Origin: a virus | Strand: one strand, 5' to 3' | Length of the DNA stretch: 36,479 bases | IMG/VR virus record: IMGVR_UViG_3300031673_000228 | Coordinates: 1 to 36,479 of that record | Part shown: in pieces, positions 1 to 36,479 of the stretch | How positions within the stretch are numbered: position 1 is the stretch's first letter | How the letters are laid out: the number at the start of each line of letters is the position of its first letter | Position numbers and translations under genes: made by a program | The notes under the pieces: model-generated | Databases searched by the model: none | What the model saw: the letters and a program-made list of their open reading frames with translations, nothing else | What the model was told of the DNA's origin: nothing

Positions 1-1070
1 GCGAGGCGGTCACCGATCCGGTAGGTGTCACCGACCAGACGGCCAGGGTCCACGACGCGAAGCGGACCACCGATGAGACGGTCGGTGTGACGGACACGGT
101 CGTCACTGTCAAGACGATCACCGTCGAGATCACGGAAGCCGTGGCGGTGACGGACTCACCGCTTACTGCGTCCGTCATCGCCCGGACCGTCACCGATGCG
201 GTCGGCGTCACCGACTCTGCTGCTCGGGTCCATGACGCCGTCCGCACGGTGACCGACCCTGTAGGGGTCATCGACGACACCGACGACGTGGTACTCGGTG
301 CTGGCGTCGAAGTCGTGACCGAACCGGTCGGACTCACCGACTCCACCGCCAGAGTCCACGACGCTGTGCGTGCCGCCGTCGATCCGGTCGGCGTCACCGA
401 TGACGTGACAGCAGCGAAGACGATCACCGTGGAGATCATCGAAGCCGTAGGCGTCACGGATGCGGTCAGTGAAGGGGAAGGGAACCGGGAGACGGCGACC
501 GAAGCGGTCGGCGTGACCGACTCCGTAGCCGTCGTCAAGACGATCACCGTCGAGATCACCGACGCTGTAGCTGTCACCGACGACACCACCCCTGTCGAGA
601 CCGGGGGCGGGGTACACCAGAGAACAGCGACCGACCCTGTCGGGGTCACCGATGCGGTCTCGAGGATCGCTCCTGCTGTCCGGGAGATCACCGAACCGGT
701 GGGAGTGACCGACGAGGTCGTAACCGGCAAGACGATCACGGTCGTCATCACAGACTCGGTAGGCGTCACCGACGAGGTGCTGCCGGCGAAGGCGGTAGCC
801 GTCACTGTCACCGAGAACGTCAGCGTCGCGGACTCGTACACGACAGCGTTCAGCTACGGACGGACCATCGACGAGTCCATGGGCGTGACCGATGACACGG
901 CCCGGATACACGACGGGCATTACACGATCACCGACATGGTCGGTGTGACGGACACGATCAACGTCACCGAAGTCGGAGGCGAATACTGGAAGCCGGGACC
1001 GCCGCCCTGGGCGAAGAACCCGGTCCTGTTCAACCCGCACCGGCCACACGACCCGCCGCCCTTCTGGTAG
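1..1070 (+). CDS. Repeat-rich virion fibre protein, C-terminal part (5' end outside window)
   Basis: The frame is open from the left edge (first full codon at position 3), so the ATG at 87 is internal. The visible 355 residues hold about 16 copies of a roughly 20-residue unit with the core (V/I)T(D/E)xVGVTDx. Linkers alternate between an ARVHDAVR-like and a VKTITVE-like type. A proline- and aromatic-rich tail follows (GPPPWAKNP, ending PPPFW). No catalytic motif is seen. The same unit occurs at the C-termini of the proteins at 2640-3092 and 10180-11508. It stands directly before the neck genes, where a capsid-attached fibre would sit. I infer it is the C-terminal half of the gene starting at 35970. 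Function as a surface fibre is inference. Confidence 0.75.
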   Translation, partial: EAVTDPVGVTDQTARVHDAKRTTDETVGVTDTVVTVKTITVEITEAVAVTDSPLTASVIARTVTDAVGVTDSAARVHDAVRTVTDPVGVIDDTDDVVLGAGVEVVTEPVGLTDSTARVHDAVRAAVDPVGVTDDVTAAKTITVEIIEAVGVTDAVSEGEGNRETATEAVGVTDSVAVVKTITVEITDAVAVTDDTTPVETGGGVHQRTATDPVGVTDAVSRIAPAVREITEPVGVTDEVVTGKTITVVITDSVGVTDEVLPAKAVAVTVTENVSVADSYTTAFSYGRTIDESMGVTDDTARIHDGHYTITDMVGVTDTINVTEVGGEYWKPGPPPWAKNPVLFNPHRPHDPPPFW

Positions 1071-1091
1071 CGTTCCAACGAGGAGGACCCG

Positions 1092-1682
1092 ATGCCGCTA
1101 TGCACACAGGACGACGTAGAGAAGCTTCTCCAGATCGACTTCGGAGCCGACCCCGACGCTTCGGTGGCCCAGTACATCGCGCAGGCAGACGCCATCGTCG
1201 TCTCGTACTGCGGACAAGAGTTGGAAGCCGGGGCGAGCCTGACAGCGACGCTCGAAGCCGACCCGGGCCAGACGTGGCTGTTCCTTCCCCGGTTCCCCGT
1301 CACGGCAATCAACTCCGTCACTGAGAATGCGACGGTCCTGACCGTCACCGACGAATACCGCTGGTATCAGGACGGAAGGCTGCGCCGCATGGCAGGCGAC
1401 TTCGACTCGTGGTGGTGGACGGGACCGGACGGCGTCGTGGTGGACTATGACGCAGGGTATTCGACGATCCCCGCCGACGTGACACTCGCCGCAGCGACCC
1501 TCGCCGCCGACCTGTTCAGGCAGGGAGCAGCGTTCGCCGCCCACGGAGTCAACCCCGTCAAGTCCGTGGCGCTCGACGGGTCGGACACGATCACCTACGA
1601 CACGCTCACAGCCACCGGCGAGTTCAGCCTGGGACGTGCCGTCGCGGTCCTCCTCGCCCCCTATCGGAGACGCACGCTATGA
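1092..1682 (+). CDS. Head-tail connector (gp6-like adaptor)
   Basis: 196 residues, ATG preceded by GAGGAGG. The N-terminal TQDDVEKLLQIDF, followed by an acidic helix and a helix with a C-terminal RRRTL tail, is the usual pattern of phage gp6-like head-tail connectors that bind the portal. The middle contains PRFPVTAINSVT and WYQDGRLRR, also common in this family. It is the first neck gene after the head genes, as expected in HK97-like order. The stop overlaps the next start (ATGA at 1679-1682). Family assignment is by motif and position. Confidence 0.75.
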   Translation: MPLCTQDDVEKLLQIDFGADPDASVAQYIAQADAIVVSYCGQELEAGASLTATLEADPGQTWLFLPRFPVTAINSVTENATVLTVTDEYRWYQDGRLRRMAGDFDSWWWTGPDGVVVDYDAGYSTIPADVTLAAATLAADLFRQGAAFAAHGVNPVKSVALDGSDTITYDTLTATGEFSLGRAVAVLLAPYRRRTL

Positions 1683-1819
1683 CGTTCGCCAACTACGCCA
1701 TCATCGCCGTCGCCATCGTCGTCGTGTTCTTCGCCATCGGCGGCTTCGTCTGCTTCCTGGGATGGCTGCGCGAGACGTGGCGGCTCGGAGGGAGAGTGCT
1801 GAATGACCGCGACGACTGA
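1679..1819 (+). CDS. Small single-pass membrane protein
   Basis: 46 residues. It starts in an ATGA overlap with the connector gene and runs 17 bases into the next gene. Residues 4-32 are almost entirely hydrophobic (IIAVAIVVVFFAIGGF), followed by a basic WLRETWRLGGR segment, so one transmembrane helix with a positive inside tail is likely. The tight translational coupling on both sides supports it as a real gene. Function unknown; a membrane protein between neck genes is unusual. Confidence 0.6.
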   Translation: MTFANYAIIAVAIVVVFFAIGGFVCFLGWLRETWRLGGRVLNDRDD

Positions 1820-2216
1820 CGCCGTGACAGAGCTCCGGACGCATTGGGCGACCAGGTTCACCGACGCCGTGACCGTCACACGCATGTCAGGCCGCGGGAC
1901 GTTCAACGAAACGACGCTCGCCTACGACTCCCCTGCGGACGCATCCGTGTATGCCGGTGCGGCTCTCATCCGTCCCGGCACCAACGTCGATCGCACCCAG
2001 TACGGCGAACAGTTCGTGACGGGCAGGCCGATGCTCGTCTACGTCGTCCACGACGCCGCCGTGTTCGAAGTCGAAGACCTCGTGACGGTCACAGCCTGCG
2101 TCTACAACCCGGCGCTCGTCGGCCAGTCGCTGCGCATCGTCGCCTACGAATACGACTCCTACCAGACACGCATCGAACTCGTCTGCCGCTACGACGAGGG
2201 GGCCGGATATGTCTAG
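1803..2216 (+). CDS. Head closure / neck protein (DUF6093-like)
   Basis: 137 residues, mostly predicted beta structure. The layout (N-terminal helix, VTVTRMSGRGTF..TTLAY, then GAALIRP, and a C-terminal LRIVAYEYDSYQTRIEL segment) matches the phage neck proteins collected as DUF6093, a likely head-tail stopper. Position between connector and gp10-like protein agrees. It starts inside the preceding small gene and overlaps the next by 8 bases. Family from recall; not searched. Confidence 0.6.
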   Translation: MTATTDAVTELRTHWATRFTDAVTVTRMSGRGTFNETTLAYDSPADASVYAGAALIRPGTNVDRTQYGEQFVTGRPMLVYVVHDAAVFEVEDLVTVTACVYNPALVGQSLRIVAYEYDSYQTRIELVCRYDEGAGYV

Positions 2217-2643
2217 CGGCTGGGTCGACATCGACGACCATGGCGTGGCGTTCCTCATCCACGACCTCGAGGACGCCTCCCGGAACGTCAAGGACCGCGT
2301 CGGGGACGTCTACCAGGCGTCCGGTCCGACGTTCGTGAGGACGATGAAACGCGTCGTCCGCAAAGACACTCACACCCTCGAGAAGTCGCTGCACTTCACC
2401 GTCAACCGCAGGATGCCGCGGCTCCGGTTGGGGTCGCTGAAACGGAACAAGAATCCCAAGTCGGGGCAGCTGGCGCAAACCTACGCCGGATATGTGCATG
2501 ACGGGACGTGGAAGATGGACCCGAATCCGTACACCCAGATCGCCATCGACAAGCACACGACCGAGCAGAGCAGTTTCATGCGTGGGATGCGAAAGGCCGG
2601 GGTCGCGAACCTTGGCAGATCGACCGGAGGAGGCCGCTTCTGA
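2209..2643 (+). CDS. HK97 gp10-like neck/minor tail component
   Basis: 144 residues, basic. It contains helices rich in Arg/Lys and the motif AQTYAGYVHDGT, which resembles the YAxxVExGT-type motif of HK97 gp10-like neck proteins. The N-terminal half (DLEDASRNVKDRVGDVY) is a probable amphipathic helix. It lies third in the neck block, the usual place for gp10, and its stop (TGA, 2641-2643) overlaps the likely CTG start of the next gene. Confidence 0.6.
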   Translation: MSSGWVDIDDHGVAFLIHDLEDASRNVKDRVGDVYQASGPTFVRTMKRVVRKDTHTLEKSLHFTVNRRMPRLRLGSLKRNKNPKSGQLAQTYAGYVHDGTWKMDPNPYTQIAIDKHTTEQSSFMRGMRKAGVANLGRSTGGGRF

Positions 2644-3092
2644 GACTCCTGACTGACGCCGTGTACGCCGCCCTCGGAGCCGGGGGGCGCCGCATAGGTG
2701 ACGCCCATGCCCCTGCCGACACGACCAGACCCTACGCCGTCCTGTATCCCCTCTACGTTGGCGGTCGTGACGGGCCTGACAGCGACTGGCAGGCTGACGG
2801 CTGGTATGAGTATCAGGTGACGTCGGTGGGTGACACGAGGATGCAAGCCGAGGGGCTCGCCGACGAACTCCGTGTCCGGCTCCTCGCTTCGACCCTCACC
2901 GTCAACGGCTTCGCGACGGGGCCGATCAACCTGTCCGACGACGTGGGTGTGGAACGGGACGACGACGTGCAGCCCCCCATCTACTACACGATCCAGATGT
3001 ATTCGATCTTCGCCACGCCGGACGTCACCGCGTACACCCGCAGCGTCACGGAACCCGTCGGCGTCACTGACTCGGTGACGACCGTCCCGTAG
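2640..3092 (+). CDS. Tail completion protein with VGVTD C-terminal tag
   Basis: About 150 residues. No ATG lies near the expected start. A CTG at 2640 overlaps the upstream stop as CTGA and sits 6 bases after a strong Shine-Dalgarno GGAGGAGG (2626-2633). From it the protein begins (M)RLLTDAVYAALGA, typical for tail completion (tail-terminator) proteins, with RPYAVLYPL and an EYQVTSVG strand after it. The GTG at 2661 is an alternative start. The final 15 residues (VTEPVGVTDSVTTVP) are a copy of the repeat that dominates the protein at the left edge, added after the normal domain. Its 3' end overlaps the opposite-strand HTH gene. Confidence 0.65.
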   Translation: MRLLTDAVYAALGAGGRRIGDAHAPADTTRPYAVLYPLYVGGRDGPDSDWQADGWYEYQVTSVGDTRMQAEGLADELRVRLLASTLTVNGFATGPINLSDDVGVERDDDVQPPIYYTIQMYSIFATPDVTAYTRSVTEPVGVTDSVTTVP

Positions 3093-3282
3093 CTCTCGCC
3101 CATCTGAGGATCGTGGACGCCCGCCACACCGGACCTCCCTCCAACGGCCAGTCCGGTTCGGGCATGGCTCCCCGATGGTGCCACTGGTCGACGGTGTTGC
3201 GTTTCACGCCTAAGAGGACGGCGACTTCGGCGGGGCCGATGATCGTGTCAGTCTCGGGCCTCGACTGGTTCCCTGGGATCAC
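3064..3282 (-). CDS. Small HTH DNA-binding protein (excisionase/MerR-like)
   Basis: 72 residues, GTG start at 3282. Residues 14-60 read IIGPAEVAVLLGVKRNTVDQ, then W, H, and GAMPEPDWPLEGGPVWR: a winged HTH of the HTH_17/AlpA/excisionase type. The WR..TILRWA ending (helix after the wing) is characteristic. It runs against all surrounding structural genes. A TAGAAT hexamer lies 7 bases before the start, suggesting a leaderless transcript. It could be a regulator or recombination directionality factor; no integrase is present, so regulator is favoured. Confidence 0.7.
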   Translation of the reverse strand: MIPGNQSRPETDTIIGPAEVAVLLGVKRNTVDQWHHRGAMPEPDWPLEGGPVWRASTILRWARATGRSSPSQ

Positions 3283-3289
3283 GCGTCAG

Positions 3290-3335
3290 ATTCTATGACA
3301 CGGTGTTGGCCGCTGCGGGCCGGGGCGTGTAGCCT
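3290..3335. promoter_or_regulatory. Divergent promoter pair with leaderless starts
   Basis: On the minus strand TAGAAT (3290-3295) stands 7 bases before the GTG of the HTH gene. On the plus strand TAGCCT (3330-3335) stands 6 bases before the ATG at 3342, with a weak TTGGCC at 3306-3311 (18-base spacer). Both fit the TANNNT -10 element of actinobacterial promoters, and both would put transcription at or next to the start codon. Neither gene has a Shine-Dalgarno sequence. This is sequence reading only. Confidence 0.45.
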
Positions 3336-3341
3336 CACGGC

Positions 3342-3491
3342 ATGGAGTTCATCACCATTCACCACCCGAAGCTCAAGTTGGAGGCCGTGGTCGCCCGTTC
3401 CACGTTCGACAACCTGGCTCCTAAGGGGTGGAAGGAAGGCGCTCTGCCTTCACCGAAACGGGACAAGTCGTCTACCACGGAGGATGAATAA
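3342..3491 (+). CDS. Small protein before the tail tube gene
   Basis: 49 residues. The pattern MEFITIHHP..KLEAVVARSTF, then LAPKGWKEG, resembles a short phage module of a beta strand, a small helix and a GW turn often found next to head or tail genes. The charged C-terminus (KRDKSSTTEDE) looks flexible. Its stop overlaps the start of the tail tube gene (TAATG). It begins a new transcription unit behind the TAGCCT hexamer. Function unknown. Confidence 0.55.
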   Translation: MEFITIHHPKLKLEAVVARSTFDNLAPKGWKEGALPSPKRDKSSTTEDE

Positions 3492-3976
3492 TGGTCCGCT
3501 ACGTTCCAGAAGGAAACATCGAGTTCTCGTATGTCGCTGCAATCTCAGTCCCCGCCGCGCCGACGTCGACAGAGTTGAATGGCGGCGTCGATCTGACGGC
3601 GTTCTCCGTCGGAGACTTGGACATGCCGTTCGAGGGTTCCACGGCTGACGCTGCGGACCTGTCGTCCCGGTTCAACAAGACCGCCCCCGGCGACTACGGA
3701 GGCCAGGCAGGCTCCGCGACGTTCTACAAGGAGAAGCTCCTCGCCGACGACACGGCATGGACGACGCTCCCCATCGGCACCACCGGCTATCTCGTCGTCG
3801 CCACCCGCGGCCTCGCGACTCCCGGCACGTTCGCCATCGCGGACGTCGTGACGATCTACACCATCGAAGTCCTGTCACGGTCCATCGCAGGGCAGGCTCG
3901 GAACACGACGACCAGGTTCCAAGTCCAGTTCGCGATCACCGAGGAGCCGACCGAAGACTACGCGATCGTTGCCTGA
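3491..3976 (+). CDS. Major tail tube protein
   Basis: 161 residues. It has alternating beta strands (NIEFSYVAAISVPAAPTSTE, TGYLVVATRG, VQFAITEEP) and lies directly before the frameshifted chaperone pair, the fixed position of the major tail protein in siphoviruses. The segment FYKEKLLADDTAWTTL and the closing RFQVQFAIT strand agree with a tube monomer. The stop overlaps the next start (TGATG). The call rests on order and fold pattern, not on a signature motif. Confidence 0.7.
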   Translation: MVRYVPEGNIEFSYVAAISVPAAPTSTELNGGVDLTAFSVGDLDMPFEGSTADAADLSSRFNKTAPGDYGGQAGSATFYKEKLLADDTAWTTLPIGTTGYLVVATRGLATPGTFAIADVVTIYTIEVLSRSIAGQARNTTTRFQVQFAITEEPTEDYAIVA

Positions 3977-4518
3977 TGAACATCGCTGACGTCATCGCAG
4001 CGAAGCGTCCCCGCACGACGACGGTGTGGATGCTTCTCGACGACGCGCTGGCCGCCGAGAGGGACAGGTTGCTCAAGGACCTGTCCCTCGCCGAGCGGCA
4101 GGACACGTGGATCAACCGTCGCCCCATCGCGCCCGGGATGCGCGAACGGCTCGTCGAACTCGACCAGCTCATTCACGACGCGAGAGTGCCGTTCACTTTC
4201 AAGGCGATGGGACGTTCCCGGTGGGTGGAACTCGTCGAGGAGTTCACCGACGACAAGACTGGCGAGTTGGACATTGAAGGATTCGGTCCGCTCATGCTCT
4301 CTGAGTCGTCGGTCGATCCTGAGACGGGCGGCCAGTGGATGACGGCCGACGACGTGAAGACACTGTGGAAGGAGTGGTCGGCAGCGGAGACGGAGGAACT
4401 CTACATCGCGTGCTTCCGACTCAACAGGGAGGTCCGTGACATCCCTTTCATCGGCGCCGTTACCGACGAGACGGCGAACTCAGACTCGAACTCGATTACT
4501 GCGGACCCCGAGGACTAG
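3976..4518 (+). CDS. Tail assembly chaperone, short form (gpG-like)
   Basis: 180 residues, rich in helices and acidic residues (RERLVELDQLIHDARVPFTF, WVELVEEFTDD). It lies between the tail tube and tape measure genes, the invariant place of gpG-type chaperones. A perfect slippery heptamer CCCTTTC lies at 4443-4449 near its 3' end, and the -1 frame beyond it is open and protein-like, as in lambda G/GT. The ordinary product ends at TAG 4516-4518. Confidence 0.8.
   Translation: MNIADVIAAKRPRTTTVWMLLDDALAAERDRLLKDLSLAERQDTWINRRPIAPGMRERLVELDQLIHDARVPFTFKAMGRSRWVELVEEFTDDKTGELDIEGFGPLMLSESSVDPETGGQWMTADDVKTLWKEWSAAETEELYIACFRLNREVRDIPFIGAVTDETANSDSNSITADPED
4443..4449 (+). other. -1 ribosomal frameshift site CCCTTTC
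   Basis: In the zero frame the codons are ATC CCT TTC ATC, so the heptamer reads C CCT TTC (X XXY YYZ). After a -1 slip the tRNAs re-pair with CCC and TTT. The -1 frame is then open to 4787. A second possible single-codon slip is CCCC at 4506-4509, closer to the stop. The heptamer is the better candidate because it fits the canonical pattern. Confidence 0.65.
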
Positions 4519-4787
4519 CGCACTCGGCGTTTCTCGAATGGGACCCGCAGGATCAGGGGAAGGCGTTGGCGTGGCAACTCGAGCAGGGCAGCAAGTGTGG
4601 AAGGTGCGGCACGTATTCGTGGGAGTGGGGCACCGACGAGGAGCCTGTGGACGCCTACGACGCGGACGGGCTGTTGTGTCACGGATGCGAACGGCTCGAC
4701 ACGGAGAAGCTACGTCGCGAGGACCAGCCGCGACTCCCGGGTGTAGACGTCGTCCTCTACCGGAAGGCTGCTGCTGATGGCCCGTAA
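4449..4787 (+). CDS. Tail assembly chaperone frameshift extension (gpGT-like)
   Basis: Read in the -1 frame from 4449 after slippage, giving a fusion of about 270 residues with the 3976 gene. The extension contains LAHSAFLEWDPQDQGKALAW, the conserved F-L-x-W...KALAW pattern of many siphoviral GT extensions. CGRC and CHGC pairs follow, able to hold one zinc ion. It overlaps the tape measure start (4777), as usual. No ATG or good ribosome site exists for independent translation; the first candidate, TTG 4566, lies inside the conserved part. Confidence 0.7.
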   Translation, partial: HRRRYRRDGELRLELDYCGPRGLAHSAFLEWDPQDQGKALAWQLEQGSKCGRCGTYSWEWGTDEEPVDAYDADGLLCHGCERLDTEKLRREDQPRLPGVDVVLYRKAAADGP

Positions 4788-7266
4788 CGTCTACATCGAC
4801 ATCAAGGCGAGGACCGCGCAGTATGAACGGTCGCTCGCGAAGGCGACGCTCTCGACGCAGGGCTTCTCGGCGTCGCTCGGCAACGTCGCGAAGAAGGCCG
4901 CGCTCGGCGGTCTGGCTGCCGCAGCCGTAGGGGTCGCTGCCATCGGCGCCGCTGCCGTCGCGGTCGGCGTCAAAGCGGCGACGGCGTTCGCCGGGTTCGA
5001 GAAGTCCTTGTCCCAGATTGAGGGCCTGGTCGGCATCGCACACGACGAGGTGGTCGGCTTCGGTGACGCCATCAAGGAACTCTCTGTCGTGACAGCGACG
5101 GGTCCGCAGGAACTGGCCGAGGCCATGTTCTTCATCACGTCCGCTGGCTTGGAGGGCGCCGAGGCGCTCGACGCGCTCGAAGTGTCAGCGAAAGCGTCCG
5201 CTGCCGGTCTGGGCGAGACGGCTGTGATCGCGGACGTCGTCACGTCTGCGATGAACGCCTACGGTCCCGCCATCGGCGGCGCTGCGGAAGCCACCGACGT
5301 CTTGGTGGCTGCGGTTCGGGAGGGTAAGGCAGCTGCCCCAGAGTTGGCGGGTTCGTTGGGCCGTGTCATTCCCATCGCTTCACAGATGGGCGTCACGTTC
5401 GACCAGGTAGGCGCGGCTGTGGCTGCCATGACGAGGGTCGGTCTGGACGCTGCGGAATCGTCCACGGCGCTGCGGTCCATCCTCAACTCGCTGCTGGCCC
5501 CCGGCAACGACGCCAAGAAGGCGCTCCAAGAGGTCGGCCTGTCCGCTGCGGGACTGCGCGACGAGTTGCGTAACAAAGGACTGTTCGAGACGTTGCAGAC
5601 GTTGACGGTCGCGTTCGACGGACAGGACGAAGCCACGTCCCGGGTGTTCGGCAACGTGCGAGCCCTGACGGGCGTCATGTCACTCATGGGATCGAACGCC
5701 GACGCGACGCGTGACATCTTCGACGAACTCGCCAACTCCACCGGGAGCCTCGATACGGCGTTCGGTGTCGCCGCCGAGACTGGGGCGTTCGCATTCGAGC
5801 AGGCCAAGGCCAGGATCGACGTGGCGCTCCTCGACGTGGGCGAAACGATCCTCCCGAAGCTCGCTGACGCTCTCGAGACGATCATGCCGATGATCCCCGA
5901 CCTGATCTCGTCGCTTGGCGACCTTGCGATCAGTCTCGTCGAGTTGGGATCGACAGCGATCCCCTACGTCGTTGACGGCTTCTACGAGGCAGAGTTGGCG
6001 GTCATCAAGTTCGAGACGGGACTCCTCAGGTTGGAGAGGTTCACCGGCACCGGCATCCTCGGAGTGGTCGGTGACTTGAACTCGTTGGTCGGCGGCTCCC
6101 GGTCGGATTGGGACGCCGACAAGCAAGCGAAACTCGACTGGCTCGAAGTCCAGCAGCGCGTCATGAAACGGATGCACGAAGGCATGCCAGCAGAGGCGGC
6201 GGCGGCCAGGGCGATGGCTGAACTCACCGACGCCAACATTGTCTCCGCGGACTCGATGCGAATGGTTCAAGAGCAGGCGGGACTGACGGACGCCGAGATC
6301 GTGACCCTCGTCGGCACCGGAGGCAGGTTCGCCCAGACGTGGGGACTGACGACAGAGCAGGTCAACGCGTTGCGAGGCGCCCTGGAAGATCAGAAGACCA
6401 CGATGCGCGGCGACCTCATCAAGTCGATGGGAGAGGCGTCTTCGGGCAACGAGGAACTCGGCAATACGGCCAGGTGGGCAGAGTCCGCGATCAGCGACGA
6501 AGCGGCAGCGCTCGGCGGCGACATCCTCCCGGCCCTCTCCGACTTCCAGGAAGGGCTCCTCGCTGCACTCGACGCTCAGGAATCACTCGCCCTGGCGGTC
6601 CAGGCGTTCGCGGACCCGACGTTCAAGGCTGTCGCTGCGATGAAGAAGCTGACGACAGCGAACGAGAAGCTCGCCGAAGTCCAAGAGGACAACGACGCTA
6701 CGGCTGCGGATCTGGCTGCGGCGCAACTCGCCGTCGTCGAAGCGACACTCGCGGCGCAAGGCGCACTGGACTCGTTGACGCCGATGGCGCTCGAAGCGGC
6801 GCTGGAAGCCATCACGACAGCGCTCGGCATATCCGACGAGGAGGCCCGCGCTCTGCTCGAGACGCTCGGCATCCTCGACGGCTCGCAAGTCAACACCGTC
6901 ATCGAAGTCAACACCCGTTTCACGACGACGGGGTCTCCGCTGTTGAACAACATGGAGGAGATCCTTGCCACCAAAGCGGAAGCCCTCCCAGACGAATGGA
7001 CGCCACCGAAGGACTACCACCTCGGCGGCGTCGTCCCCGGCCCTATGGGGCTGGCGCAACTCGCGGTCGTGCATGGCGGCGAGGAAGTCATCACACCGTC
7101 GGACCGTGCGCTGCGACCATCCGGTTCGTTCACGACGAACACGTCATCGAACTCGGTCACCGTCAACGTCATCGACTCGAACCACCGGGACCTGCAAGGC
7201 GACATCGCGACCGGCCTCATCCGTGCCGGAGTCACCGGCCAAGTCGATCTGATCGGAGCGTACTGA
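4777..7266 (+). CDS. Tail tape measure protein
   Basis: 829 residues, the longest gene. Residues 1-70 include a hydrophobic Ala/Gly-rich stretch (AALGGLAAAAVGVAAIGAAA). Residues 70-240 follow the TP901-type tape measure domain: FEKSLSQIEGLVGI, then GPQELAEAMFFITSAGLEG and GVTFDQVGAAVAAMTRVGLD. Long helices rich in Ala/Glu come after (around 590-690), and a C-terminal GG(V/E)-containing beta region. It sets tail length and passes into the tail tube. It is short for siphoviruses, predicting a fairly short tail. Confidence 0.9.
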   Translation: MARNVYIDIKARTAQYERSLAKATLSTQGFSASLGNVAKKAALGGLAAAAVGVAAIGAAAVAVGVKAATAFAGFEKSLSQIEGLVGIAHDEVVGFGDAIKELSVVTATGPQELAEAMFFITSAGLEGAEALDALEVSAKASAAGLGETAVIADVVTSAMNAYGPAIGGAAEATDVLVAAVREGKAAAPELAGSLGRVIPIASQMGVTFDQVGAAVAAMTRVGLDAAESSTALRSILNSLLAPGNDAKKALQEVGLSAAGLRDELRNKGLFETLQTLTVAFDGQDEATSRVFGNVRALTGVMSLMGSNADATRDIFDELANSTGSLDTAFGVAAETGAFAFEQAKARIDVALLDVGETILPKLADALETIMPMIPDLISSLGDLAISLVELGSTAIPYVVDGFYEAELAVIKFETGLLRLERFTGTGILGVVGDLNSLVGGSRSDWDADKQAKLDWLEVQQRVMKRMHEGMPAEAAAARAMAELTDANIVSADSMRMVQEQAGLTDAEIVTLVGTGGRFAQTWGLTTEQVNALRGALEDQKTTMRGDLIKSMGEASSGNEELGNTARWAESAISDEAAALGGDILPALSDFQEGLLAALDAQESLALAVQAFADPTFKAVAAMKKLTTANEKLAEVQEDNDATAADLAAAQLAVVEATLAAQGALDSLTPMALEAALEAITTALGISDEEARALLETLGILDGSQVNTVIEVNTRFTTTGSPLLNNMEEILATKAEALPDEWTPPKDYHLGGVVPGPMGLAQLAVVHGGEEVITPSDRALRPSGSFTTNTSSNSVTVNVIDSNHRDLQGDIATGLIRAGVTGQVDLIGAY

Positions 7267-8051
7267 TGGCAGCGTGGAGTTACGTCTACAAGGCAGGACC
7301 GGCAGGCGGCACACTCGAGACGCTCACGGACTACTGCACCGCCGTTCGGGTCGTCGCGGAATGGTCTACCGGGAAGCGCGGCACCAACCCTGTCGTCCAA
7401 TACCGGCACGGCGAATACCCGTCGCCACGCAAATACGTCAGGCCCGCCTCGTTCCTCCTCGAGACGCATCTGCGCTACACGTCCAAGACCGGCACCGTCA
7501 CGCACGGCGACGGGGCAGCCGGTCACGTGTACGAGAACCTGGGACATCTGAAACGCATCTTCGGCGGCGTGCAGGGAACCATGACGCGCCTCCAACGCAC
7601 CGCCCCAGACCAGGGCACCGTCTACCTGGACGTTGAACTGTTGGGTGACGCCATCCCGTCACAGTCCCGGCACATCTTCACGTGGCCGCTCACCGCCCCG
7701 CATCCGTTCTGGATCGGCGCAGCCGACACCGGGAACACCGGGACCACCCTCACGGTCGCCGGTGACGCCCCTATCGGTGACGCCGTGATCACTCTCACCG
7801 GTGGCACGGACGGCGGGATCGTCCACACCGCTTCCGGCGCGTCCATCACGATCTCCGGGGCGATGCCTGCCGGCGGTGTCATCGTTGACGTCGGTGCCGG
7901 TACGTGTGTGAAGGTCACAGGCGGCGCCGACTGGTCCCAATACCTCGTCGTCAACAAGCGGTGGTGGTTCGAGTTGGATGCGGGAGCGAACGCGGTGACG
8001 AACGTGGGCGGCACCACGCACTCGGTGGATTGGTACACGCAATGGCGTTGA
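7266..8051 (+). CDS. Distal tail protein
   Basis: 261 residues. ATG 7266 overlaps the tape measure stop (TGATG). The first gene after the tape measure normally encodes the distal tail (Dit-like) hub. The N-terminal half has HIFTWPLTAPHPFW, a typical sequence at the end of the hub domain. Residues 155-225 form an Ig-like or jelly-roll insert (TLTVAGDAPIGDAVITLTGG), and GGADWSQYLVVNKRWWFELD closes the protein. An earlier in-frame opening is antisense to nothing and only shadows the tape measure gene. Confidence 0.7.
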   Translation: MAAWSYVYKAGPAGGTLETLTDYCTAVRVVAEWSTGKRGTNPVVQYRHGEYPSPRKYVRPASFLLETHLRYTSKTGTVTHGDGAAGHVYENLGHLKRIFGGVQGTMTRLQRTAPDQGTVYLDVELLGDAIPSQSRHIFTWPLTAPHPFWIGAADTGNTGTTLTVAGDAPIGDAVITLTGGTDGGIVHTASGASITISGAMPAGGVIVDVGAGTCVKVTGGADWSQYLVVNKRWWFELDAGANAVTNVGGTTHSVDWYTQWR

Positions 8052-10183
8052 GATTCGAGGTCTGGACACGACCAGAATCGGGGACGTTCGTCAGGCGCTT
8101 CCCCCTCAAAGACGACGTCCAGTATTCGCTGTCGCTCGGACTGTTCGGCCAGGGCCTCCTCGTCGTACCGTCCGAGCATCCGCGCCTCGCGGACCTGCTC
8201 TCCGTGGACCTCACCGACCGGACACTGGACAAGGGTTCCCTGATTCGCGCCTACTGGGACGACACGCACCTGTACGACTGGTATGCCGCGCGCATGTCCG
8301 TGGACTACAACGAGACTGATCTGCGACAAGCAACGATCACCGGCCCCGGTCCCGGCGCTGTCCTCGACCGCACCCTCGTCCTCCCATACGACTACCCGGC
8401 GACCCCGACGCTCGTGCCGTCCCACATCTACGGACCGGCGAACACTCTGCTCACCAACGCAGGCTTCGAGGACGGCCTACCCGACGAAGATTTCGAGGAC
8501 CTGAACCTGGGCGGCTGGTCCGAACTCGGCGGTAGCACCCTGGACGCCACTGAGGACGGCATGGAAGTCTGGGGGGAGTTGTTGTGGGACATCTCAGCGT
8601 CGCCGTCCAGTCCGATCACCGGCGCCTACTCGTTACAGATTCCGTTCCCCGGCACGCCACCCGCGGGCGTGTCGAGGACGATCGACGTGATCCCGAACGC
8701 ACAGGTCCGTGTCCGATACAACTTCGAGGAACCCACCGGCAACGGCGACCGGTTCCTCATGTTCGCCGCCGACCCCGACGAGGGGACGATCCCGACGATC
8801 CTTTCGACGAACGGCTGGATATACAACGGCGTCGGCTTCGTCGAACTCGACGGCGCAGCGAGGTTCGCGGGGGCGTCGGACGGGACGACGCAGACGTTCG
8901 ACATCGAGGTGACGTGCGGCCCGAACCAGACCCGGCTACAGATCGGATGCCAGAACGCCACGACGTCCACGCACACGAATCCCGGCTATCTCGATGACGG
9001 CGTGTACACGGGCGACGGCCTCGGACTCGCACCCTGGTTCGCGCACCGCAACGACTATCAGATCATGGAACTCGACTCGACGTTCAAACGTACCGGCGAC
9101 TCGTCGCTCAAGTTCCAGACGACGAGCATGGCCGACGACGAGGCCAGGGACGGACCGACCCAGTACGTGTTCTGTGAAGTCGGGGCACAGTACGACGAGT
9201 CCGCGTGGATATACCAGGCATCCGGTTTGACCCACTACTTCCGTGTCGGGATGAAACGCCGCGGCTCGGGCTGGACGGCGGGCCTCGTCGACGTGGCGGT
9301 TCCGACAGCGACGTGGACGAAGATCGGCTGCAACGGCGTCGCGGACCAGGAAGCATACGAGTTCACGATCCGGTGGGTGAACGCTACGGGTGGCCCCTCG
9401 GCGTCACCCGTCTTCTGGGTCGATGACTGTTCGATGGGTCCGGGCGCTCCCGCCTCCACCTACGGTCTCATCATGGGCGACCTGCTGGACGACGCCGGAA
9501 CCGACCACGCCCCTACCCGCACCGCCCTCGCCTGGTTGACTCGGACGTTCACCGATACGCTCGACACGAACACGGACGCATGGGACCAGGACATTTCGGC
9601 GGCGATCAACCGGGGCCAGTCACTCCGCAGGGTCGTCACCTTCCACGGCAGCGGATTCGGCTACCAGGCAGACATTCACCCCAACGCCTCGGACGACACG
9701 ATCATCGAGTTCGACCTGTTCAACCCCGGCGCGATGGGCACCGACCGGACGACCGGCGACGGCGGCGCGATCACCGGCGTCGGCGTCGTATCGGTAGGGC
9801 CGATCATCAGGAGGGAACCCCGCGCGTCGTACACGTTCATCGAAGGAGCCGACCAGTGGTGGGGCGAAGCGCGCGACACGGACCTCGAGACGGCGTGGGG
9901 CGAGATCGAAACGTATCAAGGTTCCGTGGAGCGAATGGACGCTTCCCTCGCTGACGTCGCCACCGAACTCCTCGCCTCCGATACTGCCGAGACCGTCGTC
10001 GTGTCGTTCCAGGACCCGCCTCTGATCCCCGGCAAGGACTACAAGATCGGTGACCTTGTGACGCTGATCCTCGGAGACGATCTGGTGCCGTCCGGGTCGC
10101 ATCGTGTCGCCGCCATCGGTATCCAGTCGGGCGATCCGTCGCCGCTGTTCCAGGTACAGTTCACACCGGAGGTGGGCGTATGA
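8042..10183 (+). CDS. Minor tail protein with carbohydrate-binding-like domains
   Basis: 713 residues, ATG at 8042 overlapping the preceding gene by 10 bases. Residues 1-130 resemble the N-terminal tail-hub domain of siphoviral minor tail proteins (FPLKDDVQYSLSLGLFGQG; WDDTHLYDWYAARM). Two lectin-like beta domains follow: about 145-290 begins NTLLTNAGFEDG, and about 310-480 has SLKFQTTSM. This is the NAGFE..SL pattern of CBM-type jelly rolls. The C-terminal 150 residues return to a hub-like fold (DPPLIPGKDYKIGDLVTL). A role in tail-tip structure and host glycan binding is likely. Confidence 0.75.
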   Translation: MALRFEVWTRPESGTFVRRFPLKDDVQYSLSLGLFGQGLLVVPSEHPRLADLLSVDLTDRTLDKGSLIRAYWDDTHLYDWYAARMSVDYNETDLRQATITGPGPGAVLDRTLVLPYDYPATPTLVPSHIYGPANTLLTNAGFEDGLPDEDFEDLNLGGWSELGGSTLDATEDGMEVWGELLWDISASPSSPITGAYSLQIPFPGTPPAGVSRTIDVIPNAQVRVRYNFEEPTGNGDRFLMFAADPDEGTIPTILSTNGWIYNGVGFVELDGAARFAGASDGTTQTFDIEVTCGPNQTRLQIGCQNATTSTHTNPGYLDDGVYTGDGLGLAPWFAHRNDYQIMELDSTFKRTGDSSLKFQTTSMADDEARDGPTQYVFCEVGAQYDESAWIYQASGLTHYFRVGMKRRGSGWTAGLVDVAVPTATWTKIGCNGVADQEAYEFTIRWVNATGGPSASPVFWVDDCSMGPGAPASTYGLIMGDLLDDAGTDHAPTRTALAWLTRTFTDTLDTNTDAWDQDISAAINRGQSLRRVVTFHGSGFGYQADIHPNASDDTIIEFDLFNPGAMGTDRTTGDGGAITGVGVVSVGPIIRREPRASYTFIEGADQWWGEARDTDLETAWGEIETYQGSVERMDASLADVATELLASDTAETVVVSFQDPPLIPGKDYKIGDLVTLILGDDLVPSGSHRVAAIGIQSGDPSPLFQVQFTPEVGV

Positions 10184-11508
10184 CGAGGAAGCCGGTCGAT
10201 CCGCAGGCGGCGATGGCCGACGGGGTGAGCAGGCTGCTCCGCAAGTTCGACGGCCTCGGGTTGAAGACGCCGACCGGATACAGCGGCACCCCCTCCACCG
10301 GAGGCGGCGGCGGGCCGATAGAGACGTCGATCCTCGTCGCCTCGGCAAGCCAGACGGTCGAGATGAAACGCAACGCCGACTACGTCTGTGACGGCGTCGA
10401 TGACGACGAGGAGGTCATGGCAGCGAAGTCTGATCTCGACGCACGCACGGACTGGTCGGGACGCATCCAACTCTCGGACGGTGCCTTCGACTGCACCGGA
10501 CCCGTCGACACCGGGAAGCATGACCTTCGGGGCGCCGGGATGTACGCGACGGAACTCACCTTCAACGACGGCTCCACGTATACGACGTCGCCCACGTCCG
10601 CGATACTGCGTAGCACTGACGGAACCATCGCGGACCTGTCCCTCGTCAACTGGCTCTACACCGGAGGACCGAACCCGGTCTACACGGTCTACAGCAGTGG
10701 CGGTCGGCTCAACAACATCTCCGTCTATCACGGCGGCGGCGACGAAATCACTCCCCTCCACGTCGTCGGTATCTTCGAGGGGTCCGCCGACAACATCAGG
10801 GTCTACGGCGGCACCTACAGGTACGGGGCGGGCGGGTCCGCGATCTACGTCGTGAAGGGCACCGGCCACGACCAGGCCGCGGTCGTCAACTGTTACGTCG
10901 ACGGCCAGTATCACAACGACTACGGCATCCTCATCGCCGGTGTCGGCGTCATCGTCGCCAACAACAAGATCGACCGGACCTACTCGCATGGCATCCACGT
11001 CGCAGGAGACCACGCCGTGGTCAGTGGCAACGCCATCATCGACCCTTCCAACTACGGCGTCTATCTCGCTGCTGTCGCAGACGGCGGCGTCGTCGTCGGC
11101 AACTCCGTCTACGGGGACGACGGCACCTACGAGTCCGGCGTCTACGTCGAGGCGGGAGCGACCGGGAACGTCGTCGGCCCCAACGTGTCGAGCGATCACA
11201 CCGTCGCCGCTGTGGAGGACTACGGCACCGGCACCGTCATCGTCGGCGGCGAGACGGTCAGAGTTCCGACCTATGCCACCGACCCTGTCTCTCCTGTCGA
11301 GGGCGACATGATTATCAACTCGACAGATGGTGTCGCCAAGGTCTTCTTCGGCGGGGCATGGCACACGATGACGACGGAAGCCACTCAGGCACCGATCACT
11401 GATCCGGTCGGGGTCACAGACTCGGTTGTCACCCATCTCGACAACGTGAGGGTCGAGATCACTGAGACGGTTGGCGTGACCGACGACACAAGCGAGGTGC
11501 TCGCATGA
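10180..11508 (+). CDS. Beta-helix tail fibre / receptor-binding protein with VGVTD tail
   Basis: 442 residues. Residues 45-105 have the ADYVCDGVDDDEEVMAA pattern seen at the start of many phage pectate-lyase-like proteins (NADYVxDGxxDxxxIxxA). About 105-340 is a right-handed beta-helix with short repeats of the type VVSGNAIIDPSNYGVYL and IVANNKIDRTYSHGI. Residues 350-390 resemble a trimerisation-type segment (VEGDMIINSTDGVAKVFFGG). The last 40 residues hold two copies of the ITxxVGVTDx repeat. Likely the receptor-binding protein; enzymatic activity cannot be judged. Confidence 0.75.
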   Translation: MTRKPVDPQAAMADGVSRLLRKFDGLGLKTPTGYSGTPSTGGGGGPIETSILVASASQTVEMKRNADYVCDGVDDDEEVMAAKSDLDARTDWSGRIQLSDGAFDCTGPVDTGKHDLRGAGMYATELTFNDGSTYTTSPTSAILRSTDGTIADLSLVNWLYTGGPNPVYTVYSSGGRLNNISVYHGGGDEITPLHVVGIFEGSADNIRVYGGTYRYGAGGSAIYVVKGTGHDQAAVVNCYVDGQYHNDYGILIAGVGVIVANNKIDRTYSHGIHVAGDHAVVSGNAIIDPSNYGVYLAAVADGGVVVGNSVYGDDGTYESGVYVEAGATGNVVGPNVSSDHTVAAVEDYGTGTVIVGGETVRVPTYATDPVSPVEGDMIINSTDGVAKVFFGGAWHTMTTEATQAPITDPVGVTDSVVTHLDNVRVEITETVGVTDDTSEVLA

Positions 11509-11936
11509 AGTGGACAAGCAAGGCGCTCCTCATCCCCGGCCTCGTCGTCGGCGTCGGCGTCGTCGCCGTCATCGCACTCGACCAGTTCTTCGACGTGCAT
11601 TACACGTTCATCGGCATCGGCACGATCCTCGTCGGCGTCACCGGCTTCACCGCCCTGTGGGACAAGGCAGACGCGGCGCTCCGCACCGCGACGAACATCG
11701 AGCATCAGATCAACGGCGGAATGTCCGACGCAGCCAAGCGGCACGTTCAGGAGGCGTTCGAAAGCCAGGAGATCGAAGTCGGCTTGTGGCGCAGGGTCAA
11801 CGCTCTGGAGGAGGCGAAGCAGGATTGCCTGGATCGGGAGAAGCGGTGCGAGGAGGAGAACGAGAAGATGCGTGAGTGGGTGATCGCTCGGCTTGACCAG
11901 TCACCGCTTGGGCGAGACGACGGGAGGGACGGATGA
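11505..11936 (+). CDS. Membrane protein of the lysis region (DUF2746-like)
   Basis: 143 residues. There are two hydrophobic segments: LLIPGLVVGVGVVAVIAL (residues 8-25) and FIGIGTILVGVTGFTALW (36-53). A charged coiled-coil follows to the end (EEAKQDCLDREKRCEEENEK). Actinophages often carry such a DUF2746-like membrane protein next to the endolysin. A holin or holin-modulating role is possible. ATGA overlaps occur with both neighbours. Confidence 0.6.
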   Translation: MKWTSKALLIPGLVVGVGVVAVIALDQFFDVHYTFIGIGTILVGVTGFTALWDKADAALRTATNIEHQINGGMSDAAKRHVQEAFESQEIEVGLWRRVNALEEAKQDCLDREKRCEEENEKMREWVIARLDQSPLGRDDGRDG

Positions 11937-12826
11937 AGACCCTCGACGTTCCCGCCCTATGGACAGCGGCCGGTCTGACCGTCACCTATCTCGACGGATG
12001 GGACACGCCGACCAGCGGGCCGTACCTGTGGCGGTCGGGTGATCCTGTCTGTTCGATGTGGCACCACACGGCGACGAGTGCGTACACGCCGAACAGGGTC
12101 AAGGCGAATGTGTGGGCGGGACTCGCCCGGGGCGACCGGCTCTACCAGACCGGGGGCGGGGTTCCGACGCTCGTCGTTGCGAACGCCTACCCCGCGCCCA
12201 TCTCGTCCGGCTACGGACAGAAGGACATCATCGACGGGGCAGCTGCCGACGTGCCGAATGATCGTCTCGCCAGAGGTGCAGACGACTCGCCGAAGTGGGC
12301 GGCCAACCGTTCAGCGTGGAACACGGAAGTCATCCTCAACGGTGTCGGCGCTGTCATCGACCCGGACGTGTGGGAGATGCTCATCACCGCAGCGACGATC
12401 CTCCACTTCCACATGGGATGGACAGAGCATCGAGCCATCGGCCATGCACAGTTCACGAACCGTAAGATCGACCTGCGCGACGGCGCGGACCCGTCAGCCA
12501 GGGAGACGATGATCCGCTTCCGCAACGACATGGAGGACAACATGTTCACCCACTACCAGATCGGGACCGAATACGGCGAATGGGAAGCGGTGTCGTGGTG
12601 GCTGTTCATGCTCGCCGGTGGCACGATCGACGCCAACGGCAACTCGGACCAGGTCCAGACACAACTGCCGTGGAAGACGAACGTGCGTCTCGTCCAGACC
12701 GAAGACTTCATCCTCATCTCCGACCTCATCGGCCTATCCAACCCGAACCGGATTGCTCTCACCGATTCGGGCCTCTACCGTTGGGGCAAGGAACTCGCCA
12801 GCCTGCGCCAGAAGGCATACACATAG
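11933..12826 (+). CDS. Endolysin: N-acetylmuramoyl-L-alanine amidase (PGRP type)
   Basis: 297 residues. The amidase_2/PGRP domain covers about residues 25-200. The zinc ligand motif WHHTAT is at 43-48, and a second ligand region GHAQFTNRKIDLRDG at 170-184 supplies His171, Lys178 and Asp180. The enzyme would cut the amide bond between muramic acid and the peptide stem. Residues 203-297 form a separate C-terminal segment (HYQIGTEYGEWEAVSWWLF), probably cell-wall binding or a spacer. No signal peptide is visible, so release depends on a holin. The gene order membrane protein, amidase, holin supports the role. Confidence 0.88.
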   Translation: MKTLDVPALWTAAGLTVTYLDGWDTPTSGPYLWRSGDPVCSMWHHTATSAYTPNRVKANVWAGLARGDRLYQTGGGVPTLVVANAYPAPISSGYGQKDIIDGAAADVPNDRLARGADDSPKWAANRSAWNTEVILNGVGAVIDPDVWEMLITAATILHFHMGWTEHRAIGHAQFTNRKIDLRDGADPSARETMIRFRNDMEDNMFTHYQIGTEYGEWEAVSWWLFMLAGGTIDANGNSDQVQTQLPWKTNVRLVQTEDFILISDLIGLSNPNRIALTDSGLYRWGKELASLRQKAYT

Positions 12827-12837
12827 GAGGACCAGAC

Positions 12838-13014
12838 ATGAACTACATCAACTGGATCGCGAAGGCGCTCGCCGCCATGCTCGTGGCGTTCGTCGCCGCA
12901 GCAGCGCAGTACGCCCTAGACCTCCCGCCGTGGGTGTACGTCCTCGTGGCGACCGCCCTCGCCGGGATCACGGTGTTCCTCGTCCCGAACGGTGAGAAGC
13001 CGGTCGCTGACTGA
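12838..13014 (+). CDS. Holin-like two-helix membrane protein
   Basis: 58 residues with a good ribosome site (ATAGGAGG, 6 bases before ATG). Two hydrophobic helices: ALAAMLVAFVAAAAQYAL and WVYVLVATALAGITVFLV, with a short charged tail (NGEKPVAD). Size, topology and position directly after the endolysin match small actinophage holins. It is the last gene of the rightward late operon before the terminator. Confidence 0.7.
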   Translation: MNYINWIAKALAAMLVAFVAAAAQYALDLPPWVYVLVATALAGITVFLVPNGEKPVAD

Positions 13015-13081
13015 CGAGGCCTAGCTCGCCCTGCGCCTGGCTCCCCGCGCACTGTCCCCCTAGTGCGACAGCCCGGTCAGG

Positions 13082-13122
13082 CGTAGGGCGCTCCCTACGG
13101 CTCAGAGGCGCCCAGATGGCGC
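13082..13122. other. Two hairpins after the late operon
   Basis: CGTAGGG (13082-13088) pairs with CCCTACG (13093-13099) around a 4-base loop. Just after, GCGCC (13108-13112) pairs with GGCGC (13118-13122). They precede the larger terminator hairpin and could protect the late mRNA 3' end. No reading frame of note occurs between 13015 and 13181. Confidence 0.4.
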
Positions 13123-13134
13123 TACAGCCAACAG

Positions 13135-13168
13135 AAAGGCCCGCCCCCCGGTAAGGAGGCGGGCCTTT
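13135..13168. terminator. Bidirectional terminator between convergent operons
   Basis: AAAGGCCCGCC (13135-13145) and GGCGGGCCTTT (13158-13168) form an 11-base-pair stem with a 12-base loop. The A-run and T-run at the stem ends give a short U-tract in either direction. It lies exactly between the end of the rightward lysis genes (13014) and the end of the leftward operon (13182). Confidence 0.8.
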
Positions 13169-13181
13169 CGTGTAGGGGCGT

Positions 13182-13370
13182 CTAACGGCTCTGACGGGGT
13201 AGATGGTCGGATACGTCGATCCCCCACAACCGGCGCAGCCGCTCCGCGTCGACGTTCAACGTATTGATGTTCGGATACTCCTCGTGGAGTTCCCAGAAGA
13301 ACAGCGCCACGTCCAAGTTCCGTGCCACCGTCAACGCGGCGTCATCCACCGCCTGCTCGCTCGTCGGCAT
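13182..13370 (-). CDS. Small acidic protein, last gene of leftward operon
   Basis: 62 residues with an AAGGAG ribosome site 4 bases before the ATG. It overlaps the preceding gene by 29 bases. Helical and acidic (VARNLDVALFFWELHEEYP; VDAERLRRLWGIDVSDHL). No family recognised. Its end is next to the shared terminator. Confidence 0.55.
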   Translation of the reverse strand: MPTSEQAVDDAALTVARNLDVALFFWELHEEYPNINTLNVDAERLRRLWGIDVSDHLPRQSR

Positions 13371-13773
13371 CCTGCTCCTTCCTGTGTATGTCGCACGTCG
13401 GAGACGAACAGTCGGGGAACCGTTCGGCGTGGAGCCTGCGGATCACTGCGTCAGCCGTCATCGGCTGCCCGAAATGACGGACCGTGTACTCCTCCCATCC
13501 GATCTGTTCGACCGGCGTGTCGGGCAGCCCCCGATACCGGTCACGCATCGCCGCCTCCCGGCGCTGCTCGTAGGACCCCGCGACCAGTTGCGAACCCGTC
13601 GGCGGGAACCTCAGGCCCTTCTCATAGAGCGCCAACACGGCACCCCAGACGTCGGAGGCGTCGAACTTCTCGACGTCGAAGAAGTACGCGACCGCCTGCT
13701 CGGCGTGCCACTGAGACTCAGGGAACCTGTCCGCGATCCACTCGCACACCTCCTGCCACTCAGCGCCCGTCAT
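13342..13773 (-). CDS. Possible helicase loader / replisome organiser
   Basis: 143 residues. The N-terminus (WQEVCEWIADRFPESQWHAE, then YFFDVEKFDASDVWGAVLAL and GLRFPPTGSQL) resembles phage loader proteins of the G39P type: W..i...FP......ay...L.d.d...v..Al..l...g.rFpPs...l. A C-terminal CSSPTCDIH could hold a metal. It follows the initiator gene with one small gene between, as initiator-loader pairs do. No phage helicase is encoded, so it would load the host helicase. Assignment is tentative. Confidence 0.5.
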   Translation of the reverse strand: MTGAEWQEVCEWIADRFPESQWHAEQAVAYFFDVEKFDASDVWGAVLALYEKGLRFPPTGSQLVAGSYEQRREAAMRDRYRGLPDTPVEQIGWEEYTVRHFGQPMTADAVIRRLHAERFPDCSSPTCDIHRKEQDADERAGGG

Positions 13774-14036
13774 CGTCGAAACGTCCGTCTCAGTCGTGTC
13801 CGCAGCCGCGGCCCCTTCTCCGAGCCGATGATCCGCAACCGTGTCGAAGGCATCACCAGAGTTCTGCCGTCGATTCGGACACCCATCAAGCGGACCTCGA
13901 TCCTGCCGTGACGCAGATACGCGACCGCTCCCCGAAGCCGGTCGGCGTAGCCCGTCCTCTCATCCTCGAACGAGAGAGTGTCCCACCGTGCCAATTCGAT
14001 CAGCGGCTGGTCTGGGAGTTTGATATACAAGGTCAT
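13770..14036 (-). CDS. Small beta-rich protein with MTLY start
   Basis: 88 residues. It begins MTLYIKLPDQPLIELARW and ends in a basic stretch (KGPRLRTRLRRTFRR). ATGA overlaps link it to the initiator gene upstream and the loader-like gene downstream, so all three are coupled. The basic tail could bind DNA. Two other small proteins of this operon also start MTLY. No family recognised. Confidence 0.55.
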   Translation of the reverse strand: MTLYIKLPDQPLIELARWDTLSFEDERTGYADRLRGAVAYLRHGRIEVRLMGVRIDGRTLVMPSTRLRIIGSEKGPRLRTRLRRTFRR

Positions 14037-14776
14037 TCGTCGCCTCCGATCTCGGCGATTGCTTGTCTTCTCTTCTGCCTCGTCGATGCTCGTTCCACGT
14101 CCCGTTCCGACACGGCGAACTCGAGGGACCGCAGGGCAGGCCAGTTCGTTGCGATCCCTGTCGGCGTCACTGCGGCGCCACGATATTTCGCCCGATAGAC
14201 GAGGACCCGTTCAGGGACTTCGGCAGGGTCGGCTCCGATCTCGGTCAACTGTTTCGCTGCGGCGTGGACACGTCCCCATTGCGCCTGCGGCACCTCGTCC
14301 CGGTCCCAGCCCATCGCGTCGACGAGCGCCCACACCATCGCGTCGTGTGAGGCTTTCACGCCCGCCAGGGCTAACTCGGTCGAATGGCTTTCGGTCATAT
14401 GGCTTTCGGTATATCCCTCCGCATCTACGCTCACCTCCCCCTCCGCATCAGTGCTAACCCCCCCCTCCGCATCTATGCGTACCCCCCCGGGAACAGTCCG
14501 CACCGTGTATAGGTTCGACGTCTGTCTCCCGTCCGCGAAGCGAGGCTGCCGCACAATGGCCTCAGCGCCAACGAGTTCCGCCAACGCACGGTCAATCGTT
14601 CCGACGTGGCACTTGCCTAACTCCGCCATCCGGCGCCTCGAAACGAACGTCTCAGCGTCCCCCTGGGAGTAGTCGGCGTGCCTGCGGAGGATGCAATACA
14701 CCTGCAACGCTCGGGGCGTCACGGCGTAGATGATCCACTCTGGTACGACAGCGAAATACACGTCCGCTTTCGTCAT
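14033..14776 (-). CDS. Winged-helix replication initiation protein
   Basis: 247 residues. The first 95 form a winged HTH like HTH_36/RepA-type initiators: TPRALQVYCILRRHADYSQG, VSRRRMAELGKCHVGTIDRA, and ALAELVGAEAIVRQPRF. Residues 97-130 are low-complexity, with three 8-residue repeats (IDAEGGVS, TDAEGEVS, VDAEGYTE) followed by TESHM and TESHS. The C-terminal 100 residues are helical. The repeats in the coding DNA are regularly spaced iterons, as in the lambda O gene, so this is a candidate origin-binding initiator with the origin inside the gene. Confidence 0.65.
   Translation of the reverse strand: MTKADVYFAVVPEWIIYAVTPRALQVYCILRRHADYSQGDAETFVSRRRMAELGKCHVGTIDRALAELVGAEAIVRQPRFADGRQTSNLYTVRTVPGGVRIDAEGGVSTDAEGEVSVDAEGYTESHMTESHSTELALAGVKASHDAMVWALVDAMGWDRDEVPQAQWGRVHAAAKQLTEIGADPAEVPERVLVYRAKYRGAAVTPTGIATNWPALRSLEFAVSERDVERASTRQKRRQAIAEIGGDE
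14384..14473. repeat. Iterons inside the initiator gene (candidate origin)
   Basis: Three exact copies of CTCCGCATC start at 14417, 14441 and 14465, so the spacing is exactly 24 bases. Beside them lie two exact copies of ATGGCTTTCGGT at 14384-14395 and 14399-14410 (15-base spacing). They are followed by the relatively AT-rich run CATATGGCTTTCGGTATATC. Periods are multiples of three because the region is coding, so protein repeats alone could explain part of it. Placement in an initiator gene argues for an origin. Confidence 0.5.
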
Positions 14777-14964
14777 CGGACTCGCACCAGGACTGCCAGT
14801 TCGTCGGTCACGTCTTCGAGCCGGTCAGCGACCCGGGCCGTCTCCACGACCAGCATGCCGACCAGTTCGAGCATCCCGACGTCGGACGGCACACCGTCAT
14901 GCTCGACTTCAGCGATGACGTTGACGACTCGTTTCGCGACCTCCTCGATGTGCTTTGCACTCAT
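14773..14964 (-). CDS. Small helical protein
   Basis: 63 residues starting MSAKHIEEVAKRVVNVIAEV. ATGA overlaps join it to the HNH gene upstream and the initiator gene downstream. It is largely amphipathic helix (VVETARVADRLEDVTDELAV) and may form a coiled coil. No family recognised. Confidence 0.55.
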   Translation of the reverse strand: MSAKHIEEVAKRVVNVIAEVEHDGVPSDVGMLELVGMLVVETARVADRLEDVTDELAVLVRVR

Positions 14965-15230
14965 CCGTTCCTCCTCAGTTCGTTCAGTTCGCACAGCAAC
15001 GATTCGACCTCCCACAGTTTCATTCGCTGCCTCCCGTCCAACAGGTCATGGTGGTAGACGCACAGGAACATGACATTGGCGAGGACGTCCCTCGTCAAGT
15101 CCGGGTTCCCGCCCATACCCAAACCGCGGATATGGGCGAGTTCCTTACCGTGGGCCGTGCAGCGCGACCACTCGCAGACGCCGCCAGACCGCTCCACCGT
15201 CTGCGCCCGTAGCTCACTCCGCAGGCTCAT
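14961..15230 (-). CDS. HNH endonuclease-like protein
   Basis: 89 residues, GGGGAGGAG ribosome site 5 bases before ATG 15230. It has the HNH fold order: a CEWSRC Cys pair, HIRGLGMGG (first His of the motif), NVMFLCVYHHDLLD (Asn, Cys and the final His). The residues needed for a metal-dependent HNH nuclease are present. Here it sits among replication genes, not beside the terminase, so a role in DNA processing or host DNA cutting is possible. Confidence 0.75.
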   Translation of the reverse strand: MSLRSELRAQTVERSGGVCEWSRCTAHGKELAHIRGLGMGGNPDLTRDVLANVMFLCVYHHDLLDGRQRMKLWEVESLLCELNELRRNG

Positions 15231-15249
15231 GGCGTCTCCTCCCCGACCC

Positions 15250-15345
15250 TCATCGTCGTCTCCCAATGTTGCAGGTCAAGATGACAAGCAACAATACGAC
15301 TGACTGCATCACCAAGACGATCCGTACAAAGTCACATTCGGTCAT
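15250..15345 (-). CDS. Very small membrane peptide
   Basis: 31 residues; the start overlaps the upstream stop (ATGA at 15342-15345). The sequence has a 20-residue hydrophobic stretch (VLVMQSVVLLLVILTC) between MTECDFVR and a basic NIGRRR end, giving one transmembrane helix with basic cytoplasmic tail. Coupling to the upstream gene is the main support. Function unknown. Confidence 0.5.
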   Translation of the reverse strand: MTECDFVRIVLVMQSVVLLLVILTCNIGRRR

Positions 15346-15521
15346 AGCGTCTCCCTCCCGACCCCCAACGCAGCATCGACAGCATCTTCAATGTTGCCAG
15401 TTGCTTTCCACGCCTTCCATGCGGCTTCGTAGTCGGGTTCGACAGGCACCACGAATAGTTCCTTGACTTCCGCAGTGGGGTACAACATCTCCATGTCATT
15501 TGCTTCTCGGTACAGGGTCAT
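15342..15521 (-). CDS. Small hypothetical protein with MTLY start
   Basis: 59 residues, beginning MTLYREANDMEMLY. A helix with Trp/Ala follows (YEAAWKAWKATGNIEDAVDA). The GGAGGAG ribosome site lies just upstream, and ATGA overlaps occur at both ends. Shares its first four residues with the next upstream gene. No family recognised. Confidence 0.55.
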   Translation of the reverse strand: MTLYREANDMEMLYPTAEVKELFVVPVEPDYEAAWKAWKATGNIEDAVDAALGVGRETL

Positions 15522-15718
15522 GGCGTCTCCTCCCCGACCCATCGGTACACATGCAGGTGCGGCTCTATCACTCCGCACGTCGGACAGTGGTTGCCGCTGA
15601 TCGGCGCAATGTCGGCCTCGATCGGAACAGCCAGCAGGACGGTTCCGATCCATTGTCTGACGAGTTCCTGCATCGGGTCGTCGGGGTGTAGGTTCGGGTC
15701 GATCTGGTAGAGGGTCAT
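15518..15718 (-). CDS. Small zinc-ribbon-like protein with MTLY start
   Basis: 66 residues, beginning MTLYQIDPNLHPDDPMQELV. Near the C-terminus NHCPTCGVIEPHLHVY offers two Cys and two His as possible metal ligands. ATGA overlaps at both ends. Function unknown. Confidence 0.55.
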   Translation of the reverse strand: MTLYQIDPNLHPDDPMQELVRQWIGTVLLAVPIEADIAPISGNHCPTCGVIEPHLHVYRWVGEETP

Positions 15719-15975
15719 ACTTCTCCGATCCCTGGTATCTCAGTCCCGGCAGGCAGGTCCGCGAGCCGGTTCGAGTTCTCCCACAAGACGTGCGTCACGT
15801 CGGGGCATCCGTCGGCGCAGTAGTACTCGCCGTCGCTCCCCGGGTACGGGTCGTCCATCGAATAGTTGGCCTCCTCGACGTTGCAGAGCGTGAACGACGT
15901 TTCGTCTTCCGACGTCCTCCCGCAGTCCGCGCACGTGATGAGCGCCTCGTCCCTGTCGTCTGCCCGGTCACTCAC
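15715..15975 (-). CDS. Small Cys-rich protein
   Basis: 86 residues, acidic. CADCG (around residue 15) and YYCADGC (around 52) give two Cys pairs for one zinc site. The rest is acidic and beta-like. It overlaps its upstream neighbour by 8 bases and its downstream neighbour by 4. Function unknown. Confidence 0.55.
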   Translation of the reverse strand: MSDRADDRDEALITCADCGRTSEDETSFTLCNVEEANYSMDDPYPGSDGEYYCADGCPDVTHVLWENSNRLADLPAGTEIPGIGEV

Positions 15976-16210
15976 TGTTCCCTCTCCTTTCGGCTTCGAC
16001 GTAGGGGAGCGCCCCGTACAGGCGCTCCTTCAACTCTATGTCCCTGACACGGACGTTCGCCCGCGCCGTCTCTTGCTGGACTGCTGCGATCTCGACGGCG
16101 TACCTACGCCGCAGGGAATAGACCCTGCGGCGGTAGGTGTCGATGATGACCGTCGCGGTAAGGGCGTTCGTCACAAGAACGACGACCGCCCACCACGCTG
16201 TCTCACTCAT
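15968..16210 (-). CDS. Single-pass membrane protein with coiled coil
   Basis: 80 residues. Residues 4-24 (TAWWAVVVLVTNALTATVII) form one transmembrane helix. The rest is a charged helix (AAVQQETARANVRVRDIEL). The start lies 8 bases inside the end of the Rad52-like gene, so the two are co-translated. Function unknown. Confidence 0.55.
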   Translation of the reverse strand: MSETAWWAVVVLVTNALTATVIIDTYRRRVYSLRRRYAVEIAAVQQETARANVRVRDIELKERLYGALPYVEAERRGNSE

Positions 16211-16670
16211 CGGGCGTCCCGTCTGGGAAGTCCTTGAGGAGTTGCTCGTACAGGAACGGCGTCTTGCTCCACAGGTGGATGCCCAGGCCGGTCCTCATCC
16301 AGCATCGTTTCAGGGCGTCCGACGACGCCTTCTTTGCGTTGTCGCCGTCGTTCTCGGACGCCGGATGCTCCGCGACGCCCGCCTCCGTGATCGTGATTGC
16401 TCGTCCGTCGATTTCGACGGTCAACGTCGCGAGGACACCAACCACCGCCCCGTCCCTGGCGGGGTATGTCGCCTTGGAAGTCGTCTCCTCTGCGGCGTAG
16501 CCTCGGATGAGGGTCGTCACCTCGAAGTCGAACGGCCCGACAATCGTGAGGGCTCGTTGCGTCACGTCCTCATGGCTGACGTAATCGCCGTGCTTCCCGG
16601 GCGCTGCCTTCTTGACGAGTTTCGGCGGGAAGGGCACCGCCAACTGGATCAACTGTTCCGGCCTATTCAT
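16203..16670 (-). CDS. Rad52/Sak-like single-strand annealing protein
   Basis: 155 residues. PFPPKLVKK near the start is followed by YVSHEDVTQRALTIVGPFDF, matching the start of Rad52/Sak-type annealing proteins. Then come a beta region (VGVLATLTVEIDGRAITITE) and the signature KKASSDALKRCWMRTGLGIH, which follows the A.SDALKR.....G pattern of the family. Such proteins anneal complementary single strands during phage recombination and replication. No partner exonuclease is recognised nearby. The start at 16670 overlaps the HTH gene (ATGA). Confidence 0.75.
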   Translation of the reverse strand: MNRPEQLIQLAVPFPPKLVKKAAPGKHGDYVSHEDVTQRALTIVGPFDFEVTTLIRGYAAEETTSKATYPARDGAVVGVLATLTVEIDGRAITITEAGVAEHPASENDGDNAKKASSDALKRCWMRTGLGIHLWSKTPFLYEQLLKDFPDGTPDE

Positions 16671-16951
16671 CGAACGCTCCTGTCCTCGAGAGCCAACTTG
16701 ATCTGGCTCCTGTTGAGAATGAATGTCTCCAGGCGGTACTTGTCCACCCGCCTCGCCTTGCTCGTTCCTCCTTTCAGATGCGTGTGCAAGTCGCATCGTT
16801 CCGTCCTGATGTCCCATCCCTCCTTGCGGAGGTCCCAGACTCGGGCTGCGGCGCGGGGTATCCCCGGCTGTAGTCCGTAGGTGAACGTCTCAGAGCAGAC
16901 ACCCTGTTCTCGGGCCTGCAACAGACGTAACACTCGTTCCTTCTGCTTCAT
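16667..16951 (-). CDS. Winged-helix DNA-binding protein
   Basis: 94 residues. MKQKERVLRLLQAREQGVCS, then GIPRAAARVWDLRKEGWDIR, is the compact winged-helix pattern common in phages (V..LL...GVcs..f.....pr.aaRi.dLR..GW.I). A basic C-terminal tail follows. Likely a regulator of the leftward operon or a recombination accessory, since the annealing protein follows it directly. Confidence 0.65.
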   Translation of the reverse strand: MKQKERVLRLLQAREQGVCSETFTYGLQPGIPRAAARVWDLRKEGWDIRTERCDLHTHLKGGTSKARRVDKYRLETFILNRSQIKLALEDRSVR

Positions 16952-16967
16952 GGGCTGTTCGTCCTTT

Positions 16968-17234
16968 CTACGCCGCTGACGTTGGCTTGTCTGGCGTGCT
17001 TTCTTCGTCTTGGTGTGACGACACCGGGGGAATCAGGTCCCATCCGTACAACCTGAGCGCTCGGACAGCGTCCGACAGGCCTTGCGAGCCGTCGTCGAAT
17101 CCGTCCGCATAGCCCCGGTCGTAGGCTCCTTCGATCTCGTCGATGGCGGCGTTCCATCCGAACGTCCGTCCGGCCATCATCGCCGCCACGGTGAGGAGCG
17201 TCAGCGCCACCCACGACGCAACGATGGCGATCAC
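16968..17234 (-). CDS. Small membrane-anchored protein
   Basis: 88 residues, GTG start at 17234 overlapping the upstream stop (GTGA). One transmembrane helix at residues 2-22 (IAIVASWVALTLLTVAAMMA). Then a Gly/Asp-rich segment with GAYDRGYADGFDDG, a pattern also found in small phage membrane proteins. Function unknown. Confidence 0.55.
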   Translation of the reverse strand: MIAIVASWVALTLLTVAAMMAGRTFGWNAAIDEIEGAYDRGYADGFDDGSQGLSDAVRALRLYGWDLIPPVSSHQDEESTPDKPTSAA

Positions 17235-17860
17235 GTCGGCTCGCCTTTCAACGCGACGCGCGTCACGCCCGTCTGGCGCCTGTCCTCTCCGACCATCGCC
17301 TCGTCCGTTCCGTCGTGGTCGGTGACGGGACGGGGAGCGACACGCAGATCGACGTCGCGCTGCCGCAGGTACGTCTTCAACTGCGTCCACCGCCACGACA
17401 GCCTCACGGCGTCGGCAGCGATGGCGTCCTGCAAGACGTCCATCGGCCCCTGCCCTGTGGCTGTGGCGACACTGACGAGGATCGCCGGGGTGTTGTATGT
17501 CCGGTCCGTCGTGTACGTCGGCACCAACTCGTATCGCTTCCCGACAGCAACCGGGGCGCCTGCCCTCTCGTTCGGGTCGGCACGGTTGTCTTTCGGGGCG
17601 TCCCACTGGCGGTCCATCTCGGACGTCAGCCGCTCCCACCTGTGACGGGTGTCGGCCAATATGACTTCGATCTCTCTCGTCAGCCCAACGGCGTCAGCGA
17701 GTTCCGCGTCGCTCGGCGTCATCCGCTTCACTTTCGTCGCCGCTGCCAGCAACGTCGAAAGGTGCGAGCGGATCGCCTCGTCCTCGAGATGCTCGTCGAT
17801 CTGTCTGTCCAGCTGCCGGTCCGCAGCCAAGGCCTCCTCGGCGGCAGTCGGTTCACTCAT
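17231..17860 (-). CDS. Hypothetical protein with helical N-terminus
   Basis: 209 residues. The first 95 are charged helices (ADRQLDRQIDEHLEDEAIRS, REIEVILADTRHRWERL), probably a coiled coil. The second half is mixed. PAILVSVATATGQGPMDVLQ resembles a short HTH-like or nucleotide-site segment, but no motif is firm. Start chosen at MSEPTAAEE (17860), which overlaps the HTH gene by four bases. Function unknown. Confidence 0.5.
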   Translation of the reverse strand: MSEPTAAEEALAADRQLDRQIDEHLEDEAIRSHLSTLLAAATKVKRMTPSDAELADAVGLTREIEVILADTRHRWERLTSEMDRQWDAPKDNRADPNERAGAPVAVGKRYELVPTYTTDRTYNTPAILVSVATATGQGPMDVLQDAIAADAVRLSWRWTQLKTYLRQRDVDLRVAPRPVTDHDGTDEAMVGEDRRQTGVTRVALKGEPT

Positions 17861-18042
17861 CGTTTGCTCCTCTTCTCGTTCCATTCGTCAATCGTCTTCT
17901 GCTCCCAGATCGGTGTCCGGCCTAAGCCGACGAACTGATCCGGTGGGGGCAGTTCGCCCCGGTTCGACATCGTGTAGAGCGTGTCAAGCTTCAAGCCGAT
18001 GTGAACAGCGATGTCACCGACACCCAGCATTCGTTCCGTCAT
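17857..18042 (-). CDS. AlpA/excisionase-like HTH protein
   Basis: 61 residues: MLGVGDIAVHIGLKLDTLYT, then RGELPPPDQFVGLGRTPIWE and a helix with TIDEWNEKRSKR. This is the standard MerR-like HTH plus wing of AlpA and excisionase proteins. It is a second member of the type in this window (the other is at 3064-3282). Probably a transcription regulator. ATGA coupling at both ends. Confidence 0.75.
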   Translation of the reverse strand: MTERMLGVGDIAVHIGLKLDTLYTMSNRGELPPPDQFVGLGRTPIWEQKTIDEWNEKRSKR

Positions 18043-18311
18043 CCGTCCTCCTTCTTCTTCTGTTGCTGATACCACGCCGCCAACTGCATCGCGATGGTGT
18101 GGCTGTGACGCACACCCGGCCTGTTCTCACCGAACGGGCAAGAGCAGTAGGCGGTCCCGGGAGTCACCGACACGGCATACACGACGCCGGAATCTCCCTT
18201 CACTTCCCCCGCCGCTATCCGCAGGTCGCCGTCGTCGTCGTATTCGATCATCTCGACCGTCACGGCTCCTTCCGTGACGAGCCTCGCCGCCTTGTATTCG
18301 CTGTCCTTCAT
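18039..18311 (-). CDS. SWIM-like zinc finger protein
   Basis: 90 residues. YCSCPFGENRPGVRHSHTIA gives C-x-C then H-x-H, close to the SWIM pattern CxC...CxH but with His in place of the third Cys. The N-terminal part is a beta sheet ahead of the finger, as in other SWIM proteins. SWIM fingers bind DNA or proteins, often in recombination. The Lys-rich end (QQQKKKEDG) may be flexible. Confidence 0.55.
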   Translation of the reverse strand: MKDSEYKAARLVTEGAVTVEMIEYDDDGDLRIAAGEVKGDSGVVYAVSVTPGTAYCSCPFGENRPGVRHSHTIAMQLAAWYQQQKKKEDG

Positions 18312-18320
18312 TCCTCCTCC

Positions 18321-18578
18321 TCACTCGACGTAACTGGACGGGCCGACGTTCATCCAGTCCAACCCGAACCACGGATTCGACGCCTGGATGATCGTCGTCG
18401 ATTGCTCCACCGGGATCGCGAACTCGGTCGGGTTGATCGAATCCTCAGCGTCCCACGACGACCCGATGGACTTGAGTGCCAGGTCGTAGAAGGCGACGAG
18501 ACACGGCTCAATGCCCCCTGCAGCCGCTTCCACGCACACCTGGAGTTCTTGTGCCGTGAGGCTCCGCTTGAACCTCAT
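18321..18578 (-). CDS. Hypothetical protein
   Basis: 85 residues, no recognised family. A helical start (MRFKRSLTAQELQVCVEAAA) is followed by an acidic, aromatic C-terminal half (NPWFGLDWMNVGPSSYVE). ATGA overlap with the upstream gene; 9-base gap to the next. Confidence 0.5.
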   Translation of the reverse strand: MRFKRSLTAQELQVCVEAAAGGIEPCLVAFYDLALKSIGSSWDAEDSINPTEFAIPVEQSTTIIQASNPWFGLDWMNVGPSSYVE

Positions 18579-18838
18579 AGCGGCATCTCCGGCTGCACCG
18601 TTTCGATGTACTCCCGCGCTGCCCGTTCGGAGCGGAACAGTCCCGAGTAGTCCGTGAACAGCCGATGCGGCACGCCACGCCGAGCGATAGAGACACCGAA
18701 GATCGCGTCGTTACGCATCCCCGTCCCTTCGCACAGTTCGTACAGCCAGTCGCCGTGCAGTTCGCCGCACTCGATCCGGTGCGGCGTCATCACGTTCTTG
18801 CCGACGATCAGTTCGTCGAACTCCTCAGCGAACGTCAT
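18575..18838 (-). CDS. Hypothetical protein
   Basis: 87 residues: MTFAEEFDELIVGKNVMTPH and HGDWLYELCEGTGMRNDAIF, then a helix near the end (SERAAREYIETVQ). The W-L-Y-E-L..G pattern and size suggest a small alpha-beta domain. ATGA coupling on both sides. Not recognised. Confidence 0.5.
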   Translation of the reverse strand: MTFAEEFDELIVGKNVMTPHRIECGELHGDWLYELCEGTGMRNDAIFGVSIARRGVPHRLFTDYSGLFRSERAAREYIETVQPEMPL

Positions 18839-19521
18839 TTCGTCACCTCGAATGCTGCCACCCGACGCAACTGCTCTTCGGTGAGGTCACGCCGGTCGAT
18901 CTGCGCCTCCACGTCCGTGTAGACGTAGCCGGAACGCCGCTCCACTTCCTCGCCCCATTCGCCCAGATACACCGAACCGCCGGGGACGCCCAGCTGGTCT
19001 GCGACGGCCTGACCGATGTCGGTCCAGTCCGTGGCGCGAGTGGACACCATGACGTTCGTCTTGACGTTCACCATCGGGTCCTCCCAACGGCCAGAGTCCG
19101 CGAGTCGCATCTGGAACGTCGGCACCGCTTGGCGGTTGCTGTCTTCGATGAGTTGCGAGAACGTGCGAATGTCTCGCCGCAGGAGAACGAGACGCCGCAG
19201 CGCCCACCGATCCCGCTTGGCGATGTTCGACAACCAATGCGCCGAACCGGCAACGAACGCCGGTCCGTCGTTGAGGCCGATCATCAACTCGTATGACGGG
19301 TCCTCGACCCAGTAGTCCAACCCGTCTTCGCACAACCCGCACATGAAGTCGGCTCCACCGGGAGTCCCGACGTAGGTGCCATGCACGCAACGGTCGCCGC
19401 CCCAACGGCCGTCGTCAGTAGACGGGTCCGTGTCCTCGAGACGCTGCAACTGCTCGTCCGCTGCCCGCGCCAACTCCTCCTCGAACTGATCGTCGATCTG
19501 TGTCTGCTCGAATGCGGTCAC
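18835..19521 (-). CDS. Hypothetical protein with CxxC site
   Basis: 228 residues, GTG start with GGAGG site, overlapping the upstream stop (GTGA). The N-terminal helix (IDDQFEEELARAADEQLQRL) leads to RCVHGTYVGTPGGADFMCGL then C, so three Cys and a His may bind zinc. The middle is helical (LRRLVLLRRDIRTFSQLIED). The end is beta-helical. This layout (Cys cluster, then LLRRDIRTF) recurs in other actinophage early proteins of unknown role. Confidence 0.5.
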   Translation of the reverse strand: MTAFEQTQIDDQFEEELARAADEQLQRLEDTDPSTDDGRWGGDRCVHGTYVGTPGGADFMCGLCEDGLDYWVEDPSYELMIGLNDGPAFVAGSAHWLSNIAKRDRWALRRLVLLRRDIRTFSQLIEDSNRQAVPTFQMRLADSGRWEDPMVNVKTNVMVSTRATDWTDIGQAVADQLGVPGGSVYLGEWGEEVERRSGYVYTDVEAQIDRRDLTEEQLRRVAAFEVTK

Positions 19522-19757
19522 GACCGCACCTCCTTCGGTTCCCATCCGTCCTCCATGCCCTGCTCCCACACGGCGGCGTCGTCGGGACGCCCCATCTTCA
19601 CCCACCAGTCATGCTCCTCCGACCAGTGCCACGGCTTCTCGAAATACTCGAGCAGGCCGGTCACGTCGTCGTCTTGAATGAAGCCCGCCGTCACCATGTC
19701 ACGTGCGAACGACCAGACCTCGTCCGATGACTCGATCCACTTGCCAATAGTCCTCAT
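19518..19757 (-). CDS. Small acidic hypothetical protein
   Basis: 79 residues, starting MRTIGKWIESSDEVWSFARD. Rich in Trp and acidic residues (WHWSEEHDWWVKMGRPDDAA). No family recognised. It precedes the GTG start of the next gene with GTGA coupling. Confidence 0.5.
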   Translation of the reverse strand: MRTIGKWIESSDEVWSFARDMVTAGFIQDDDVTGLLEYFEKPWHWSEEHDWWVKMGRPDDAAVWEQGMEDGWEPKEVRS

Positions 19758-19759
19758 GC

Positions 19760-19912
19760 TCACCCCTTCACTATCACGTGGACGTTCCACGTCCGGTCCT
19801 TGCCACGCTGCTTCGTCCATCCGGTGACGAGGCCGTGCTTGCGGGCCTGCCGCAGCGCCTCCATCACGTCCTCAGTCGTCGGTCGCTTCTTCGTCGGGAA
19901 GTGCATGTCCAT
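19760..19912 (-). CDS. Very small basic protein
   Basis: 50 residues with ATGA overlap to the upstream gene. The sequence TTEDVMEALRQARKHGLVTG is a likely helix, and the rest is basic beta (TWNVHVIVKG). It resembles a small winged-helix half but is too short to call. ATG 19912 is used; a GTG one codon earlier is possible. Confidence 0.45.
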   Translation of the reverse strand: MDMHFPTKKRPTTEDVMEALRQARKHGLVTGWTKQRGKDRTWNVHVIVKG

Positions 19913-20259
19913 CACGCCACCTCGTCCACGTTGTAGATAGCGGAGCGGAGTTCTGCGAACTGCGTCCTGTTCAGGAACAGCGACACCCCGGCGACGATGA
20001 TCGAATACACGCCGTCGTCCAAGTCGAACGCCTGAACCTTGCCGGTCCGTTCCGAGTGCGTGACGTGGACGTCCACCGACGTATGGCCCCGGCCGTTCGC
20101 GGAGTAGAACTCCTTGGCCCAGAGTGTCACGTCGGTGCGGTCTGGCTGCTCGTCGGTCGAGCAGGTGATGGTGACGGTGCGCGCCTTGAAATAGGGGCTG
20201 CCGTTCTTGTGCTTGAACGTCTTGGTCCTCGACGTCGTCTTCATCCTGTCCTTCAACAT
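19912..20259 (-). CDS. Hypothetical beta-rich protein
   Basis: 115 residues. A basic start (MLKDRMKTTSRTKTFKHKNG) is followed by beta strands (YFKARTVTITCS, HTSVDVHVTHS, GVYSIIVAGVSLFLNRTQFA). No family recognised. It starts after two hairpins in an 80-base gap, so it may begin a separately controlled part of the operon. Confidence 0.5.
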   Translation of the reverse strand: MLKDRMKTTSRTKTFKHKNGSPYFKARTVTITCSTDEQPDRTDVTLWAKEFYSANGRGHTSVDVHVTHSERTGKVQAFDLDDGVYSIIVAGVSLFLNRTQFAELRSAIYNVDEVA

Positions 20260-20293
20260 CGTTCCTCCTTTGGAACCGGCCTGCCATCGTCAG

Positions 20294-20334
20294 TGTCGGG
20301 GCGGCCACTCCCCGACAGACCCCCTTGCGGGGGT
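20294..20334 (-). terminator. Hairpin pair inside the leftward operon
   Basis: TGTCGGGG (20294-20301) pairs with CCCCGACA (20310-20317). Next to it CCCCC (20320-20324) pairs with GGGGG (20329-20333) around a TTGC loop. They fill the largest gap between genes in the leftward operon. There is no U-tract on the minus strand, so partial termination or RNA processing is more likely than a full stop. The plus strand does have TTT after the last stem. Confidence 0.45.
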
Positions 20335-20339
20335 TTCGG

Positions 20340-20606
20340 CTAGATGTAGGTGCTGTGGTTGTCGAAGTCCTCTTGAGCGGACTCGGTGCCGTTGGCGTCC
20401 TCCATGAAGCGCCGCACCATCTTGGTGGCTGCCCTGCCGGTCGGCTCGTCAAGCCCGTACCTGGACTGGTCGATGACGGTGAACAGATGCGAGCCTGCCA
20501 GATGCAGGACCCACGAATCCGGCTGCCACACGATCCTGAACTCCGACCCGGGCAGCCGATACCAGCGCCACCCGAATACGTCTGTCTCGAAACGAACGTC
20601 GATCAT
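20340..20606 (-). CDS. Hypothetical protein
   Basis: 88 residues. A beta-rich first half (VFGWRWYRLPGSEFRIVWQP; LHLAGSHLFTVIDQSRYG), then a helix (RAATKMVRRFMEDANG). Own GGAGGA site before ATG 20606. No family recognised. Confidence 0.5.
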   Translation of the reverse strand: MIDVRFETDVFGWRWYRLPGSEFRIVWQPDSWVLHLAGSHLFTVIDQSRYGLDEPTGRAATKMVRRFMEDANGTESAQEDFDNHSTYI

Positions 20607-20618
20607 GTCGTCCTCCTC

Positions 20619-21041
20619 CTAGTGGATCATCCACTGAGCGAAACGGCTGCGGACGGTCCGCTCGGCTTCGCTGAATCCGTTGCTGAAATGGTCGGTCGAG
20701 ACGCCGCTGCCGTAGTTCCCGATCAACTGCTTCTTCAGTTCGTCTACGAGAATCTCGAACGCCTCGAACGGCGCCGACACGTCGTTATCGAACAGGCCGT
20801 CCTCGAGGCCCTTGGCGAGGATGTTGTCGTACTGGCTCCACAGTCTCGCCTGAGCCTGGATTTCGGCGAGCGTCCCACAGTCGCTCCAGTCGAGGCGGTA
20901 GCCCTTCAGGAGGTTGGCGGCGACCTTCTCTTGCTCTGCTGCGAGCTTGGCGTTGAAGTCTGCTCGGACGGCAGTGACGAGGTGGCTCCTCATCTCGATG
21001 TAACGGTCTTCCTCGACGGGCGTGTAGTTGATGTCTGTCAT
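20619..21041 (-). CDS. Hypothetical helical protein
   Basis: 140 residues from MTDINYTPVEEDRYIEM with an AGGAGG ribosome site. Mostly helical, with long amphipathic segments (RADFNAKLAAEQEKVAANLL; LAEIQAQARLWSQYDNILAK; FEAFEILVDELKKQLI). No motif recognised. Longer upstream frame is a shadow of the next gene. Confidence 0.5.
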   Translation of the reverse strand: MTDINYTPVEEDRYIEMRSHLVTAVRADFNAKLAAEQEKVAANLLKGYRLDWSDCGTLAEIQAQARLWSQYDNILAKGLEDGLFDNDVSAPFEAFEILVDELKKQLIGNYGSGVSTDHFSNGFSEAERTVRSRFAQWMIH

Positions 21042-21051
21042 GTCGTTCCTC

Positions 21052-21513
21052 CTAGTGAATGATGACCGGCTCGGCGGTCGCTGTTCCCGTCCACACTGTC
21101 GCGACGTCTTCCAACTCTCCGTAGTCCCCGTTGGAGGAGAAGTAGAGGTGGACGACGTATCCGTTGCCCCGCACCTGCCGGTCGTAATGGGCGACACTTT
21201 CGATGCCGTCGCAACCGTCCAGGTCGTCGTGGCTGCCCTTGCCCATCGTGATGTTGCAGAGGCGGCGGGCAGTCTCGGCGTCTTCGGCGTACACGGGCAG
21301 GAACCTCGTCCCGACTTCGGTGCGCCAGTTCGTCGGATAGCCCCGAGTGTCACGAACGAGTTTCGCTGCCCTGCGGAGCCGCTCGATGGCCTTCGTCATC
21401 GACAGTTCGTAGTAGCCAGTCTCGACGTGACGTGCTTGGCGGTGCGTGTCGCAAGCGACGACGTCGCCGTCTACGTCCAGGCAGTCCTCGCAAGTGATCC
21501 AGTCCGTGTTCAC
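21052..21513 (-). CDS. Hypothetical protein with N-terminal Cys cluster
   Basis: 153 residues, GTG start (GGAGG site), overlapping the upstream stop. N-terminal CEDCLDVDGDVVACDTH gives three Cys and a His as a likely zinc knuckle. A helix follows (LSMTKAIERLRRAAKLVRD) and then a beta domain (VRGNGYVVHLYFSSNGDYG). The basic helix after the knuckle would suit nucleic-acid binding; this is inference. Confidence 0.5.
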   Translation of the reverse strand: MNTDWITCEDCLDVDGDVVACDTHRQARHVETGYYELSMTKAIERLRRAAKLVRDTRGYPTNWRTEVGTRFLPVYAEDAETARRLCNITMGKGSHDDLDGCDGIESVAHYDRQVRGNGYVVHLYFSSNGDYGELEDVATVWTGTATAEPVIIH

Positions 21514-21722
21514 GATTCGTCCTCCAGATATTCGGTCGCCAACGACACGATCATGTTGATGTTCTCGACCGTCGAATGGCTGCGGCACAGCAGGCCCGCC
21601 GTCCGATACGACCGTCCGTTCGGTGTGCTGAGTTGCACTTTCACGTCCGCTCGGACGAGGCACTGATCGCAGCCCCCAACCTCTCGGACGCCCATCTTCA
21701 CGACTCTTGACTTCCTCGTCAT
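21510..21722 (-). CDS. Small Cys-rich protein
   Basis: 70 residues from MTRKSRVVKMGVREVGGCDQC. CDQC plus a later CRSH could form one zinc site, with a helix (TVENINMIVSLATEYLED) after it. ATGA and GTGA overlaps on both sides. Function unknown. Confidence 0.5.
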   Translation of the reverse strand: MTRKSRVVKMGVREVGGCDQCLVRADVKVQLSTPNGRSYRTAGLLCRSHSTVENINMIVSLATEYLEDES

Positions 21723-21892
21723 TTCGTTCCTCCTGAGTAGATGTGGTCGGCCTTGTGAGTCCGTGCCCACTGCTGGGCGTCGGCCTTGAGATTGAATATC
21801 GCCGAGTCCTCGCAGACCGGGCAGACGACTTCGGTGAACGTGGCGTAGATGAAATCCTGCGTCTTCGGGACGCTGTTGCGATCGGTTGTCAT
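21719..21892 (-). CDS. Small Cys-pair protein
   Basis: 57 residues: FTEVVCPVCEDSAIFNLKAD, then a helix with QQWARTHKADH. CPVC plus two downstream His fit a C2H2-like finger. ATGA overlaps on both sides. Function unknown. Confidence 0.5.
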   Translation of the reverse strand: MTTDRNSVPKTQDFIYATFTEVVCPVCEDSAIFNLKADAQQWARTHKADHIYSGGTK

Positions 21893-22104
21893 TTCGTCAG
21901 TCCCTTCGCTCCTAGGTAGGACTGCCAGCAGCCCCAGTGGTACCAGCCGCCGCCGACCTGTCCGACGTTGACGAGTTCGTATGGCGCCGTCTCCCAGTAG
22001 AGATGCGATTCGCCGCACCATTCGCATTCGTGCATTTCTTTCTCGACCGTCTCGCCCCGAAGGGCTGCCGTCAACTGCTCCGGCGTCGCTGTCCTGTGAT
22101 TCAT
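21889..22104 (-). CDS. Small Cys-pair protein
   Basis: 71 residues. A short helix (TPEQLTAALRGETVEKEMHE) leads to CEWCGESHLYW and then WYHWGCWQSYLG. Two Cys and nearby His/Cys suggest a zinc ribbon. ATGA overlaps at both ends. Function unknown. Confidence 0.5.
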   Translation of the reverse strand: MNHRTATPEQLTAALRGETVEKEMHECEWCGESHLYWETAPYELVNVGQVGGGWYHWGCWQSYLGAKGLTK

Positions 22105-22409
22105 TTGGTGTTCCTTTCGTCTTCGATGCGGTTGAGGATGCCGGTGGCGGCGAGGACCGCTCCGGCGTCCATCACATACTGTCCGTTGTTGGCGGTCACG
22201 TTCCCGTACGTGTTGATCCAGTCGATGCTCGGAAGGCGGTCAACGGTGCGTCCGCTGAGGACGACTGTTGCTTGTGCGCCTCGCCGATGGAACGTCAACT
22301 CTGTTGCTCCGGGCATGCTGAGTTTGAATCCCGGTCCGAGGTTCGTGTAGCGCTCGTCGAATATGCGGCTGCTTGCGAAGTCTCTGCCCGTCAGTGTCGT
22401 CGTCTTCAT
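22101..22409 (-). CDS. First gene of the leftward operon, hypothetical
   Basis: 102 residues from MKTTTLTGRDFASSRIFDER with a GGAGG site 7 bases before ATG 22409. Beta-rich middle (FKLSMPGATELTFHRRGAQA; TVVLSGRTVDRLPSIDWINT), then a helix (MDAGAVLAATGILNRIEDE). Frames extending further upstream run through the tRNA-like region and are not supported. Function unknown; as first gene it should be expressed earliest. Confidence 0.55.
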   Translation of the reverse strand: MKTTTLTGRDFASSRIFDERYTNLGPGFKLSMPGATELTFHRRGAQATVVLSGRTVDRLPSIDWINTYGNVTANNGQYVMDAGAVLAATGILNRIEDERNTK

Positions 22410-22444
22410 CGTTGGCCTCCTTGTGGCCTCGTCCGTTCCTTCGT

Positions 22445-22491
22445 GGCATGGGAGGGAGTCGAACCCTCCCCGTCGCCCTTCCCGGGCTGCC
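22445..22491 (-). ncRNA. tRNA-like T-arm element 2
   Basis: On the minus strand the box-B consensus GGTTCGACTCC occurs exactly. GAGGG and CCCTC (22452-22456, 22464-22468) close a canonical 7-base TTCGACT loop, extendable to 7 pairs. It is followed by an acceptor-like CATGCCA end. No D-arm or anticodon arm can be drawn: the next T-arm begins only about 50 bases upstream, too near for a full tRNA. The local 5' partner GGCA (minus strand) pairs for only 4 bases; a perfect 9-base partner lies 300 bases upstream. Confidence 0.4.
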
Positions 22492-22496
22492 GTAGT

Positions 22497-22539
22497 GCTC
22501 CCCGCCGGAATCGAACCGGCGTCTATATCCAATGGGAGC
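22497..22539 (-). ncRNA. tRNA-like T-arm/acceptor minihelix 1
   Basis: On the minus strand GCTCCC (22539-22534), 13 bases, GCCGG, a TTCGATT loop, CCGGC and GGGGAGCA form an acceptor-plus-T-arm minihelix of 43 bases. The loop and flanks match the tRNA box B GGTTCGATTCC exactly. Six acceptor pairs form. D-arm and anticodon arm are absent. It may be a decayed tRNA, a tRNA-mimic, or part of a larger RNA; a phage attachment site built on a tRNA 3' end is unlikely without an integrase. Confidence 0.45.
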
Positions 22540-22928
22540 GTCACCACAACCCGTTTCGGGTCGCCGTGTCTCGTCCGCCTCTCTCAGCGGCGCCTTGCAG
22601 ACCCTTAGGTTCCCGTCCCACTTGGCTTGGTTCTCCACACACCCTTTCGGTTGTGCTATGACGTTCGGCTTCCCAAGTTGCTGGGGCGGGGTTGACCGTT
22701 TGGTTCCCGCTCGGCTTGTTATTGCTGCTTCCCCGTCCTGTGTGAACTTCCCATGCCGGTCGGAGCGACCGTTTAGTGGCGGCCTTGTGGCGCTTGGCAG
22801 TCCGGGCTATCCGTTGCACTCTGCGTCGCTGCGGCTTGGGCGTTGGCGGGGGGCTTCTCTTGCTCGCTGGTTGTGCGGTGTTGGCCTACTCGACCGGTGT
22901 GGCTTGGGTGGCTCCTTCTTGTTCGTTG

Positions 22929-22980
22929 AACATACCGTAACATAGGTGAACTTGATCTGTCCAGGTCAACTAGGGTAGAT
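22929..22980. promoter_or_regulatory. Overlapping divergent promoter candidates
   Basis: Leftward: TTGACC (complement of 22964-22969) and TATGTT (complement of 22939-22944), spacer 19. Rightward: TTGATC (22952-22957) and GTAGAT (22975-22980), spacer 17. The stretch is much more AT-rich than its surroundings. TATGTT occurs twice 10 bases apart, and GTTGAAC / GGTGAAC half-sites recur, as expected of an operator. These are pattern matches only. Confidence 0.4.
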
Positions 22981-23209
22981 TGGCGAGATTGGCCGGCACC
23001 GAAATGCTTGCTGCGTCCAGGGTCTGAGCATTACTTTGGAAACCCGTCAAATCTGTTTGGCGACTCGCCGCTTCGACCACGATTTCGCGCGGGTTTCGTG
23101 TCCATATATACGTGTCCCTGTTCCCGCCGTCGTCTAGGCTCCATGCCAAGCCGGTCCGTCTACGGCTCCCGACTCCGTCTGTGGGGGTGGCTCGTTCCTT
23201 CGCTCCCAC
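22970..23209 (-). CDS. Doubtful small reading frame
   Basis: 79 codons from a GTG without a ribosome site, ending exactly before the leftward promoter candidate. The C-terminal part looks somewhat protein-like (NPREIVVEAASRQTDLTGFQ, SISVPANLANLP). It could be a gene remnant or chance frame; I list it only because the region is otherwise empty. Confidence 0.2.
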   Translation of the reverse strand: MGAKERATPTDGVGSRRRTGLAWSLDDGGNRDTYIWTRNPREIVVEAASRQTDLTGFQSNAQTLDAASISVPANLANLP

Positions 23210-23291
23210 ACCGGCCTACCCGGGAGCGACGGGAGTATGAGGACGGAGTAGAAGTCCCGCCGACCGGCGCCACTCATCGAGGAGGAACGCA

Positions 23292-24587
23292 ATGACGGGA
23301 CGGAGACTCGAAACGGTGTACGTCGACGTGGACGACTTGATCCCCCATCCGCGGAACGTGCGGCAGGGCGACGTGGGCGCCATCGTCGAATCGCTCGACG
23401 CCCACGACCAGTACCGAACCATCGTCGTGTCAGCCGACACCATGCACGTCCTCGCCGGGAACCACACTTGGAAGGCGATGAAGGCGCGCGGCGACACTGA
23501 GATCGCCGTCCACCTCATCCCGGGCCTGACCCTCGACCAAGAGTTGCGGATCATGCTGACGGACAACGCAACGACAGACAAGGCGACGAACGAGGACACG
23601 GCGCTCGTCGAACTGCTGTTGGAGTTGGCTGAGACGTCGCAGCATCTGACCGGCTCCGGTTTCGACCGGGACGACCTCGACGCACTCATCTCGCAACTCG
23701 ACCGGAACGCCATGGACCCGCAGGGAGCGACGGACCGGCTCCGTGGTAAGAAGATGCTGTCCGAGATCGACCTCATCTTCACGATGGGTTCCTACGGCAA
23801 GGGAGGGACGCCGACGTTGGGTTTGGACGACGCCGAGTCGGACACCTGGGGCCACATCGTTCAAGTCCTCTGCTGTCTCGCCGTCAAGTCCGGTTGGAAG
23901 TACGGCGTCCAGTCGTCGAAACTGACGTGCGGCTCGGCCCGCATCTGGGACACGCACAGGCCGGTGTTCGTTGACAACGAGTTCAAGGACTACGACCACG
24001 AAGCGCACGTCCGCTACGTCGCCTACTGGAAGCCCAAGTACGCGACGGTGCGGGACTTGATGACGGAGAAGCAATGCGCCGCCATCGACGTCCCGTACTA
24101 CTCGGTCGCTGAGACGCTCGAGATGGCTGAGGAGATTCGAGAGGCGGGAGCGGAGCGCGTCATCCTGATCCCGAAGTACGACTGCTTCGATCAGCTGCCC
24201 GAGGATTACGTCATCGGCTTCTCCGTGCCGACGTCCTACGGCGGCTCCATGCTGCCCGTCGAGAAGTTCGCGGGACGGGACGTTCATCTGTTGGGTGGAG
24301 GACCGGCGTTGCAGATCGCCTACGTGGAGGCGTTCACCGACGCCGGGGCGAAGGTCGTTTCGCTCGACAACAACTACATGCTGAAGGTCGCGAAGTGGGG
24401 GACGTTCTGGTCTGAGAACAAGGCCGCGGGCCACCTCGACGAGTTGGGGTTCCGTGTCGGCAGCCTCGCCAACCCTCTCTACATTGCGCTCGGCATCTCG
24501 CTCGGATCGTTCGCCCGATTCTTCCAACGCCCCATCGAATCGGAGGAACCCGACGTGGACGAACACCTCGAAGTCTTGGAGGACTGA
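23292..24587 (+). CDS. ParB-domain protein fused to a transglycosylase-like (DUF6610-like) domain
   Basis: 431 residues, GAGGAGGAAC site before the ATG. Residues 5-135 are a ParB/Srx-type N-terminal domain: DDLIPHPRNVRQGDVGAIVE, VLAGNHTWKAMKARG, and a LTDNATTDKATNEDTALVEL helix region. In many phages this type of domain precedes a DNA methylase. Residues 155-375 instead show a TIM-barrel-like series resembling DpdA/TGT enzymes: FVDNEF (226-231), KYATVRDLMT, VIGFSVPTSYGG (307-318), DVHLLGGGP (330-338) and VVSLDNN (355-361). First gene of the deazaguanine cassette. I infer a DNA-modifying or target-choosing partner of DpdA; DUF6610 membership is from recall. Catalysis is not proven. Confidence 0.7.
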   Translation: MTGRRLETVYVDVDDLIPHPRNVRQGDVGAIVESLDAHDQYRTIVVSADTMHVLAGNHTWKAMKARGDTEIAVHLIPGLTLDQELRIMLTDNATTDKATNEDTALVELLLELAETSQHLTGSGFDRDDLDALISQLDRNAMDPQGATDRLRGKKMLSEIDLIFTMGSYGKGGTPTLGLDDAESDTWGHIVQVLCCLAVKSGWKYGVQSSKLTCGSARIWDTHRPVFVDNEFKDYDHEAHVRYVAYWKPKYATVRDLMTEKQCAAIDVPYYSVAETLEMAEEIREAGAERVILIPKYDCFDQLPEDYVIGFSVPTSYGGSMLPVEKFAGRDVHLLGGGPALQIAYVEAFTDAGAKVVSLDNNYMLKVAKWGTFWSENKAAGHLDELGFRVGSLANPLYIALGISLGSFARFFQRPIESEEPDVDEHLEVLED

Positions 24588-24745
24588 AACCTGGGACTAC
24601 CTGGCGGAATGGCTGCTTGACGTCCGACTCCTGTGATTACACCACGAATCATGGTGCGTTGCGTCTACGCCAACGTCGCCGCCTCTGACGCCGTTCAGCG
24701 GAGTTGACTGGACTCGCCGCCGATGCGCGTGGTATGGTCGGTTTC

Positions 24746-24783
24746 GCCGGTCGTAGACAACCCGGCTCACCAAATACAAGGAG
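24746..24783 (+). promoter_or_regulatory. preQ1-riboswitch-like leader (tentative)
   Basis: GCCGG (24746-24750) pairs with CCGGC (24762-24766) around the 11-base loop TCGTAGACAAC. An A-rich tail TCACCAAATACAAGGAG follows and carries the ribosome site of the transporter gene. Loop GTA could pair with tail TAC to make the pseudoknot expected of a preQ1-I switch, which would hide the ribosome site. Against it: the loop base expected to be C for ligand pairing is not C. The gene order (switch before a queuosine-precursor transporter) is typical. Confidence 0.3.
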
Positions 24784-24790
24784 CATCGAC

Positions 24791-25390
24791 GTGACTATCA
24801 CGTGGCCCGCAATCGTCGGCAGGAACCGTCTCTACTTGGGCATCGTCCTCGCCGTCGTCTACCTGTCCATGATCCCCCTCGCCAACTACGCCATCGAACA
24901 CTGGGGCACTCAGTTCGAGCCGGGAGGCCCGTTCCTCATCCATCTGTTCTGGTGGCCGTTCTCAGACCTATGGGCGCCGTCCGGCGTCATCTTCATCGGC
25001 TTCGCGTTCCTCGCCCGAGACATGGTGCAACGCGTCCTCGGCAAGTGGGTGGCGCTCGGAGCCATCGCCATCGGCATCTTCCTGTCCGCTCTCCTGTCCT
25101 CCCCCGGCCTCGTCATCGCCTCGGCGGTTGCGTTCGGGTTCTCAGAGGTCGCCGACTTCTCGGTCTACACGCCACTGGTGAAACGGTCGCTCTGGTTCGC
25201 TGTCATCGCGTCCGGCGTCGTCGGCTCGTTCATCGACTCGTTCCTGTTCCTCCAGATCGCATTCGGCTCGACGATGTTCTGGCAGGGACAAGTCGTCGGC
25301 AAGATTTCGATGAACGTCTTTGCGCTCCCGTTCATCTACCTGCTTCGGAAGGTGACGCCCGAACCCGTCGAAGCGGAGGTGGCGGCGTGA
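24791..25390 (+). CDS. yhhQ: Queuosine precursor transporter, YhhQ/VUT family
   Basis: 199 residues, GTG start with AAGGAG 7 bases upstream. About six hydrophobic helices: YLGIVLAVVYLSMIPLANYA, WAPSGVIFIGFAFLARDMVQ, VALGAIAIGIFLSALLSS, VIASAVAFGFSEVADFSVYT, LWFAVIASGVVGSFIDSFLF, and MNVFALPFIYLL. The FLARDMVQ motif after helix 2, SEVADFSVY, and the SFIDSFLF motif in helix 5 are typical of YhhQ transporters, which import preQ0/preQ1 or related deazaguanines. It lets an infected host that lacks the pathway supply base from the medium. The stop overlaps the QueF start (GTGA). Confidence 0.85.
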   Translation: MTITWPAIVGRNRLYLGIVLAVVYLSMIPLANYAIEHWGTQFEPGGPFLIHLFWWPFSDLWAPSGVIFIGFAFLARDMVQRVLGKWVALGAIAIGIFLSALLSSPGLVIASAVAFGFSEVADFSVYTPLVKRSLWFAVIASGVVGSFIDSFLFLQIAFGSTMFWQGQVVGKISMNVFALPFIYLLRKVTPEPVEAEVAA

Positions 25391-25767
25391 CAGACGGCTT
25401 GACGATCCTCGGCTCGAGAGTCACAGAGCCGGGCGCCCTCGAGACGTTCCCGACTCCCGACCATGTGGAGAGCGTCATGCTCGCCGTGCTGGAAGGCACG
25501 TCCCGATGCCCGATCACCGGCCAGCCCGACTTCTGGGCGTGCGAGATCTCATACGGCCCAGCCGAGCGGTGCCTGGAGACGAAGTCGCTCAAGCTCTACC
25601 TGCAGGGCTTCCGCGAGGACGGCCATTTCGCTGAGGCACTCTCGGCACGCATCTGCGAAGACGTCCACGCCGCGCTCGAACCGGAATGGGTGGACGTCAC
25701 GATCGTGTTCACGGTGCGGGGCGGCTGCGAAATCACTGCCACAGCCTCGATGGGGGCCGGTCGATGA
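25387..25767 (+). CDS. queF: QueF-family 7-deazaguanine enzyme
   Basis: 126 residues, unimodular T-fold. RCPITGQPDF carries Cys41 (thioimide-forming cysteine in QueF) and Asp48 at the correct spacing. ETKSLKLYLQGFRE is the QueF NADPH motif (E-x-K-S-x-K-x-Y). FTVRGG near the end is also conserved. The usual FRNxGxFHE is here FREDGHFAE, so the conserved His is replaced by Ala82 while Glu83 is kept. A normal QueF reduces preQ0 to preQ1. The change may alter activity, and a QueF paralogue acting on another deazaguanine is possible. It lies between transporter and QueC with four-base overlaps. Confidence 0.8.
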   Translation: MTDGLTILGSRVTEPGALETFPTPDHVESVMLAVLEGTSRCPITGQPDFWACEISYGPAERCLETKSLKLYLQGFREDGHFAEALSARICEDVHAALEPEWVDVTIVFTVRGGCEITATASMGAGR

Positions 25768-26444
25768 GTGCCGTCGTGTTGCTGTCCGGCGGGATCGATT
25801 CGACGGTGACGCTGACGATGGCGCTCCAAGAGCATCGGGAGGTCCTCGCCCTGTCGATCCTGTACGGCCAGTCCCATCCCGAGGAAGTCGAGCATGCCGC
25901 AGCCGTCGCCAACTACTTCGGTCGCGGCGTCTACCACGAGATCGTGACGCTCGACGCGTCGCTCCTCGCCACCACCGCCTCGTCCCTCACCGGCGACCGT
26001 GCCATGCCAGACGAGACGTATGAAGAGCTCGCAGAACACGACGGCCCGTCCCCGACGTATGTGCCGTTCCGTAACGGCCTCATGCTGTCCATGGCGACCG
26101 CCAAGGCGCTGCCGTTCGGAGCGGACGAGGTGTGGGCCGGGATGCACTCTGAGGACGCGGCGCATTGGGCATACCCTGACTGCACTCCCGAGTTCATCGG
26201 CGGCATGGCGAACGCCATCTACGTCGGCACCTACCACCAGGTGCGGCTCCGCACCCCGTTGCAGTGGATGACGAAGACGGACGTCATCAGGGCAGGCATC
26301 GACCTGGCTGCGCCACTCACACTCACTCTCTCCTGCTACCGCGGCTACCCGCCCTGCGGGACCTGTCCGACGTGCGTGTCACGCATCCACGCCTTCGCCG
26401 AAATAGGCATCCGGGACCCCGCCGATGCTGCTGTTCGTCTCTAA
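25764..26444 (+). CDS. queC: 7-cyano-7-deazaguanine synthase QueC
   Basis: 226 residues, ATGA overlap with queF. The PP-loop LLSGGIDST is at residues 6-14. HSEDAAHWAYPDCTPEFIGG is the QueC-specific motif. A C-terminal four-Cys zinc site reads CYRGYPPCGTCPTC. QueC converts 7-carboxy-7-deazaguanine (CDG) with ammonia and ATP to preQ0. The genes for making CDG (folE, queD, queE) are absent here, so the host must supply CDG, or the transporter brings in preQ0 instead. All active-site motifs are intact. Confidence 0.92.
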   Translation: MSAVVLLSGGIDSTVTLTMALQEHREVLALSILYGQSHPEEVEHAAAVANYFGRGVYHEIVTLDASLLATTASSLTGDRAMPDETYEELAEHDGPSPTYVPFRNGLMLSMATAKALPFGADEVWAGMHSEDAAHWAYPDCTPEFIGGMANAIYVGTYHQVRLRTPLQWMTKTDVIRAGIDLAAPLTLTLSCYRGYPPCGTCPTCVSRIHAFAEIGIRDPADAAVRL

Positions 26445-26997
26445 GTCCCACGACCAGCTCCCCCGACGGGAACGCGTCGGGTCGCTCGTCACGCCACTCA
26501 ACGGCGCCATCCCCGGCGACGTGTACGGGGCAGACAACGGCGCCTACACCGGATTCGACCCTGACCGGTATCGGGCCATGCTCGAACGGCTCCGCTCCTA
26601 CCCGGGCTGCCGCTTCGTCGCTGTCCCCGACGTCGTAGGAGACGCCGCAGCCACAGATGCGCTCTGGTGGGAATGGTCAGGGGAAGTCGCCAAGCATCTT
26701 CCCGCCGCCTACGTGTCACAGGACGGGGCTACAGTCATTCCCCGATACGCCTCGGCGCTGTTCATCGGCGGCACCACCGAATGGAAACTCTCAGACGCCT
26801 CCCGCAGCCTCGTCCAAGAAGCACACCGCAGACACCTGTGGATTCACATGGGCCGCGTCAATTCGCACCAACGCCTCCGCACCGCCCAATCCTGGGGCTG
26901 CCACTCCATCGACGGCTCGTCACTCACCTGGTGGACAGACACCTATCTAGACGCCTTCCTCGACGCAACGACCTATCAGCAACTCCCCCTCGTCTAA
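26425..26997 (+). CDS. dpdA: DNA transglycosylase DpdA, short form
   Basis: 190 residues, overlapping queC by 20 bases. Motifs of a shortened TGT/DpdA barrel: GADNGAYTGF (35-44), FVAVPDVVGDAAAT (64-77), ALFIGGTTEWKL (111-122), WIHMGRVNSHQRL (139-151) and CHSIDGSS (159-166). DpdA enzymes swap guanine in DNA for a 7-deazaguanine base. The tRNA-TGT zinc site is not seen, as in phage DpdA proteins. It ends the modification operon directly before the terminase genes, so modification may finish before packaging. Subfamily not determined. Confidence 0.8.
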   Translation: MLLFVSKSHDQLPRRERVGSLVTPLNGAIPGDVYGADNGAYTGFDPDRYRAMLERLRSYPGCRFVAVPDVVGDAAATDALWWEWSGEVAKHLPAAYVSQDGATVIPRYASALFIGGTTEWKLSDASRSLVQEAHRRHLWIHMGRVNSHQRLRTAQSWGCHSIDGSSLTWWTDTYLDAFLDATTYQQLPLV

Positions 26998-27041
26998 CCC
27001 GCTCTGCCCCCATTGTCGTGGCGCTCAGAGCCGCGTGTGCG

Positions 27042-27047
27042 TAGCAT
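27042..27047 (+). promoter_or_regulatory. -10 element of a leaderless terminase promoter
   Basis: TAGCAT stands 6 bases before the ATG of the small terminase gene, the same distance as TAGCCT before the gene at 3342. Transcription would start at or within a base of the ATG. No clear -35 element is seen; GTGGCG lies 18 bases upstream. Confidence 0.4.
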
Positions 27048-27053
27048 GGAGAC

Positions 27054-27602
27054 ATGGCCAACGGCAACGGGACACGCAGACCGAAACGCAAGACAGGACG
27101 ACCCACCGTCCTCACCGCCTACGTCATCGCCGAATACCTCCGAGCCAGACGCCGCGGAGGATCAGACACCGACTGCGCCTACATGGCAGGCATCCACCCC
27201 GACACGGTCCGCAGATGGCGCTACCGCCTCGACGCCTGCGACCCCCAGATAGACGACACCACCGGGAAGCTCGGCACCTACGCCGACGACGAAGCCGACC
27301 CGCCCATCCCCGTCTTGTTCGAGTTCTTCGAGGACATCAAAAGAGCGACAGCCGAGGCACGCATCGAACGGCTTGCCCACATCGAGAAGGCAGGCCAGGA
27401 CGGAACGTGGACGGCTGCGGCGTGGTGGCTTGAACGCCGCTACCCAGACGAGTACGGACGGCGGGAACGGCGAGACGTCACAGTCACATCCAACGGGACA
27501 CTCAGAGTCGATACGACTGGAGAGGTAGACGTCGATGACGCCGACAGGCTCGAAGCCATCGCCAGCATCCTCAGCGAAGTCCTCCACGGCGGCGAGGACT
27601 AG
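27054..27602 (+). CDS. Terminase small subunit
   Basis: 182 residues. A basic start (RRPKRKTGRPT) precedes an HTH: VIAEYLRARRRGGSDTDCAY, then HPDTVRRWRYRL. Later EARIERLAHIEKAGQDGTWT and AAAWWLERRYPDEYGRRER match the phage small-terminase/HTH family in which A..W.LERR.P..yg is a hallmark. It recognises phage DNA for packaging. It is directly upstream of and overlaps the large subunit gene. Confidence 0.8.
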   Translation: MANGNGTRRPKRKTGRPTVLTAYVIAEYLRARRRGGSDTDCAYMAGIHPDTVRRWRYRLDACDPQIDDTTGKLGTYADDEADPPIPVLFEFFEDIKRATAEARIERLAHIEKAGQDGTWTAAAWWLERRYPDEYGRRERRDVTVTSNGTLRVDTTGEVDVDDADRLEAIASILSEVLHGGED

Positions 27603-28872
27603 AGCGGCTGCGGAGTTGTCGCTGGACGCCTGGTCCGGTTTCATCCCCCACCAGCCCACCCCCCGCCAGCATGCCTTCCTGTGGCTCCCCGACAAGGAAG
27701 TCATGTACGGCGGCGCCGCGGGTGGAGGCAAGTCCGATGCGCTCCTCATGGCAGGCTTACAGCATGTCGATCAGCCCGCATTCGCTGGCCTGATTCTGCG
27801 TCGCCGCTACGCCGACCTCACCAAGCCGGGGGCGCTCATCGACCGCAGCCACCAATGGCTCGGCCCCACCCAGGCGCGCTGGTCGCCGCAGACCGCGACG
27901 TGGCACTTCCCGTCCGGCGCTCAACTCTCGTTCGGCTACATCGCCACGGACCGTGACCTCGACCAATACCAGTCAGCCGAGTACCAGTACATCGGTGTGG
28001 ACGAGTTGACGCAGTTCACGCTCTACCAATACCGGTTCATGTTCTCCCGGCTCCGCCGCCTGGAGGGTTCGGACATTCGACTCAAGATGCGGTCCGGGAC
28101 CAACCCGGGGAACGTCGGCCACGAATGGGTGAAGGAACGGTGGCGGCTCGGCAAACGGTACGCCGCAGAGGCGAGGCCCCGCGGGCGGCGTTTCGTCCCG
28201 GCCCGTCTCGAGGACAACCCGCATCTGGATCAGGACGCCTACGACTCGTCGCTGCGGGAGCTGGGCGGCGTCCTCCATGCACAGTTGAGAGAGGGCGACT
28301 GGGACGTCCACAACGAGGGCATCAAGTTCAACCGGTCATGGTTCCCGATCGACGAGGAGCGTGGCGAGCCGGTGACGCGCGTCCGCTACTGGGATCTGGC
28401 TTCGACGGAACCGGCACCCGGGAAGGACCCGGACTGGACGTGCGGCGTCCTGTTGGCCGTCGACAAGGAAGGCGTCTATCACGTCGAGGACGTGACGAGG
28501 GACCGGCTGACGCCGCTGGGCGTCGATCGGCTCGTCAAGCGGATAGCGGAGTCCGATGGCAGACAGGTCAACGTCTTCATGGAGCAGGAACCCGGCTCCT
28601 CGGGTGTCCGCACCATCGACCACTTCCGTCGCACCGTCCTCCCGGGATGGCAGTTCAGGCCGCACAAGACGACAGGGTCCAAAGAGGTGAGAGCGAACCC
28701 TGTAAGCTCAATGGCCGAGGCGGGTAACGTCCACGTGGTGCGTGGCGGTTGGACTGAGGCGTTCTTCGACGAACTGGAGGCCTTCCCGAATGGTGAACAC
28801 GACGACCAGGTGGACGCCCTGTCCGGTGCGTTCCTCATGCTGACGTCGCTCAACCGTTGGTGGGTGGCATGA
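27535..28872 (+). CDS. Terminase large subunit
   Basis: 445 residues. Walker A GGAAGGGKS at 59-67 and Walker B YIGVDELTQF at 152-161 form the ATPase. GTNPGNVGHEWV follows as the coupling motif. The nuclease domain has RYWDLASTEP and a closing EHDDQVDALSGAF, which together carry the catalytic acidic residues of the RNase H-like fold. ATG 27535 lies 68 bases inside terS. The first 25 residues are low complexity, so a TTG start at 27616 is an alternative. Confidence 0.92.
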   Translation: MTPTGSKPSPASSAKSSTAARTRAAAELSLDAWSGFIPHQPTPRQHAFLWLPDKEVMYGGAAGGGKSDALLMAGLQHVDQPAFAGLILRRRYADLTKPGALIDRSHQWLGPTQARWSPQTATWHFPSGAQLSFGYIATDRDLDQYQSAEYQYIGVDELTQFTLYQYRFMFSRLRRLEGSDIRLKMRSGTNPGNVGHEWVKERWRLGKRYAAEARPRGRRFVPARLEDNPHLDQDAYDSSLRELGGVLHAQLREGDWDVHNEGIKFNRSWFPIDEERGEPVTRVRYWDLASTEPAPGKDPDWTCGVLLAVDKEGVYHVEDVTRDRLTPLGVDRLVKRIAESDGRQVNVFMEQEPGSSGVRTIDHFRRTVLPGWQFRPHKTTGSKEVRANPVSSMAEAGNVHVVRGGWTEAFFDELEAFPNGEHDDQVDALSGAFLMLTSLNRWWVA

Positions 28873-28885
28873 CTGAGGAGGCATC

Positions 28886-30235
28886 GTGAATCCGATCAAA
28901 CAGATGGCAGCGGGCATCGCTGTCAAGGCGGCAGGCGTCAACGACCTGGCGTTCCCGAACTTCACGTCACAGTGGCTGATGCCGACTCAGGATCGGAGGT
29001 CTGTCGATACCCGTCGCGTCGGTGACGGCCTGTCCAACTCGGCGGCGTTCGCTGTCGTGACGTCCATGGGACGTGCCTACGCCGAACCCACGGTGCGGGA
29101 ATACGTGAGAGCCGAGGGGCAGGACGAGCCGGTGGAGCCTTCCCCCGTCGCTGACCTGTTGGCCGAACCGAACCCGTACATGGAATCCGATCTGCTCTGG
29201 CTCTACACCGTCGCCGCCATCGCCGCAGGAGGCGCCGCCTACTTCCACAAGGTCCGCAACCTGATCGGCCAGGTCATTCAACTCTGGCCCCTCTACCCCG
29301 CCTACATGAAGCCCCACACCCCGGAGGACGGCTCGGCGTTCATCGACTACTGGAAGTACCAGGTGCCGGGACGTGACACTGTGAACCTCCCCCCCGAAGA
29401 CGTCGTCCAGTTGCGTTGGGGCGTCGACCGAACCGACCATCGTCTCGGATGGGCGCCACTCCAGCAGGTCCTCCTCGAACTGTTGCAAGACGACGAGGCG
29501 GCGCAGTTCTCGACGGCGCTGCTCGTCAACCTCGGCGTCCCAGGCGTCGTCCTCTCCCCGAAGGACCCGATGGACCCCGGCCCGGGACCGGACATGCGGG
29601 ACCTCATCAAAGACGAGTTCAAGCAGAAGTTCGGAGGCTCGAAACGGGGCGAGCCGCTGATCCTTGGTGGTGGCGCCATGAACGTCGAAGTCGTGTCCTT
29701 CTCCCCCGAACAAATGGATCTGACGGCGCTGCGTCGAGTCCCGGAGGAACGCATCAGTGGCGTGCTCGGCTGGCCTGCGATCCTGGCAGGGCTCGGCGCC
29801 GGTCTGGAACGCGCCACCTACGCCAACGTGGACGGCCTGCGAGAGTTCTCGACCGAGCAGACGCTGGTGCCGTTGTGGCGGTTGACGGGCAAGCAACTCA
29901 CCCGTCAACTGTTGCGGGAAGTGCAGCCCGACCCGAACCATCATCTGAAGTTCGACCTGTCCGAAGTCAGGGCGCTGTCCCAGGACGAGGACGACCTGGC
30001 GAAGCGACTCAACCTCGCCATCCAGGGCGGCTGGGCTACGGTCGCTGAGGGCCGTCGCGTCCTCAACCTGCCCGTCGAGGACGCCCACGAAATCTTCCTC
30101 CGGTCCGTGTCGATGATGGCGGTGCCTGTGGACGCCGACGCCACGGAAGAGTTCATGGCCGACGAAGAGCCACCGGAGCCGTCGCCGCTGCCGTCCGGAT
30201 TCATAGAGCAGTCAGTGGAGGAGCCTGAGGAGTGA
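28886..30235 (+). CDS. Portal protein (HK97 family)
   Basis: 449 residues, GTG start with GAGGAG nearby. It follows the HK97 portal plan: AAFAVVTSMGRAYAEPTVRE, then LLAEPNPYMESDLLWLYTVA. Clip and stem segments follow, with GYWxxxPGRDTVNLPPEDVV-type loops and ISGVLGWPAILAGLGAGLER. Twelve copies form the DNA channel at one capsid corner. A Glu/Pro-rich C-terminus (EEPPEPSPLPSGF) precedes the MuF gene, which it overlaps. Confidence 0.9.
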   Translation: MNPIKQMAAGIAVKAAGVNDLAFPNFTSQWLMPTQDRRSVDTRRVGDGLSNSAAFAVVTSMGRAYAEPTVREYVRAEGQDEPVEPSPVADLLAEPNPYMESDLLWLYTVAAIAAGGAAYFHKVRNLIGQVIQLWPLYPAYMKPHTPEDGSAFIDYWKYQVPGRDTVNLPPEDVVQLRWGVDRTDHRLGWAPLQQVLLELLQDDEAAQFSTALLVNLGVPGVVLSPKDPMDPGPGPDMRDLIKDEFKQKFGGSKRGEPLILGGGAMNVEVVSFSPEQMDLTALRRVPEERISGVLGWPAILAGLGAGLERATYANVDGLREFSTEQTLVPLWRLTGKQLTRQLLREVQPDPNHHLKFDLSEVRALSQDEDDLAKRLNLAIQGGWATVAEGRRVLNLPVEDAHEIFLRSVSMMAVPVDADATEEFMADEEPPEPSPLPSGFIEQSVEEPEE

Positions 30236-32157
30236 TGACGAAACAGTCGGTCCAGGCCATGCGCCAGGAACGGCTACGTCTCGACGAGAACCTCGCCAAG
30301 GCAGCTGCCCCGGCCATCGCCAAGACGATCCGTCGCGAACTGCGCCGCGTCGAGCAGGCCACCGCGTCGGCGACGACCCCGGCCGGGTGGGAACGTGCCG
30401 CCCGGGGCGCCGTGTCGGATCGGGAATGGAAGGCAGCCATCGTCGGCTTGTGGACGTCGCCTCGCCTCGCGACGGTTTGGGAGACCCAACAGGCGACGCT
30501 TGGAACCGACTATCCGATGCCGCCCGACGTCGTCAAGACCCTGACCGGCTACGCCACGGAGCATGGCCTCGCCATCGCCGCCTCCCAGCGCGACCACTAC
30601 TCGGCACTCGTCCGCGCCCACACCCCGGCGGCACTCAAAGCCGTGAAGGGCTCGACCGATCCGACACGCAAGTTTCGGTCCACGATGCGGGCCACACTCA
30701 GATCGGAGTACGCCGCCGTTGCTGACAACAAGGCGGCGCGAATAGCGTGGTCTGAGACGCTCCAGGCCACCGAATCGATCCGCTACGAATCGGCCCGGGT
30801 GACGGCGACGAACACCAGGACGCTGCGGCTGCGGAAGGTCTGGTTCACGCACGGCGACTCGAAAGTCCGGCAAGCCCACCAGCGCGCCAACGGCCAGTCA
30901 CGGTTCGTCGAGGACCGGGGCCGGGGAGGCCAGGCGGGCAGGTTCAACGTCGGCGGCGAACGGCTCCGCTATCCGCGGGACCCGGGAGGCTCCCCGGGGA
31001 ACGTCATCAACTGTCGCTGCTTCTGCGAGTACCGGAAGGTGAAAGCGAAGCCCGGGAGCCAGCCGACGCCCACTCTGACGGCTCCGACGCCACCCGCACC
31101 GGCTCCCAAGCCGATGACGCTCGGCCAACAGATCGACGCCCAGTTGGCGGAACGTCCTCTGGTACCTGAACCGCCATCGGTTCCTACCATCCAAGCCCCG
31201 TCTGCTCCTACCGGGAAGCCGAAGCCAGCGCAATGGACAGAGAGTTACGGCGCCGACTACGACCGCACCGCAGCGTCAATGAAGGGCAAGCAACTCCAAG
31301 GCGAACGCAACCGGGCATTCGCTTCCGACGTCGCAGACGACTGGATGGCTGAGCGTGCCGCAGCGCAGGGCATCAACCTTTCGACGCCGACACCTGGCAG
31401 GATTCCCGGCTGGTCCACGACCGACAGCAAGGCCGACCTGTTCCAACGGCGTGTCATAGGCAGGCACCTGGACGACACGTTCGACGCAACGGACCTGACG
31501 GCAGCGAAGAACGCCTTCCTCGAAGCCAGCGGCCTCGACTCGGAGACAGCGACCGCAGCCATGAGGGCATTCGGTGAGACGCCCGGGGAGCAGGTCTCGA
31601 ACCTGATCGCTCAGACATGGCAGCATACGTCGGGGGACACGAACCCGGCAGCCGTCGCCTACCAGCATGCCGTGTCGCTCGAGTTCGGGCTGCCCTGGCC
31701 GCCGTCCTATCGGATGGGGCACGGACTCCTCCAAGACTTGGCTGTCCTCGAAACGGACTCCCCGAACGTCTATTCCATCCTGCGTGCCCATGCCCGCGCC
31801 ACCTACACAGAGACGCAGAGTTACGTGGCAGAGATCGGCAACCACGCGTCGACGATGTCTCGCGACGGATGGCAGTTGTGGAGGGGGACGAGGATGGACG
31901 GACTCACTGAAGCCATGTTCCATGACGTTGAACTCAACAGCCTCTCGTCGTTCGCCTTCGATATTGACACTGCGTTCTCGTTCGCTTACGGATCAGAGCG
32001 TGGCGCGCTCCTCGTCTCGGACGTGCCGTTGGACCGCATCTTCTCGCTCGGAGAACTAGGGTTCGGAGTCGTCGGCGAATCGGAAGTCATAGTTCTTGGC
32101 TCCACGACCGCTGACGAGTTCTTCTCTGTCATCCTCACCGACGCATTGACGGTATGA
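30235..32157 (+). CDS. MuF minor head protein fused to ADP-ribosyltransferase-like domain
   Basis: 640 residues from ATG 30235, overlapping the portal stop (TGATG); GTG 30232 is the alternative. Residues 165-265 are the MuF domain (ARIAWSETLQATES, KVWFTHGDSKVRQAHQRANG, NVINCRCFCEY). A Pro-rich linker covers 275-325. Residues 330-530 are a helical domain of unknown type. Residues 540-640 show the marks of an ART toxin fold: LWRG (Arg550), LNSLSSFAF (Ser-x-Ser region, 567-575) and GESEV with the ExE pair (Glu615, Glu617). MuF proteins can be injected with DNA, so an effector acting on the host is inferred. Confidence 0.8.
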   Translation: MTKQSVQAMRQERLRLDENLAKAAAPAIAKTIRRELRRVEQATASATTPAGWERAARGAVSDREWKAAIVGLWTSPRLATVWETQQATLGTDYPMPPDVVKTLTGYATEHGLAIAASQRDHYSALVRAHTPAALKAVKGSTDPTRKFRSTMRATLRSEYAAVADNKAARIAWSETLQATESIRYESARVTATNTRTLRLRKVWFTHGDSKVRQAHQRANGQSRFVEDRGRGGQAGRFNVGGERLRYPRDPGGSPGNVINCRCFCEYRKVKAKPGSQPTPTLTAPTPPAPAPKPMTLGQQIDAQLAERPLVPEPPSVPTIQAPSAPTGKPKPAQWTESYGADYDRTAASMKGKQLQGERNRAFASDVADDWMAERAAAQGINLSTPTPGRIPGWSTTDSKADLFQRRVIGRHLDDTFDATDLTAAKNAFLEASGLDSETATAAMRAFGETPGEQVSNLIAQTWQHTSGDTNPAAVAYQHAVSLEFGLPWPPSYRMGHGLLQDLAVLETDSPNVYSILRAHARATYTETQSYVAEIGNHASTMSRDGWQLWRGTRMDGLTEAMFHDVELNSLSSFAFDIDTAFSFAYGSERGALLVSDVPLDRIFSLGELGFGVVGESEVIVLGSTTADEFFSVILTDALTV

Positions 32158-32357
32158 ACATGAACATTGACACGCCACCCAACGACGACTGGATCAAGCA
32201 CAGGACGTGGCACGGCACTCGCAACGACGCCGACCTCGAGGCCCTCATCGCAGACGTGCGACGTTCCCGCAGAACAGCCCTAACGGTGTCCAAGTGGGCA
32301 GGCTACGCCAACGCCCCCGCACGGCTCCGTGAAGCCGTAGAGAGAGCCTTGTCGTAG
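32154..32357 (+). CDS. Small protein coupled to the MuF-ART gene
   Basis: 67 residues, ATGA overlap with the MuF-ART stop. Charged, helical (DADLEALIADVRRSRRTALT; PARLREAVERALS). No family recognised. Its place directly after a toxin-like domain would suit a chaperone or immunity partner, but nothing in the sequence proves this. Confidence 0.5.
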   Translation: MNMNIDTPPNDDWIKHRTWHGTRNDADLEALIADVRRSRRTALTVSKWAGYANAPARLREAVERALS

Positions 32358-32382
32358 ACACAGGCGCCCAGGGTGATAGGCT
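32355..32382 (+). promoter_or_regulatory. Promoter candidate before protease-capsid block
   Basis: TAGACA (32355-32360), 16-base spacer, TAGGCT (32377-32382). The predicted start would give a leader of about 30 bases with GGAGGGAG before the protease ATG. It overlaps the end of the preceding gene by three bases. It would raise capsid gene expression. Confidence 0.4.
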
Positions 32383-32418
32383 TCGACCGACACTTCCTTC
32401 GTGGAGGGAGACCTACAC

Positions 32419-33180
32419 ATGCTCGAAACGAAACAGACTCCGATCACAGAGTTGAAACTCGACGACGACGCTGGGACCGTGAAGGCGGTCATCGCGACGA
32501 TGAACGTCATCGACAAGGACCGGGACGTGACGCTCCCAGGCTTCTTCGGCACCCAGGACGTGGCTGTGGCGTGGGCGCACGACCGGAGCCGACTCGTCGG
32601 CAAAGGCCGCATCGTGGAGCAGGGCGACGCCGCCGTGTTCGACGGCAAGTTCTTCCTCGACACCATCGAGGGCGAGCAGGCGTACAAGACGGTCAAGAAC
32701 ATGGGTCCGCTCCAGCAGTGGTCCTACGGATTCAACGTCCTCGACGGCGGCTCCAAGTCGGGGCAGCATGACGGGCAGAGTGTCCGGTTCCTGACTCCCC
32801 GACAGGACGGGTCCCCTGGCGTCAAAGTGGCTGAGGTATCTCCGGTGCTCGTGGGCGCCGGGGAAGGCACACTCACCGTCAACATCAAAGCCGAAGGCCT
32901 CCGGTTCGTGGACCAGGCCGAACAGGTCGCCCAGGCCGTGGAACTCCTCTACGCCCGGGCCGACGAGATCAGCGAACTCCGTGCCGAGAAGGGCACCGCG
33001 TTGGGTGACGAAGCCGTGGCTCGTCTCCTCGAAGTAAAGACACGGCTCGTGGCGGCAGCAGAAATGTTCGGGTCACTCATCGACCCGCCGCCGCCCGACC
33101 ACACGAACGATTACACCGTTGCGCTACTCGCCGCCCGCCGCCATCTCGCGGACGCTCGGCTCGCCACGAGTGGGAGGTAG
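32419..33180 (+). CDS. Prohead protease (HK97/U35 type)
   Basis: 253 residues from ATG 32419 (GGAGGGAG site; an upstream GTG at 32401 adds six residues and is less likely). VAVAWAHDRSRLVGKG gives His54. GPLQQWSYGFNV gives Ser102. VAEVSPVLVGA gives Glu139. This is the His-Ser plus acidic pattern of the HK97 prohead protease. It would trim the capsid precursor before maturation. Residues 160-253 are helical with Pro-rich linker, possibly scaffold-like. The capsid gene follows after 3 bases. Confidence 0.88.
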   Translation: MLETKQTPITELKLDDDAGTVKAVIATMNVIDKDRDVTLPGFFGTQDVAVAWAHDRSRLVGKGRIVEQGDAAVFDGKFFLDTIEGEQAYKTVKNMGPLQQWSYGFNVLDGGSKSGQHDGQSVRFLTPRQDGSPGVKVAEVSPVLVGAGEGTLTVNIKAEGLRFVDQAEQVAQAVELLYARADEISELRAEKGTALGDEAVARLLEVKTRLVAAAEMFGSLIDPPPPDHTNDYTVALLAARRHLADARLATSGR

Positions 33181-33183
33181 CAA

Positions 33184-34413
33184 GTGAAACTCACGACACT
33201 CATCGACGAACTGCAAACCAAGTCGGACGAACTCGCCAAGGTCTTCTCTGAGGCGGGACCGGAGATGGACTTCGAGAACGTCAAGTCCATCGAAGGCGCC
33301 GACGCTCAGACCACGGAACAGAAGGTGGCGTGGGTCCGCGAACGGGACGCCGAGATCATCGAACTCACCGCCAAGGTGAAAGAGGCCGCGGACTTGGAGA
33401 AGGCCCGCGAGGGCAACGGCCAACTCGCCACCGTCCTGGGACTCCTCGACCAGCCCGCCAACATGCTTCCCACCCCTGCGGCCCCGGTCGTTGGCGGCGA
33501 GCCGAAGTCGTTTGGCGAGTCGTTCTTCAAGGGCTTCGACTCTGAGCAGAAGGGCAAGGAGTTCAGTCTCGACGGCTTCGAGGTCAAGACGCTGTTCGAG
33601 ACGGCTGCCGGTTGGCTGCCCGAATCGACACGGACAGGGAGGCTCGTCGACTACGCCGTCGCGCCGATCTCGATCCTCGACTTCATCCCATCTGGGACCA
33701 CGAACCAGGCTGCCATCGTCTACATGGAAGAGACGACGTACACGCAGTCAGCTGCCGAAGCACTCGAGGGTGGCACCTATGCCGAGTCGGCGTTCGAGCT
33801 GACCGAGCAGACGTCCACGGTGCGGAAGGTCGCGCACTTCATTCCGGTCACAGACGAACAGTTGGAGGACGTGTCACAGACGTCCTCATACCTGGACCGC
33901 AATATGCGGAAGGGGTTGACGGAGCGGATGGCGCTGCAAGTCCTGGTCGGTGACGGCACCGCCCCGAACCTGTCGGGCATCTTGGACCGTGCCATCCAGA
34001 CGCAAGCCAAGGGCACCGATCCGGTCCCGGACGCCATTCACAAGGCACTCACCAAGGTCAGGGTCGGCGGCTACGGCATGCCAAACCTGATCGTGATGAA
34101 CCCGAACGACTGGCAGGACGTCAGGCTGCTCCGCACCACGGACGGCATCTACATCTGGGGTTCCCCCTCAGAGGCAGGACCCGCGACGATCTGGGGCCTC
34201 CCGGTCGCGCAGGAGTCCCGTCTGACGGAGAACACCGGACTGGTCGGAGACTTCGACTACTGCGATCTCGCCTACAAGCGTGGCGTCGAAGTCAAGGTCT
34301 CGGACTCCCATTCGGACTACTTCATCAAAGGCAAGCAGGCGGTCCGTGCTGACGTGAGGGTCGCCTTCCAGGTGTACCGTCCGTACGCGTTCTGCACCGT
34401 CACCAGCATCTAG
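33184..34413 (+). CDS. Major capsid protein (HK97 fold)
   Basis: 409 residues, GTG start 33184 with GGGAGG upstream. Residues 1-95 are a charged coiled-coil (LIDELQTKSDELAKVFSEAG; IIELTAKVKEAADLEKAREG), the delta or scaffold domain removed by the protease. The mature part shows VRKVAHFIPVTDEQLEDVSQ, LTERMALQVLVGDGTAPNLS and GGYGMPNLIVMNPNDWQDVR, which are standard HK97 capsid landmarks. A strong hairpin follows the stop. Confidence 0.95.
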   Translation: MKLTTLIDELQTKSDELAKVFSEAGPEMDFENVKSIEGADAQTTEQKVAWVRERDAEIIELTAKVKEAADLEKAREGNGQLATVLGLLDQPANMLPTPAAPVVGGEPKSFGESFFKGFDSEQKGKEFSLDGFEVKTLFETAAGWLPESTRTGRLVDYAVAPISILDFIPSGTTNQAAIVYMEETTYTQSAAEALEGGTYAESAFELTEQTSTVRKVAHFIPVTDEQLEDVSQTSSYLDRNMRKGLTERMALQVLVGDGTAPNLSGILDRAIQTQAKGTDPVPDAIHKALTKVRVGGYGMPNLIVMNPNDWQDVRLLRTTDGIYIWGSPSEAGPATIWGLPVAQESRLTENTGLVGDFDYCDLAYKRGVEVKVSDSHSDYFIKGKQAVRADVRVAFQVYRPYAFCTVTSI

Positions 34414-34424
34414 CAGGAGGTCCA

Positions 34425-34465
34425 GGCGGGCCGGGTAGCTCTCCTTTCAGAAGCCCCGGCCCGCC
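34425..34465 (+). terminator. Strong hairpin after capsid gene
   Basis: GGCGGGCCGGG (34425-34435) pairs with CCCGGCCCGCC (34455-34465), 11 GC-rich pairs around a 19-base loop. No U-tract follows. It may partly stop transcription or shield the 3' end of capsid mRNA, keeping capsid above the following genes. Confidence 0.55.
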
Positions 34466-34487
34466 GACTCTCCAGAGGAGGAGACGC

Positions 34488-35114
34488 ATGGGAATCAACA
34501 CCATGGCAACCGGCCAAGTCATCACCGGCGGCAACGTCATCATCGGCGCCGGGGCCGTGAAGCCCCTGTCGATTCGTGGCGCCCCGGTCGATGGCGTAGA
34601 CGGCGTGGCGTCGCAGGGCACCCTGACGATCGCGGAACCAGTCTCGGACGGCGACGAGTTCACGCTCGACACGACGGTCTACACGCTGCTGGACACTCCG
34701 GCTGCGGCGTATGACATCGCCATCGGCGCAGGCGAGGCAGCGACGAAGGTCAACATCGTGGCAGCCATCAACGCCTCCGGCACGGAAGGCGTCGAGTATT
34801 TCGCCGGGACACTCATCCACCCGACCGTCGGCGCCTCGGCGTTCGCAGGCGACGTCTGCACGCTCACGGCCAAGACGACTGGCGTGGCCGGTGACCTGAT
34901 CGCGACGGAGGAGACGGGGCAGGGCTTCACGCACCTCTCCAACGTCTTCGACGACACGGTGCTCGGGAACACGACAGCGGGAGTCGATGACGTGGACGGC
35001 TCCTACGAGGGGTCCATCCCCGCGGGCGGCTTCGTCTACGACTTCACGAACGACGACATGTACGAGAACACCGGCACTCAGGCGAAGCCCGCGTTCGGTA
35101 AGATCGACGCATGA
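34488..35114 (+). CDS. Head decoration-like protein
   Basis: 208 residues, AGAGGAGGAG site. Residues 42-160 hold a beta domain common in phage structural proteins: GTLTIAEPVSDGDEFTLDTT and YTLLD, then ATKVNIVAAINASGTEGVEY and SAFAGDVCTLTAKTTGVAGD. The end (GGFVYDFTNDDMYENTGTQA) seems to be a capsid-binding arm. A minor capsid or decoration role follows from position directly after the capsid gene. Confidence 0.6.
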   Translation: MGINTMATGQVITGGNVIIGAGAVKPLSIRGAPVDGVDGVASQGTLTIAEPVSDGDEFTLDTTVYTLLDTPAAAYDIAIGAGEAATKVNIVAAINASGTEGVEYFAGTLIHPTVGASAFAGDVCTLTAKTTGVAGDLIATEETGQGFTHLSNVFDDTVLGNTTAGVDDVDGSYEGSIPAGGFVYDFTNDDMYENTGTQAKPAFGKIDA

Positions 35115-35308
35115 TCGCCGCCAAAGACCTCTTCCTGAACGCCGCCAAAGACCTCGCTGTCTTGGAGAGTCCTGCCGCGGCGTCGTGGCTGGCTCGCGAA
35201 GGCCACGAGGTGCCGAAGGAGTGGCAGCATCTCGTGACCGCGAAGGGCAACCCGAGGCGGCCTCGAGCAACGAAAGAAGTCAAGCCGGACGAAGACAAGA
35301 GCGCCTGA
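35111..35308 (+). CDS. Small basic head-region protein
   Basis: 65 residues with ATGA overlap to the previous gene. A helical start (IAAKDLFLNAAKDLAVLESP) is followed by a basic Lys/Arg/Pro tail (GNPRRPRATKEVKPDEDKSA). Could be a small accessory capsid protein. Not recognised. Confidence 0.5.
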   Translation: MIAAKDLFLNAAKDLAVLESPAAASWLAREGHEVPKEWQHLVTAKGNPRRPRATKEVKPDEDKSA

Positions 35309-35318
35309 GGAGGCACCA

Positions 35319-35888
35319 ATGCAGACAGACAAGAACAAGGTCACCGACGAGGTGGCCGTCCGGATGGACCGTGGCCGTGAGATCACGTCGAAGAACCTCT
35401 TTGGCGGCAACGTCGAAGTCGTGCTCCGTGGTCCCGACGGGAACGTGAAGTACACGGAGAAGGGTGACAACCTCGTCACCGACTACGGCGACGACATGCT
35501 CGCCACCCGCACGATCCTCGACTCGGTTGAGATCGTCACCGGCATGAAACTGGCGACGGCGGTCACTGCCGCATCCAAGGCCGGGGCAGGGTCGTATCAG
35601 GCGACCGGCTACCTGACAGGGTCTCAGGAGGCGCTCGACACGACAGCGACAGAGGCGACGAAGGGTGCCGGTCTCGGCTGGAGAACCACCTACGTCTGCA
35701 CCTGGATCGCAGGCGACATCACCGATTCGGCCATCGGGTCTGTCGTGTTGACGAACGAGACGCCACTCACCGACGTAGCGTCCGTCGCTGGCGACACTGT
35801 TGCCAGGTACGTGTTCGCTGCGACCATCGACAAGCAGGCCGGGGACTCCCTCGAGGTGACCTGGAACATCGACTTCCTGGGCGCATAG
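35319..35888 (+). CDS. Head-region structural protein
   Basis: 189 residues, GAGGAGG site. Beta-rich throughout: LFGGNVEVVLRGPDGNVKYT, RTTYVCTWIAGDITDSAIGS, VARYVFAATIDKQAGDSLEV, closing TWNIDFLGA. The pattern of an asymmetric N-terminal strand and final W-N-x-x-F-x resembles minor tail or capsid proteins that bind along a regular lattice. Exact role unknown. No overlap with neighbours. Confidence 0.55.
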   Translation: MQTDKNKVTDEVAVRMDRGREITSKNLFGGNVEVVLRGPDGNVKYTEKGDNLVTDYGDDMLATRTILDSVEIVTGMKLATAVTAASKAGAGSYQATGYLTGSQEALDTTATEATKGAGLGWRTTYVCTWIAGDITDSAIGSVVLTNETPLTDVASVAGDTVARYVFAATIDKQAGDSLEVTWNIDFLGA

Positions 35889-35969
35889 CAATCAGCGGAG
35901 CGGAGCAGGGTACGGGGTCGGTGTCGCGCATGGCACCGGCCCCGTCTCGATAGTGGGAGGCGGTGAATC

Positions 35970-36479
35970 GTGGCCGTTTGGAACCAGAACCTGATTCACT
36001 ACTTCGATGCGTCCGACGCTGGCCCCACTGACGTCGGCGGAGGGTGGACGTCAGAAGCCAACGCCTTCGACGGCACCACCTCCACGGTGGCAGCCGACGC
36101 CACCAACTCGGGGATTCTCAAAGGGACAGGGACCACTGCCCCTACCACCGGACCCGAGATCGTCCGTGTCGTCGCACGTCACTGGTTCGACGGCCTTGTA
36201 GACCACCTGGACAAGACGGAGCTTGCTGTCCCGTCCGGTGGCTGGACCTGGGCGAAGGTAGCCGCACTTCACATCGAGTTCGATTCGGCTAACGACAACG
36301 TCAAGATATACGAGTCGGACGGGGGGACGCTACTCGGAACCCTGACGGAACCTGCCGCCATAAGCAGCGTCTACATCGCTGAGGTCGCTGTTCAGATCAG
36401 CGGGATTCACGTCAACGCCAACGACGACCTCAACAACGCCTGGTACCGGGACGCTGACGCGGCAGGTCCGACCCTCACC
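35970..36479 (+). CDS. Head fibre protein, N-terminal part (runs off right edge)
   Basis: 170 codons from GTG 35970 (GGGAGGCGGTG upstream), open to the edge; 81 bases separate it from the previous gene. The start MAVWNQNLIHYFDASDAGPT leads to SEANAFDGTTSTVAAD, similar to the NAFDGdtsT pattern of F5/8-type or jelly-roll carbohydrate-binding domains. Beta strands follow (VAALHIEFDSANDNVKIYES; ISSVYIAEVAVQISGIHVNA). By synteny the missing part should carry the VGVTD repeats of the gene at the left edge. Confidence 0.65.
   Translation, partial: MAVWNQNLIHYFDASDAGPTDVGGGWTSEANAFDGTTSTVAADATNSGILKGTGTTAPTTGPEIVRVVARHWFDGLVDHLDKTELAVPSGGWTWAKVAALHIEFDSANDNVKIYESDGGTLLGTLTEPAAISSVYIAEVAVQISGIHVNANDDLNNAWYRDADAAGPTLT

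Follow-up and report, generated by a model that had tools for sequence, protein, structure and literature searches.

A cassette of five neighbouring genes in a virus record of 36,479 nucleotides (the window, meaning the whole stretch of DNA that was analysed) raises the question of which enzymes would place a 7-deazaguanine base in phage DNA, and from which precursor that base would be made. By gene content, the cassette reads as a phage 7-deazaguanine DNA-modification system in which putative DpdA-type transglycosylases are combined with QueC, QueF, and YhhQ. The first-pass annotation had proposed such DNA modification on an external or host precursor, a reading that is supported, and had left unnamed the first gene, which encodes a ParB-DUF6610 fusion and turns out to be the most telling of the five. 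The features are:

23292-26997, + strand: YhhQ/QueF/QueC/DpdA cassette, five neighbouring open reading frames
23292..24587, + strand: ParB-DUF6610 fusion, 431 aa, with a predicted TGT-like barrel
24791..25390, + strand: putative YhhQ/QPTR-family precursor transporter
25387..25767, + strand: QueF type II, 126 aa, predicted preQ0 to preQ1 reductase
25764..26444, + strand: QueC, 226 aa, predicted to convert CDG (via ADG) to preQ0
26425..26997, + strand: short DpdA, 190 aa, a compact second transglycosylase candidate
27054-27602, + strand: terminase small subunit
27535-28872, + strand: terminase large subunit

The five genes are consecutive on one strand, and the last four overlap, as first annotated. 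YhhQ and QueF share GTGA (25387-25390), QueF and QueC share ATGA (25764-25767), and QueC and the short DpdA share 20 nt (26425-26444). For YhhQ, the GTG start at 24791, right after AAGGAG, is preferred over TTG at 24704, which leaves a gap of 203 nt to the ParB-DUF6610 gene. Promoter and terminator scans within the cassette gave matches at chance level only. The terminase pair (phrog_4102, 3e-24; phrog_979, 1e-116) lies directly downstream, with 57 nt from the end of the short DpdA gene to the start of terS, in agreement with the adjacency described earlier; the timing of DNA modification may be late. The terminase is closest to that of psiM2 (48%) and then to those of Gordonia phages (45%), matches that do not fix the host. 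The record further encodes portal, capsid, head-tail connector, tail tape measure, and endolysin proteins, and both of its ends fall inside open structural reading frames. It looks near-complete, with a small gap at the ends possible. Neither folE nor queD, both reported missing by the first-pass annotation, nor any radical-SAM gene occurs in the whole virus record.

The putative transporter matches the YhhQ/Vut_1 family (PF02592, E 2.7e-14, 54.2 bits against a cut-off of 27.2), and its match to TIGR00697 is below the cut-off of that model (E 4e-10, 39.8 bits against 50.95). QueC matches PF06508 (E 7e-53) and passes TIGR00364 (153.1 bits against a cut-off of 150.3). Its translation contains the PP-loop SGGIDS and the zinc cysteines C-x-CxxCxxC, the motifs that had been called intact. 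A defence protein of the QatC/Cap9 type was considered for this gene and rejected, since the protein reaches 16 bits with the QatC model, whose cut-off is 280, and TIGR00364 is passed.

The QueF-family enzyme recognized at first pass matches PF14489 (E 1e-21), passes the TIGR03139 model for QueF-II, preQ1 synthase (97.9 bits against a cut-off of 86.9), and is 44% identical to the QueF of Dp-1. A scan with the QueF protein as query returned no confirmed match. Its motifs CPITGQPD and ETKSLKLY are intact and the catalytic Cys/Asp pair is kept; the E(T)KSLKLY stretch corresponds to the NADPH motif that reductases have. An Ala occupies the position adjoining the conserved Glu that is His or Cys in relatives. 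This replacement is consistent with a QueF that is an amidinotransferase (QueF-L) or inactive, in which case the end product would be dPreQ0 or dG+ rather than dPreQ1, and QueF and QueF-L were inseparable by sequence alone for the authors of a 2019 survey (PMC6884629). We consider that outcome unlikely, given the intact residues, the TIGR03139 score, and the DNA of Dp-1 and HVTV-1, which contains dPreQ1 with little or no dG+ (none in Dp-1) (PMC6884629). Rosebush and CAjan have dPreQ0 in their DNA and were grouped as phages without last-step enzymes (PMC6884629).

The product of gene 1 consists of a ParB-like domain (residues ~1-150) and a TGT-like barrel (~155-418). The ParB part matches ParB PHROGs (up to 2e-28) and, by sequence, Noc/ParB structures, while the barrel is assigned to DUF6610 (PF20314, E 2e-37; 129.1 bits against a Pfam gathering cut-off of 27). 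TGT is the best match of the barrel model (VIA Z 13.5, rmsd 3.6-3.8 over 227-230 residues) and makes up most of the top 50 in a fold search in which PdxJ barrels score nearly as high; the model also matches the DUF6610 protein of HCTV-1 (E 1e-12). The catalytic Asp residues of TGT, D102 and D280, lie on barrel strands 3 and 8. D228, D255, and D359 of the fusion are invariant in 28 DUF6610 sequences and lie on strands 3, 4, and 8 of the predicted TGT-like barrel, D228 and D359 being on the strands that carry the two Asp of TGT. Profile comparison (hhalign) of DUF6610 with TGT and DpdA1 is not significant (E 0.05-0.19), and that with the short DpdA gives E 0.024, with both Asp aligned. The link between DUF6610 and TGT is drawn from the fold, the invariant Asp, and the context. 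The fusion is, on this modelled structure, a candidate DNA guanine transglycosylase for preQ1, so that DUF6610, a Pfam domain "of unknown function", gains a testable function. Since gene 1 itself has a predicted TGT fold, the cassette holds two candidate transglycosylases, and two different swap enzymes in one small phage appear unusual.

The short DpdA has no Pfam match. It matches phrog_15826 (1e-38), is 38-43% identical to phage proteins annotated "DpdA-like", and is homologous to phage DpdA in profile comparison (hhalign probability 94.8, E 5e-8, 160 columns). A PDB sequence search found no relative, so a fold comparison was needed. Its AF2 model (pLDDT 92) is an eight-stranded TIM barrel with TGT among the best solved structures (Foldseek E 7e-4; Z 13.2, with 184 residues aligned at an rmsd of about 3), and pyruvate kinase barrels tie with TGT in the same search. 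A match to the TGT/DpdA fold had been set beforehand as the test of the DpdA assignment, which the profile and the barrel sustain. D37, D69, Q99, G115-G116, and D163 are invariant in 87 short DpdA sequences, and D37 and D163 are placed at the ends of strands 3 and 8, like D102 and D280 of TGT.

The Mycobacterium phages Knocker (Bclasvirinae) and Rinkes also have ParB-DUF6610 as gene 1 (33% identity over the whole length), followed by QueF as gene 2 and then QueC, in a cassette that precedes the terminase. Unlike the window, they have a full-length DpdA1 in place of the short DpdA, encode QueD, QueE, and FolE, and have no YhhQ. In GenBank their first gene carries no more than the label "ParB-like nuclease domain protein". 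In the Druskaviridae haloviruses HVTV-1 and HCTV-1, DUF6610 adjoins FolE within a 7-deazaguanine cluster that also encodes QueF and QueC (in HVTV-1 the DUF6610 gene is HVTV1_69), and HCTV-1 has YhhQ as well. Their DUF6610 proteins are ~27% identical to that of the window, and these viruses differ in having a full de novo set, no ParB fusion, and no short DpdA. HVTV-1 DNA contains dPreQ1 at ~30% of G, and no DpdA was known in this virus in 2019 (PMC6884629). For this missing type of transglycosylase, DUF6610 offers a candidate that is widespread in bacteriophages as a fusion to a ParB domain. A 2023 paper by Cui et al. reportedly named an archaeal-virus DpdA4, and a possible identity of DUF6610 with DpdA4 is a lead only.

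In ReqiPine5, Aoka, and Phegasus, the immediate neighbour of YhhQ is a short DpdA that belongs to the same family as that of the window (38-43% identity), and de novo genes are absent, as in the window. Unlike the window, they have neither DUF6610 nor QueC, and the QueF-like protein of Aoka is without the ESKSLK motif. Bacterial dpd islands likewise pair a TGT-like transglycosylase with a ParB-superfamily protein (PMC6392294, PMC12839542). Insertion by DpdA is powered there, according to PMC12839542, by DpdB, a ParB-like ATPase. Those islands encode DpdA and DpdB in two genes, with a DpdB that resembles DndB (PMC11888242) and a restriction operon behind them. In the window one protein unites the ParB domain with the barrel, the terminase is the neighbour, and no restriction genes flank the cassette. 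Neither a separate DndB-like DpdB nor a dpdD-K restriction operon was found in or beside it. The fusion gives direct genomic support to ParB-like partners of DNA transglycosylases.

A scan of viral contigs with the full fusion returned only ParB-domain relatives, and the DUF6610 part by itself was then used as the query. The survey comprises 31 DUF6610 families, and nearly all of those from bacteriophages are ParB-fused. QueF is included in 13 of the 13 families with the de novo set, and none was seen in DpdA-type loci without DUF6610 (Sonali, phiG7); this genetic link between DUF6610 and QueF favours preQ1 as the base. Families with pathway genes have either the full de novo set or YhhQ, and only one has both (FolE only, 12; YhhQ only, 14; both, 1; neither, 4). 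Fisher p values for co-occurrence are 2e-4 and less. With shared ancestry taken into account, which leaves 1 to 4 independent pairs, the exclusion between FolE and YhhQ does not reach significance. Because the independent-pairs test lacks power and the DUF6610 tree is poorly resolved around the sequence of the window, the Fisher values are not taken as proof. The pattern suggests a recurrent split among phages between makers and importers of modified bases. The window falls into a recurrent class that combines YhhQ, QueF, and QueC and lacks folE, queD, and queE, and it is the sole locus found with both DUF6610 and a short DpdA. Salvage of CDG or ADG, upstream of preQ0, is a speculative reading, suggested by four separate families that retain QueC and YhhQ, with folE, queD, and queE not found there. 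We know of no report of such salvage.

Streptomyces griseocarneus has a complete DUF6610 cassette in a genome without a TGT match, and the product of that cassette therefore cannot reach tRNA by the known route. This argues against a cassette that serves tRNA by supplying more preQ1 to host TGT for queuosine, which would raise translation late in infection. The 2019 survey made that proposal for phages with pathway genes and without DpdA (PMC6884629), whereas the window encodes two predicted TGT-fold proteins, one of them joined to a DNA-associated ParB domain. A tRNA function is thus very improbable for the window.

The genes present, their motifs, the predicted folds, and the co-occurrence patterns point instead to a cassette that swaps a 7-deazaguanine made from an imported or host-derived precursor into DNA. 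In this reading, which we regard as probable, ParB-DUF6610 would insert preQ1 and the short DpdA would provide a second transglycosylase. The chemical steps would convert some guanines of the phage DNA into a 7-deazaguanine base after replication. YhhQ would import a precursor base, QueC would turn host-made or imported CDG or ADG into preQ0, and QueF would reduce preQ0 to preQ1, the likely identity of the base. The DUF6610 barrel would then exchange a DNA guanine for preQ1, its D228 and D359 corresponding to D102 and D280 of TGT. The role of the ParB domain may be to bind the barrel to DNA or to load it there, comparable to the part that DpdB plays for DpdA in bacteria. In the division of labour, the short DpdA would probably act at a different site or with a different form of the base (preQ0). 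Phage DNA marked in this way should resist host restriction.

A single working barrel protein, either the short DpdA or ParB-DUF6610, with the other accessory or decayed, is possible but clearly less likely. The sole gene deletion on record, that of CAjan dpdA, abolishes all modification, and Orion has DpdA yet unmodified DNA (PMC6884629), both in keeping with one enzyme. Family-invariant residues are nevertheless kept in both proteins, the two barrels share one compact cassette, and paired transglycosylases recur elsewhere (DUF6610 and DpdA1 in Knocker and Rinkes; short DpdA and DpdA1 in Sonali and R29Z). phiG7, a Seuratvirus related to CAjan, also has a short-DpdA reading frame, split in two, which qualifies the CAjan argument. 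Within the two-transglycosylase reading, a more specific form with two marks in one phage, preQ1 at sites selected by a DUF6610 enzyme loaded through ParB and a second base or site served by the short DpdA, all fed by CDG/ADG salvage, is speculative and rather doubtful.

The DUF6610 proteins in phage records are annotated merely as ParB or hypothetical. A detected terminase follows the cassette at a distance of 3-6 kb in 9 of the 31 families.

By gene content, five same-strand genes at 23292-26997 appear to form a genuine DNA-modification cassette. What is new here is a ParB-fused candidate DUF6610 transglycosylase together with a short DpdA, with a transporter, QueC, and QueF to supply them. 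The genes are:

23292-24587, + strand, gene 1, ParB-DUF6610 ORF
24791-25390, + strand, YhhQ, GTG start
25387-25767, + strand, QueF
25764-26444, + strand, QueC
26425-26997, + strand, short DpdA

Overlaps of 4, 4, and 20 nt link the last four genes, and family match scores are far above chance. terS begins 57 nt past the cassette end, followed by terL. The first-pass annotation had described this arrangement, adjoining the terminase and without folE or queD, and is upheld on each point; a radical-SAM gene is likewise not found in the record. Its assignment to 7-deazaguanine DNA modification is correct in kind by gene content but incomplete, having overlooked gene 1 as a ParB-DUF6610 fusion.

Every major structural module is present in the record, with the order circularly permuted, and both of the record's ends lie inside open structural frames (35970-36479 and 3-1070) with no terminal repeat. 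It is thus probably near complete, so the missing folE, queD, and radical-SAM genes are probably truly absent. Its ends probably mark where assembly broke a circularly permuted genome. The left-end frame is rich in TDPVGVTD-like repeats, which recur at 2508-3092 and 10180-11508. Among the about 20 small genes on the - strand at 13342-22547 are those for a replication-initiation-like protein, an HNH endonuclease, and a single-strand annealing protein; the ORFs read or scanned included no recognisable DNA polymerase.

Gene 1 contains a ParB-like domain (best PHROG 2e-28, with Noc and Spo0J among solved-structure matches) and DUF6610 (PF20314, 2e-37). Among isolated phages, tblastn detects full-length relatives (33% identity) in Mycobacterium phages Knocker, Funsized, and Rinkes, in each case as gene 1; haloviral relatives align over the DUF6610 part only. 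Against predicted viral proteins, its best match not named ParB is the HCTV-1 DUF6610 protein (E 1e-12). In the fusion model (AlphaFold2, 28 sequences, pLDDT 82), the barrel at about 153-418 aligns best with tRNA-guanine transglycosylase (TGT; VIA Z 13.5, rmsd 3.6-3.8, 227-230 residues), and TGT entries make up most of the top 50, with PdxJ barrels close (Z 13.3). Asp-228, Asp-255, and Asp-359 are invariant in the family alignment and lie at or just past the ends of strands 3, 4, and 8, the positions of Asp-102, Asp-156, and Asp-280 in TGT. Sequence-level comparison of DUF6610 with TGT or DpdA1 found no significant link.

In bacterial dpd islands, DpdB, a ParB-like ATPase, reportedly drives insertion by DpdA (PMC12839542; PMC6392294), whereas here the ParB-like domain sits on the candidate transglycosylase itself. 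By analogy, the fusion may work like the DpdB-DpdA pair; its ParB part is not thereby identified as DpdB, which is DndB-like (PMC11888242). ParB domains are also often adjacent or fused to phage DNA methyltransferases, in an unknown role (PMC12783734).

A search for DUF6610 in viral contigs and genomes plus annotated phages yielded, at 90% identity, 31 families, one of which contains the window. ParB is fused in 23; it is not in three haloviral families, two without detected ParB, and three distant families from bacterial and cyanobacterial genomes. FolE occurs in 13, always with QueF, QueC, QueD, and QueE, and YhhQ in 15; the two occur together in one family (HCTV-1), and four families carry neither gene. 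YhhQ without FolE forms a graded series: YhhQ alone (6), with QueF (4), and with QueF and QueC (4, including the window). Mutual exclusion of FolE and YhhQ appears strong in a Fisher test, but with shared ancestry too few independent cases are left for a proper test. Neither FolE nor QueD was found in 14 whole viral records of transporter or pathway-free type, which are possibly fragments.

Knocker and Rinkes carry the order ParB-DUF6610, QueF, DpdA, QueC, QueD, QueE, FolE, terminase; their gene 2 (L002:1310-1702 and L047:1299-1691) is QueF, though annotated GTP cyclohydrolase. A Streptomyces griseocarneus contig (L165) holds a full de novo ParB-DUF6610 cassette, and no TGT family match was found in that genome, so the known route by which the cassette product could serve tRNA is closed there. 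Distant DUF6610 proteins in Thermosporothrix hazakensis (L168, L169) and Symploca (L167) have no ParB or pathway genes nearby.

HCTV-1 and HVTV-1 each have their DUF6610 gene immediately beside FolE within a 7-deazaguanine cluster. HVTV-1 DNA carries dPreQ1 at ~30% of G, and a 2019 survey found no DpdA there and suggested that a host DpdA acts (PMC6884629). DUF6610 is the obvious candidate for this missing transglycosylase. An archaeal-virus DpdA4, reportedly assigned by Cui et al. in 2023, is a lead only to its identity.

The short DpdA model (pLDDT 92) has eight strands in 190 residues. TGT is among its best structural matches, as the first-pass call predicts, but pyruvate kinase barrels tie, so fold alone is not decisive; homology to phage DpdA (E 5e-8) is the decisive sequence evidence for this putative DpdA. 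Asp-37, Asp-69, Gln-99, Gly-115-Gly-116, and Asp-163, invariant in 87 sequences, lie at the ends of strands 3, 4, 5, 6, and 8, respectively, and correspond to TGT Asp-102, Asp-156, Gln-203, Gly-229-Gly-230, and Asp-280. Without deduplication, short DpdA occurs at 118 loci, and YhhQ accompanies it at 54 of them. Among the loci found, only the window combines it with DUF6610; other two-transglycosylase pairings occur in Knocker, Rinkes, Sonali, Vibrio phage R29Z, and Seuratvirus phiG7. In R29Z (L163:4767-5351) and phiG7 (L162:8932-9524), which have normal DpdA, the short DpdA adjoins DNA polymerase; that of Escherichia phage phiG7 is divided between two overlapping frames.

Window QueF retains its CPITGQPD and ETKSLKLY motifs, scores over the preQ1-synthase cut-off, and is 44% identical to QueF of Streptococcus phage Dp-1, whose DNA contains dPreQ1 and lacks dG+ (PMC6884629). 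Two facts suggest preQ1 as the base used by the candidate DUF6610 enzyme: QueF always accompanies DUF6610 in de novo sets, and HVTV-1 DNA carries dPreQ1. An unusual Ala replacing the His/Cys before the conserved Glu of window QueF leaves some doubt about this reading. QueC has a plausible role only when CDG or ADG reaches the cell. Because the QPTR family carries preQ0, preQ1, or queuine (PMC11130926), the supply is either CDG from the host or an earlier intermediate brought in by the transporter. Cassettes with YhhQ and short DpdA in Arthrobacter phage Aoka (L051:5337-6821) and three other loci (L013, L124, L128) encode a QueF-like protein in which the Cys/Asp pair is retained, ELHSLRAY stands in place of ESKSLK, and the RGG motif is missing; possible products of these QueF-L-like proteins are dG+ or some other base, in place of dPreQ1.
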